Of a stretch of 64,000 nt of DNA, positions 1-64,000 are shown in pieces (position 1 is the stretch's first letter; every line of letters begins with the position of its first letter). The stretch is from NCBI GenBank assembly GCA_036172665.1, contig CM069870.1, positions 62,620,212 through 62,684,211 of the forward strand, given 5' to 3'. The notes beneath the pieces were generated by a model that had not been told where the DNA came from, searched no databases, and saw nothing but the letters and a program-made list of their open reading frames with translations. A program made the position numbers and the translations under genes. Origin of the DNA: Prosopocoilus inquinatus (Eukaryota > Arthropoda > Insecta > Coleoptera > Lucanidae).

Positions 1-2
1 CT

Positions 3-420
3 ACATGGAATGTTAGGGGATTGAATGGGAAAGAAGCAGAAATTACACAAGAATTCGAAGAAACAGATCTTAAAATACTGGCCCTCGCGGAAACTAAAAA
101 GAAGGGAAATAAAGATATAGAACTGAAGAATGGACATTTAATGATATTAAGTGGGGTTAAACTACAAGATAGAGCACAAGCAGGAGTCGGTTGTATTTTA
201 GAAAAGAGCGTAAGAAAATACTTGAAGAGTTGGGATTTCATTTCAGAAAGAATTTTAAGAATAGAACTTGAGCACGAAGATGAAGGCAAAATCAACTTTA
301 TAATATTATACGGCCCCGATGAAAATGAAAAGACAGTAAATAAAGAAAAAATTTGGTCAACCGCTGCAAACACAATTGAAAATATTCACGGAAAAACTAT
401 TGTTTTGGGAGACCTAAACG

Positions 421-453
<33 letters not shown>

Positions 454-2870
454 AGTAGGTAAAAAAAAATCGGGAAACGGGAGAAGTATTAGGAAGGTAT
501 AACGAAGATATCAAAAACAACAATGGGAAAAGAATAATAGATTTTTGTATACAGAACAATTTGATAGTATTGAATACTTTCTTTGAACACAAAAACATAC
601 AAGAAATTACAAGAGAGTTGAAAAGCCGAAATGAAAGATCCATTATTGACTATATCCTAATAAATAGAGAAAATAGAAAATGTATCAAAGACGTAAGAGT
701 CAGAAGAGGTGCTGAGATAAATAGTGATCATTTCCTACTAATGGCTGAAACAAACATAGGAAAATTTGATAGTAAATTAAATATGAACAAAAAAGGAAGA
801 GCACGTATGGTGACAGTACCTATCAAAGAATCTATAAGAACATACAAACTAGCAGAAGAAGAAGTTGCACAACAATTCACCCAAAGAATGGAAGAAATGA
901 TTGCGGAAAGAGGTACAAATGGAATGAGCTTAGAAGAATTGTGGCAATATTTTAAAACAGCTGTTATTGAATCTGCAAAACAAGTTTGTGGAGTTGCTAA
1001 GGTAAATAAAAATAAGAAAGAAACGCCTTGGTGGAGTGAGGATATAAAAAAGGAAGTTAAGTTGAAAAAACAGAAATGGAAACGTTATTTAGCTATAAAA
1101 ACAGAAGACAGTTATAATGAATACAAAGAGCAGAGAAACAGAGTGAAAGTAATAGTAAAGGAAGCAAAGGAAAAATTATGGGAAGACTTCGGAAAGAAAA
1201 TGGACGAAGACACACACGAATCAGAAATTATTTTACAAGATCCTAAAAAATGTGCGAACCGAAAGAAAACAGCAAAAAGTACAACAAATGAAAGACAGAA
1301 ATGGTGTGATACTGACAGATGGCCACAAAATTTTGGAAAATTGGAAACAGTGCTTTCAAGATCTTTTGTGCCCACAGACAGGAAATGGTGACTATACATA
1401 CCCCATCAACGAGATGATACAAAATTTAGAACCAGAACAGAAAATCGAATTAGAAGAAGTGATAGACGCAATAAAAAGATTAAAGAAAGGAAAAGCGGCT
1501 GGACATCACCAAATAACAGCGGAAATGTTAAAAAATATGGGAGATAAAGGCCTGAACCTGCTCATAGAAATATACAATGTAGCATGGGACCAAGGAATGG
1601 TACCGAAGGACTGGGAAATTGGAATTATTATGCCAGTGTATAAAAAAGGAGATAAAACAGATTGTAAAAATTACAGAGGTATCTCGCTATTAAGTGCGGC
1701 ATCCAAAGTATACGAAAGAATTTTGGAAAAAAGGTTAAGGAAAGTGCTAGAACCACAACTAGAAGAACCGCAATGTGGATTCAGGAAAGGAAGAGGTATT
1801 CATGACCACATATTCACAATAAAGCAGCTAATCGAAAGAGCAGGAAGAACGAGGCGAAAATTTCTCATGGGCTTTATAGATTTGGAAAAAGCTTTTGACA
1901 GAATACAGAGAGAAACAGTAAATAAGAGTCCAGCTGAAAGAAAAATAGGCATCAAACTAAGAAAAGGAATAATGAGCCTGTATACAAACACCAGGAACAA
2001 ACTAGGTCAATTAACTTACAATCAGAAGAATTTGTAGTAGAAGAAGGCCTAAAACAAGGAGGAGTTTTAAGTCCAGTTTTATTTAATGTGGTTATGGACG
2101 ATATAATAAAAGAAATGAAGCCGAGTACAAGTAAGGTTTATATAGGGCATAGAAACTTAACACCGGAATGGATACAAATGTGCGCATTTGCAGATGACCT
2201 AGTGATATTCGCAAAAAATGCTAATGACCTGAGAAATAATTTGCACAAATGGAATGAAGCCTTTAAAAAGAGAAATTTAAACATAAATGAACATAAAACT
2301 AAGTACTTAGGTGTTAAGATAAATAATAGAGGAAACCAAGAACCTGAAATTGTTGCTCTGTTAGAAAGTGCTTCGAAACTATATCATTCCATTAAAACTA
2401 TGTTTGTCAGAAAGAAAGGAATAACAAGAAAAACAAAAATGTGCGTATATAAGTCAGTATTTGTTCCGATTTTAACATTTGGATGCGAAAGCTGGACTCT
2501 TACTAAAAAGTACATAAGCAAAGTACAGAGCTTAGAAATGAGGTTTTTAAGAGCAATCCTAGGAATAACGAGGTTGGACAGGATTAGGAATAATGTTGTA
2601 AGAGAAGAGCTTGGAGCAGAACAAGTACTAGAAAGAATCGAAAAAAGCCAACTGAGATGGTTCGGTCACATAGCACGAATGGACGCTAACAGAGCCGTAA
2701 GGAAAGTGTGGGAAGCAAGAATGCAAGAAAAGAAGAAAAGAGGTAGACCGCTAAAGACTTGGGATGACAGCATTGGAAAAATTCTACAAAAAAAAGGAAT
2801 TACGAGAGAGGAGGCTAAGACACTCGCACGTGACAAGAAAAAGTGGAGAAAATTCGTTTATGGACACTAA
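3..2870 (+). pseudogene. Broken endonuclease-reverse transcriptase ORF
   Basis: The protein would nick target DNA and reverse transcribe the element. Endonuclease pieces are TWNVRGL at the start, LGDLNG near 410 and SDHFLL near 725. RT motifs include a Y-x-G-I-S-L-L block near 1675, CGFRKGRG near 1775, LEKAFDRI near 1885, GGVLSP near 2060 and FADD near 2195. The frame is broken three ways: a (GTAA)8 array with stops at 421-452, a shift near 1250-1390 and another near 2000-2040. Just after FADD the text runs directly from NINEHKTK to YLGVKI, which looks like an internal deletion. The element cannot make a working protein from this copy. Confidence 0.85.
421..452 (+). repeat. (GTAA)8 microsatellite inside the endonuclease
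   Basis: Eight perfect GTAA units directly follow the codons for GDLNG. The reading frame is the same on both sides (first frame from base 3, next segment from 561), so the array adds in-frame TAA stops without a net shift. It probably grew from the local GGTAAG sequence. Confidence 0.9.
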
Positions 2871-3857
2871 TGCTTAAGCAACACAAAGTCAGTTAGTGTT
2901 TAATACACCTTACACCCACGGGTACTATAAGGTTCTGATTATATATATATAATGTCTTTGATCAATTAAAACTAATCGTAACCACAAAGCGTCCTGAAGG
3001 GACTCGTTAACCAATCCGGCGAAATGTGACATAAGCCTCGTCGAAACCAAATTGAACCCCGAGGGTCATGAAAGTGCACAATAAATGTCGCAACACGCTC
3101 GAAGCATAGAGCAAAAAATAATTCCTGTCTGACTGGCACCAACCCGGAATAACATAACGAGCGTATTTCTGACTCGAAATATAGTTGTAGGAAATCTGTG
3201 TAAAAAAAACTGATCGAGTAAGGCTCCGGGCAATTACCAATTAAATTAACTGTGTTTTCAGCCCGATGCAACCACAAAAAACACCTACCGCTCGGCAAGA
3301 GCGCAGCGACACACCCTTTTTCGGCGTAATAAAATAACCCGTCGATAAAAGAAAGATTCGACTTCGGTAAATTTTCCTATACAGGACGCACTAAAATAAC
3401 AAAAAGATTTAAAACTGTAATAAGTAGTCTTCGAAGTGGTGTTTTTAGTTTCACGTTTTCATACGTCAAGATGGAGTAGAAATGTACCGACCGTACGACG
3501 AAATACACGTGGAAGATACTCTTTCTAGCAACTACGGTTGTAGGTAGAATTTTGCACAATTAATAACGTGTTTTTAGGCGCTTCACGCCACCTGTAATAG
3601 GATTCACATTGTAATATTTGCAAGGCTTTTGACGGATTCGCCATTGGTTAACATGAATACTTTTAAAGCTACTTTTGATGTTAGGTGCTTTTTACAACAA
3701 TTTATTTACGTAAAGTTGTTTCATTAACATTTTAATTCTTGTTAAACGTAAAATTCTTTCAGTTTTGTTTGACGCATTGTTGAGGGTGGCACACACCTGT
3801 AACTACGTACATATTCTAAACTGTATTTAAAATTGTTGCATTAACTAAATCATTTCC

Positions 3858-3985
3858 TTTGGTATTTGCCTCATTTCCGATTAATATTAGGTGGCGCGTT
3901 TAATTAACACCCACCCCCATCACGACTGAAGATGCTGGCTGTGCTGCAAGTTAGTTTTCTCAGCACAAATCTTGTTTCTACTCAG
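3858..3985 (+). repeat. Dispersed repeat R1, copy 1
   Basis: The stretch holding TCACGACTGAAGATGCTGGC and CAGCACAAATCTTGTTTC returns in reverse complement at about 14843-14970 with many substitutions. Shared outer words such as GGCGCTTCACGCC (3578) and GGCGTGAAGCGCC (15281) suggest the copies are longer than the part I could align by eye. Confidence 0.6.
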
Positions 3986-4337
3986 GTACGTGACAAACTA
4001 TTGTTACTTTTAATAAAATAAATCATATGGCAGAGGTTTATCAATTTATTAATTTGATTATATTACAGGTAACTTAAAATATGAAAGACTTAAAGGGAAA
4101 CGATTTTCAAAACTCATAATTATACGTAGTCCTTTTATTATTCTGAAGAAGATAACAAGGGAGCGCGAAATATGACTATTTAAGCAGATATTTTTTCTTT
4201 TTAAACAAATTATTTTGTTTAAGGTTCCTTTATTTCCACATGTCCAAACACGCAAACAATTTACAAGTAATTATTGCAATAAAGTAGAGATTGAAATTAA
4301 CGTGTAATTATAAATTTGGATCTGAAGTCCATGTGAC

Positions 4338-4533
4338 GATTTGATAAAAAATCTTGTACGAAATGAGAGAGATAGGTTATCAGGTTATTTCTTGATTAAT
4401 TCGATACTTCTCTGTCACTTTGTGCAAGATTTTATATCAAATCTTGCATAAAGAGACAGTATCAAATCAACCAATGAACATTAATTGTGGCAGCCTGTCT
4501 CTTTCACTTTGTACAAGACTTAATATCAAATCT
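4338..4533. repeat. Palindromic MITE-like element
   Basis: GATTTGATAAAAAATCTTGTAC at the left is mirrored by GTACAAGACTTAATATCAAATC at the right. A second internal palindrome (TGCAAGATTTTATATCAAATCTTGCA, 4422-4447) shares the same word. No coding capacity. The element class is not identified. Confidence 0.55.
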
Positions 4534-4916
4534 TGTGAATAGTGTGAAATGGGCCTTAAACATAAAATTTTGTTGCAAATCGTTGTTTTTGATTGCTTCA
4601 ATTTGTCAATCCTAATGCAACGTTTGGTCAAAAAGCGATCGTAGGATGTCACTGTTTTAGCTATTCGTAAAATTTAGAGACAAAAAAATTTCGTTTTTAA
4701 TTTGAAAATTGTGCAGAGCCCTGGAATAGAATTTTTCTCCAAAATAAACTTATGTGTCCATTCCTAAAGGGAAAATCGCAGACCATAACTATTATTGTAC
4801 AAAAGCAGTTCGCTTAGAAGAGCTCGAGGTCAACTGACTCAAGTCTCATCCAATCATCTTGTTTGCAATTTGCAGGCAAACGTGATTTCCCTACCAAAGA
4901 GTGCATACAATAACAA

Positions 4917-4983
4917 CCTAATAAAAGCCTCCGCGGTTTTCAGTTTCAAGTCCCCAAGACAAGCAGTTGGTACAACCGTAAAG
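4917..4983 (+). promoter_or_regulatory. Possible core promoter of gene A
   Basis: A TCAGTT initiator-like site lies at 4940-4945, with an AT-rich TAATAAAAG about 20 bp upstream and the start codon 40 bp downstream. Gene D has a similar TCAGT 30 bp before its ATG. This is inferred from consensus only. Confidence 0.3.
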
Positions 4984-7900
4984 ATGGTAAGTAACAATTT
5001 GCAAACTTTAATTACCCCCTCACGACACAAACAAATCCTTATTTCATTGCTTTTAAAACCACTTGGATTAGAATAATTTTATAAAATTAATTTCGAAATG
5101 TTACAGGTTAAACAAACGTTTGGAAAATCTACCCTCCTCATATTTGCCGCCTTAATATTCGGTATTTGCTATATGGTATCCTCTATGGTATGGACTGAAC
5201 TGAAAATAGAATTTATTTTTTATTTTTTATTAAACTCTTTCCTCGATGTTAAAGTTACGTGTTACATACCTTATCTTTAGGGTAGAGACGGAATCACGAG
5301 TTTACTGCTTACTGGAGCACGAATTCAGGTGAATTTTTAGGTAATGAGTCAATCATCACTAAGGTTAGGGCTTGCAGATGAGAATAGAATCTTGTAACCC
5401 TAACGCAGGTCATCACATCACAACGCGCAAGCCCGACTCATCACCTGAACTCGTGTTTTATGATTGCCGTCAATTATTTATGTCTATCTTCATCATTAAC
5501 AGCATAAATCAGATTTAAAAACCACAAATTTGCTTTAAAAAATTGTAAAACTCGATGAGAGGAAAGATTAAATCCGCAAGAAAACGTTTCCGTTAATAAA
5601 CAGTGATGGTTCTCGCAGATGCAAGAAACCGAGAGAGATCGGAACTTCGACGCCTTCAAATATCTCTCAAATCTAAAATACGAGTTCGAGGTGAGAAGCT
5701 ATGTTGATTTTTAACTGCAGAAGTCGCATTCTTATTTCTATTTCAGAACATAAGCAAAACGATACAAGATAAATTGGAACCCATTTCAAAGTTAATAGAC
5801 ACAGTCGACCAGCTGAGGGTAAATAATAATGGATTAGGTTAAACTAAAATTGTAACAACTTTTTCGGCAGGTGCAACAGAAGAAAGTGGAAGAAGATTTG
5901 CAGTTTCTTTTGAATGTAAGTATGAATGATTTTTGTTGGTTTCTCCATCTATCACTTTTTCGCTGTGTAATGTTCATATTAAGTAACCCAACCAATTCCA
6001 TCCACTTTAATTACCTATTATCTACATCTTTGAAAATATTTATTTTTTCTTGGTTTTCAATTCCTCCTTTCTTGATGAATTATAAAATTCTTCCAGTTCT
6101 GTTCTTCACTGCCTTGTATCGTTTTATTTCCTCTTCAAAATAATATTTTGTTTTTAGGTTCGTACACTTTGTTGCAATCTTATTAGCATTGCACACAAAG
6201 ACAAAGGACTTCAAACGTTACCCTGACGAACTCATATGTTAATTCCGAACTTTTTAACCGTTTGGATTTTTTCTCCTTTACCAGTTTTAACCAAACTACA
6301 AACGTATTTTTTTAAATTCTGGCGAATGAAGTAGATTAAAGGTTCGGTCTACATCTTCCCAATGAAGGTCCTAATCTTAATCTGTTTGATTTGACTTCCA
6401 AATAAAATTCTATTTTAATTATTTCTTTCCCTGTAGATCTCAACAACCCCATCATACATCTGACCAGGAATATAAGTAGACCTAAAAGACGTTCTACTGT
6501 GACTTATTCCTATCACCACAATTCTTAAGAGCTTATTGCCTTAAGTTTCCTGTTTTGTCTTTTCCATTTTTATTTTCTGGTTACTGCAGATTTCCAGTTC
6601 TTCTGGTTTTCTTCTTTAATAGCGTTAAACCATTGTTTTTCTTTGAGTAGCTTCTCATTTCTTCTTCTCCTTTTCTACGGATTTCCTATCTTCTTGTACA
6701 TCTTCTTTAATAATCTTCAGCCATTTTTTTCTCTTCGGCTGGCCTTTCATTTCTTCTTCTCCCTCGCCACCTAACAATGTTACATATGCAAATATTTTCT
6801 GATACATTCTGTAAACGTGCTTGCCAATCATCTTGTTCTGTGCGTCTTTCCCGAGCGACTTAAACTTTATTTTTTATATCTCTGTCTACTTCTTATTGGT
6901 TTGTCCTTCTTCATTACCTATCCATATGTATAGTTTTTTTGTTCTTCGCATTCGTACAGCACCAATGCTTTAATAACTGAAGACGAGAGGATGAAGGTAT
7001 TATGTTGCAAGATTAAAAATGACTTCTTAAGTTGCAAAAAAAGTGTTTAATTGGAAGTTATTTGTTTCTTTCTTGACTGAATTGGTCACTGCCTTTGTGG
7101 TAACTGTATTATTGGTACCTTAATTTTCCACATTTGTGGCAAAGACGACCAAAAAATTCAATAAAAGTACTGATTTAAAAAAAGCAACATAACACCTTCA
7201 TCCACTGAAGTCTTCAACTGTCTCATAAACTCTTTTGGCAAGTTACACCAAACACTTAAGCCGAGTTTAAATTTGAGTGTTGCTTATAATGTGACATGTG
7301 GAATTTAGACGACATTGTATACGTCATATTCTAAATGGAGCTTAAAGTTCAGCTAATCTTAAGTGTTTGGTGCAACTGGCCCTTAATGGTTTTGGTGTTT
7401 TTAGTTTTATTACCGCTTCGTCTACTTTAACTTCTCTTTTTAAGTATCTATTTTCTTGTCATATTCTTAATTTTGTAGAAAATGACGGCCCGAGTCTTTT
7501 GTTGTCTGGAACTTCTAATTTCATTGTTCACAAAGTAATATTTTGTTATTTTCCTTCTTAAAATTTCCGCTCTTTATTTTTATTGTTTGATTTAATTTAC
7601 ATTCTCGTTAGATAGATCCTCGAGGTATTATTTCATAAGCACATTCGTCTGAATCTCTTATCAAACCACTTCAACAACAACAAGACTCCTTATATCCATT
7701 ATTATTTTATTAACAAGGCTCCTTGTATTTAACTTGAAGAAGGAAGCTGTTAAAACATATAAGTCTATTTCTTGGACTAGAAAGAGAATTTGCCGACTCC
7801 TCCATCAACGAAATAAAGCAAATGACTTACTCCTTCTATATTTAATGAATTGATTTGAATCACGTAATTTATTTTTTATGTTGTTATCATTATGTTATTC

Positions 7901-10900
7901 TCATTTATTTCACATAAAATAAAAGCTTCTTAATAAATTACAATTATACAGATTGATGACTTGATTGATTGAAGTTAGACCACAACGGTTTCACGATGAG
8001 TGATAAAGAGTATGCGACTCCAAAATGTAATGGGGATTAGAGCAAAGACCTGGGATGTGCAAATAAATATATAGTATTCAGAAGATTGTAACATTTCCCA
8101 AAGCAGCAACAAATGAATTGCGATTGTCATTTGTTCATCGAATGTTTCTGAGCTTGAAATTCGTCTTCTAACGTTTCTATCATTTTTCGTGGTTGGTCGG
8201 AATAAAGTAGGGTCGGCTGAGTTTCCAAAATGTTGCACACGCTGCACACGGCGCGCGACAGAGAAGAATGAGATTGAGCTTGCTAATGTTGCAATATTGC
8301 ACCTAATTATGTACTGGATTAAGGATTTTTATCCATAGAAAATTCGTCATTTGGTGTTACCACTTGCATATGAATTCAAGAGGAAGAAAACCTATGAGAA
8401 CGTCTTCGGCAGACGGAAAGTCGATCTTCCGACTTCCTCGAGTGCAGTTTCCTGCTGTTAGTTACGCGTTCCGTTCCTCGTTGAACTTATTTTTTTATTT
8501 CAATTAATTTTATTTCAGTCAGTTCCCTCAGCTTGTAATTAATTTCGCGAATGAAGATACAGCTCGTCACGATGTTTGTTTAATTTTTTTTTTGGTATTG
8601 AATTATCGTAACCGAACTTTATTAATTTAATTTAATTTCTTTCCATCAAGAAAGATTCCAGTTTAGCGTTGGTGAGTTGTAAAAGAAAGACTTTTTTGTT
8701 TTATACTGAATATGCGCTCCATTCTCTCTTCACGATTTTCTATTTGCATCTACAATATTTTTTTTGTAGTTAAAAAATTGTTAATTAAAAAAATTTACTT
8801 TCAACGTGGATTAGGCCAGGAAACTGCACCCGAAGAAACCGGAAGATCGACTTTTCATCTGACGTAGGCGTTCTTATAGGTTTTCTCGTGCTTGAATTCG
8901 TATGCCAGTGCGGACGTCAGATGATGCATTTTCTATTTTAAAATCCTTTTCTATTTAAAATCCTTAATCGATTGCATAATTAGGTGCAATATTGCAACTT
9001 CCGCAGGCCCGATCTCATTCTTCTTCTCTGCTTTATTCTGTATGTATGATTTTTGATACATTATAATACTGTTTAATTGCAATTTAATTTGTATTACATC
9101 ACATCTCTAACTACTGAATATTCGAATTTTTACAAAATATAATAAAAAGCTTCCTATACTTCTCTTTTTTACGAGATTCGCTACAACCGTCCTTTGTTTT
9201 CCTTTGTTTTTCTTGCTTTCTTTATCAGACATTTTCATTTCGTATTTAGCGAACAAATATTATGCTTTATGTGTTCTTCCTGCCAATTCTTCATTTGTGA
9301 ATTTCATTTTCAATGTTTATTATTCATTACTTTCTTCTTGTTTTGGGGAATATTTCCAATCAATGAAATTTTGAGCGCAAGTAAGGCAAAAGCAAGAAAA
9401 TTGTTTCCTTACTTCAAAGCCTAAAAAACGATTATTTTATACCGAGACGTTTGTTAAAAAATAATGGTTGTATGCAATCGTGTTTGAAGATGAAATCGTG
9501 TATCGCACCAACTGCTAAATATTACGTACGTACACGGGATTGACAACAATCGAGATCAGAGCCTTCCAACCGCCCCCATTTCTTTCAACCTTCCACACAT
9601 CACACGCGCTTTGTTGCTCTGTGTGAGTGGCTCGTCCCCTTTCGACGACGAACAAGCGTTGATTTTGTTCATGGATCAGTGAATCTTGTTGTTGTTATCC
9701 CAGCAGACTTTGGAACAGTCTGTTCGGTTTTGAGGGACGTGTGAATCTTTTCCGGCTTGATGTACATCAGCAAGGTAATGCCATGTTGATTTTTCATTTT
9801 ATTACTTTATTGTTTTCCACGTGTGTTTACCGCTCGCGGTCGTACATTTCACACATTTTCTTCCTTGTAGCAAGTAGCCCAGGGCAGATTTCCACCGCCG
9901 ATTCAGTGATTGCTTATTCCTGTAAGCGTCGCTTGGAGGGACGTCACGTCATTTTCGTGTATTTTATTGAGGAAAATAAGTGAGATCGTTCCCGTTTTCA
10001 GGCTGTAGCGGTCGCTCGGAGGGATTGAACGAGAAATTTCCTTCTTTTCTTTTCGTCCTCGGAAACGTGTTACTTGATGTCAGTATTTTTCACCGACGAA
10101 TTCGATGGGAGGGAGATTTTGTTTGCTGTAATAACGTAGTCTGGGAAGTTTTCGAATTTCGCATTGACCGAACCGGTCAGGTAGGCTTTTCTTTGTGCAA
10201 GTATGTTCAAGGCATTGTGGTTGTTTGGTTGATAACGCTTACCCGATGTCAGGTGGTATTCCAACGGAGTGGCTCGTCCCCTTTCGACGACGAATAAGCG
10301 TTGATTTTGTTCAGGGATCAGTGAATCTGCCGTGTCGAACGGATTACGGTCACATTGTTAGTTGTTATCTCAGCAGACTTTGAAACAGTTTGTTCGGTTT
10401 TGAGGGACGTGTGAATCTTTTCCGACTTGATGTACATCAGCAAGGTAATGCCATGTTGATTTTTCATTTTATTACTTTATTGTTTTCCACGTGCGTTTAC
10501 CGCTCGCGGTCGTACATTTCACACATTTTCTTCCATCTAGCAAGTAGCTCCGGGCAGATTTCCACCGCCGATTCAGTGATTGCCGCCTCACTCATTCCTG
10601 TAAGCGTCGCTTGAAGGGACGTCACGTCATTTTCGTGTATTTTGTTGAGGAAAATAAGTGAGATCGTTCCCGTTTTCAGGCTGTAGCGGTCGTCTCGGAG
10701 GGATTGAACGAGAAAATTCCTTCTTTTCTTTTCGTCCTCGGAAACGAGTTACTTGACGTCAGTATTTTTCACCGACGAATTCGATGGGAGGGAGATTTTG
10801 TTTGCTGTAATAACGTAGTCTGGGAAGTTTTCGAATTTCGCATTGACCGAACCGGTCGGGTAGGCTTTTCTTTGTGCAAGTATGTTGAAGACATTGTGGT

Positions 10901-13336
10901 TGTTTGGTTGATAACGCTTACCCGATGTCAGGTGTTATTCCAACGGAGTGGCTCGTGCCCTTTCGACGACGAATAAGCGTTGATTTTGTTCATGGATCAG
11001 TGAATCTGCCGTGTTGAACGGATTACAGCCACATTGTTAGTTGTTATCCCAGCAGACTTTGAAACAGTTTGTTCGGTTTTGAGGGACGTGTGAATCTTTT
11101 CCGGCTTGATGTACATCAGCAAGGTAATGCCATGGTGGTTTTTCATTTTATTACTTGATTGTTTTCCACGTGCGTTGCGTTTACCGCTCGAGGTCGTACA
11201 TTTCACACATTATCTTCCTTGTAGCAAGTAGCCCCGGGCAGATTTCCACCGCCGATTCAGTGATTGTCGCCTCACTTATTCCTGTAAGCGTCGCTTGAAG
11301 GGACGTTACGTCATTTTCGTGTATTTTGTTGAGGAAAATAAGTGAGATCGTTCCCGTTTTCAGGCTGTAGCGGTCGTCTCGGAGGGATTGAACGAGAAAA
11401 TTCCTTCTTTTCTTTTCGTCCTCGGAAACGTGTTACTTGACGTCAGTATTTTTCACCGACGAATTCGATGGGAGGGTGACTTTGTTTGCTGTAATAACGT
11501 AGTCTGGGAAGTTTTTATCTCTTTTGTACTCATATAGAATTTATTTACACGGCTGTTGTGCCTTATTTTGCGGATTGTACTAGTATTTGTTAACTATTAA
11601 TTTTGACTTGGTTCTGAACAAAGTGCGAATTTACGTAATTTTGGAGCTTTTCCCCTTATTGTTTTTGATCGTTTTTTACTTTCATTCTAGTATGTGCGCT
11701 TCACGCCATAATATTTGGATACTTTTTTTGATATTAAGAGACTGTAAGCAATGCGAGAGTACTTAGGCGGATGCGCCAACACTCTTTGTTTCCGGCAATC
11801 TAACTTTGAATATTTTTGGTTTTTTTGCTGCCGCTAACCCTATTCGTGGTTGTGCACATTCACGTTCTTTTTATCTGTGTGCTTTAACAGACGTTTTCTT
11901 TTTGGCCGAGCCTAAACATCTTATAAGCGGAATTTATATTTCGAAAGGTCACCTCTGGGCTTTGTTTATAAATTTTAATTGGGATGTACGGGTTCTGGAG
12001 AACTGTACCTTCAGCAGACATATAAGGATATATTTTCCCAGCCCTTTATTTGTGGGTTCCGTAACATTTGCTGTGTGGCGATCGCCCGAAACTGTGAGTC
12101 AAAACGCGCTAAGCACTCCTTTCGTTATCATGTAACAGTAATATAACAGACTTTGACGGTCAATATTTATCTTCATTGGTATTTCTGGAATACCGCTTTG
12201 CTGATTCCTCTGTTGCTGACCTTTCGTACTTATATTGTGGAAGGTCTTCCTCACTTCCTATTTCTTTTCGTAGTTGCTACTGTTGATCGTCTCGTAGGGA
12301 TTGACTCTAGAAGAGTCGGCGAAGCACTTTAGTACCTCCTTTCAGCTACAGATGAAGGAATTATGATGCTTCAGTCTTACGATAGTTTATGCAATGTAAT
12401 AGTAGACTTTGGTGGCCTGCACTCAGCTTCATTGAGATTTTTGGTACACCGTTGGTGATACATCTGCTGCTGACGTTTCGTACCGTTTGGTTGTGGAAAG
12501 ACTTCCTCAGTTACGGTGCTGCAATTACTTTTCGTGTTGCCATTGTTCATCTTCTTGCAGAGACTGACCCTAGAAGAATTAGCGATGGGATAGTCTGGGA
12601 ACTCAAGTGCAACAGTAACTATCTGTATTAAATTAGTGATCTGCTTTATTTTAAATCGATGCTTACCTCTGCATATTGATAATTTCCAATTAAAAATCTG
12701 TTTTCTTTTTGAAAGATTTCCAAAATCAATTTCGGCGAAATGCTTTCCACTGTGGTCAGAGAAGGTAACGTCCAGCGCATCCAATTTATGATTCAAGCCG
12801 GCGTGTACGAATACGAAGACACCAAGAAGGGCAGATTAATACTCTCAGCAACTGAACATTCCCAGGTGAGAATCATCGAACTGCTCATTGAGAACTACGC
12901 CAACCTTGACGTCCACGGAAAAAACGGTTATAGCCCTTTACACTGGACGGCGTACAATGGTTGCGTTAAGTGTGCCAAATTATTGCTGGAAGGCGGGGCA
13001 GAAATCAATACCCGTGATAAATGGAAGGATACCCCTTTGATAAAATCCTCGAAATACGGCTACACTGAGCTGGTGAAACTGTTCCTTAGCAAAGGGGCTA
13101 GCGTCGTGGCTTGGCAAGAAGATGGTTACAATGCCTTGCACATGGCGGCTCGGGAAGGACGTGTTGAAGTTGTGAAACTCTTGCTGGCATACGGAGCTGA
13201 TCCCTCTACGGAAACCATGAAGGGATATACGCCGCTAGATTTTGCTATTAAAAACGACCATAAGGAGGTTATCGCCATCCTGGAGAAGAGGCTGATCGCA
13301 AAATTTGGAGAGCAAAAAGAAGAAAAAAAGTCGTGA
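4984..13336 (+). CDS. Gene A: signal-anchor, coiled-coil, ankyrin-repeat protein
   Basis: Not a named gene. Proposed exons: 4984-4986 (ATG only), 5107-5187, 5281-5328 (doubtful), 5619-5690, 5747-5818, 5871-5915 and 12716-13336. All are multiples of three with phase-0 borders and GT/AG sites, giving about 313 residues (297 without the doubtful exon). Residues 2-28 hold a strong hydrophobic run (TLLIFAALIFGICYMV), read as a signal peptide or anchor. The next exons are charged and helical (coiled coil). The last exon, about 206 residues, has about six ankyrin repeats with typical PLHW and ALHMAA cores and a Lys/Glu-rich tail. The final intron is 6.8 kb and full of repeats. The doubtful 16-codon exon lies inside a palindromic repeat. 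By family logic ankyrins bind proteins; the partner is unknown. Joining the 5' exons to the distant ankyrin exon is inferred from paralogs B-E. Confidence 0.7.
5287..5468. repeat. Palindromic MITE-like element overlapping gene A exon 3
   Basis: The left arm (from GACGGAATCACGAG, through ACGAATTCAGGTGA and ATGAGTCA, to GGGCTTGCAG) is mirrored by the right arm (GCGCAAGCCCGACTCATCAC to TGATTGCCGTC). Most of proposed exon 3 of gene A lies in the left arm. No coding capacity of its own. Confidence 0.6.
5916..7236. other. Intron of gene A, 5' part, no gene seen
   Basis: This T-rich sequence begins with the GTAAGT donor at 5916. A possible acceptor at 6157 opens only 22 codons before a stop. No recognised protein, RNA or repeat was found. 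Confidence 0.4.
7237..7381. repeat. Short MITE with inverted ends
   Basis: The left end GGCAAGTTACACCAAACACT is mirrored by the right end AGTGTTTGGTGCAACTGGCC. The internal sequence is about 100 bp and noncoding. Flanking duplication was not resolved. Confidence 0.65.
8259..9030. mobile_element. Noncoding element with long inverted ends
   Basis: The ends CAGAGAAGAATGAGAT and ATCTCATTCTTCTTCTCTG begin inverted arms of about 200 bp that share GTTGCAATATTGCACCTAAT and GGAAGATCGACTT-type words. The arms enclose about 350 bp of AT-rich spacer. No transposase frame is present, so this is a MITE or foldback type. It lies in the last intron of gene A. Confidence 0.65.
9625..11514. repeat. Three-copy tandem array, unit about 0.64-0.68 kb
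   Basis: Units start with GAGTGGCTCGT at 9625, 10267 and 10946; the third ends near 11514. The copies are close to identical apart from small deletions in the first (for example the GCCGTGTCGAACGG segment is missing). Weak open frames repeat in each copy and look like chance frames, not genes. The unit is richer in GC than its surroundings and lies in the last intron of gene A. Confidence 0.85.
12133..12630. repeat. Diverged tandem duplication, unit about 255 bp
   Basis: AACAGACTTTGACGG to GAAGGTCTTCCTCA in the first copy matches TAGTAGACTTTGG to GAAAGACTTCCTCA in the second, starting at 12388. The GCTGACGTTTCGT word also occurs in the hairpin within gene B, so this may belong to a wider dispersed family. 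Confidence 0.55.
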
Positions 13337-13492
13337 GTAGACGTCTGTCAATTTCCTCATTAAATTTTTTTATTGAATATTTTAATTTTGAAAACTATAA
13401 AATTGTGAGATATTTATGAATTTTTACTGAATGCTTTAACCTTCAGTCAGAATTCCTGCATTGTACTGTTTCATTTTAATCAAATACAATTT

Positions 13493-13498
13493 AATAAA
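13493..13498 (+). promoter_or_regulatory. Poly(A) signal of gene A
   Basis: AATAAA about 155 bp after the stop codon of gene A, in an AT-rich 3' stretch. Confidence 0.5.
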
Positions 13499-14346
13499 AC
13501 AAATTATTATGATTTTTTTCAAAAGGTCCACAATTGTACCTACGCAAGGCTCCCATGACAGTAATTCAGTAAAACCTCAAACAAGTTACATACATAATAC
13601 CGGAATCCGTGGTACAGGCACATTTCGAACAAAACTAAAGGCATAATAGTACTTGAATACGTGTATGTGGTTAACGGAGTCTTCTGTAACATTGGTATGA
13701 ACTTGATATATGAACTTGATATTGCTATATTTCAAGTGACCTTGCAAAATTGTTTCGTAACAACTTGCAATCCGTTTCAAGTGTGATCTCGAGTTAATAT
13801 GCATCTCTCTTCAATTTGCGATCGGCAATCGACGTGAAATGTTATGAAAACGTAACAAGTTCTCTTCAAGTATTGAAGACCATATCAAATGATATGCGTA
13901 TCAATGTTAAAGAATAGCCCTGAGTATCTTGAAATCATTCTACCTGTAGAAAACTCGATAAATTGCATCCAAACGTCCGAGAATAACGATGCTGATTTGC
14001 TAAATTTGTTTGACGTCGGCCCTTTTAGCAACTAACCACAAATTTATTAGACAACGACACACAAAACTTGAATCCCAATTTATTATGCTTGAAGAAAAAA
14101 AACTCCCAAGTAGACCAGCAGCGACTAACAGCTGCATTAAAACATAAAGTTAGAGCTTAAATGCAAGTTGAAAACTAACAATTAAGCAATGACGTCATTT
14201 AAGAGCATTTCGTTCCCTTTCTCCTCGAATAGAAAACATCCCCATAGTGCGTAATGTGCTAAGCTTACAATAGAAATTTTGGAATTAGTAAATATTATTT
14301 TGTACCGTTGGCAACACTGAGACTTTGTTGACTTTGTAGAAGTACC
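13499..14346. other. Intergenic, nothing recognised
   Basis: AT-rich sequence with no supported frame, RNA or repeat. Confidence 0.4.
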
Positions 14347-14527
14347 GTCGCGAACAATAAATTTTGGTCGTCATTGTCAATTTTAATTGTAGAAATTAAT
14401 TTATTTTAATGTAATTTTACCAAAAAAGTGTTGAAAGTAAATTATATTTTTGAGAGATTATTCCAACTATACAAAAAATTAAGATATCTTTGACAATCAA
14501 TGACGACCAAAATTGATTGCTCGCGAC
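14347..14527. repeat. MITE with 35-bp inverted ends
   Basis: GTCGCGAACAATAAATTTTG at the left is mirrored by CAAAATTGATTGCTCGCGAC at the right, and TGGTCGTCATTG continues the match inward. Noncoding. Confidence 0.65.
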
Positions 14528-14842
14528 TGTTACCTGGTGGGGAGAGGGAGTAGCCAATGAAGCATCAGCCGAAAAGAAAGTAGACAACGATGTCATATAC
14601 ATATATCAAAGTTTCAAAATGAAATAGAAATTTAAAATCTGTGAATTAACGACATTTTAAAAGAGTCCTTTCCTTTTTTCATTTACTGCTGAATAAACCT
14701 GGTTATTTACTAAATGTGAAGTTCAAGTCAATAATCTCCCCATCTCTCTCTAGTTTCACTATTTTTGGTCTATAAATAGAGTGTCCCCTTTGTAAATGAA
14801 ATTTTCTATAAATTGTATATTATTTACAATCCCGTTGTGCCC

Positions 14843-14970
14843 GGAGTGGAAACAAGATTTGTGCTGAGGAAATTATCAAGCGACACGGCCAGCAGCTTCA
14901 GTCGTGACGGGTGTGGGGTTAATTAACGCATCAAAATTGAGCGCACCTAATCTTGAGCAGAAGTGAGGAA
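14843..14970 (-). repeat. Dispersed repeat R1, copy 2
   Basis: Reverse complement of the 3858-3985 copy. It shares AAACAAGATTTGTGCTGAGG and CTTCAGTCGTGACGGGTG. Confidence 0.6.
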
Positions 14971-15379
14971 AGGATCTTGGCAAAGGGAAAACGAAAATGA
15001 CTCAATTATGCAAGAATAGTTTAATAGCAACATTCGTCAGCAATAAAAGTGATGACAGAATGACAAAACAATATGCGAAACAGGCCGACAAGGTGTAATA
15101 GGCTTAACGACACCGAATCCGTATGCGCCTTAATTAAATTTAAATGTATGCAGAATGAAATAACAGGTACGGTAAATTCGTTGCAACAAAACTTCAGTCA
15201 TGACGGTAAATTCCAAAATAACTAGTTGGCGGATCCGTTAAAGAGCTGTACAGTTATGAGTAAAGAGAAATAAAATTAACGGCGTGAAGCGCCCGAACAA
15301 AACGTTACGTGTATGGCAAGAAGCGCCTTAATCATATATACTCTAATAAGCATAACGCAAAATTCTGGCGAAACGGCCG

Positions 15380-15720
15380 TAAATAGAGGGTAGCTCCCAC
15401 CTGTTTAACATCGCTCTAGCGGTCGGACCTGATAGGCTTCCAACTGGAAGTATGATGACATATGACTCCGAATCGAACAGCTACGCCGACTTCCGGGTCC
15501 ACAATAGTGTTGCTCTGCTCCTCCCGTAAGGATCGTCACGTCACGTCAAAACGTATAGTCACACGGAGAAAGACGGCACAAAAAATAGTCCGTACCAAAA
15601 AGCCTGTAAGGGAAAGAAAGGTGCACTAGTAATAACCTGCATGACAAAGAGCAACAATCACCAACGTACCTGTCCTGCACGTCAGGAACTAGGCAATTGA
15701 TCAGGTAAAAGAAAATGGTA
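15380..15720. repeat. Dispersed repeat R2, copy 1
   Basis: AGCTCCCACCTG, then AAAAGCCTGTAAGGGAAAGAAA and AAAGAGCAACAATC, recur in the same order and orientation at about 52345-52735. No protein was recognised. R1 and R2 may be parts of one larger element. Confidence 0.45.
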
Positions 15721-16175
15721 AAATTTCATTAAGACGTAGGACTAGGCAACTTGGTATCAGTAAAACATATTTACAGCGGATTTATAAATAAAATGAAATA
15801 TTCGCGTGTAAATCAAAATTTGTGCACACATTAGAAGAAAATGATGAAGGGAAATATTTACAAGTAATGGATCAGTTTCTTCTCAAAATAGTCGCTACTG
15901 GTCGGACAAAATTCAAACTTTAGTGTAAATCAAAAACGACAATTAAAAAAAAATAATGTTTGGGATGCTGTTTCATATGATGGAAAAAATTGGCCCTTAC
16001 TTTTTAGAGGGAAATTTAAATCTATTTTCATATTTGAATGTACTGCAAATTTTTTTGTTTAATTATCTCGAAGAAATAAGTTTCGACAAAAGACACTATT
16101 ATTATTTCTAGCAAGACGGATCGGGGCCACACTCGACTATTTTAATCAGAAATTGTTTAAGTGGTTTGTTTGAAG

Positions 16176-17779
16176 CAGTGGCGTAGCTACAGGGGTTGCA
16201 GAGATTGCAAAGCAACCCGGCGCTAAGACGCCGTAGATGCTTGTTTCTAAGAACTCAAAATTGTTATTTGCCAGTATATTTATTACTTTATTTATATTTT
16301 TATTTGTTTATTTTATTATTTTTTTATATTTTCTTTATTTCCAAAAAAAAATCACGCAGGAAAGTGAAAAGCTTATTTCCCATAGACAAACTTTAAAGAT
16401 TTCTGATAAGCGCATATTTACTATATTTTCGAATGCAGAATATGTCTATCTATCCACGACCTACTAGATTTCACAAGACAGACTCTCTTATCCGGCCTGC
16501 GCAATTTGTTTATTTTCTGCGAATTTTCTCCGTTTTGGCGTTAGTTACCTAAATTGAAATTTTCTGACACAAGTGTCAAATGACGCATGATGACAATGCT
16601 AAGATACATTAAATTATAGAGTTCCTCTTTGTACTACTTTCCCCGTAAATTAAGATTCGGTCCTAATTACATCATTTTTAGAATTGGTATTGTCTACCGA
16701 TTCCACCATAAAACAATATCTGAGCCAACCTGAGCAAAGAAACACAACTTTACTGAGCATGTACGTGAAACTGTCAAGAACCGCGGAAACTGACATCAGT
16801 CAAAAATGACGTCGCAGATTCCGGTTTTTTGGGTAAGTGGCGCCAACGGAGAAACACTCGAACTAGTAAATTGCCCAGGCCGCATAGAGACATCGTCTCG
16901 TGAAATCTAGTAGCTCGTGTATCTATCTATCATTTGTGGTGCCATCTGTTACCTTGGATCGTAACTTCGCTCTCTTTATTTGTGGGGAAGCAATTGGAAA
17001 ACACTAAGAAAAATTGAAGAAATAACATTACGGAAAAAATACAATTTCGAATAAATAAAGTTGAACAGAAACCTGTACGAATAAATGAATAAAGTTGAAT
17101 AAAGTTGAACAGCAACGGTTAGGGCTAGAATATATTAAGTTTCAAATAAAAGAAGTGACATCTGTTAATCCGCAACCGCAATTAATTCTGTCCCTTTTAA
17201 TTTTCGGAAAACAGTTTCAAAACAGCTGAAAACAATTTTTTTCTTCAAGAAGGCGTTTGAGAAACAATTGACGCGTAGTTCTGCTTGTCGGGAGCTTTTC
17301 TAATAAACACTGAACATTTATGTCCCCTTCGTTTGGAAACAACAATTCAATGCATCTGAAAACTTCAATTAAATAAAATTTAAACGCAAGGCGAAGGAAT
17401 TTATCAGCATTTGTAGCGCCATCTGTCACCATGGGTCGTATCTTAAAATATTCAAGAAATAATGTTACGAAAAACGATTTCGAATAAAGTTGAACAGGAA
17501 TGTTAAAATACGAAGTAAATAAACAAATAAATTTCTTCAAGAAATAAGAGACAAGCGTAAACCGGACAATGCTAGTTTTCAGGAACTTTTATAACCTAAA
17601 ATTTTGACAACTCCTGTCACAATACAATAATCCATAAACAATAGAACAGTTTTATTTTTGAAAGTTTTAATGGAATAGTGAAATTACATTTTTTAGATTT
17701 ACTTTGATAATAATAAATAATCGTAAGGCGCTGACAGAAATTATGCAACCTGGCGGCTTGTTTTCCAGCTACGCCACTG
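16176..17779. mobile_element. hAT element, non-autonomous
   Basis: The ends CAGTGGCGTAGCTAC and AGCTACGCCACTG are inverted and the element is flanked by an exact 8-bp duplication GTTTGAAG (16168-16175 and 17780-17787), diagnostic of hAT. A copy of the same family in opposite orientation lies at 40101-42296. An internal duplication carries GTGGTGCCATCTGTTACC (16936) and GTAGCGCCATCTGTCACC (17413). No transposase was recognised. Confidence 0.9.
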
Positions 17780-17891
17780 GTTTGAAGAGAAATGGATTGG
17801 CAGATTTGGGCCACACCTATAGCCGCCAAGAAGTACAGACTTAAGTATTATGAATTCTTATTTTTGGGGAAACGTAAAGTAAAAGTTTATA

Positions 17892-19440
17892 CAGGGTGGG
17901 TCATTGGTAACGATTTCTTCAATAGTGCCTTAAGTATTAATTATAAATGAAAATGTCTTCTACAAAAGTTATCGCTTATAATGAGTTCTATCTCAGCAAA
18001 TTATTGTCACATATACAGCATGTCCCATAAGTGAATTATCTATTAAACTTATAATTTTTTAAGTAGAATGTATCAGTTTTTATTTGGAGATATCGATAGA
18101 TCTCTTAAAAATAAGTATTTTCCATTCAGCAAATGTAGTCCTAAATAAATTCGCAATATACATCTGTTCAACTTAATTAAAGAGCTAAAATGTAGAGATT
18201 TTTCATTCATAACAATATTTTTTTATGTACATTTGTACAGAAACAATTGAAATTTAAAGTTTAAATTTCTCAAAAAATTTAAACGAAATGCCCTGTATAT
18301 TTTAACATATTCGAATAGCTTCGTTTTCGAGATATCTGCACTTACAGTTAGAACTACTGGCAAGCACCATATTTCAATAAAATAAACAAAAAAGAAAGGG
18401 CACGATTACGTTTATCTGTTAATTCTCAAGGAAATAATGACATTTATAAATAATCTATTAGAACTACTTACAGCAGAAATTAACTAATTGCCAAAAGTTC
18501 TAACAAATAAATTCAGTGTAATTTTCATTTAATGAAACTTGAAATCTATCAACTCTTCAATTTATTTCGAACATGCAAAACTAATTATTTCTTATTGAAA
18601 ATGTGTTAGCCCCAAGTATTACTTATTTTTTTTAATTCAACCAAATACGATTGGATATTAAAAAATGAGACAAATTTTTCAAAAAATTAGCTAGGAATTA
18701 TTAGTAGATATTCAACAGTTTCCAAGATATCGATTAAATGTTTGAAAATAAATCGAAGGATTGATAGAGTTTAAGTTTCATTAAATCAAAATTACACTTT
18801 GAATTTCTTTGTTAGAACTTTAGCAATTACTTAATTTCAGCTGTAAGCAGTTTTTATAGTGAACTTAAGTTCTCGGATTATTTATAAATGTCAATACTTT
18901 CTTGAGATTTAATAGATAAAAGTAATTGTGCCCTTTTCTTTTGTTTATTTTCTTGAAATATTGTTTTTGTCAATAGTTCTAACTGTAAGTGCAGATATCT
19001 GGAAAATCGTAAGCTTCAGAAGTTGCACCTATTAGAAACAGAATTGAATGAGCTATTCGAATACGTTAAAATATACAGGGCGTTCCATTTAATTCGATGT
19101 ACTACAGAATTTTTTTTATGCACTGAATATGAATAAAATACCTGTACATTTTATCTCTTTAATTCAATTGAATAGCTGTAGATTGCGAATGGTTCTATTT
19201 AGGGCTATAGTTGCTGAACAGAAAATGCTTATTTTTAACAGATCTGTCGAAATCTGCAATAAAAATCGGTACAATATATTAAGTAAAAGTACAAGTTTGA
19301 CTTATGGAACATGCTGTATACGTGGAAATAATTTGCTGAGATAGAATTCATTACAAGCGTTAACTTTTATAGAAAACATTTTTTTTATAATTAATATTTA
19401 AGGCGCTATTGAAGAAACCGATAACAATGACCCACCCAGT
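17892..19440. mobile_element. 1.55-kb foldback element with ~700-bp arms
   Basis: The left end GGGTGGGTCATTGGTAACG is mirrored by CGATAACAATGACCCACCC at the right. The arms (about 17892-18585 and 18735-19440) stay alignable throughout, sharing TTGCTGAGATAGAATTCATT-type and ACAGGGCGTTCCATTTAATT-type words. The spacer is about 150 bp. The arms have diverged by many substitutions, so the insertion is old. No protein encoded. Confidence 0.8.
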
Positions 19441-19441
19441 A

Positions 19442-21013
19442 TACTGAACATTTTAATAATAATTTAGACCGAGTAAAAAACAAATATTTCAATAGACGAA
19501 AACAAAAGATGTTACGGAGAATTTCGGAAAAGTGGATGTGCTAACGTGGGTGGGTGGAGGGTTATTTGAATAGTCAGATTTCTTTTTTTTTGTTAATAAA
19601 TGCTTGATAAACAGCTACTGAAATTTTTGTTATTATAATTAATATTTTAGATAATTAAATTTTTCTTCCAAAGACATTGAAATTTGGCGTATCTCGCTAA
19701 TTTTAAATGGAAATGGGAAACATTCTACAATTATTTTTTTCCCAAAGACCACTTACATAGATTTATATTCTCTTGCATTAATTCCGCCATCTTAAAGACT
19801 ATAAACTGCAAAATATGAAATCTAAATTCAAAAATTTTTGGTTCGGGGCCGTGTGAAACGAGATTGAGACTAGGAAATTAATTTTGAGGCACTTCATCAG
19901 CTTCCAGGGCGTGGCAGATTTTTTCTACAATGAGAAGGGGTACAAGCCCTCCACTTGAATTATTTAACCAAAAGGGGGTCTAGCAAGACCATCATGTAAT
20001 TTGTTTGTCTCAACGCGAAAGATAATTCGGTGAACATAAATAAATAAACTTTTTGAATTTCAAAACAGCTCTCTTTCAAAAAAGAAAAAATACGTAATCA
20101 GTACCCGAGAGCTAGCGTAATCTAGAGGGCAGTGGCTTGAACTAAGTTTTATACACCAAAGTAATTTGAATTGCCTAAATTAAGCCGCTTCCTCCTGGAT
20201 AGCCTTATCATCACACTACTTATAAAGTTAAATTTTTATGAGCTCTAAAGCGAAGGAGTTTATGTTTGGTCTATGCCATTTTCATTCACCTGTTAACCAC
20301 TAAGGGAAATGTACACTTATTGAAATAAAATACTTAAAATTCCACCAGGAAAAGCAATTTTGAAACTAATAAAAAATTGCTATTTTAATGCGGGGTCATT
20401 TTTCCGGACACTTAACAGATGCCTTCCATTTTACAGACTGGTTGCAGGCTGATGAAGCCTATCTACTGTAAACGGGGCCTCTATATGTAAAGAAACCGAG
20501 TTCAATTAAATGACGAACCTAATTCTTAATTTAGAAGATACAGGAAATTTCTTTCTATTAACAATCAAATAATTTTAAAGTTACAGGAAATTTCTTTCGA
20601 TTAACGAAACACTACGCTGCCACCATCGATGCGTTATTAAATGGCAATTAAAATTGGCATTAAAGTCGAAAACGTAAGTTCTTGAACTCTAGAACTGTAC
20701 AAATTTAGTATTGAATTTAAATAAAAACTAAATTAGATTGATAAGGACGCCCAAACGAAAGTATAAGTATATCGAACACCTTAATTTTACAAATAAAAAA
20801 AAAGCCAGACAAGAAAATTACAAATACCAATCGAAAATAAAGAAAAAATTTGCAACAATTTTAAGGATTTTTTTCTAAAAATTTAATAGAAAACAGAATT
20901 CATTTTGTTACCTGTTTAGGAGGGAAACCTTCCACCAGATAACCTTTTTTGGTTTGAATTAAGCGGCCCTTTAAAGGAAGAGAATTAATATTACAAAACT
21001 ACGCCCTCAATTT
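19442..21013. other. Intergenic, nothing recognised
   Basis: AT-rich sequence, no supported frame. A short direct repeat (ACAGGAAATTTCTTTC, 20540 and 20583) is the only structure seen. Confidence 0.4.
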
Positions 21014-21825
21014 CAGTGGCGGCTCGTGATGATTTACTGCGGGTGGGCAACAACTGCAAAAGGGAAAGTGGGTGCATTTTCCAAATAAATTTGTTTTTCC
21101 GGACTTCTAATTTTTGGATTAAATTTAAGTGTGAGATTTAGTGAGCTTTTTTTCAACTTTCCTTTTACCAGAAAAAACATTTGACGAACGTCTTCTTGCG
21201 TTACAATCAAAATTCAAAAGCGCCGCGTTTTTTATTTGCTCAATTAATGAACTTTTCTCCCTTCCTTCGCGATCGCTCTTGCAATTTTTGAATTCAATTT
21301 AAATGAGGGATTTACAGAGATCTTTCTCAGCTTTCCAACCCCTTGTACCAAAAAACAATCGACGAACGCGTTCTTGAGTTACAATGAAAATTCAAAAGTG
21401 ACTTGCTCAATTAACTGAACATCTCTCCCTTCCCTTGCGATCGCGCTTGTAATTTTTTAATTCAACTTAAGAGTGGAATTTACAAAAATTTTTCTCAGCT
21501 CTCCAACGCCTTTTACCAAAAAACAATCGGCAAACGCATTCTTGAGTTACAATCAAGATTAAAAAGCAACGCGTTTCTTATTTGCTCAATTAACTGAACC
21601 TCTCTCCCTCCCCTCGCGATCGCGCTTGTAATTTTTGAATTCAATTTAAGTGGGGGATTTACAGAGCTTATTCTCAGCTTTCCAACGCCTTTCACCAAAA
21701 AACAATCGCCGAATCGACAACAACTGCAAAAGGGAAAGTGGATGCATTTTCCAAACAAATTTGTTTTCTGGGGGTTGCCCGGAGGAGGAACCGGAACGTA
21801 CAACTTCATAGACGAGCCGCCACTG
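21014..21825. mobile_element. TIR element with internal tandem repeats
   Basis: CAGTGGCGGCTCGTGATG at the left is mirrored by CATAGACGAGCCGCCACTG at the right, and an inner AACTGCAAAAGGGAAAGTGG word occurs near both ends. About three internal units of roughly 170 bp (starting near 21138, 21310 and 21485) share TTACAATCAAAATTC, TTGCTCAATTAACTGAAC and GCGATCGCGCTTG words. No transposase. No clear target duplication. Confidence 0.7.
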
Positions 21826-22834
21826 TTCCCTGACTCTAGCAGTAACATTTTTTGATCAGAACTCGTTCAATTCAAATAAAGGCCGAGGAACGACTGCCTG
21901 ACTTTTCTTTGTTTCTCGCCAAGAAACATTTTTGTTTTTGAAAAGATAAAACTTGTCAAAACAGTCCAAGCCGTGGCTCTCTTTCCCGGCGAAACTGTCG
22001 CGGACGTAAAGCTTGTTAATGGAGTTGCCTAAGCTGGATTATTTGTCCGCATTACCAACTTTATTTATACGCTACTTCTCATGGTGAGGCTATGTTGCCC
22101 TCAACGTGTTGACAAAAACATTATCATATTGGCCTTTGAAATGAAAGAGGTTACTCGGTCGGTGGTATAATCATAACAGTACTATCGATAAAGGATCAAA
22201 TTACAAAAAAAACAACAACTTAGAATTCCCAAAGCAATACATGTAGGAAATAAATAAATTTAGAATAATTCTGTCTGTTTACACTACTTTTCTCTGATTT
22301 TTGTTTCTGGTTACCTGTTTTTCCCTTATAGGTACGATATTGTAGAAAAAACCAATGACGATATTTTCACAGTTACTTTTTAAATAATTTTTTTATCAGC
22401 GTTAAAATCAGTTACGCATTGTCCCTTCTGACTAATACAATTTGAACCAAACGGTCAGGACCACAAGAGTTTTAACTTTCACGCATTTAATTTATTCAAC
22501 ATGTATTAAAGACGGTTTGCAGTTATAAATAAAGTCACATTGTACTACCTTCGAGCCCTCTTTATCTACAAGGAAAGAGCAGAAGTTTTGTCGGATGGTC
22601 ATTTTTAATTTGGTCGACAAGTTTGGCTGTGATTTCATTATCTTAGTTCAATTTAATTTCAAGGTTGAATTTGTTGGATTTAAAGTTTCTATTTATTAGA
22701 TTTCGTACATTTACATACAGATAATTACAGAGCCGAGGTCATGTTTAATAAACTGGCACAGAAGCATAACAGTTACTAAAGCACATTGCGTCGAGAATCA
22801 CGCAAATTTCAGAAACAATTTTACAGAGCCTGAA
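21826..22834. other. Upstream region of gene B, nothing recognised
   Basis: AT-rich, no supported frame. It must contain the promoter of gene B, but I see no clear core element. Confidence 0.35.
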
Positions 22835-24348
22835 ATGGTGTTAATTCCAGTCGTTTCAAAATATTTCATGCGGATAACTTTCTTGTTTATTACTTTAAGG
22901 TGCACAAGTGCTTTAATAGAGGTACGTATAGTTTAAAAATTTACGAAAACTGGAATGAAATCATGACTTTTAGGTAGCAACTGGGTTTGATGAAGGGAAC
23001 GGCACAAATTTAAAGTTGCTAATTGTAGACTTTGCAAATAAACTTGAATCTATTGAGGTAATTATAGAATTTGTTTGGTGAAAGAAAAACTTTTTGGTTT
23101 CTGCTTCTTTCTTAGATTTCTTCTACTGCCGACGTTTCGTTTTTCATTGCAGAAGAACTTCCTCAGGGCTGCTGCTACTGGTGGTCAGTCTCATCGACTT
23201 ATAAGAAACAGCAGCAGACCATCACCAGCAGCAGCAGTACCACCACCACCACCACCACCAGCAGCCCTGAGGAATTTCTTCTGCAATGAAGAACGAAACG
23301 TCGGCAGTAGAAGAAATCCGAGACATGCGGTTGCAACCGGAAACCAAGAATTCAACAATTTGGGATGCCACAATTAGTTTTGATTTGTATAGGAAAGCTT
23401 CAATCTCTTAAATTTCTTCATCAAACAAAAATCGAATAATTCGTCAAATATCTTTCTTGACTTCCACAAATCAAAACACTTCCCCATTTTTTTTAGAAGC
23501 TGGAAAAAGAAAATGTGCAAATGTTACAACGCCTATCAGAACTGTCCTTGCGTCTATCCGACGCGATCGATGCACTGAGAGTATGTGACACAAAGTCGAA
23601 AGCCAACCAAAAAAAAATCCCACTCATTTTTAGATAAAACAGAACAAAATGGAACGCACTTTAAACAAAAATGCAATTGCCTTGCGGATGCTGCTCGAGG
23701 TACCTAAAACGTAAGTAGAATGCAAGAAGTGATTCTACAGGGTTTCTTTCTCCAAAGCCGTCCAAATTTGGTGACAAACTACATTCGGCCATTAAAGAAG
23801 GCGATTTGGAGGAGGTGGTTTTTCTGTTGGAATTGGGGGCGCCAATTGAGTATCAAAGTTCTAAGAACGACAGACCCATTCACGTGGCGGTGGAAAATCG
23901 ACGTCTCCAAATTTTGGAAGTGCTGATCGAAAACAGGGCTGATATAGAAGCTCACGGGCAGTACAATCGAACGCCCCTTCACTGGGCGGGCTATAGTAAA
24001 TGCTTGGAATGCACGAGGATTTTGTTGGATAAGGGGGCGAGCGTGACAAGTCGTGATCAATGGCTTAATACACCACTGATAGCCCCTGTGGTTGGTGGTC
24101 TTAACGAACAGGTTGAGCTCATATTGAACAAGGGTGCTGATGTCAATGCGGTTCAAGCACAAAAATACAATGGGGTGCATTTTGCTTGTCGTCAAGGGCA
24201 TTTGGACACTTTGAAAATTTTGATTAAACACGGAGCTGATTTACAGGCGAAAACCGTTTATGGGGAAACAGCTTTAAGTCTTGCTAGAACTAACGGTCAT
24301 GTTGAGATTGTCAATTTTCTTGAAAATGAATTGAGTAAAAGGCAGTGA
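22835..24348 (+). CDS. Gene B: signal peptide, coiled coil, ankyrin repeats
   Basis: The clearest member of the cluster. Exons: 22835-22921, 22974-23057, 23497-23580, 23634-23699 and 23758-24348, all phase 0, giving 303 residues. Introns are 52, 439, 53 and 58 bp. The N-terminus is a signal peptide; Met12 (22868) gives an even better one (MRITFLFITLRCTSA) and may be the true start. Exons 2-4 encode helical coiled-coil segments (e.g. KLEKENVQMLQRLSELSLRL). Exon 5 has about six ankyrin repeats with RPIHVAV, PLHWAGY and NGVHFAC cores. A Cys-x-x-Cys (KCLEC) sits in the third repeat, as in A, D, E and F. The acceptor after CTCCAAAG (23757) was chosen over 23750 because it keeps phase 0. The AATAAA at 24369 follows closely. 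Function unknown; secretion and protein binding are inferred. Confidence 0.88.
23121..23312. repeat. Hairpin with CAG/CAC runs in intron 2 of gene B
   Basis: The left arm TTCTACTGCCGACGTTTCGT is mirrored by ACGAAACGTCGGCAGTAGAA, with arms of about 54 bp running through TTCATTGCAGAAG and CCTCAGGGCTGCTG. The loop holds CAGCAG and (CAC)n triplet runs. The word GACGTTTCGT also occurs near 12467. Confidence 0.75.
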
Positions 24349-24368
24349 AGCGTAACCTTTCGTGAGTT

Positions 24369-24374
24369 AATAAA
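24369..24374 (+). promoter_or_regulatory. Poly(A) signal of gene B
   Basis: AATAAA 20 bp after the stop codon. Confidence 0.6.
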
Positions 24375-24543
24375 AGGAGCAGTTTGTTTAATTTATTCAA
24401 ATAAACTTCTTTTAGATATCAAAGAATTTTTAACATTTTTTTATTATTGTATTAATTCACCCATAGAAGTCTTCTGGGGTTAATCTTTTGAATTAATTTT
24501 TGTTTTTATTAATCTTAGATCGTTTAGTTGAGTACCTTGCTAG

Positions 24544-25098
24544 TGTCACACGTCGGTCGTCTCCAGCAGGTTACGAGCTGTCGGCGTCCAGACGCGGAGG
24601 TTGCGTAGCTTGGGGATGAAAAGGGAGTAACAGGGAAACTGCAAACTAACTCATTAAAACAACAAGGATTACCTTTATTGTTTAAAGGTTAGAAATACAG
24701 ATAACTGTATCCCACGACGACGATCAGATTAACTGATATCTTTTACAAATTACGCCCTCTTTTATACTGCTAATGTACGTGACGTCATGACCAAATTCCG
24801 CAAAACTTTAATTGAACCCGTACTTTGCTCGGTTGCTGAAAAGGTGATGACAGGATTTTCACGTTGTTTCCAATCGTCATTTCTATTAAATCGTGAATTA
24901 ATTGATTGTGTTAAAACACTTATACAATGCTCGAGTTATTTGCGCATTTGCAACTTTGAGGGTTCACGCTACAAGTTCATCGCCTCATCGAGTCGTTGCA
25001 CCAGCAAACCGCTTATCAGCAAATAACTCGTATTGCATTGGAAAAAATACATTTTAAATTAATTAAATACGATTTTCAAATTTTCCGTAATCGTGTCA
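24544..25098 (-). mobile_element. Solo LTR, 555 bp
   Basis: It begins TGTCACACG, ends CGTGTCA, and is flanked by CTAG on both sides (24540-24543 and 25099-25102). Read on the minus strand it has a TATAAAAG box (24758-24765), an ATCAGTT initiator about 25 bp further on (24731-24737), and AATAAA (24674-24679). No internal retrotransposon sequence adjoins it. Confidence 0.7.
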
Positions 25099-25102
25099 CT
25101 AG

Positions 25103-26163
25103 TTTACTTTTAGTTTTAATTTTCCTAATTCGTTTCAACTATTTTATTTTTGACAATAACTAGGTATTTCGTGAAACTCTTGATTGTGATAACAAACTTT
25201 TTTTTATTGCAGCGCCCTGTGTTCTTTTAACACGTATTGTGTTTATAGAATAAAAATAAGAAAGCGAACTGTATTTTATTTTGTTACTATTTTATGGCTA
25301 TGAAACGTGATAATTTTTTCTTCATTTTATCAAATTAAAACTGTTAGAGTAAATAATAATGGGTAGGTACATGATCTAGGTGCGCTTTTAAATCATGAGT
25401 GGTCACTCCACAACGCTTACGCCTGACTAAAAAGATGACGCATCTAAAGGTGCACCTAAATCCGTGCTTTAGTAATAACCGCAATATAAATCAAAATATT
25501 TTTTGCACTCATTCTTGTAATTGATTAGCCGTGAGTCAGAGGTCAAATATGCAAATAAACTGAAATTATTATTGATAAGCTGAAGCTAGAAGAGTGGCTT
25601 AATGGGTTAGCAGTGCGATTTCTTTTTTCGACTAGACAGATCACGTTTGAAAATGGTGAGTTTTCTTATTTGTGGATCATTTTTTCTAAATCACCTACAT
25701 AATAGCACTTACGTGCGGTTAGCATAGGCTTCTCTTGATTTTGAAGATCACTTCACTAGCTGCGTTCAGCATTTATTGCTGTACCTGTTCCTCCATTTTT
25801 CGTTAATTTTTCTTTCAAATAAAAAATTCAAGTTGCTCTGTTTTGTCAAATGATGAACGCGCACAATTATTAATTTCATAAACTAATCGAGTTCTTAAAA
25901 GTTACTGTCAGATTTACTAATTGATTAAATTCTTCTAACTCTTGTCGTGAATAAAATAGTATATACACCTACTCGTTTTTTTTTTGTGTATAAATTAGAT
26001 CTCACAAAAAATGAGGGGCATTCGTTCCTCGATGTTTTAAGAGCATAACTTAATACCTCTATTCCATCAATTAAAGGCAAATGCAAGCAAAGAACAAACA
26101 GATTTTCACATAACATAAAAGTTATTGATGTTCACTTTCACTTTTTCTTCAAGCTGAAATAAT
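25103..26163. other. Intergenic, nothing firm
   Basis: AT-rich. A weak tRNA-like A-box (GTGGCTTAATGGGTTAGCAG, 25595) lacks a matching B-box and is not called. Confidence 0.4.
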
Positions 26164-26300
26164 GGGCGCGTTCAGGTATGCTCAGCGGGTGAGTTGCTTA
26201 CCCAGCAATCGTTTGTGATTGGTTCACATTAAGGTAATAGCCAATCACAAACGACTGTTGAGTAAGCAATTCTGTCGATGAGCGTCCTCTGAATGCGGCC
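26164..26300. repeat. Palindromic MITE
   Basis: The ends GGGCGCGTTCAG and CTGAATGCGGCC and the inner arms CAATCGTTTGTGATTGG and CCAATCACAAACGACTG are inverted around a short spacer. Noncoding. Confidence 0.7.
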
Positions 26301-27610
26301 AATTACACGACATTTGCCCAAAATCGAAAGCCTCAAAAATTAGAATCATTACGAAGAGGTAAAAAGAATTTCTCTTGCCAAATCAGTATAAATTATCTTC
26401 GTATAACGTGGATACGTATTACGGAATCTAAGCTGGCATCTTCAGTACTTAAGCTCACAATCCTAATGAGTGTTCAATAAAAAAAAACGGTCAAGTAGGC
26501 TGTAGCAGGCTTTTGTTGTCGGGAACGCATGTCGCGATTAACTTCATTTGAATTTCAACTTTGACAACTTGACAGTTAAACCTAACCAACAAAATTTGAA
26601 AGCTGCTTCTGCAATTTATTTTTCTAATATTTATACTTAATACAAACATTCGATAATAAAAGTTTCTTTTTGAAATGTCTTCGTTGAGTTAAAGTGAGGT
26701 TAGAAATGCAAGTGACGCTTCACGCTATCACGCTAACCGTATGAAGAACCCTACGCTAGACGTTCAGAATAAATTCATGGCTATCTAGACCGTTTCTTTA
26801 ATTGAACACTCGTTATTAAATACTGCTTAAAAGCTCTCACAAATCGTTGAATATAAAACGCCAAATCTCGAGTTGAAGTGAGCTTAACCTTATATCTATA
26901 TAAATAAATGTTAAGCGCCTTTCAACGGTAAGATAACTTAAAATGGTGAATTTCTATGCTGGACCGCATTTCAGATCTAACTCGGGGTATTTTCCTACCC
27001 AATGAATCAGGCCTGTAGGAAGTGGGCGTCGGGAAATCATGTCGGTTAAGATTAATTATGCTTAAGCATCAGTTTGATTTTCTTGGTAAGCACAATTTTA
27101 AAAGAGGGGTTTGCTTCATAGAAACACTGATTTATAACAGGGCGGTATCCAATTGAATATTTTAAAAGTTGAAGTAAAAGACACAACCCAAATTAAAGTT
27201 ATAACCAAAAACTTGAAAATGTAACTCGGAACTATCATTTCTTGGATAAACCTTGAAACTAATAATAAGTTATTAATAGCGGAAGTTAAAAAAAGACAGA
27301 GAAAGAGAAAGTAACACATGAAGACTAAATTTAATTGATTTGTGGAATTATTTATTGGCAAAAGTAAATAAAAATCGTAAAAGTAATACAAAATTGTGTT
27401 TCTTATAATTAGCAATTAAAGCTGAATTCAGAAAATAATACTTTATTAAAAACTGTTCATTTAAGCTAACCGCACATTTAGACGAAACGTGACAATTCTT
27501 TTACTCTATTCCTACATACACGCGCTCACTTTGGCGAAAGGAAACTGATCTAATCCACAAAATGTCAGCAAAACTAATCGAATGGTTCTCCAAATAAAAG
27601 AAAATGAGTA
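26301..27610. other. Intergenic, nothing recognised
   Basis: AT-rich sequence without a supported frame, RNA or repeat. Confidence 0.4.
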
Positions 27611-28366
27611 TACTGGGTGTCACAGAAATTGTGTGTCTCCAAATACTACTAACCAATCGGATTCTAAAATCACAAATAAAATTAACCTACGACGGTTATT
27701 TTTCAAATTACAAGAGCAAATAATATTTTAGAAAAAAATTCGGTGGTAACCGTTTAAAATGGTCCAAAGTTAAACAGAATTTGTTAAAATAATTTTTTTA
27801 ACATGAAATTTTGGAAAAAATAAAAGACATATTGTGACGAGTGTCGGTGAGACATGAAAAGTTCCCACATGATTCATTGCTTTACGCGCCGAATTTAGAG
27901 AATGAGTCACTGCAGCGAATGCTATACGGAGAGCTTTCGCGGGATTGCAGCTAACATCGTGTCCGGATTCATCGCCGGAGAGCTTCCAGCATTCCGGGAG
28001 TAAATTTTACATGAGCAATCTTAAAATAGATCGCTACCTATGGCTCCGGAGTTCCCACCGAACGATCTAAACGGGATAGTAGTCGGCGAGTCAGCGGTAT
28101 AGACTTCTTTGGGTCTATTATCTATTTATTAGTAGTATGTTGTGTAACACTCTTCCAGATACAGTAAGTCACACCTATTGTTCTTTTTATTAATTATTTA
28201 TTTGTTAACTTAATATGTGTGTTCTCTGTTTTGACTTCGCCCTTTATTACGGCTAACCCTCAAAATTAACCGTAACAATATTCAAACCCAAAGTATCTTA
28301 CAATACTCTTTCTGCAACAAGGGACTAATAATGTCAGCCTAGACGCCATTTTTGAGACACCCTGTA
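27611..28366. repeat. MITE split by a solo LTR
   Basis: The outer ends TACTGGGTGTCACAG and TTTTGAGACACCCTGTA are inverted. Removing the 445-bp LTR and one duplication leaves an element of about 300 bp. Confidence 0.45.
27833..28277. mobile_element. Solo LTR, 445 bp, nested
   Basis: It begins TGTGACGAG and ends CCGTAACA, flanked by ATAT on both sides (27829-27832 and 28278-28281). It is richer in GC than its surroundings and encodes no protein. Orientation was not settled. Confidence 0.7.
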
Positions 28367-28981
28367 CAAATATAATTGACCGTTAAGAAAATTTTTGCCC
28401 TTAAGTAGCAAGAATGAAAAGAAAACAAAAACAATCAAAGGAATTTTAATATATCCTTGCTGTTAATAATATTTATTTGCTTTTGATTCATTTTTGTATC
28501 AGCGAACAGTCAATATGAGAATGCTACAAATAAAATAATAAAACGAGCAATTTAATACTTTTTAAAAAAATTCTTCTTCCAACTTTTACTTATTTGTTTC
28601 AGGTTTGCCAACATCGAATAAGGCAGTTCGTCTTAATGAGCTTTCTGTTTTGCTGCGTGAGTTTCAGCATGGAGGTAATATATAATAAATTTCACATCAC
28701 ATTGGGGGGTGTTTAGCATTGTTCCGCTTCCCCCGTCCAGCGTTGGTGTGTGGAAACCTTAAAAATGTGTAAATCTATAAAAATAGTTACGGCCAAAGTT
28801 CGCAACGTTAGTATTGCACATCGCAATATTAGCATTGTACATCGCTCCTCGACAAAGTCTGCAGAAATGATTCATTTGAGAATTTGGCCCAATTTAATTA
28901 GGGCAAAATCGACATTGTCCGACCAACGAACGGCGGGCGATGTCAGTAACAATCGCTCCTTTGTGAACTTCGCCTGGTTTT

Positions 28982-29944
28982 ATGCGACTGATACTGATTA
29001 AATTGAACACCATGTCTGAGGATGAATTAAATGTAGGCGAAATGCGTGAGAAATTTAAAGAAAAAGTTAACTCCATTCAGATACGCATAAATTCTTCTTT
29101 AATACCGAACGAAAAATTAATATCCGAAACGGAAGACGCGAAGTCAAAGGCCAAAAGGACTTAACAGGGATTACAGGCGCCTTAAAAGATACGACTTACT
29201 GACAATAGATGGGGGTAAAAAAACTTATCTGCACTCTGTCAGAAAACCAAACCGACGTTAAGTTCTATGGGCACATGGAAGAGTTGTTGGATGTAATACA
29301 TGCCGAACACTTGGTGATAGGACACGGGGGAAAACACATGGGGAAAACATAAACTGGAAAGTCAAAAATACCTAAACATACCGAGAGAGGTGATCCAAAT
29401 CTACCTTGGGCTTTGTCCTCGTCTGCAAAAAAAGGAAAGCCCAGTCCAAAAAAGGCGTCGCAGCGAAACCTTTGATGGTTAAAGAAATTAACGAACAAGG
29501 CCAAGTAGACCCAATAGATATGCAAAAAGGACCGGATGGAGAAAATATATTCATTCTGTGTTACCAAGAACTTCTGAGTAAATTTGTTTCTTCGCCCCCT
29601 GAAGACTGAATCTCGCTGATATATTTTGCGTTATCGAAGCCCCATCATTTCTACATTTGGACAACGGCAAAGAGTTTTGCCAGGGAATTGTATTGGAATT
29701 AAAAGGTGTGTGGCTTAATTTAAAAGTTGTGCAGCAGGATTGTGTAGGTGACATGTCAAACATGCTGGTCGCTTGGTTGGAGGAAAATAATTTTGCTAAA
29801 TGAAGTGAGAGGTTACGTTTCTGGCAATGGGAAAGAAATAACTGTTTGCATTCTGATCTCAAACAAACACCATACGAGGAAATATTCGGGAGGAAATTTC
29901 ACATGGATCTTCCATTCTTCAAATTGCCCAAAGTGGAAATAAGT
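28982..29944 (+). pseudogene. Dead integrase-type gene (KRBA2-like)
   Basis: Fragments in several frames resemble the retroviral-integrase-like proteins that insect genomes often annotate as KRAB-A domain-containing protein 2-like. These are MREKFKEKVNSIQIRINSS (29043), an HAEHLVIGHGGK zinc-binding stretch (29300), CKKRKAQSKKGVAAKPL (29425), FLHLDNGKEFCQG (29650) with the Asp-Asn-Gly core of the integrase fold, and TPYEEIFGRKFHMDLPFFKL (29866). At least four frame changes and several stops separate them. The copy is clearly inactive. A link to the solo LTR just upstream is not supported. Confidence 0.65.
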
Positions 29945-29949
29945 GATCC

Positions 29950-32844
29950 CTAACAGGAAACAGAATAAGAACCAGGTGAAGTTGATGTATATAATGATTA
30001 ATGATATTATTTCACGTAATTGAAATATCACATCTCGGTGTCACATAAAATTAAATAATAATAATATTTCCGAGGGTGTCGGGATAGTTACACTCCTACA
30101 TATTTGCGTACTTGAAATTTTTGTATATCTGCTTCTAAATTTTGTTAAGTAACGTGTATTTGTCACTGCAATATTATAACAAATTCATCGATAGCATCAA
30201 AGAAAAAGTTTTTATATGATCAACAAAATGAATTTCGGACATTTTTTTTACCAAACAAACAAATGGAAGCTATTGTTATTTTAATCAGCGTTCGTAAATG
30301 ATGTTCAGCAAAAATTTTTAATTAAAATAAATATTCTATTTGTCTATCAGAAAATTAACCTGACATTGGCAAGTATAAGTAATACATTTAAAAAAAAATA
30401 TGTAAATATGTCACTTTTTTACGTTTATGAATAGTATATTGAGTTGTAAGTTTTATAAATCTAGACGCATGTACAGTCATACTGTTTAGTAATGTCTCGC
30501 CTACAAATTTTAAATTGCAGCCGTAATGTCTCTCCTTGCGGCCTAATGCCTTCTGACCATCATAATAGGTGGGCAAACAGGCAAATAGGTAAACAAACAC
30601 AAATTAAATACATAAATAAATTTAACGCATGTTTGTTTACCTGTTAGAATCCACTTTATTGTCGAGATATTACTTTTATTTATGACTGTCATGTGTTAAT
30701 TATGACGTTTTACTGGTCATAGGCATCTAGATTACAGGAGGTTTGAAACACATGGTGGTTACATTTTTCCAGACAAAACTTATAGGAATTACTTTCGCTG
30801 GTAATATTGCTTGTTTTTTGTTTGTTTACAAATACATAGAAATGTGTAAGGCTTGTATAACATAGCTAGTTGAGGTACTGTTTGTTTTGTTCAAAACTGT
30901 CCCAAATTCTTGTGCGAGGTATACTATCTACCGGATGTCCTAACATTTGTGTTATCGGGCAATATCTCGATAATTACTGAAGAAATAAAACAGTTTCATT
31001 TTTATTTTAAGATTTAGAGGTCCATTCTTCTATACAAGATGAATCAAAATAGTGATACTGGATACAACTTTTTCGTTCCAAATGGCACATCCTTATATAT
31101 AAAATAATAAACTTATCAATTACATCTGTATTAAAAATCTTTTTCTTACAGTTAAAAATGAATAAAATATAAACAAATAAAAATGGCTACAAACGACAGT
31201 TTTTAGATAAAATGTTAATATAAAAACGGTTAGATATCGGTGTGGATAATGGTATACAAAAACGGGTGAGTAAATGATTCAATGCAAGTCGACTTGCAGA
31301 TCGATTCTATCAATGCAGTCGAAATAGTCAATTTCTCACATTGATTTGTTAATATATCCCATAACCCAGTTGTGCTTGCGTTTTTGATTAAAATGCCAAA
31401 TTTTTTATGGATACTGCGTAACACTTGTATTCCTAGAAAATTTAAAATGCTTTTCTGCACATATAACATGGGACAACTTTTGTATCGGCATTTTAATAAA
31501 GTGTAAATTTTTTGTATATTTTTTCGGCATTATAGTTGCACAAAATCATGGATTTTTAAATAAGTAAGCAAGTAAATAACCAACAAACCAGTCCACAGAG
31601 AAGGTCAATTAATCGACGATCACAAAGTGTGAGTCGAATAATTCGATTAAAGGTTTAAGTCGATTATTATCGACTATTTAGTCAAAGTTGCGCATCGTTA
31701 TAAAAAAAGTTTAGATTCCTATGGGCGATCCAAACTGGACATCATATACAGTATGTGCCATTTGAAGTAGTAGTAATTATCGCGATATACTTCGGGAACG
31801 CACTGTTGGGATAACCAGTATAATGAAGCCAGGACAATTGTGATTATGGACGCCTGCCACCTGTCACTCGATAATGTAGAAAAAATTTCGCAGGTACTGT
31901 GCATAGACATACTTTCAACTATAAAGGTTAATACTTTGACCTTTGACAATAACGAAGAAGAATTGAATGGAAACCGGGATAATTGCGAAGCTGCAGGTTT
32001 TCGAACAGTAACATTCACAAATCTATACGCACCCATGAACCTCACACCTGATAAGCTACCGAAGCGCCTCTATTCTGCGTAAGCACACTTAAATCTCTGT
32101 ATCTTCATCAGTAATTTTTTTATTAAAGATTTACCCAAATAGAAATAAATGCATTGTTCATTTACAAACATGCAAACCGAATTGCTTTCTAAATACAGTA
32201 TACATCTTTTAATCTACAGATAATATTTTTTATTTTTCTTGGAAATTTATACGGCCTTCACGCGTTATTTATGTTATTTATAATCTTTATGTATTTTTTA
32301 ACAATATCCTTTCCTCGAAACTCATTTGTGTAAAGACCCTTATGATAATTTTGAACGCTTTGACAAGTCTATTCTGGAGATCTATTTTCGTCTGTCTCCT
32401 AATCGCACAATTCCGCAAATCTAAAACCCAAAAGTGCTTTACTTCTAACCAGATAATTTCTAAATAAATGAATGCAAATATGTGGAGGTGCCTGTGAGGA
32501 GAAAGGGTGAAAATTGTTATTTAAAGAAAGCTATTTACTGTTAGGGTTCTTATGATATTTAACATCGCGGTTACTGTCCGAGTTTAAAAGAATACGGGAC
32601 AGCTACGTACTTGCACATTTGCGGATCCAGATATTCTAATTCGCCCGTATTCGTTTTATTTTTTAAAGTGTACTTAATTGAAGAAATGGTTTCATAAACA
32701 AATCCATCAATAAATATTATTAATAATAAATAAATTAAAACGACACAATAGAAGCGCTTAGCTTGCAAACAGTTTCCTTTTAAAAGCTTAGAATTATTTA
32801 CCACCGGACTATAATTTACAGTTGCAGAATTATTTACGGACAAA
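29950..32844. other. Intergenic, nothing firm
   Basis: AT-rich. The frame at 31840-32082 reads 80 codons without similarity I recognise and is not called. No RNA gene was seen. Confidence 0.35.
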
Positions 32845-34390
32845 ATGTGCAACAGGCGGGTTAATTTGTTGGTAAGTTTGCTTCTTTGTAAACTTGGCAA
32901 CATTCCCTGGAAGTGACGTTAATGCGCCGTTTGAAAACAAGGTTTTTCATTGGCGTGATGTAATCACAGTCGCCGCTTTCTGTTCTTTGATTGGCCAGCC
33001 ATGTTTGCTGAGAACGTGAGTTACGGCTGCCATCTCGGACACGCTTTACATTGCTTCGTGACAAGACAGAGCAAGGATGTATTCGTTGTCGATCGTGAGA
33101 ATCCGTGTAAAATTGTATTATAAGATTTATCTAAACAGATTGACTGGAATGAAATAAGCTCTACGTGTCTTTTGAGGTATTTTTCAAGCATTCTTGCCAA
33201 TGGATTGAAAAAATTCATGGAATCTAAGGTATGTGGTACGATCTTTAATCGTGAGCATGAGGTCACACATTTCTTTAAATTGTATTCTAGATTTCTTTAG
33301 ACATTTCAATATCTAAGAATGATTGTGATTTAATTAAAACGGGAACCATTCTATATAATAATTACTGCAAACTTTTCCAGACAGCAAAATTCAGAGTTGA
33401 CGTTGTTCGAACAGTCCACTTATTTGCAACCTGTGCTACTCTTTAGAAATAAAAGTTAATAATTTTCTATTTATGTTTGGTTTTCAGGAAAGAGCAGCTG
33501 CTCCAATTGCTAGACAAAATGTCGCTATTTCTCTTATAAATTATTTTTTATTTCAGATTGAAGAACGTTTCTATGAAAAATTGGATAAACTTGCAAAGAC
33601 ACACCACGTACGTTCGCACACATTTCACCTCCAAGACCCCCAATAAAATAAATATATCATTATATTCCAGACTCAACAAGGTAAAACACAAGAAGCCTTA
33701 CAGAAGATCAACGTGACTCTTCAGTTGTTGTTAGAGGTAAGTCGCCAATTCGATTTTTTTGTTATTGCACTACTGATTTCCCTTTTTTTTTTTTGAAAGG
33801 CTGCCAATTTAAATCTCGGTGAAATGTTGGTAACCTCGTCGAAAACCGGAGATCCCGATCGTGTTCGTTTACTCTTAGATGCAGGTGCCGACGTTGAATA
33901 CCAAGATTCAAATGGTAATAGATCCTTGCACGCGGCCGCTGAGAACAATCACCCAGATATCCTGGCCATACTGATAGACTATAGGGCTGATGTTGATTCC
34001 CGTGGGCGAGATGACCTTACAGCTCTTCATATTGCAGCGGAAAAAGGGTACCTCAACTGCGCCCGGATTCTATTGGAAACAGGAGCAAGTGTTGAGGCCA
34101 GGGATAAATCTTCAGTGACCCCTCTGATGAAATCCGCTGTCAACAGCCACGCAGAAATAGCTACTTTATTGGTTGCCAAAGGGGCTGATGTGAATGCGAT
34201 CGGTCCGTTCCATTTCACAGCTTTGCATGCAGCTGCTTGGCATGGGTGTTTGGAGTGTGTTGAGATTTTAGTGCGAGCCGGTGCTGAACTCAACTTGCAG
34301 AATGGATCTGGATTTACGCCGTTAGAATTGGCGGAGCAGAGGGGAAACAAAGAAATAATTGGTTTTCTGAAGAGTAAAGCAAGAAATTAA
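32845..34390 (+). CDS. Gene C: coiled-coil, ankyrin-repeat protein
   Basis: Well-supported exons: 33139-33228 (30 codons), 33557-33607 (17), 33671-33736 (22) and 33800-34390 (196 plus stop), all phase 0. The last exon is 591 nt, exactly as long as that of gene B. The proposed first exon 32845-32871 (MCNRRVNLL, GTAAGT donor) is weak; with it the protein has 274 residues. Exon 2 contains a moderately hydrophobic CLLRYFSSILA, but no clear signal peptide is visible. Exons 3-4 are coiled-coil (EALQKINVTLQLLLE). The last exon begins AANLNLGEM, as A and E do, and has about six ankyrin repeats (SLHAAAENNH, ALHIAAEKGY, ALHAAAWHG). It lacks the Cys-x-x-Cys of repeat 3 (GYLNC) but has HGCLEC in repeat 5. 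AATAAA lies at 34481. Function unknown. Confidence 0.78.
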
Positions 34391-34480
34391 CGCAATTGCG
34401 GTTTTGAGCCAACGGCAGTCGCTTTCCAATTTCCAAGTATTCAGTTTTCATTATTATTACATAAATTGTGTAGGCAAGTA

Positions 34481-34486
34481 AATAAA
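34481..34486 (+). promoter_or_regulatory. Poly(A) signal of gene C
   Basis: AATAAA about 90 bp after the stop codon. Confidence 0.5.
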
Positions 34487-34656
34487 TAATTACAACAAGC
34501 ATTATCAAATGTTACAACCTCATACTTTGAACTTTCTAACTTATTCGGTTATTATAATTTGGTTTAATAACAGAATTTGGATCTTCCTTACGTGTTACTG
34601 TGCTTTTGTACGTGTTAGCTAGGGCGACATAGTTTTAAAAATGCAACATTTATATG

Positions 34657-34800
34657 TTTTTTTTTAATCTATGAATTGTATTCCCAACACTGAAGCGGAT
34701 GCCGACCACCCTCAAGAAATATCTCCGGTGCAGTTCGAACCCATGACCTTACGATTGGAAGGCCGGTCCCCTTACCACTTGGACCGTTCAGGCGTTTGTT
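34657..34800 (-). mobile_element. tRNA-derived SINE
   Basis: Read on the minus strand it has a tRNA-like head with an A-box (GGTCCAAGTGGTAAGG), a CTTCCAA loop like that of tRNA-Gly(UCC), and a B-box (GGTTCGAAC). A unique stretch and an A9 tail (34657-34665) follow. The anticodon stem does not pair well, so it is a SINE or tRNA pseudogene rather than a working tRNA. Confidence 0.7.
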
Positions 34801-34919
34801 TTTGGATTATTTTACAAGTACAAATGGTACCAGTTTTGTCAAATGAGATAACTGAACTGACTGAAGTTAAACGAACTAATTTGGTTGGGGGTGCATTAAG
34901 TCCAATTTTTCTTGGCTAA

Positions 34920-36250
34920 AAGGTTGCTGTTTTCAAAAAAAAAATATGCAAAAGAAGGGACGGACAACCGATCAGTGGTTCCAAAACCTACCTGTCCAAG
35001 TTGAAAAAGTTTAAAGCCAGCAAGGTTCACTTAAATTCGGTAGAGAAGAAGATGAATTACGAGATCAGATCAGGTAGATTTGGAGAAAGATGAGGAGAAG
35101 GTTTCAGTTTTAAAGACCTTCCAATTTATTTAGGCCTCTTGAAGTAAAATAAATAATATTAACACATAAGCATATTTGCAGAATTTTTATGCCATTCAGC
35201 AAAAGAGAGGAATTGCCACATGTTATTTCTTCATTGACGTTAGCTAGAAGAGCATTCACGCAAAGCTTGATAAATCCAAAATTAAGAAATTTGAATTAGA
35301 CATGGAATTAGGGGTTTATGCAGGGCCCCCGCGAGGTCAAAAGCCACCCGCTTGTTACTCCATGTTTTGGCGCCCTCTGACAGATGAGTTGGTACATGCA
35401 GAAACAGTAAATTAAAAAAAATCATTAAAAAAATTAAAATAAACAAAAAAAAAATGGGAAAAACAAAACATTGGGGAAAATTTCTTTAAAACATTTTCCT
35501 TCACTTTTTCTAAACATTTTCCTTAACTTTTTTTAAGATCCTGGCTGCCGCGAGCCTCCAAAGACGAGCAGCTCAAACAGCGCAAAGCACTTTTTTCTCA
35601 TCTGAGTAGGGAGGTCTCTGTTCAGCCCTCCCCCCCTCCCCCCTCAGAATGCAAGTGGGCTTGTTATTAATATTAGAAAAAAAAAAAACAAAAGCAAAAC
35701 TACAAACTTAAAAAGTAAAACGTAATTTGTTTTCTTTTTAGCCAAACCGTAACAGCTTAAATGTTTTATTTTTTTTACATTTCTTATGAAAATCTTAGCA
35801 CACGAAAATTACAAAATTTAAAATTTTCTACTTTTAATTGCCACAGTTGTTTACTGTTCTATTTTAACGAACCTTTTGTCGTGAGGTCGACTGACGGCTT
35901 CATTAAGACAGTTCAGTCTTGTGGATAGTTTTTTCGAATAATTTTTTTTTACCAGACTTTCCCATAATTATTATTTCTTTTTTGACGCAAAAAAAATGAC
36001 AGAACATGTCCAGTGGCCAAGAGGCTAATTGCCGCCCCTCGAACATGGGGCCCGCGTGCACTGCACGCTTTGCACAAATGGTTACGGGGGCTCTGGGTTT
36101 ATGACTGACTTGCATCGTCTGGTGAGGCTGATTCATTCAGAACTTTGTACTTTATTGAGAAAAAAATACTAAACCTTAAGTGTTCAAACAAAACTTAAAA
36201 TGTCCGTAACATTAGGATTTTATGCTGATATTCAACCAAACTCAATAAAT
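34920..36250. other. Intergenic, nothing recognised
   Basis: Low-complexity A-rich and T-rich tracts with a C-rich patch near 35630. No supported frame. Confidence 0.4.
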
Positions 36251-36372
36251 CTGGTATGTTCAGGGTTGCCAGGTATTTTAACGTACAAACCGCCATCTAC
36301 ACGCCAATTTGGAAAGAAAAGTGCCAAATTTTAAAAAAGTGTTTATATTTTTGAAAAATATACTTGGTTCAT

Positions 36373-38011
36373 TTACAATTCGTTACACATTTTTAAAATC
36401 TCTTCCTTTTCTTTTTCTTCGTATTGACCTTTTCTGCACGTGTACATTGTAGATGTGAATATCTCAAGCATTTTATCATTTGGGACAAAATTCTTGTAGC
36501 ATTTTTCATTGGTTTTACACTGTATTTGAATTCTTAGAATTGTTTCCAGAAGCTCCTTTCCCATCTTGTTTCGAATTTTTGACTTTGCAATATTCATGGT
36601 TGCAAAAGTTCTCTCTATCACGGCGTTGCTGGTTGGAATACAAAATGATTTTAGAACCGCTTCTGCCAATTCTTGGAAAAATCGAACACCATTACCATCC
36701 ATTATATGTACACACAGTTTGCCAAACTTTTAAACTACAATTAGGAATTTCTTTCTCCTCAAATTCCTGTTTTCAGTCTAGAAATACTAATTTTCTCCAC
36801 TGTGATTCATACATATCGATAGATACAGAAGAGTTTAAAAAGTTTTTAAGTGGTAGATTATGAAACTTTTCCTGCATCTGATTTAAGCATTTATCTGGAG
36901 CTAAAACTTTTTAAAAGTGTCTACGTTGGGAGACAGTCGTTTGAGTATATCTTCCAGAAGAGTTTTTGAGAACTTAAAAAAAAAAAACATTTTTGTTTAA
37001 TAGAGATTTTTTCTGCTGTAGTGACCCTAATTTCTGCCAGCTCCCATTGAAATTCCACGTCATTCAAATTTAAATAAGCCAATTCATTATTTATAGTTTC
37101 CTGAAGCTGTCCATGTAGTGGCCTTCCTTCCGGTGGTTGCAAAAAAAAAATCATTTTCTAATTCTACGAGAAATTGAAAGTATTGTCAGAAACAGTTGGA
37201 TCATGTACGGCCTTGGACCAAGTGTATCTTTTTGAAATAGCAGATTTAGTTGTGTTATTTCGGGCAAAATACTTTTCATGCTCCTGACGAAGCTATAAAT
37301 CTATAACGAAACGTTGACTGTGTTCCCATCATATTTCTGTCCGGTTCAAGATTAAAAAAAAATTTGTACTTATAAAAGATAAAGTTTTAATTGCTTATCT
37401 TCAAGCATGTTATGTTTTTTTTTTATCAGCTGCCACACCAATGTGTCTCCAATTCTGGCCATTGTTGGATAATAATCTTGATGGTGTTGTATCTACTAAG
37501 CCAACGTGTGGCAGATAACTGCGCGAAATTTCTAAAAACAACTATGTCTAATCCACAGTTAAAATGATCAAATGTTTCTTTTATATTCCAAACGGGGTAA
37601 AAGACTAACGGAAAACCAATTATAAACTTCACGCAGTAAAAAAATCTACTGTGGATTCTTTGGATGCATTTTCTGCACTTAAATGCAATCAATGAATGAC
37701 ATGTGCATTTTATTAGAATTAAGTCAGGAAGTTGTTGCTGCAATCTCGTATAAAGGGAATTATTTTTTCCTGTTAAATTATTCGCACCATCATTTTCCAA
37801 TGGTAATTTAATTTTTTGTAAGTAAAGGGCGTTCCTTTGTTTTAAGAAAAATTAACTTTCTCTTCAAGAATTTTAAAGAAAAATACCGGCTTAACGAGAC
37901 CATTATGGGTATAGATAAATTTGGTTCAATTGTCTTATTTTGAGCCCAGGAATCTGTGGTTAAGCCATGTCCACCGAACTTAGAGACATCCTGCATAATA
38001 GAAATCTGCAA
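36373..38011 (-). pseudogene. Dead hAT-like transposase (ZNF862-like)
   Basis: From the right end leftward, minus-strand fragments read GHGLTTDSWAQNKT (near 37975), KCTCHSLIAFKC and ATRWLSRYNTIKIIIQQWPE (37426-37800), a helical middle (36921-37154), and SNAVIERTFATMNIAKSKIR (36373-36702), which is a hAT C-terminal dimerisation block. The pieces lie in different frames with stops between. A CAGGGTTGCCAGG motif at 36262 could be one terminus, but the opposite end was not found. Assignment to the ZNF862-like hAT group is from memory of family patterns. Confidence 0.7.
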
Positions 38012-38338
38012 GCAGATTTGTGATCAGATTTTGTGTAACCTTGTAGAAAAGCTCACAAACACAACGCACATGGAAATTATTATGTATTATCATTTTGCTG
38101 TTATTGTTTACTTGTTACTTTCGTTATTTTAAAAGTACATGATATACTTTGAGGCACGGTTTTTCTATCTGAGTTTACCTTTAATCTTCAGTTTATTTCC
38201 ATAAAAGTATATGGAAAAAACCATATGAAGATTAAAGTTAAACTGAGATGGTAAACCAAGAGTCAGCAATTTTGTCATTGTAAGAAACTGTTATTCTTTA
38301 CGAAGAAACGCATATACCGCTTAGTGGTTCTACTTTTC

Positions 38339-39149
38339 GGGTCTAAGACAATTCGCCATCGCCGATTTGTCGTCGCCAATTCACCGTCGCCGATTCGTCG
38401 TAGGTACAATTCACCGCCGGAAAACTCGCCGTCGGTAAATTCGCCGTCAGCGATTAAAATTTTAAGTCTTAAGCCCAGGTACATATCCAAATTATAATAT
38501 ACCGATAATTATATGTAAATAAATAATGGAAAATAAAATAATTTGTTATTAATTAAATATGATACTTAGATAAAGAAACAGATAAAAAAATTTGGTCTTC
38601 CAGGAAGTATTTCTTATTCTTCAGGGTGTTCGTAAAATCCCTCCAATTCATCTTTTTTATATTTTCAGATTCTGCTCAAAATCATATTGATTTTCATATT
38701 AATCAAAATCACTACACATCAAAAGTCGACTGCTTTCAAAATATTGATTCATGATAGCTCGTCATTTAAAATTATAAATTGAAAAAGGGGTTTCATTAAA
38801 AAAAAAAAAATAGAATTATGATTATGTGTACGTACAGCACCAATTTGTTCGTAATTTTGTGTCTTACGGTGGTCGCACTGTAATTAGGAATTTATTTTAA
38901 CTTGAAATAGAAAAACAATAGTAAAGTCCATTTTAATTTACTTGAAACGTACTGAAATTATAGTTATTTTCTTCAATTCGTAGGTATAACATGGATATTA
39001 TCTAAAATGGTCAAAAAGCTTATGAAGCTAAATAAAGCAGTAACATGGGACGGCGAATTGGGCGGACGGTAAATTGGATCGACGGCGACTTGGTTCTATG
39101 ACGGTGAATCGGCGACGGCGAGTTGGCGACGGCGAATCGTCCCATCCCC
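38339..39149. mobile_element. Mutator-like TIR element with terminal minisatellites
   Basis: The element is flanked by an exact 9-bp duplication CTACTTTTC (38330-38338 and 39150-39158). The ends start GGGTCTAAGACAATTCGCC and, inverted, GGGGGATGGGACGATTCGCC. Both arms (about 100 bp) consist of degenerate copies of a GCCGTCGCCGATTC-type unit. A GGG terminus with a 9-bp duplication is typical of Mutator-like elements. The AT-rich core encodes nothing recognised. Confidence 0.75.
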
Positions 39150-39441
39150 CTACTTTTCTGTTTGCCTCACTCATGAAAATGTCCTCACACTAGAAATTGA
39201 AGTTATGAAATCAAGTATCGCTTTAAGTATCGCATTCAAAGGCTCAGATAAGACAAGATTGGTACATGTTAATGAAATGCGCAGAATTTCCTCGGGTTAT
39301 TTTCGAACTATTTACTCCTTTCGTAATTTTTGATTTCTATGTTTGATATCCTTGGTTTTTCCGAACTGATTTAAACAGCAAAAAAAATGATTATTAAGTA
39401 ATTAAAGAGATAAACTTTGTGACCTCTAGCAAGAGTGACTT

Positions 39442-39447
39442 TCAGTA
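39442..39447 (+). promoter_or_regulatory. Possible initiator of gene D
   Basis: TCAGTA lies 30 bp before the ATG, similar in placement to the TCAGTT before gene A. Consensus-based only. Confidence 0.3.
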
Positions 39448-39472
39448 GAACTACGTCTTCTAATTCATAACA

Positions 39473-42400
39473 ATGGTAAGCAAGCAGTTAATATATTTTT
39501 TTACAATTATTGCATTAAGTATGTCATTTAAATTTCAGATTGTATGGTATTTTTCAAGTTTAATCATCGCCCTACAAACTGTGGTACGTAGTTATTTGAA
39601 ATTGACGTCGAATTGTAAACATTTAACTAATTGAATCATCGGTTATTTCAGGCATCCTATGGGTTCCAAGTCAATTCGACTGATTTCCTCACAAATGTTA
39701 TACAGAGACTCGACGTACGTACAAAATATAACTCTTGATCGACTGCCTCATTTAACCGTGTTGTTATGTTGACAGGAAATTAAGGAAACAAATTCGGAAA
39801 ATGCGGTAACGTTCAAGAAAGAGCTTCTTGAACAATCAGCTTCAATTCAAAAAATAAAGGTAAAAATGTTATCATATATCTGATTTGAAAATCGTTGTGT
39901 TTTTGACTGAAAAGAAAACATGAAAACATTGGTTTTTCTTTTCTAGTCAGAACAAGAAAGAGCAGAGAGAGATGCAAACAAACAAGTGGTCAAACTTCAC
40001 TCACTTTTACAGGTAAGTGATTTTTAAATAAAGGCACATCAAATTAATTAAGAGTTAATGGGAATATGTGAAAAACGTGAGAAACATTTACAGCTAGAAG
40101 CAGTGGCGTAACTAGAATTCAAGTCGCCGGGTTGCAAAATTTTTATTAACGCCTTTTATTATTACAATATTTATTATGTATTAAGAAAGTAAAACTAAAA
40201 AGAAAAAATATTTAGCTGCTAATGATAAGTAAATCAAGAGTGCTTAATATACTTTGGATTATGCTCTTTATAAAAAATGATAAAAGCTGTCAAAATTTTA
40301 GGTTAGAAAAGCTACCGAAAACCGGAGTGCGCTTAAATTATTTTCTCCAACACTTTTTGGAAGAAATTTGTTTTCTACTGTTTTCAGACTGTCTTCCAGA
40401 ATTTAAAACAAACAAAATGCTGCTTATGTTCAAAATATCTTTGAAACTTTTTTGAAACCGTTTCTGTTCAACTTCGAAATCGTTTTTTGTAACATTATTT
40501 CTTAATATTTCTTTTTATTTTAGCGATTTTCAGTAGCCTTCAAATTCCTAATAAATAAAGAGAATATTACGACCCATGGTAAAAGATGACGCCACATATG
40601 TTTTTTTTTTATTCAGACTAGTTTCAAGAACATTGTTTTTGAACGTTCTTAGATGTTTCAGTCGTTTTCCGGGAAAACAAGAGTACAATGTTATGGTTAT
40701 ATTATTTAATCGAAGCGGGATTGCCAGATTGGACGAAATTTCGCTATTTGGGCTACATTTTAGAATTTTTGGCGTTTAATAATCTTATCTGACGCCAGGC
40801 GCCCGATTTGGGTTAATTTTGTTGGTATGTTCACATAACGACGTGCAACAAAATTCTATTTCTAATACATATTCTCTTGTCTTTTTTTTATTTTAAGGAA
40901 TTGATATTTTGTATTTTATACACGGTGCGTTTATTTTATTTCAACCTTTTATTTAATTCCAGTTTCTTGGCTTACAAAAGCTTCCGGCCGGAGAATCACC
41001 GTTTCTTCATTTACTTATTTCTTTTGTCTATCCATTCTTCTTTTGTTTTTCGCATTTCCTGCTTTTCAATATAAACAGTTTTCGTATTTTATACACATCT
41101 TTTTACAGTTCTCTTTTGTTTGGGTTTGTTTTTATTTGCATCTTAATATCGTGGTAGAAAGTTCTTTTTTTCTTCGCTTTTTTCTTTTTATATTTCTCTT
41201 TTGTTTATTTTTATCAAATTGTTTTTTCCCACTTTGTTGATTAACGATTTTTTACGATTGTCTTTTATTTCTAGTATTTTTAAAAAAAAATTTCCGCTGG
41301 AAATTTATTTGCTTTTGGTTCAGGTTAGCTGTTGTTTCTTTTTCTTTTCTTTATGCGTTCGTACTATGTATGTATTTCTTTATTGCTTTTCTTATCGAAT
41401 TGATTTTTCATTTCAGTTCTGAACTGATTGAATTCTGAATTCAATCAGAATTGAATTGATTTTTCGCATTTTATTAACGCTTTTATGTAGTTCGTCGTTT
41501 TTCATTTGTTTTGTGACCCTCTTTTGTTTTACGAACGGTATTTTATCGTTTATTTCTTTTTTCGTTTTCTTTTTCATTGCACTATTGACTTTTTCACAGG
41601 TTGCTTTTATTATCTACGATTTTTTTTTAGATTCGTTCGGAAAACTGTTTTTTTTTTCGTTCAGCTTGGCGCTGTCTTCTTTTGTTTTTCCTTTCGTTGA
41701 AACTGTAAAATTAATTCTATTCGTATTATTAATTAATGATTTGTTTTTGTTTTTTATCACCACGTATCCAATTCCGTTTCCAATTCGAAAATTCTAAGAT
41801 GGTATTACGTCATGTTTTATTATTACGGAAAATTTACATGTTTTTATTTATTTTTGCCAATATTTCAAATAATGTGACAAATTAATTGATACTTTTATTA
41901 CACTTCAGAGTTTTAGTGTAATTGGGCTACTTTTTGTCAAACGTTTGGCTATATTTCTTAAGAAAAATCTAGCAATCCTAATTCGAAGGACATTGCCTTT
42001 GAACTTTCCCCAACGTTTTTCAGTTGTTTTGGAATCTCTTCCCGGCAAATTACAAATTAGGCTCGAATTAAGAGTAGTTTCTTTTTCATGTTTTTTCTCT
42101 TTTTTACTTATTTCAGACTATTCTGGTCTCTTTTTATCTTTGAAGTATTACTTACAAATAAACTTTTAGTTTTCCGTGTTTGTGAATCTTCAGAGATCCA
42201 GGCAAAAAGATTTACTTTAGAATTCAAATAGGCGCCTACGGCGTCTTAGCGCCGGGTTGCCTAGCAATCCCTGCAACCTCTATAGCTACGCCACTGGCTA
42301 GAATCTTAAACCACAAATCCAAACATTTCCAGCTTTTGTATGAAAAGGATCTCGCTTTGTTTAATGAAGTAGTTTTAAAAATTTCGTTTATTTTTTTTTC

Positions 42401-44165
42401 TTTTTGAACTGTTTTATAGATTAATAAATATCTACCAAAATTAATTATAATTTGCTCGATATCTTATAAAAATTAAACCATTTCGAAAGAAATTGGCTTT
42501 AGGTTTCTGTTCTGACCTAAACTATTGCTTAATTTATCTCAAGTAATCCATTTCAAAATATTACTTTTGTACCCCAGTGTACTTAGGCACTTGAAAAAAT
42601 GGGTTAAAGAATTTTTTGATGATTTCAAAAATAGGGAAGTTGCGGAAAACATTTCTTGGGAACTTTTAACTGTTCATATACATTTTGATATCTGCACAAA
42701 CTAGTCAGAACAGAAATTTAACTATCAATAAACGGCTAATCAAGGCGAACCAAAACCATTAGTGGGTCATTAATGTTCTGGAAAGGTTTTATATAATTAT
42801 AATTTTGTAGGACATTAAGCAGTCCAATGCACAAAACACTGCAGGGATTCGAAGACAATTATCCGAACTGCCCTTGCTTCAAAAACCTCAGGTAAAAGTT
42901 TTCTTTTATGACCCTTTTTTTTGTTAATTAAAATTGTTCATCCTCTTTTCAGGAAAAACAAGAACCAGAACACGCTTCGGACGAAGAACTTTTATTATTG
43001 AAGGTAAGAGTTTTCATTTTAAAATCGGTAGTTCCGATATAATTTGTTCTACGAAACGATTACGATTCCAGGAGCTAAAAGATTCTCTTCCACCGATTTT
43101 TGAACAGGGTTTAAAGTTGTCAGACGCAATCCAACGAATAGAGGTAAACGAAATTGTGTAAATTAAAAACAAAAAGTTGCTTAATACTTGTTTTTTTTTT
43201 TGAAGTCAAAACTGTCCAAAATAGAAGAAACATTAAATAAAAACGAACAGGATACTCCTTCAAGAGCTCCGTATACTGAAGCAGACGCGGCGGCGATACG
43301 GTGGCGTTCAGGCTCAACCGGAGGAATCAATTCGTTCCAAAGTTACCATGACCGTGACTTTGGCCAGTACGGTTTGAGTTCCCCTGTACTGATAGAAGTA
43401 AGTAGTTTTGACTGAAAGACTTAAACTTAAGAAATAAAATTGATTTGTCACAATCAAATCTTATAATTTTTCCTGTCAAGATTTTTTCATTTATCACCAG
43501 AAGTCTTTTTTTAATATCATGCTTACTATTAACAATAAAATCATAAGGGCAAATTTAAAGTGTGCTTTGTTCAAAAGTCTTCCAGATTTGATCTCGGCAA
43601 GCAGTTGCTATTTGCAATTAAAAATGGCGATGTTGAGCGAGTTCGTCAACTACTCGGAGACGGTGCTCCCATCGAATCTGAAGACTTTAACAAAAATAGG
43701 CCTATTCATATTGCGGTGCAATACCACCGCTCCCGAATATTGGAAACCTTGCTTGAGAAAAGCGCAGACATTGAATCCCATGGAAAATACCAAATGACCG
43801 CACTACACACGGCTGGTTACTACAATTGCACGGAGTGCGGGCGAATCTTGATAGACAAAGGGGCGGATCTTGAAAGTCGTGATCAGTATGGTAACACCCC
43901 GATTATGTTTGCTGCCAGGTCCGGACTTGACGAGCTTGTAGAGTTATTGCTTGATAGCGGAGCGAATACAAATGCTGTGAATTCCAATGGATGGACTGCT
44001 TTATATTGGGCAACAATGGGAGGACGGTTTTCAACTGCGACACTTTTATCAAGGAAAACTGGTAATTCATGGGGGCTTCCGGTATCAGATGGCACGATAC
44101 CTTACAATCTAGCTGATTACTATAGACAGCGTTCAACTTATGATTTTCGTGGCGAAACGAATTGA
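39473..44165 (+). CDS. Gene D: signal-like, long coiled coil, ankyrin repeats
   Basis: Ten exons, all phase 0: 39473-39475 (ATG only), 39539-39583, 39652-39714, 39776-39859, 39947-40012, 42811-42891, 42953-43003, 43072-43143, 43206-43397 and 43578-44165, giving 414 residues, the longest of the cluster. Exon 2 (IVWYFSSLIIALQTV) is hydrophobic and reads as a signal peptide. Exons 3-8 are mostly helical coiled coil (EIKETNSENAVTFKKELLEQ, ELKDSLPPIFEQGLKLSDAI). Exon 9 (64 codons) starts as coil but then becomes a Ser/Gly/Tyr-rich linker found in no paralog. The last exon has about five good ankyrin repeats (RPIHIAV, ALHTAGYYNCTEC, TALYWAT) and a C-terminus that no longer looks like an ankyrin. 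Intron 5 (2.8 kb) hosts a hAT element. AATAAA at 44182. Function unknown. Confidence 0.85.
40101..42296 (-). mobile_element. hAT element inside intron 5 of gene D
   Basis: The ends CAGTGGCGTAACTAG and TAGCTACGCCACTG are inverted, flanked by GCTAGAAG and GCTAGAAT (7 of 8 bases). The right end, reverse-complemented, matches the left end of the 16176 copy, including GGCAACCCGGCGCTAAGACGCC split by small changes. The T-rich interior has many chance open frames and no recognised transposase. Confidence 0.85.
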
Positions 44166-44181
44166 AAGTATTTTTGTAAAA

Positions 44182-44187
44182 AATAAA
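44182..44187 (+). promoter_or_regulatory. Poly(A) signal of gene D
   Basis: AATAAA 16 bp after the stop codon. Confidence 0.55.
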
Positions 44188-44363
44188 ATAAGTAAAAATC
44201 TTCAGCCTAATTATTGCGTACCTTATTATACCACTCTTTGGGGGGGATGAAAGGGCCTTTGGGTGATTTAACTTAAATGTAACTGCCCCCAGTTGTATTT
44301 TTAAAATTATCTTTACAGTGCATCTTTGTTACAATGGTCGCGCATACCTTGTGCGTAATGAAT

Positions 44364-44542
44364 AGGGAAAAGAATTCAGGCCACTTAGTGTTGGACGTTT
44401 TTCACGCTATTTACTCCTGCCACCTTTCCGCGGATCCGGTGCATTGAATTGTTATTGAGTGAGTGGAGAAGGAGAGCAATTCGAGCGTTCGTATTTCGCA
44501 CAAATGGTTCGTGGAATAAGTGGCTCAAATTCTTTTCCCTGA
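44364..44542. repeat. MITE, AGGGAAAAGAATT family, copy 1
   Basis: AGGGAAAAGAATTCAGGCC at the left is mirrored by AATTCTTTTCCCT at the right, with TAATGAAT on both sides (44356-44363 and 44543-44550). A second family member lies at 51838-52067. Confidence 0.7.
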
Positions 44543-44550
44543 TAATGAAT

Positions 44551-46190
44551 AATGATTGCTACAAGAAATATATAATACAAATTAAAAAAAAACTGCAGAA
44601 TAATGGGGGCGACTAGCTTTTGTAAATATATATAATTTTCTTTCGCTTATCCTCGAGGGGTGCATGATAAAAGTACTGAAGCAGTAACAGTAAAAGCGAT
44701 AATTTAATATTAAGAACTATTTTTTTAATTATATGATCACTAATACTCTTTTATTTATTTGAATGTTTTTCATTTTACTCTCAAATATCTTGTTTTGGGA
44801 TGGGTCATAAATTAATAAGAGTATTATATTTGATTTTTATTAATTGAGTTATGCCCGATTTCTTCATCTCCTGATCAAATTATTTGCCAGGTATTATCCT
44901 TGGGAACGATTGCATTGATAACAGTTTCCGAAACTATTACCTTGCAGATAAATTTATCAAGAAGTGAAACAATCAGGCCTTAGTTGAAGTAGGGAATTAT
45001 CAGTTCCAATAATGCTCCTACTTGCTAGATAATATTATTCGAATTATAATCGTTAACTAAAACAGTCAACAAACTCCTTTTTGCTGATAAATATATGTTC
45101 AAAAAAAATCTGGAATAGGAATTTACAAACAACGTGAGTAGGGTAAGTAAATTTTTCTGGTTTTTTACTGTTTCAAAGAATTATCACTAGTGACTGCTTA
45201 ATTCTTCGAGAAAAATTTACTTTTGCTTGAACATATGTATATATAGCCGACTGGTTGTATCTAACGCAGTAAACTATTAAAGTAAAAAAATGTATTTGTA
45301 AAATCGAAGAACAAAATATGAAAATTGTTGCATTGCTTCTAATATACCTAATACATAAAAATTTTATGACGAAATTATATTTCTATTTCGTTTTATTCGC
45401 ATAGGTAGCTCATGATTTATTTTTAAGAAATGAAAAAATATTGTTTGTTAAACCAATAAAAAGCGATACCTGGAAAATGTATTTCGTAAACTATATCTCC
45501 TAATAAAATATTTTCAACACCGTACTGTTAAAAATGTTATCACAAGATAAGCAATGTTCTCAGAAATTATTGATATTATTTCAATTAGTTTGGTATCTAT
45601 TCAATATAAATAAAGTAATGAATGAAATTCATAATGATTCCTAAATAACACGACATACCATTATAACCATGATAAGTCAATGAAACAATCGATGTCGAAG
45701 AAGGCCGGAAAAACAACTTTGCTTTTCGGCATACATACCGATTGTTTTACTAAAACTTGAATGACGGCAGGAAGTATGACACGCTATATTAAAAAATATA
45801 GAATTGAAACGCTTGATCGCTAAACCACGTCTCTTTACTACATGGTCTAAACATGACGTACATACCTAGAAATAAATCTAAAAAGATGTAAGACAAGAGT
45901 GCGCAAATATGCGGGTACGTTTTCAACTTTAAATGGAACATATGGTATTGTAATTGTTCGAAAATTGTCATAACAATATTTAATGCGCATCACAGATTGG
46001 CCCAACATGGTTTTATTCTTTCAACAATTCTAATAAAAGGTTTGTATGTACTACAATTATTAGTTTATGCCGGTTTAGCATTATGGCATTATAATCATTT
46101 TATATGAAAATTATCTTCTAGATTTTTTTAGATTCGTGTATAAAATCATGTATTTGTTTAGATGACAGACATAACAGGTAGGGCCTAAGA
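44551..46190. other. Intergenic, nothing recognised
   Basis: AT-rich sequence without a supported frame, RNA or repeat. Confidence 0.4.
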
Positions 46191-46197
46191 AAGGTTA

Positions 46198-48560
46198 TTG
46201 AAAGATACATTGCTATACGCAATTCACAATCAGTACCATAAATTAAAATCTGTTGATAATAATGCAGATATGCTAGGTCTCAAATATGAAAAATTTATTG
46301 ACGAGATTGATCGTCATTTATTACTTGTAAATGCTGCAGTAAACCAATTCATATTATTTGTTCAGGAGACTGTCTCTGAAGCAAATGTTTCCTGCAATTA
46401 TGCTTCGGTCCAAAAAGGCGAATTAAATGCATTTGTATTCATTGTGAAGAAAGTCTCTATCAGATTCCCAAACTAATGAATGTAACTGACTGTATGAAAA
46501 ACTGAATGTCTACTGTTTCCTCTTTACCTATTAATGATTCTTTAGTTGATTTGAAAAAAGTTGCCTGTGAAGTCTTTAAACGGGAAAAGCGCTTCAAGAA
46601 CATTATTATTTTTGACTGCAAAAACAAAATAGGAAATCCAAGCGCAATAAATTAAACCGTTCCGTTTAAGAAAGTTTGATTCCACTCAACCACAACTTCA
46701 TAAGTCAATAATCAAGGTTGGATTTACTTCTTCCGATGCTGTCGATATGTCGGAGGTAGTATTGCTAAACTACAAAATACATACAACAAATAAAAGGTCA
46801 CAATTGACATGTGTCATGTGACAAAACGCTAATACAATCTCAGCTTTACAAAGCAGCCAAACAAGAGATGGTTGATCGTCTATCTAAAACTGAATGCGAT
46901 TTAAAGATCAGATATCGCTATATGAATATGTATGATATCGCTATATGAATATGTATGAATAACTGAATGTCTACTGTTTCCTCTTCGCCTATTAATTATT
47001 TTTTTAGTTAATTTGGAAAAAGTTGCCCGTGAAGTCTGATTCCACTCAACCACAACGTCATAAGTCAATAATCAAGGTTGGATTCACTTCTTCCGACGCT
47101 GACGATATGTCGGAAGCAGTTTTGCAAAACTACAAAATACATACAACAAATAAAAGGTCACAATTGTCATGTGACAAATCGCTAATACAATCTCAGCTTT
47201 ACGAAGCAGCCAAACAAGAGATGGTTGATCGTCTGTCTAAAAGTGAATGCGATTTAAAGATCAGATATCGCAGTGGTATTCCCACAGTTGTCTTTGCCCT
47301 TTCTTCCTATTTAACTAAATTTTACCCAACATTATCACCCTTTACTATTTTATTACCAAAATGTTCGTGGCCTGAACACCAACATATTCAATGAAGTTCT
47401 TTCTTGGTTCGTCTTGTCTTTATATTTGTGCTGTTTATATTCTACCCGATGTAATTGGTGAAGACCTAAGCATATTTTTCTCGGCCTTTGAGTCACATCT
47501 ATTATGTTTTACTGTTATCGTCACTGGTGACTTTAATGTACCTGGAATGGCATCCCTTACAGATTTTAAATTCTCTTGATGTCGTTATTTTATTGATTTG
47601 CTGCAACTTTGTCAATATAATTCTACGCGTAATGAAAATGGTGTTATTTTGAATTTTGTTTTAACTAGTTGAGAATTTCATAGGATAACCAGAAGTATGA
47701 ATCCCCTATCTTACATGACGATCTGCATCATCCTGCTCTCTCTTTGTCTACATCAACCCAACAAAGAAAGGCTTTATGCCGATGAGATCTACGGTATCAA
47801 ACTTGACTTTAATAATACAGCATTTAATACCTATTTTTTATTTATTTACCATGGAAGTATGCCGTGAAAATATAGGGAAAAAGTGGCAAGTGACTAAACT
47901 TTGACAATGAAAGTCATTTTGATTTTTTAAGATTTAAGGTTACTGCGAATGAAGCAATGTTGCAATGTTTGAATTTGTTAGAATTTGCTCAAAATTCAGG
48001 ACCTATTTCATGGTAAATAAATAAAAAAACAGATATTATATAAAACTCTGAACAATCGTGGTAGAGTGATTCTAATATACACAGACTTGTCTAGTGCATT
48101 TGACACTGTCCACCATAGCCTGTTATTGCAAAAGTTAAACTGCTTCGAAGTTACGCCATCTTATCCCTTTTTTGAATTTGTACCAACTTCTGGTGTGCCA
48201 CAAGGCTCTAATCTAGGGGCAATGATATTTTCCGTTCATCCGCAATTTGTTATCATCTTTGTTTGTGTCCCAGTTTAGTCCATGCCGATGACTTCAAAAT
48301 TTATACAACTATTACAGCTCTGGATGATACTGTCGATGATATTGTCAGAGCGACGTAAGTCACGATGCGGCATGGTGTGACGGTAACAAGTTGAAATTAA
48401 ATGTCGACAAATGCTGTGTTGTTTCTTTTACAAGGCAGCGCACATATAAATTATGTTATTAACATTAACAGAAAAATATAAAAAATTAACGGAAATATCA
48501 TGGATTTAGGTCTAATTTTTGACGGCTCCTTCAGATTCCCTCAGCACTTGGCAGGTAGAA
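46198..48560 (+). pseudogene. Dead non-LTR retrotransposon
   Basis: The order is ORF1-like pieces (46198-46476; 47023-47394 with KVGFTSSDADDMSEAVLQNY), an endonuclease scrap with VTGDFNVPG (about 47515-47550), and RT scraps with YTDLSSAFDTVHHSLLLQKL (48072) and SGVPQGSNLGAMIF (48193), then ADDFKIY (48285). Frames change and stops intervene. Part of the ORF1 region is duplicated: 46503-46920 and 46963-47275 repeat the same text. A Jockey/CR1-type origin is likely from the RT motifs, but the clade is not settled. Confidence 0.75.
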
Positions 48561-48642
48561 TGCTGGGCTTCCTTATAAGAGAGTTTAAAAACTTTTCAAA
48601 TACTGAAATTATAAAATACTAAACGTCCTGAATAGTTTAGAA

Positions 48643-48841
48643 CAGCGGTTCCCACCGTTGTTTACTCTGCGAACCACCCTTTAGCAAAATTCGCGTACCC
48701 CTAAAGCCCTAAATTTAAATGAAGCAATTACATACCATTAGATAAGAATCAATTCCATAGAATTCCGCCATGACACTTTATTTTGCGAACCCCATATTTC
48801 GCGATCGCGTACCCCTAGGAACCACCAGTTGGGAACCGATG
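48643..48841. mobile_element. hAT MITE, 199 bp
   Basis: CAGCGGTTCCCACC at the left is mirrored by GTTGGGAACCGATG at the right, with an exact 8-bp duplication GTTTAGAA (48635-48642 and 48842-48849). Inner inverted words GCGAACCACC and GCGTACCCCTA also recur. Noncoding. Confidence 0.88.
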
Positions 48842-49431
48842 GTTTAGAATATACTGTTATGGTTTGGTTTCCTTACTACGTCAGTACACTGTATAGATCT
48901 TATACAAAGACGATTTTTAAAATAGTTTTCGTTCCGTGAGGATGGAATCGACCTGGCAAGAGGAGTCAATCAATCTTCAAACTTTTTGAGCACCATAATA
49001 TGGATTCTCTTTCCTATCGACAAGAGACGAGGAACGTCAAATTCTTATGCAACCTATTAATTAACAAAACTGATGCTCAGTATTCAGTTTCTAGTATGCC
49101 ATTTCCTGTTTAAAGGGCACGCTGAGATGTTGCATCTTCCGGTTGCACGGTCATATCTCGCAATGTCAATCGACTAAGACTCCTGGATAGTAGACAGAAA
49201 TACAGAAGAATTTACACCCACTCTAATATCTGAAACCGCACAGGATCATTGTTACGATTATAAACATCGTTTAGTTCAAGTCGTTCTTTACAACTATTTT
49301 GTTTTCTTTTCCATTCTTGAAGAAACACTCTGTATTATTATCTCTGCCTTTTTCAGATTTGAGGATTAATTTATACGTGGTCATCCTTCTTCAATAATTG
49401 TTTTCAAAAAACTGCTAGTTTCGACGTCGAC

Positions 49432-51702
49432 ATGGACCACTCTTCCAATATTTTAGAAAAATTAGAGGTATGGCGAAGCAAATCCTATGAATTACTATGA
49501 AACACAAACTTTTCTTTTACAGTCGAGGTTCGCCAATTTAGAAAGCAATCTGGACCGTAATTTAAAAACTACACATCTACTATTACAGGTAAGCAAAATC
49601 TAAGTAACTGCAAACCAAAATTCTAACTTGAGTACTCGGGAGAAATTGATATACGTCAGTTTCTTTTGAGATTTCCCGAGTACTCAAATTAAAATTTGAA
49701 AGTGACATACAAATCTTTTCTCGCGAGATTTCCTGAGTACTCAAGTTAAAATTTTCACGAATAATCAATAAAACTTCTAATTCACGCGAACTGGGAGGGT
49801 AAATTGGAAATTAAAGCCGCAGTCCTACTGATCCATCGCGGATAATCATGCACAGCGAATAAAATATTAAACCAATGAATTTCGCACTTTTTGACAGAGT
49901 ATATCCGTAACTGGTGCGACATTGGTTGAAAATTTTAATCGTTTTTCATTTTGGTACCAAACTACTAGAAACTTTCAGTTGTTTATTAAATATTTACAAC
50001 TAAAAATGACTATTTCCTCAAAAACTTGTCGAATTTGAGAACTGGACCCTACAAACTGTATATATAATTATTCATATTCAAAAAATTTGCACTTATTGAC
50101 ACAGTATATCCATAATTAATGCGACATTGCTTTAAAATATGATTCGCTTTTCATTTTGGCACCAATCAACTAGAAACTTTCAGTTTTTTGTTAAATATTT
50201 ACATTTAAAAATTACTATTTTCTCAATAACTCGTCGAATATCAGAATTGGACACTATAAACCGTATATCATTGAAAAGCTTCTCAAAAAGGCTATGGAAT
50301 GTTGTGAAAATATACAGGGAGTTCTATTTGAAAAAATGGAGTTTTTGTTATTTATAATTATTCATATTCAGAAAATCGTAGCAAGCTTTGGAACATCCCT
50401 TCACGACTTGGCTTGATCTCAATGATTGACCACAGCCTTGGTATTGACTGAAATAAAATCCGTTGCGTTATCTTTAGTGCTTTAGAAGTTACGAATTTTT
50501 GAATGGAACCTCGCATCCGGGAATTTTCAAGAAAATATTTACTAACATCAAAAAATATGATTGATACGTAAAAATGACTCAAATAAATTTAACGCAGAAT
50601 TTAGTGTAGAATCCCAAAATGAAGTCAAAATGGGATGTTTCAATTTAAAAAACCTAACTTTAATATTTTTATAATACTTGCACACCCTGTATATAAACAA
50701 AAATAATTTTAAAATTTGCAATGGAAACGCTCCTATTATACAAAAAAAGTTTGAGTCGATACCTGTAATAGCAAGAAAGTTATGGAACTTTTACGGAGCT
50801 CTGGGACATCCTGTACATACTTCTTTAATTTCAGGAAATTAAAGAAACTGGAATAAAGAATGAAAAGGTTTTACAACAACTGTCAGATTCAATTCAACAA
50901 TTAGAGGTATGTACTTATTTACTTTAAACCATGTGTTAGAATTTTTTTTTTTCAAAAAAGAGTACTTATAAATTATTTTCAATAAAATTTGTTTATTTAC
51001 AGACCAAGTTGTCTAAAATGGACCAAACGTTAGACAAAAACCTTCTCGGCGTGCGTTTATTACTAACGGTAAAGGAGGGGAACTGGAATCGTCTTAAAAT
51101 AACTTGGTTTCTAATTTCAGTTTTCCCCCCCGAATTTGGGAGAAATGTTACTTTCCGCCGTAAAAAATGATGACATTCGGCAGGTGCTTTTCCTCTTGGA
51201 AATTGGCGCAAACAAAGAATATGAAGATGCTAAAAAGAATCGGCCGATTCATGTGGCAGTGCTGCACAGGCGTCCTCGAATCCTGAAGGCGTTACTAGAA
51301 AAGAAGGCCAATATTGAATCCCATGGGGAATATCAAAAAACCGCCCTGCACTTGGCGGGTTATAGCAAATGTTTGGAGTGCGCAAAGATTTTGGTTGATA
51401 AAGGCGCAAATGTGGAAAGTCTCGATCAGTGGCGTAACACGCCGATTATACATCCGTCCAGAATCGGTTTTAACGAGTATGTGGAATTAATGCTTCAACA
51501 CAGAGCCAATGTGAATGCTCAACAGATGTACAAATGGAGTGGATTACACTACGCCGCACAAGATGGACCATTATCCACGGTGAAAATTTTGGTGAAGAAC
51601 GGTGCTAACGTAAAATTAAAGAATAATAATGGACAAACTCCACTGGAAATAGCTGTTGACAAAAAGCGTTATTCAATTGCTGACTTTCTTCAAAAACTTT
51701 AA
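49432..51702 (+). CDS. Gene E: coiled-coil, ankyrin-repeat protein
   Basis: Exons: 49432-49467, 49523-49588, 50835-50906, 51003-51068 and 51121-51702, all phase 0, giving 273 residues. The start MDHSSNILEKLE lacks a signal peptide. Its C-terminal half aligns with the end of the 21-codon exon 3 of gene D, so an original signal exon may have been lost or lies unseen upstream. Exons 2-4 are coiled-coil (SRFANLESNLDRNLKTTHLL, EIKETGIKNEKVLQQLSDSI). The last exon begins FSPPNLGEM and holds about six ankyrin repeats (RPIHVAV, ALHLAGYSKCLEC, GLHYAAQ). It is most like gene F, sharing long blocks such as GEYQKTALH and CLECAKILVDKGA. Without a signal it would be cytosolic. No clear poly(A) signal was seen nearby. 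Confidence 0.82.
49617..49756. repeat. Inverted and direct repeats in intron 2 of gene E
   Basis: CTTGAGTACTCGGGAGAAA (49625), TTTCCCGAGTACTCAAA (49671) and TTTCCTGAGTACTCAAG (49729) form one inverted and one direct pair around GAGTACTC. Probably a small MITE remnant. Confidence 0.5.
49877..50275. repeat. Tandem duplication, unit about 210 bp, intron 2 of gene E
   Basis: ATTTCGCACTTTTTGACAGAG (49878) to CAAACTGTATAT matches ATTTGCACTTATTGACACAG (50087) to TAAACCGTATAT, with ACTAGAAACTTTCAGTT in each copy. Confidence 0.7.
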
Positions 51703-51837
51703 CACTTTTTTCAGTTAACTGCATACGAAATCAAATATAATAGTAGTAATAATAATAATCTTTTAATCATCTTCATAAACTCGCTACTAAACAGGAAAAA
51801 TGAAAACTTTTGCATCCACTCGTGAGATTGGTGACGA

Positions 51838-52067
51838 CCAGGAAAAAGAATTTGGGCCACTTGTTCCGCAAATAGTACGAAATATTAGTACTCGGACTGT
51901 ATTCCCCCCCCCCCCCCCCCCCTCGTAATAATTTCTGCAATGTGAGAGAGAACGTACTCCATCCCCTCCGATTCAATAACAATGCAATGCATCGGAGCCG
52001 CGGGAGTAAATAGTACATTCGGCGTAAAAAGCCTCCAACACCAAGTGGCCTGAATTCTTTTCCCTGG
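51838..52067. repeat. MITE, AGGGAAAAGAATT family, copy 2
   Basis: CCAGGAAAAAGAATTTGGGC is mirrored by GGCCTGAATTCTTTTCCCTGG. It shares the ends of the 44364 copy and contains a homopolymer of 19 C (51904-51922). Confidence 0.7.
51904..51922. repeat. C19 homopolymer
   Basis: Nineteen consecutive C bases, 200 bp after gene E. The G-rich complement could form quadruplex structures, and the true length is prone to sequencing error. Confidence 0.8.
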
Positions 52068-52339
52068 TATTGACATTCGAACCTACTACGAATGCATCGT
52101 TCGCGCTTGAATGCCTTCTGGTTATTGTCCGTATTTTTGGCCCGAGTCAAATGATTTCCTCCAACGTTCGAACGAAAACATTCGTTGATTCTAGATAACG
52201 TTCCCTGCATCGTGTGGCAGAAGCATTTGTTTCACCAACTATCGAACTCATTTGACTCGAACGTTTGATCCAACCTTCAACACATCGTGTAGCGCCAGTA
52301 TATGCCGAGGAAGATGGCCTAAATTCACAGTTAAGAAAA

Positions 52340-52760
52340 ACATAGCAACTCCCACCTGACTGTCGCTTTCTTACTTCGTTAGCCCAGGTTCGCCTTCAGG
52401 GAAACTGCCGAAATTTACTGCTCGACACTAAGACCCGTCGGACGACGCTGCGAGACGATGTTTAGTAACATCGTTGTCGAAAGTTCTACGCAGAAACACG
52501 ATATCTCTGATGCTTCTTGAAAGTGGAAAAACAAAAAGTCTGCTATCCAAAGCGTTGTTGCAGTAGAAACCAAATTAGACCAGTACGTGAACCAAGAATT
52601 AAACCAAAACGCAAACTGGACTTAAATAAAGCCGCTACGAAAAGGTTGCTTAAAGAAAGCCGAGCTAAAAAGTTTGTAAGGAAAGAAAATTAGGACAACA
52701 ATTTGCGCGAAAAGAGCAATCGCAAACATACCTGCTTGTATAAAAAGGTACAAGCTGGGA
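52340..52760. repeat. Dispersed repeat R2, copy 2
   Basis: It shares ordered words with 15380-15720: CAACTCCCACCTG, AAAAGTTTGTAAGGAAAGAAA, AAAAGAGCAATCGCAAACATACCTG. No protein recognised. Confidence 0.45.
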
Positions 52761-53002
52761 TAAACTCCAACGAAATTTTAATCCACCAGGGTACCACGTT
52801 AACTCCAGCTGAAATCATAGAATTGCAAACGGTCAAACCACTACTACGAAACCATCTATGCTTTGTGTTTGTCGTAGGATACAGGCAAGATAATAGGGCC
52901 GCTGCCCCCACACAAACACATCATCATATTCTGGGGATATCGAAACAATCAACGCTACATGCTCGGAATTCCACAGCCAACTTTTTAATATAAATAAAAT
53001 AC

Positions 53003-53328
53003 TGTTACGTTTCTAGGGTTTGAGTTTATTTATTTAAACGAATAAAACACTCGATAAAAATTTAACCGTAATTTAATGAAGCTTAAAAACTAATTTATTT
53101 CTAACAATTTATTTTCACACTAAAATCTAACTTCGACTATCGCTGCTCGAATTCGACTGACTGGTGAGTCAACTCCGGGCCATTTTATATCATTGCTGGC
53201 GTCTGGAAGTCTCGATGCTGGAAGATTCTAGTTTGCTCGATACAGGCCCCGAACGCGTGACGGCCGATGACACATCGAAGCGGACCGACTTCCTGACGCC
53301 TTGCGCTAAGTCAGGTTGGCTCGCCACA
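53003..53328 (-). repeat. 3' LTR of the gypsy element
   Basis: It runs from TGTTACGTTTCTAGGG to GGCTCGCCACA on the + strand, 326 bp. It contains the last codons and the stop of the long open frame (stop at 53311-53313). Confidence 0.96.
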
Positions 53329-56300
53329 CTGCCCCCTTCTTAGAAACGTTTCGTCTCGAAATGTTCCTGGTGATAGTCTTGAAGGAGGGTGTCGGAATCT
53401 ACATGCTGGCCCATTCTTGCAACTTCCCGCCTGGAAGAAGTAACAGTCTACGGTTTTGCTGTTGCTGACTGTTGCCTGTGGGTGGTGGCTGCAGACTAGG
53501 ACTTCAATTCCCGTTCTGTGGAAGATGACTTCCAGCATGCTTCGAATTACTCTCCAGTCTAGTCCGTCCAATCCGCAGCCCAATTTGGGGATGGCTAACT
53601 TCATCTGATGGGTCTCTATTAGCTGTCTCCTCAGGCTATATAGGGCTCTCCACATACTTTGATAGTCAGGTTTACCGCTTGATGTCTTCTTAGTGACTAA
53701 ATAATGCACGTGGCGCCTCCGATCTGCCGTCGAATCAACGATCTGCAAGCTCTTGCCTACCACGGGATGCTGTCTTCGTAGCTCCTCGATTTGGCCAAAT
53801 TTCTTCTTAAACACCTGAGCGATTCCTTTGGACATTTTCAGGTCTTCTGCTACGCAGTGGGCCAGACTGTACTCCAGTGGCACTTTAAAGAGATCTTGTT
53901 GCTTCTCCGTGGTCACTCCAAACCGTGCCTTGCTTCCTTCGGCGTGATGAGACATGAAGGTTTCGAAGTTCACTTCGGAAACTTGCGCCCTTTGTACTGT
54001 CCCTTCATCTGCTTCTCCATGGTAAGGGGCTATCCGGTTGAAGTGGATTACTTTGGGTTTGCCATGGGGGACCTTCCTGATGCGGTAAACGACGTCGTTG
54101 ATCCGTTTCATCACTTTGTAAGGACCTTCCCAAGAGGTCTGTAATTTTGGGGAGAGGCCTCGACGTCTTTGGGGGTTATAAAGCCAGACCAGTGCTCCAG
54201 GTTGGTATCCCCCGTGTTGAGCGTTGATGTCATAGTGCTCCTTCATCCGATCGCTGGCCGTCTGTATATTGTGACGCACTTGGTTGTGGATATCATTCAT
54301 TTTCCTGCGTAATTCGCTCACGTAATCTTCGTCGGCAGAGACTTCGCCAGGCTTCACACCAAACTTCAGGTCGCAGGGCAGTCTCGGCTCTCGCCCGAAT
54401 ACCACTTTCCCGGGAGTCTCCCCTGTTGTCTCATGAACAGATGAGCGGTATGCCATTAGAAACAGGGGGATGTACGTGTCCCAGTCCCTCTGATGATTGG
54501 AAACGACCTTGGACAAATGTCGGTTGATGGTTCTATTGAACCTTTCCACCATTCCGTCCGACTGTGGGTGGAGTGCAGTTGTTCTAGTTTTTCGTACGCC
54601 GAGCAGAGTACACACGTTCTTGAACAAGGCCGATTCAAAGTTCCTTCCTTGGTCTGAATGCAGTTCCATAGGTGCACCATACCGACTGATCCATTCCCTG
54701 ACAAGGACTTCCGCAATAGTGACTGCCTCTTGGTTAGGTAGGGCGTAAGCTTCAACCCACTTGCTAAAGTAGTCCATTACCACGACGATGTACTTGTTTC
54801 CGCCATTCGTTTCTGGAAACGGGCCGGCTACATCGATGGCAACTCTCTCAAAAGGACTTCCAACGTTGTACTGTCTCATGGGAGCCTTACCCCGCCTGTG
54901 GGGGCCGTTACTGGCTGCGCAGACTGCACACTTTCTGCACCAATCCTTCACGTCTTCCTTGCAATTCACCCAGTAAAATCTTTCGCGCACCTTCTCCATA
55001 GTCTTCTTAACTCCCAGATGCCCTCCCGAAGTTCCATCGTGAAGTTCCCTCAGAACTTCTGGCACCCTATTCTTGGGGATCAGTAACTGTGTCTTCTGTT
55101 CCATGCCTTCTGGATTCTCCATGCTTCGTCTCAGAAGACCACGATCCAACACTATGGAGTCCCACTGCGCCCAGTATGATTTTACGGACGGTGCACATGG
55201 TGCTACCTCTTCCCAGGTAGGCCTCGCGTCCCTCCTTTTCCATTCTAGCACTAATTTCAAATCCGGGTCGTTCTCCTGGTCTCTTCGCAGTTCTTCGCCT
55301 TGCCATTTGTCATCAACAATGGCTGTCCTCGCAGTCGTGGCTAGTTTCTCGTCCAAACGACTACAGTGCTTACAGTCTTCGGCACAGGGTCTTCTCGACA
55401 GAGCATCGGCATTTCGATGGCTAGTTCCTGCCCGATGCTGAATTTCAAAATCGTACTCCTGAAGTCGTTCGATCCATCGTGCAACTTGCCCTTCTGGGTT
55501 CTTGAAACGGAGAAGCCATTTTAGAGCGGCGTGGTCGGTCCTCAGCAGGAAGCGTCTACCATACAAGTACTTGTAAAAGTGTTCTATCGTTTTTACGACG
55601 GCTAGCAATTCCCTTCTTGTGACGCAATAGTTTCGTTCCGGCTTTGATAGGACTTTACTGAAGTAGCCGATCACCTTCTCTTGCCCCTCTTGTATCTGGG
55701 AGAGTACGCCACCAATCCCAACGTTGCTAGCATCTGTGTCCACGACGAACTTGCCTTCCGGGAGAGGATAACTCAGAATAGGAGCACTAACCAAGTACTG
55801 CTTTAGTTGTTCAAAGCCAATTTGACACTGCTGGTCCCATTCAAATGGACGACCTTCTTCAGTGAGTTTTGTCAACGGCTTAGCAATGTCTGCAAATCCA
55901 GGAACGTAGCGCCGATAGTAAGTGCACAGGCCAAGGAAACTCCTTATTTGGTGTTTATTTCTGGGAGTTGGCCAGTCTTTCACCACCTGAATCTTCACAG
56001 GGTCCACGGCGATTCCATTTCCATTAACAATGTGCCCCAGGTAATTCACTTCCTTCTGGAACAGGTGACACTTCTTGAGGCTAAGCTTTAGTCCAGCTCC
56101 GCGAAGCCGCTGGAACACTCCTTCCAGGTTCCTTAGGTGGTCGTCGAACGTCTTTCCCACGACAATTATGTCGTCAAGGTACACCATGCACGTTGTCCAG
56201 GACAAACCTTTCAGAACCGTCTCCATTAACCTCTCGAATGTCGCTGGGGCATTACATAATCCGAATGGCATCACTGTGAACTGCCACAGACCCATACCAA

Positions 56301-59124
56301 TGGAAAACGCCGTCTTTTCTCGATCTTCGGGCGCCAGCTCCACTTGCCAATATCCACTCTTTAAGTCCAAAGTTGAGAAGATCTTTGAGCCGGCCAGGGT
56401 GTCCAGGGTATCATCAATCCGTGGCAGGTGATAGCTGTCCTTCTTGGTGACATTGTTGAGTAACCGGTAGTCTACACAGAATCTGGTGGACCCATCCTTC
56501 TTCTTCACAAGCACTACTGGTGACGCCCACGGGCTGCTTGATGGTTCTATCACATTATCCTTTTCCATCTCGCGAATAATGCGTTCCGCTTCCTCACGCT
56601 TTGCCAGCGGTAATCGCCTTGGAGCTTGACGGATAGGTCTTTCTTCTCCAGTCTCTATTTTGTGTTTCACGACATCAGTTCTTCCCTTGGATCCATCTTC
56701 TACCTCGAATACATCTTGATAACGGCCGATCAGATTCTTTGCTTTTGTCTTCTGGTCTGGAGTCAATTCCTGGGCTGTTGACATAACCATTTCCCATAAT
56801 TTCTTTGGGACTTTCGCTTCTGGCACGTTTGTTTCAAGTTGCCGGGAGATGGAGGACACCATGGTGCAGCTTCCCAAGATGGTTCCTTTCTTGATATTGA
56901 CGGAGAAACAATTGACGTTCATCAGGCGGACAGGTACTTCCTTCTTCGCCGTCAACAACATTTTTCCAACGAGGACTCCTCTTCCAATCCTTTGATCATC
57001 AGTATTAGGTTCAACCATAATGACTTGCCCATCTTGAAAAACACCGTCCAGTTTTGCGTCGACGATAACCTCAGTCCTGCTGGGTAATACAACGTCTTCA
57101 GCGAGGACTACTCGAGCGGCCACGTCCCCTCGTTGATGTAGAACCAACTCCTCATTATTGACCGCCATCACGCCACGCTTTAAGTCCAATTGGAACCCGT
57201 GGGCACACATGACGTCCATGCCCAAAATTGCCTCGTCCTCTATATCTGCCACCAGTGCACGGTGTTTTATTGGAGTTGAACCAATGGTGATGATAACCTC
57301 TACTTCCCCGTGGACAGTTGCTGATGTTCCAGTTGCAGTTTTCAGTTTCCACTTGGTCGGCTCGGTGCGTCCAGATGACTTAATGACGTCGGGTCTTAGG
57401 ATGGTCTTCGTCGCACCCGTATCCAACAACATGGTGTGAGGAATGTCATCAATGGTGACATCCACGAAGACACTGCTGGTTAACTGCCGTAGGAATATTA
57501 CTTGGTTGGCTTTCGTCTTTGGGGGCCTTTGAATACGGGTCGACGTTTGCCCCTCTGCACCGACCCGGCTTAGTTTAACTGTGGCTTCCTTGGATCCTGT
57601 CTGGGCTTTGGACATCGCCTGCGAACATGTCCTTCCTCCTGGCCACACCAGCGGTTTCTTCTGCTTGAAGACCTGTTCCACAATGCGGCGAACATCCTCG
57701 GCGGTGGTATACTCCCTGGGTCGCTCCTTTATAGCAGATCCCACCTTGGCGTTAGCGGATTCTTCCTCTTCTTCCCCTTGGAAGTCCATGGCCGCTCGCA
57801 CCTTGACATGCCCTCTTGAGACTCGTCTCGCCGCTTCAAATTCCAAGGCATAAGCCAATGCGTTCTTGGACGTCTTCGGATGGGTCATTCTCAATGCCTG
57901 CTGGTTGTCTGGGTCACGGATTCCATCTATGAAGGTCTGCACCGTCAAACATTTGAGGAATTCAACAGGAGCTGTGGGATATGCCAACTGGGCCAGACGC
58001 GCAACGTCTGCTTCGAATTCCTGAAGAGTTTCTCCGGATTTCTGACAGCGATTCCTCAACTGCGCATGGTATACCTCGGTCAGATGGGCCTGTCCGTAAC
58101 GCATTTCCATCCTATTCACCAGCTTGTCGAAGTCTTCTTGTTCCTCTGGCGGCATCGTCTGTAGCACATCGATAGCGTCCCCTCTCAAGGCCACAATTAA
58201 CGAAGTGGCTTTTTCGCTGGCCGTCCATCTGTTCGCCTTTGCTGCTGCTTCGAACTGTTTGAAGTAGTTGGGCCAAGAAGACTTTCCATCGAACGTTGGT
58301 GGTTTTATCTTCAGTTTAGAATTTTCTGCTGGTCCTTCCACAATTCGGGTTTCATTATTTTCTAGTGTTTCTACTGGTGGCTGATCCCCGAACACTCGCA
58401 ACCCCGCCATGATTTGTTCTAGATTTTTGATTTTATTATCCTGCTGGAATATTATTTCTTCCACATTTTCTTGCAAGTTCCTTGTTTCTTCCGATATTTT
58501 TACCACTAGTTTATCTTCGAGTCCCTTCGTCTGTTCTAGAAATTCACCCTTCAAATTTCCGGACTGTTCTAGAAGTTTCTCGTCGAAATTTCTAGATTGC
58601 TCTAGAAATTTCTCGTCTAAGTCTCTAGATTGTTCCAACAATTTATTCTGTAATTTATCGAAATTTCCAGATTGTTCTAGAAGCTTCTCCTCTAAATTTC
58701 TGGATTGTTCTCGAAGTTCGTCCTTGAATTTTCCAGATTGTTCTAGAAGCTTTTTCTCTAAATTTCCAGACTGTTCTTGAAACTTCTCGTCCAAATTTCT
58801 GGATTGTTCTCGAAATTCGTCCTTGAAATTTCCAGATTGTTCTAGAAGTTTCTTCTCTAAATTTCCAGACTGTTCTTGAAACTTCTCGTCCAAATTTCTG
58901 GATTGTTCTCGAAATTCATCCTTCAAGATTTTATTAAAATCGACGGGACCACACGAAATTTCGAAAAGGAACGTCTCTGGATCTTCACCAGCTGTCAACA
59001 AATCGGATCGGAGACGCTGTTGAAGTGCGCCTTTCAAACCACAGGTTTCTAACTCTCGTTCTTCCAATTCGGTTTTTAATTCGGCCACTTTTAAGTCTTT
59101 CAACAACAGTTTTCTCGTAGCCAT
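53311..59124 (-). CDS. Gypsy Gag-Pol with SAP, macrodomain and CCCH finger
   Basis: One uninterrupted 1937-residue frame. Domains: SAP-like DNA-binding helix pair (about 5-45); coiled coil of 11-residue EQSGNLEKKLL-type repeats (about 66-240); Gag core (about 274-435); aspartic protease (LLDTGAT, Asp568); RT (about 838-1030, YLDD 982-985); RNase H (Asp1129, Glu1172, Asp1197); integrase (His1362, His1369, Cys1399, Cys1402; Asp1431, Asp1491, Glu1527, a D-x35-E spacing); GPY/F (about 1664). After integrase comes a macrodomain (about 1740-1882) of the TARG1/OARD1 type with SLAHC, GIAQVFKKKFG, TKK (Lys1812) and GCGLD (Asp1853), then a C-x7-C-x5-C-x3-H finger (1894-1912). No CCHC knuckle was seen in Gag. 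Gag, protease and Pol share one frame, so no frameshift is needed. The frame is intact and probably functional; catalysis by the macrodomain is inferred. Confidence 0.95.
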   Translation of the reverse strand: MATRKLLLKDLKVAELKTELEERELETCGLKGALQQRLRSDLLTAGEDPETFLFEISCGPVDFNKILKDEFREQSRNLDEKFQEQSGNLEKKLLEQSGNFKDEFREQSRNLDEKFQEQSGNLEKKLLEQSGKFKDELREQSRNLEEKLLEQSGNFDKLQNKLLEQSRDLDEKFLEQSRNFDEKLLEQSGNLKGEFLEQTKGLEDKLVVKISEETRNLQENVEEIIFQQDNKIKNLEQIMAGLRVFGDQPPVETLENNETRIVEGPAENSKLKIKPPTFDGKSSWPNYFKQFEAAAKANRWTASEKATSLIVALRGDAIDVLQTMPPEEQEDFDKLVNRMEMRYGQAHLTEVYHAQLRNRCQKSGETLQEFEADVARLAQLAYPTAPVEFLKCLTVQTFIDGIRDPDNQQALRMTHPKTSKNALAYALEFEAARRVSRGHVKVRAAMDFQGEEEEESANAKVGSAIKERPREYTTAEDVRRIVEQVFKQKKPLVWPGGRTCSQAMSKAQTGSKEATVKLSRVGAEGQTSTRIQRPPKTKANQVIFLRQLTSSVFVDVTIDDIPHTMLLDTGATKTILRPDVIKSSGRTEPTKWKLKTATGTSATVHGEVEVIITIGSTPIKHRALVADIEDEAILGMDVMCAHGFQLDLKRGVMAVNNEELVLHQRGDVAARVVLAEDVVLPSRTEVIVDAKLDGVFQDGQVIMVEPNTDDQRIGRGVLVGKMLLTAKKEVPVRLMNVNCFSVNIKKGTILGSCTMVSSISRQLETNVPEAKVPKKLWEMVMSTAQELTPDQKTKAKNLIGRYQDVFEVEDGSKGRTDVVKHKIETGEERPIRQAPRRLPLAKREEAERIIREMEKDNVIEPSSSPWASPVVLVKKKDGSTRFCVDYRLLNNVTKKDSYHLPRIDDTLDTLAGSKIFSTLDLKSGYWQVELAPEDREKTAFSIGMGLWQFTVMPFGLCNAPATFERLMETVLKGLSWTTCMVYLDDIIVVGKTFDDHLRNLEGVFQRLRGAGLKLSLKKCHLFQKEVNYLGHIVNGNGIAVDPVKIQVVKDWPTPRNKHQIRSFLGLCTYYRRYVPGFADIAKPLTKLTEEGRPFEWDQQCQIGFEQLKQYLVSAPILSYPLPEGKFVVDTDASNVGIGGVLSQIQEGQEKVIGYFSKVLSKPERNYCVTRRELLAVVKTIEHFYKYLYGRRFLLRTDHAALKWLLRFKNPEGQVARWIERLQEYDFEIQHRAGTSHRNADALSRRPCAEDCKHCSRLDEKLATTARTAIVDDKWQGEELRRDQENDPDLKLVLEWKRRDARPTWEEVAPCAPSVKSYWAQWDSIVLDRGLLRRSMENPEGMEQKTQLLIPKNRVPEVLRELHDGTSGGHLGVKKTMEKVRERFYWVNCKEDVKDWCRKCAVCAASNGPHRRGKAPMRQYNVGSPFERVAIDVAGPFPETNGGNKYIVVVMDYFSKWVEAYALPNQEAVTIAEVLVREWISRYGAPMELHSDQGRNFESALFKNVCTLLGVRKTRTTALHPQSDGMVERFNRTINRHLSKVVSNHQRDWDTYIPLFLMAYRSSVHETTGETPGKVVFGREPRLPCDLKFGVKPGEVSADEDYVSELRRKMNDIHNQVRHNIQTASDRMKEHYDINAQHGGYQPGALVWLYNPQRRRGLSPKLQTSWEGPYKVMKRINDVVYRIRKVPHGKPKVIHFNRIAPYHGEADEGTVQRAQVSEVNFETFMSHHAEGSKARFGVTTEKQQDLFKVPLEYSLAHCVAEDLKMSKGIAQVFKKKFGQIEELRRQHPVVGKSLQIVDSTADRRRHVHYLVTKKTSSGKPDYQSMWRALYSLRRQLIETHQMKLAIPKLGCGLDGLDWRVIRSMLEVIFHRTGIEVLVCSHHPQATVSNSKTVDCYFFQAGSCKNGPACRFRHPPSRLSPGTFRDETFLRRGQCGEPT
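53329..53341 (-). promoter_or_regulatory. Polypurine tract of the gypsy element
   Basis: On the minus strand AAGAAGGGGGCAG directly precedes the 3' LTR. It would prime plus-strand DNA synthesis. Confidence 0.8.
53389..53445 (-). other. CCCH zinc-finger segment of the gypsy protein
   Basis: Residues 1894-1912 read CYFFQAGSCKNGPACRFRH, the C-x7-C-x5-C-x3-H pattern of RNA-binding CCCH fingers. With no Gag zinc knuckle seen, it could serve in RNA binding (inference). Confidence 0.85.
53479..53907 (-). other. TARG1/OARD1-type macrodomain in the gypsy protein
   Basis: Residues about 1740-1882. This macrodomain class (TARG1, ALC1, Poa1p relatives) binds ADP-ribose, and TARG1 removes it from acidic residues. 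In human TARG1 catalysis uses Lys84 and Asp125. Here Lys1812 (in TKK) and Asp1853 (in GCGLD) have the same context and the same 41-residue spacing. The flanking blocks SLAHC and GIAQVFKKKFG fit the ligand-binding loop region. Confidence 0.88.
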
Positions 59125-59205
59125 TGTTTTTTTTTTCGATACTGTACTTATTTAATAATCTGATTAAATTTAATTTACTTTAAATTGTTTATTTATTTGC
59201 ACAAA

Positions 59206-59222
59206 CCCGCACACCGACACCA
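59206..59222 (-). other. Candidate primer-binding site
   Basis: One base inside the 5' LTR the minus strand reads TGGTGTCGGTGTGCGGG, starting with the TGG complementary to a tRNA CCA end. The tRNA species was not identified. Confidence 0.55.
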
Positions 59223-59223
59223 C

Positions 59224-59549
59224 TGTTACGTTTCTAGGGTTTGAGTTTATTTATTTAAACGAATAAAACACTCGATAAAAACTTAACCGTAATTTAATGA
59301 AGCTTAAAAACTAATTTATTTCTAACAATTTATTTTCACACTAAAATCTAACTTCGACTATCGCTGCTCGAATTCGACTGACTGGTGAGTCAACTCCGGG
59401 CCATTTTATATCATTGCTGGCGTCTGGAAGTCTCGATGCTGGAAGATTCTAGTTTGCTCGATACAGGCCCCGAACGCGTGACGGCCGATGACACATCGAA
59501 GCGGACCGACTTCCTGACGCCTTGCGCTAAGTCAGGTTGGCTCGCCACA
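59224..59549 (-). repeat. 5' LTR of the gypsy element
   Basis: 326 bp, TG...CA, identical to the 3' LTR except for one base. It should carry the promoter for minus-strand transcription; no TATA box was evident. Confidence 0.96.
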
Positions 59550-59553
59550 ATAC

Positions 59554-60727
59554 TTATTCCAAGCTTTAATTTGCCTTTCTTCCGGTACACCTACTTTGTT
59601 GCGACTTGAAATGGCTAAATATGAAAAATCGTCGGTTACTTCAAACAGCCCGTTTTTGTCATAGTATTATCTTGTCTATACAGCCATCTTACTTGTACTG
59701 AAAAATTGTCTTCCGTACAGACATTCATAATATCAATGTGCGGAATAAAGGAACACCTCTACATCGTACGGCGCTTTTCGAACGATGTTTCAAGTACCAA
59801 ATCACACAGATTTACAACAATATTCCGTTACACTTAAAAAAATTTAACTTCTCCAATTTCAGAATCAATTTCTGCGATTTTTTATTTACCTTGCAATAAG
59901 ATAATAGCTGTTCCTCACAAATTTAGTTTAACTTTAAAAACTCTTTTTCTTTCACAATATTATTCTTTCATTGTATTTTTCATCATCTTTATCTGCATTT
60001 TTTTGTTTTTTCTTTTTCTTTTCTTTTTTCTTTTATTATATTCTAGTTTTTTTTTCAATCTTTAATTTTAAGCCCTTAGTCTTAGGCGTTTATCTCATTG
60101 CTTTGTTATTGTTATTCAAGGTTTGGGTGGAAGATCACGTATGTGAACCCCACCTTTAGGTTTCCCCGCTTACATTACTTTACATTTATAAATGATGTTC
60201 TTGTGTTTACTGGGAAATAAAAATGTCTATTATTATTATTATTATTACTTACAAATTAATATATCCAAACTTAGCTTCGCCCAGAAATACAAAAGAAAGA
60301 TGTTGAACGAATAAAAACCGACGTGACATAAAAAAAAAGTAACCGAGTAAAAGATGATGAGGAACCAATGGCGTTTTAGATCAATTGTGAAAGCAATTTA
60401 TAACTCCGTCGAAATAACAAGTTGACAAGAAGCGTACTTCGCAAGATGACACAAAAAACCGAAGCCAGTTTTACAACCAGTCTCGATGTTTAGAATAAAC
60501 ATTCAATTTGATTCGCACGAAAAACTCAGGAAACCCAGCTGCAGATGATTGCAAATAATTCTGAAATCAACACAAAAAAACAGACTTCGTAGCGATAGAA
60601 GTTTAAGTTAAGGTAATCGTAATGCCGAAAGAGCGAAATCATATCGATATATAAAGAAACTGTGCGCGCATTAGACGCAATCTGCGTTTAAAGTACACTA
60701 TTATACGGCGACGGAAATTGCAATAGA
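59554..60727. other. Intergenic, nothing recognised
   Basis: AT-rich with a T-rich stretch near 60000 and an (ATT)n run at about 60228-60247. No supported frame. Confidence 0.4.
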
Positions 60728-60840
60728 ATTTTTAATTTAAGTATAGCGTATCTTTTTTGCTTGGATTTATTATGCTGGAAATAAGATTTCCAGCATAATA
60801 AATCCAAGCAAAAAAGATACGCTATACTTAAATTAAAAAT
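60728..60840. repeat. Perfect 55-bp inverted repeat, 3-nt loop
   Basis: The left arm (60728-60782) starts ATTTTTAATTTAAG and ends ATGCTGGAAAT. The loop is AAG. The right arm (60786-60840) is its exact complement with no mismatch. It encodes nothing recognised. Confidence 0.95.
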
Positions 60841-61408
60841 GGAAATGCAAGAGTGACGAACTTTTCATAATGAAGTAAATTGAAGGTATTAAAGGAAAAC
60901 TGATGTTTATGTTTAAAATAAATATTTTACTGATTTTTACTTCGAGTAACACCTTTATTTTGAATTTCTTTCTGTTTGGGGCGAATCTTTTTGGATTTTT
61001 TAAATAAATAATTCTTTATGTATGTACGTACAAACGCGTGTCATATCTGAAACTTTGCTTGGCTATTCAGTAATATTTTTATTTTATTTTCTATTCCTAT
61101 TTACTTATCTGACTTACTTGTTATATAATAATAAATCTTACTCAAACCTGAGGAGATAAAAAGAGATCTGACCTTTCAACTGGTGATACGCCCAGTATCA
61201 CACTGTAACTGTTGAGACCAACAACATAAAGTGGGCCATCTTCTTTAAATTAAATTAACAAAATGGTAACAAATTCAATCACATATAATCTGATAATGGT
61301 ATCTACCAAATTTAATCATAGTTACTGCGTTGGTAACTGAGAGCTCGACAAACCAGGTAACATTTTGCGTATCTCTTGTAATTCTTCCGTTATATACTTA
61401 CTGTTAAG

Positions 61409-62679
61409 TTGTCTGTCAAATATGAAAGCAGTTCAAATAGAGTCTTCCCGAAAGTACTGCAAAAATTGGAGGTACTTAAATAACGAAACAAAATTCTGAA
61501 AGACTTCTTTCTAAGTAAATACTAATTTTGTAGGAAATAAAGGAAACGATTTCAGAAAACGCGATTAAACAATGAATATTGTAGATTGGTTTATACATCG
61601 AAAGGTTTTAGTGTGATTAAATAAAAAATATTTACGTACATAGAATTAAATAATTAATTGCATGCATAATTGTTAATTATTTTTTTATTACTTAGTTCCA
61701 GTTAAAGCAGAACAAATTGGAAGACAATATAAATGAATGTCTATCTCAGTTGAACAGTTGAAGGTATGAAGTTGTTTGAACCATTGCCAAAATGTCATTG
61801 GCTCAAACGAATCTCGTAATTAGTAATTTCTAATTTTAGGAAACCGAAACAAAAAGCGAGAAGGTATTGCAACAATTGTCCGAGCAGAATTTAAAATCGA
61901 TTAACATTGTTCAACAGCTAGAAGTACGTACTCCAGGAAAGCTATAAATCAGAATTTTGTTTAAAAGTAACCTAAGTTCCCATTTGCAGGCAAAGCTTTC
62001 TAAAATAGAGCAAACATTACACAGAAATACTCTTGGTATTAATTTGCTGTTAACGGTAGGAAACGGACGAATGAAATGTGCTATTTGAGAATTTTGTTTT
62101 TAATTACAGTCGTTAATTTCTGCCATAAAAAATGGTGACATTCAACAGGTGCTTCTTCTTTTGGAACTTGGTGCAAACATCGAATATCAAGATGGAGAAG
62201 GTGACAGGCCGATTCATGTGGCTACACTACATAATCATCCCCGAATCGTGGAAATATTGCTTGAGAACAAGGCCGACATTGAATCTCGTGGGGAATACCA
62301 AAAAACTGCATTGCATGTAGCTGGCGACAGTGGATGTTTGGAGTGTGCAAAAATCTTGGTAGACAAAGGAGCTGATGTTAATAGCCGCGATTCTTGGACT
62401 AACAGACCACTTATACATCCCGCAAGGGTCGGCTTTAATGAATTTGTGGAGTTAGTACTTCAGAAGGGAGCGAATGTGAACGCCGTAAGGTCTGATGGAT
62501 GGACTGGATTGCATTGGGCAGCACGGAATGGGCAGTTATCGACGGTGAAACATTTAGTAAGGAACGGTGCTAACGTACATTTGAAGACTACCGATGGTAA
62601 AACTGCTTACGATATCGCTCTTTCAAACAACCACAATTTAGTTGCTGATTTTCTTAAAAAAAGCGATGTGGAAACTTAA
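61409..62679 (+). CDS. Gene F: coiled-coil, ankyrin paralog with decayed 5' half
   Basis: Intact phase-0 exons: 61409-61471 (21 codons, aligns residue for residue in length with exon 3 of gene D), 61840-61923 (28), 61990-62055 (22) and 62110-62679 (189 plus stop). The ankyrin exon (RPIHVAT, ALHVAGDSGCLEC, GLHWAARNG) is close to that of gene E but starts 12 codons later in the fold, lacking the NLGEM lead. Upstream, ATG|GTAACA at 61263 mimics the ATG-only first exon of A and D. The following signal-exon relic (about 61300-61332) has lost its AG acceptor. The exon at 61534 stops after EIKETISENAIKQ, and one near 61700 has a frameshift. Either these exons are skipped or the gene is dying. No sure start codon. 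AATAAA at 62707. Confidence 0.65.
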
Positions 62680-62706
62680 TTCATTGCTTTATATAATCAA
62701 AGAGAA

Positions 62707-62712
62707 AATAAA
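62707..62712 (+). promoter_or_regulatory. Poly(A) signal of gene F
   Basis: AATAAA 28 bp after the stop codon. Confidence 0.5.
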
Positions 62713-62749
62713 AATTTACTTTAAACTAACTCTGATTCTAAATTATCTT

Positions 62750-64000
62750 CTTAATATACCACCAGCCCAGAACACAGAGGAGGGCCGGACATCTATTTGC
62801 AGGTCATCTTTTCGAGGAGAAGGCGTAACAACGTCAATCGGACCTACAAACGACGAATGTCCGAACTCAGTGTGGACAATCGTGGGAAGCATATTCTCTG
62901 CACAGGAAAAGTTGAAAGTTACCGAAATTCTCCGCACGACATCGACAGTACAAATGACTTGAACTGGGACAGAATCAGATGGGGTCCATCAAGGGGGGAA
63001 ATTAAATCTCCTGCGTGCATTCAGGTTTGTAAGTCTAAAGTAAAAATGAAAATGATACCGACTTCTTGGAGATGACGACGTTACCATCCGACGACAACAG
63101 GCGGTGGAAATTCCGCGAGATGACGCAACAACGGTATCAATCTTCGGTTTCCAACGAAGGCGCCGCTAAAAGCGGGTTCCTGTTGACTTGGTGAGGATGC
63201 AGGAAGAAAGAGGCCCACCACTTGAAGCCAGATTTTATAAAATGAAAATCGTGATAAAACCTAAACAGTGAGAATCAGGAAAATTTCGTCTTCTCCTGAA
63301 CGCAAACATCGCAATGGACAGCAAAGCATGAAATTCTAACGGTGGTTTGAAATCCATAGGGACGTCGCGGCCTTACCCAAACTGGCCCAAAACCACAAAA
63401 GAAGCCTGATCCCCATAGAGGAGCGGCAAAAGCTAATCCAACATCAAAAATGTGCCAATCCCCGAAGCACGTTCGGTTACTAACGATCACCCACAAAAAA
63501 GGCGTTCGCGCAGAACACCACTGAACCAGTTTCTCGAGAATTCACAACAACAACTTAAAAACGCACAAGGATTTAGGGCAGGATGAAAACTAATCACACG
63601 GTTCTCCAAAACCAAAAACAAGTACGAGAGATTTGAAATGTGACGAAATGCAAAGCACCAATATTTCTTTCAAGAGAAAAACGGACCGGTAATTGTATTG
63701 CCAAAACTTAAGGTTAGAAACAATGACGAGCCAATCCGGCAGTTTAACAAACGAAGCGCGCAATACGAGGCCAACAAAAGCTACCAGGAATTGCCGGAAA
63801 TTAAGAACTGACAAATAGATATATTCCGTTTTTTTTTGTTTTATAATGTTAGGTATTAATCAGTACAAAACATTATAAATTATTACTGAGGCAAGATTAT
63901 ATTACAAGCCCGAAATAAAACTGAAATAGATTTTGAATATATATATAAAACTTTTCGACTTGACCATATAATAAAAAGCGCAACAATCGAAGTTAATGCA
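62750..64000. other. Intergenic, A-rich, nothing recognised
   Basis: The stretch 62760-63830 is richer in GC than most spacers and reads like old mobile-element sequence, but no protein, terminal repeat or RNA could be supported. Confidence 0.35.

What the first reader, a model, noticed from the sequence alone, without database searches (positions are those of the whole stretch)
53389..53907. A gypsy retrotransposon carries a TARG1-type macrodomain and a CCCH finger
The macrodomain is in the same open frame as integrase, with no stop or intron between. It keeps the TARG1 catalytic lysine and aspartate at the same 41-residue spacing. Some RNA viruses use macrodomains to erase host ADP-ribosylation that restricts them. 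A retrotransposon with such a module suggests an arms race with host PARPs, or a need to clear ADP-ribose from DNA ends or integration complexes. I know of no described gypsy lineage with this layout, but could not search.
Basis: partly seen in the sequence, partly recalled or inferred. Interest (0 to 1): 0.92.

Follow-up and report, generated by a model that had tools for sequence, protein, structure and literature searches.

The report
Gypsy retrotransposons carrying a TARG1 macrodomain
A jumping gene with many recent copies in what is probably a beetle genome makes, as the last part of its replication polyprotein, a close relative of the cell's TARG1 enzyme, which removes ADP-ribose tags, and other jumping-gene lineages in the same genome took up such a domain separately, which hints that this tag may get in the way of retrotransposition.

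Summary

It is not a chimera. All 150 scored copies have a stop-free tail, 30 of 30 fetched copies continue into a full 3' LTR, and relatives occur in three beetle families. On a polymerase tree the tail marks one clade; 0 of 96 more distant listed relatives show it.

New here: the same genome holds three other gypsy lineages with a TARG1-like macrodomain, two before RT and one after integrase. On the RT tree one clade for all carriers is rejected (p-AU 5e-6), and three of the four lineages have macro-less kin. So gypsy elements gained it at least three, probably four times; whether each time from the host gene is unresolved.

Mechanism (inferred): a Pol-borne, packaged de-ADP-ribosylase. Precedents: viral macrodomains; macro-domain ORFs in fish retroviruses.

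The parts
53003..59549 (-). Complete LTR element, 6,547 bp, with GTAT target-site duplication at 59550-59553 and 52999-53002
59224..59549 (-). 5' LTR, 326 bp, TG...CA
   Evidence: one mismatch to the 3' LTR, in the row 53061-53080 against 59282-59301
53003..53328 (-). 3' LTR, 326 bp; the ORF ends 18 nt inside it
53311..59124 (-). Single Gag-Pol open frame, 1,937 codons
59002..59103 (-). SAP domain at the N-terminus of Gag
   Evidence: PF02037 E 2.7e-6
58531..58931 (-). 33/99-nt tandem repeats in Gag (11-residue repeats rich in E, Q, L)
57208..57465 (-). Aspartic protease
   Evidence: PF13650 E 3e-10
56026..56508 (-). Reverse transcriptase
   Evidence: PF00078 E 8e-28
55453..55839 (-). RNase H
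   Evidence: PF17917 and PF17919
54610..55080 (-). Integrase H2C2 and rve core
   Evidence: PF17921 E 1.7e-20, PF00665 E 5.3e-11
54025..54126 (-). Integrase p58 C-terminal domain
   Evidence: PF22938 E 1.2e-11
53485..53925 (-). TARG1-type macrodomain
53689..53691 (-). Lys1812, aligned with TARG1 Lys84
53566..53568 (-). Asp1853, aligned with TARG1 Asp125
53389..53445 (-). CCCH zinc finger (C1894, C1902, C1908, H1912)
53329..53341 (-). Polypurine tract; read in frame it gives the conserved C-terminal RRGQ

Best explanation
Shown: this is a recent, multi-copy Ty3/gypsy-type element whose Pol has gained a cellular TARG1-type macrodomain, and the domain has been kept, in most members with its catalytic pair, across a clade of elements found in beetles; other gypsy lineages in the same genome gained a TARG1-like domain at other places in Pol. 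Inferred: because the domain is part of Gag-Pol in these lineages, it is made and packaged with protease, RT and integrase, and works as an ADP-ribose eraser at the element's own cDNA and integration complex. Host PARPs that sense DNA ends modify proteins (Glu/Asp) and terminal phosphates of the cDNA; TARG1 is known to reverse both, and the element carries its own copy so that the ends and the complex stay usable for integration. The CCCH finger, found in part of the clade, probably helps hold the module on nucleic acid (weak inference). My odds: identity of the parts 0.95; hydrolase activity 0.8; own cDNA or integration complex as the main target 0.5.
For: Same frame and inside LTRs. TARG1 fold and sequence. 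Catalytic pair kept in 136 of 140 tail-bearing proteins (many are near-copies from one beetle), 25 of 27 chosen representatives, and, read by eye, in 20 of 20 loci of the other families. Purifying selection where divergence allows a measure: family A-B macro dN/dS 0.13 (dN 0.186, dS 1.39) against 0.46 before it and 0.32 after it; E-E2 0.23 against 0.41 before it; E-F 0.18 and E2-F 0.19. Four macro-bearing lineages on the RT tree, at two positions in Pol; one clade for all is rejected, p-AU 5e-6. Variable position but constant linkage to Pol fits a packaged enzyme better than a fixed tether. TARG1 removes ADP-ribose from Glu/Asp and from 5' and 3' phosphorylated DNA ends, and the D125A mutant does not (passages in PMC7050489; PMC5725667).
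Against: No activity, expression, processing or packaging data. The domain is dispensable: P0137, P0143 and P0152 lack it, as far as their protein ends tell; P0147 has lost both catalytic residues, P0149 the aspartate, P0095 reads G for the aspartate. L192 of family C has a stop inside the domain. Within recent families the selection signal is weak: among 22 ungapped of 30 window-family copies macro variants are 12 nonsynonymous to 6 synonymous (pN/pS 0.55), integrase 0.49 with 5 stops. Of 18 pairs, ten close ones give 0.25 to 0.83, three have no synonymous change at all (window copies L205 and L206 against the window: pN 0.020, pS 0; L190-L191), and one is saturated. Substrate is not determined by sequence.
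Confidence: 0.55

Rival explanations
1. Counter-defence in trans, like viral macrodomains: the released domain strips mono-ADP-ribose from host proteins or element RNA to blunt an antiviral PARP response in the cytoplasm.
For: Same superfold as macrodomains of RNA viruses; TARG1-like folds also appear in proteins of Kadipiro virus (VP8) and of thrips-associated virga-like viruses; RNA ends are TARG1 substrates (review passage).
Against: In the lineages read here the domain is part of Pol, not a separate ORF, and Pol is made in limited amount (general knowledge). Insects have few mono-ADP-ribosylating PARPs (recalled, no call).
Confidence: 0.25
2. A reader, not an eraser: the macrodomain on integrase binds ADP-ribose at broken or PARylated chromatin and steers integration, as C-terminal chromodomains do in chromoviruses (that comparison is recalled).
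For: In the window clade and in family D the domain follows integrase directly. P0147 and P0149 lost the aspartate and still have the domain.
Against: In lineages A/B/E and C the domain lies before RT, not on integrase. The catalytic pair is kept in 25 of 27 representatives.
Confidence: 0.15
3. A passenger: captured by chance and carried along, with no function.
For: Weak selection signal inside recent families; losses within the clade.
Against: Catalytic residues kept and dN/dS of 0.13-0.23 between diverged families; persistence in relatives whose macrodomains share only 53-61% with the window's (three compared); gains in separate lineages.
Confidence: 0.05
4. On origin, not function: one capture from a host TARG1 gene, then transfer of the domain between gypsy lineages by recombination, in place of several captures from the host.
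For: AU test does not reject a single clade of all element macrodomains (p 0.31) nor one for families A, B, C, D, E, E2 and F (p 0.375).
Against: The best tree groups the macrodomains of families A-F with cellular dipteran OARD1 and two unnamed proteins, apart from all 22 window-clade domains (96/98); but that tree does not hold the window-clade domains together either (one clade in 16% of bootstrap trees), so it is weak evidence. Insertion points differ.
Confidence: 0.4

Closest known systems
TARG1 / OARD1 / C6orf130 (ALC1-like macrodomain hydrolases)
   Different: Cellular TARG1 is a free-standing small protein; here it is a domain of a retrotransposon Pol with a CCCH finger behind it.
Ty3/gypsy (Metaviridae) elements annotated as 'transposon 412'-like
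   Same: LTRs, polypurine tract, protease-RT-RNase H-integrase order, p58-type integrase C-terminus.
   Different: 0 of 96 listed relatives at 65.1% Pol identity or less show the macro tail; most end about 200 residues after the compared piece, near the end of integrase.
Macro-domain ORFs in ray-finned fish epsilon-like endogenous retroviruses (Basta et al. 2009, as cited in PMC4977317)
   Same: A retroelement that took up a cellular macrodomain gene.
   Different: There an additional ORF of a vertebrate retrovirus; here fused in frame inside Gag-Pol of gypsy elements, in four lineages. The primary paper was not readable, so the macrodomain class there is unknown to me.
Macrodomains of RNA viruses (alphavirus nsP3, coronavirus, rubella)
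   Same: Same superfold, carried by a replicating genetic parasite inside a polyprotein.
   Different: About 14-17% identity to the solved ones listed, against 36-37% for TARG1; MacroD-type (recalled and from the review's heading).
DarG antitoxin macrodomain
   Same: ALC1-like class (review passage); NCBIfam DarG match E 9.6e-12 but 44.8 bits against a cut-off of 250.
   Different: Bacterial toxin-antitoxin partner; further away in sequence and fold.

Membership tests
TARG1-type (ALC1-like) macrodomain | Macro fold closest to TARG1 | tested here: met
TARG1-type (ALC1-like) macrodomain | Catalytic Lys84/Asp125 pair | tested here: met
   alignment; D125 named in PMC5725667
TARG1-type (ALC1-like) macrodomain | Groups with animal TARG1/OARD1 rather than prokaryotic relatives | tested here: met
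   7 prokaryotic/phage rows against 47, 100/100; SH-aLRT 97, with one long-branched prokaryotic row, L087, on the animal side; 80 without it
TARG1-type (ALC1-like) macrodomain | Hydrolysis of ADP-ribosyl esters | not testable with these tools
   needs protein
Ty3/gypsy LTR retrotransposon | LTRs, target duplication, polypurine tract | tested here: met
Ty3/gypsy LTR retrotransposon | Protease-RT-RNase H-integrase order | tested here: met
Ty3/gypsy 412/mdg1 clade | Position on an RT tree with named reference elements | tested here: inconclusive
   some relatives bear the name 412 in public annotation; no named reference elements were in the trees
Chromovirus | Chromodomain at the integrase C-terminus | tested here: not met
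   no chromodomain family up to E 0.1; a macrodomain and CCCH finger lie there instead
Errantivirus (env-bearing gypsy) | env ORF between pol and 3' LTR | tested here: not met
   the Pol frame runs into the 3' LTR, which leaves no room; no other minus-strand ORF of 120 aa between the LTRs
CCCH zinc finger | Match above the curated cut-off | tested here: met
   PF00642 26.0 bits against 20.5

The most novel reading that the evidence does not exclude
Gypsy elements of beetles have taken up a TARG1-type de-ADP-ribosylase at least three, probably four times, at two different places in Pol, because host PARP activity on cDNA ends or integration complexes is a general barrier to LTR retrotransposition in insects. 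The macrodomain is then a convergent counter-PARP part of retroelements, the counterpart of viral macrodomains.
Probability: 0.4. Interest if true: 0.93.

Novelty: new variant of a known kind. Interest (0 to 1): 0.85.

Why it matters
Macrodomains are known as erasers used by RNA viruses, and one review passage mentions them as extra ORFs in fish endogenous retroviruses. Here they are built into Pol of LTR retrotransposons, mostly with the catalytic pair kept, and gained repeatedly. That makes a testable claim: ADP-ribosylation of cDNA ends or of the integration machinery limits retrotransposition. It also gives natural pairs (macro-bearing and macro-less related families in one genome) for testing it. 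A practical consequence: at least one database entry named OARD1-like in a beetle (P0128, Leptinotarsa, with an integrase C-terminus in the same protein) looks like a piece of such an element.

Tried and rejected
Single chimera: rejected. Host gene read through: rejected. LRRGQC as a functional C-terminal motif: rejected in favour of polypurine tract plus LTR start. CCCH as a replacement for a lost Gag zinc knuckle: left open; the window Gag piece has no CCHC by regular expression, but P0091 has both fingers. Several captures from the host by the macro tree: not established. Close macro-less kin of family D in this genome: not found; one search lists D copies and then rows at 60-61% identity that look like the window family. 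The genome contigs and viral-contig scans gave 60 loci in bacterial or archaeal records and 80 kept of 111 viral-contig matches, at 26-44% identity, none as close as element kin (50-60%); their surroundings were not read. Rfam and tRNA scans of the window: no match. Paper searches on Kadipiro virus with macro domain and on Drosophila PARP with copia: no paper. Script one search failed because loci were not turned to one strand; one search is the corrected run. In one search the row P0166 is labelled 'no macro' although it is truncated; set to unknown.

Rows left out: of the 12 RT pieces, 9 gave a near full RT match, L218 only 65 residues, L212 and L213 (behind L198 and L197, family E2) none; 8 went into the trees (L215, with a stop, left out). 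In one search, 8 of 30 copies were left out because of gaps in integrase. Trees used chosen rows, not all held. For L224 only macrodomain and RT were seen; its protease side is interrupted by sequence that looks like the window family's LTR.

Full report
What is there. On the minus strand of the window lies a complete LTR element, 53003-59549, 6,547 bp. Both LTRs are 326 bp (TG...CA) and differ at one position; the flanks carry a GTAT duplication. One open frame of 1,937 codons (53311-59124) holds a SAP domain, a Gag region with 33/99-nt repeats, aspartic protease, RT, RNase H, integrase zinc finger and core, and an integrase p58 C-terminus. After these come about 150 residues of macrodomain and a CCCH finger. 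The frame then runs through the polypurine tract and 18 nt into the 3' LTR, so the conserved C-terminal LRRGQC is best read as nucleic-acid signal in a protein frame. There is no room for an env ORF.

A lineage, not a chimera. A DNA search gave 40 scored copies of 1,020 candidates. A protein search gave 150 scored of 1,490, all 97-100% identical, none with a stop in the tail; by my count of the listing 36 of the 150 lie in frames of 1,867-1,995 codons. In 30 of 30 fetched copies a full-length 3' LTR (82-100% identical) follows the tail at the same distance. Ungapped, the sequence beyond it matches the window's flank at 23-30% in the 29 others, which is chance level. In public proteins the tail finds 202 relatives of 815 candidates, 120 listed, mostly Aromia moschata and Molorchus minor; others come from Pyrocoelia pectoralis, Gonioctena quinquepunctata, Leptinotarsa decemlineata and Callosobruchus maculatus. 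These are Cerambycidae, Chrysomelidae and Lampyridae.

Where the tail sits on the tree. Of the 120 Pol relatives listed, 24 share 69.5% or more of the compared Pol piece; 19 of these 24 show the macrodomain (P0136 cut off within it), 2 are cut short before it (P0145, P0166), and 3 lack it (P0137, P0143, P0152). None of the other 96, at 65.1% or less, shows it. The 24 plus the window form one clade, SH-aLRT 100 (57 rows: 25 in the clade and every third of the others, 32). Inside the clade the CCCH finger is absent in six macro-bearing rows that group together, is degenerate or absent in P0142, and P0137 keeps only what looks like the end of the finger behind a deleted macrodomain.

The unexpected part. 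A search of the window's own genome with dipteran OARD1 (P0126) returned several different macro-bearing families (150 rows scored of 1,300). I read 20 of them; 18 are not of the window family. Three further layouts appear. In lineage A/B/E the macrodomain lies between protease and RT: protease and macrodomain by Pfam in L189, L190, L197 and L198, RT behind it in L189-L191 and L201 and in the pieces L209, L210, L216, L217 and L219. Family C has the same order on a different RT lineage (L193, L202 and pieces L211, L215, L220); Pfam does not see the macrodomain in L193 and only weakly in L202 (E 0.0072), BLAST against the window's domain does (41-42%). Family D has integrase - macrodomain - charged tail, no CCCH (L195, L196). 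RT identity to the window is about 50% (A, B), 47% (E), 46% (C) and 60% (D); macro-less 412-like elements share up to 65% of a partly different Pol piece.

Macro-less kin. The RT of family B finds kin at 67% and 64% in the same genome. In the 67% kin (L221) protease is followed directly by the RT linker: residues 184-525 of the B frame, which hold the macrodomain, are missing, and no macrodomain is found. The 64% kin (L222) has none in the 1.7 kb before RT. The RT of C finds kin at 73% and 76% that carry the macrodomain before RT (L223, L224) and at 58% that does not (L225: protease, 174 nt, then the RT side). An RT tree of 48 rows shows four separate macro-bearing lineages. The fewest changes are 6 with the truncated P0166 left out, which fit four gains and two losses, and one clade of all carriers is rejected (p-AU 5.2e-6). 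Family D is a long branch, so the fourth gain is less certain than the other three. Different insertion points argue against one ancestral domain with many losses.

Where the domain came from. Element macrodomains group with insect OARD1 against prokaryotic and phage relatives. In one search (64 rows) the 28 window-clade rows form one side of a branch (SH-aLRT 91). In the careful tree (54 rows) families A-F fall with cellular OARD1 and two unnamed proteins, apart from the window clade (96/98), but the window-clade domains themselves are not held together there (one clade in 16% of bootstrap trees), and the AU test does not reject one clade of all element domains (p 0.31). Several host captures, or one capture followed by exchange between elements, both stand.

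Selection. The Lys/Asp pair is kept in 136 of 140 tail-bearing proteins and 25 of 27 chosen representatives; the exceptions are P0147 (R, N), P0149 (K, N), P0095 (K, G) and the cut-off P0136. By eye it is kept in 20 of 20 loci of the other families, one of which (L192) has a stop inside the domain. Between diverged families macro dN/dS is 0.13 (A-B), 0.23 (E-E2), 0.18 (E-F) and 0.19 (E2-F), lower than in the linker before it where that can be compared (0.46, 0.41). Within the C clade the values are near 0.13 to 0.18, but synonymous sites are saturated. Within recent families the signal is weak or absent: ten pairs at 0.25 to 0.83, three pairs with no synonymous change, among them both window-family pairs, and 22 of 30 window-family copies give macro pN/pS 0.55, integrase 0.49.

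How it most likely works. Shown: an intact TARG1-type domain in Pol, kept in most lineages, gained repeatedly. From the literature passages: TARG1 cleaves ADP-ribose from Glu/Asp and from phosphorylated DNA and RNA ends. Inferred: being part of Gag-Pol, the domain enters the particle and acts on the cDNA ends or integration complex that host PARPs would otherwise tag. Position varies (after integrase, or between protease and RT) while linkage to Pol is constant, which fits a packaged enzyme better than an integrase tether. Action on host proteins or RNA, as for viral macrodomains, is the main rival.

Known or new. Literature searches for gypsy or LTR retrotransposons with macrodomains showed no description in their listings (only open-licence papers are held). 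The nearest precedent is one sentence in PMC4977317 on fish epsilon-like retroviruses with macro-domain ORFs, citing Basta et al. 2009 (passages; the paper itself is not held). I therefore file it as a new variant of a known kind: a captured macrodomain in a retroelement, new, as far as these searches reach, in being TARG1-type, inside gypsy Pol, and convergent.

Noticed in passing
12740-13336, 23806-24348, 33824-34390, 43560-44165, 51136-51702, 62149-62679 (+): Six ankyrin-repeat ORFs on one strand at roughly 8-11 kb spacing, as if a tandem array; the element sits between the fifth and sixth.
   Followed up: no
1252-2870 (+): Two ORFs with pieces of a reverse transcriptase (RVT_1), a second, broken element.
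   Followed up: no
P0128 (Leptinotarsa), P0114 ('Klebsiella'), P0118 and P0153 ('Erysiphe'): Database entries that look like pieces of this element clade: one named OARD1-like gene, others probably insect contamination of microbial assemblies.
   Followed up: partly
BFVD A0A8E0KJF2 and virga-like entries: TARG1-like folds in virus proteins (Kadipiro virus VP8, 43% identity; thrips-associated and Hubei virga-like viruses): a further possible case of TARG1 capture.
   Followed up: no
RT kin of family C at 72-73%: Eighteen listed rows in frames of 1,764 codons (one with a stop in RT); the one read upstream (L223) carries the macrodomain before RT. Three of the rows on contig C5 are spaced 11,482 bp apart.
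   Followed up: partly
window 57301-59124 (-): Gag starts with a SAP domain, has 11-residue E/Q/L-rich repeats and no CCHC knuckle by regular expression.
   Followed up: partly
21104-21713 and 49878-50289: Tandem repeats of 168-bp and 205-bp units.
   Followed up: no
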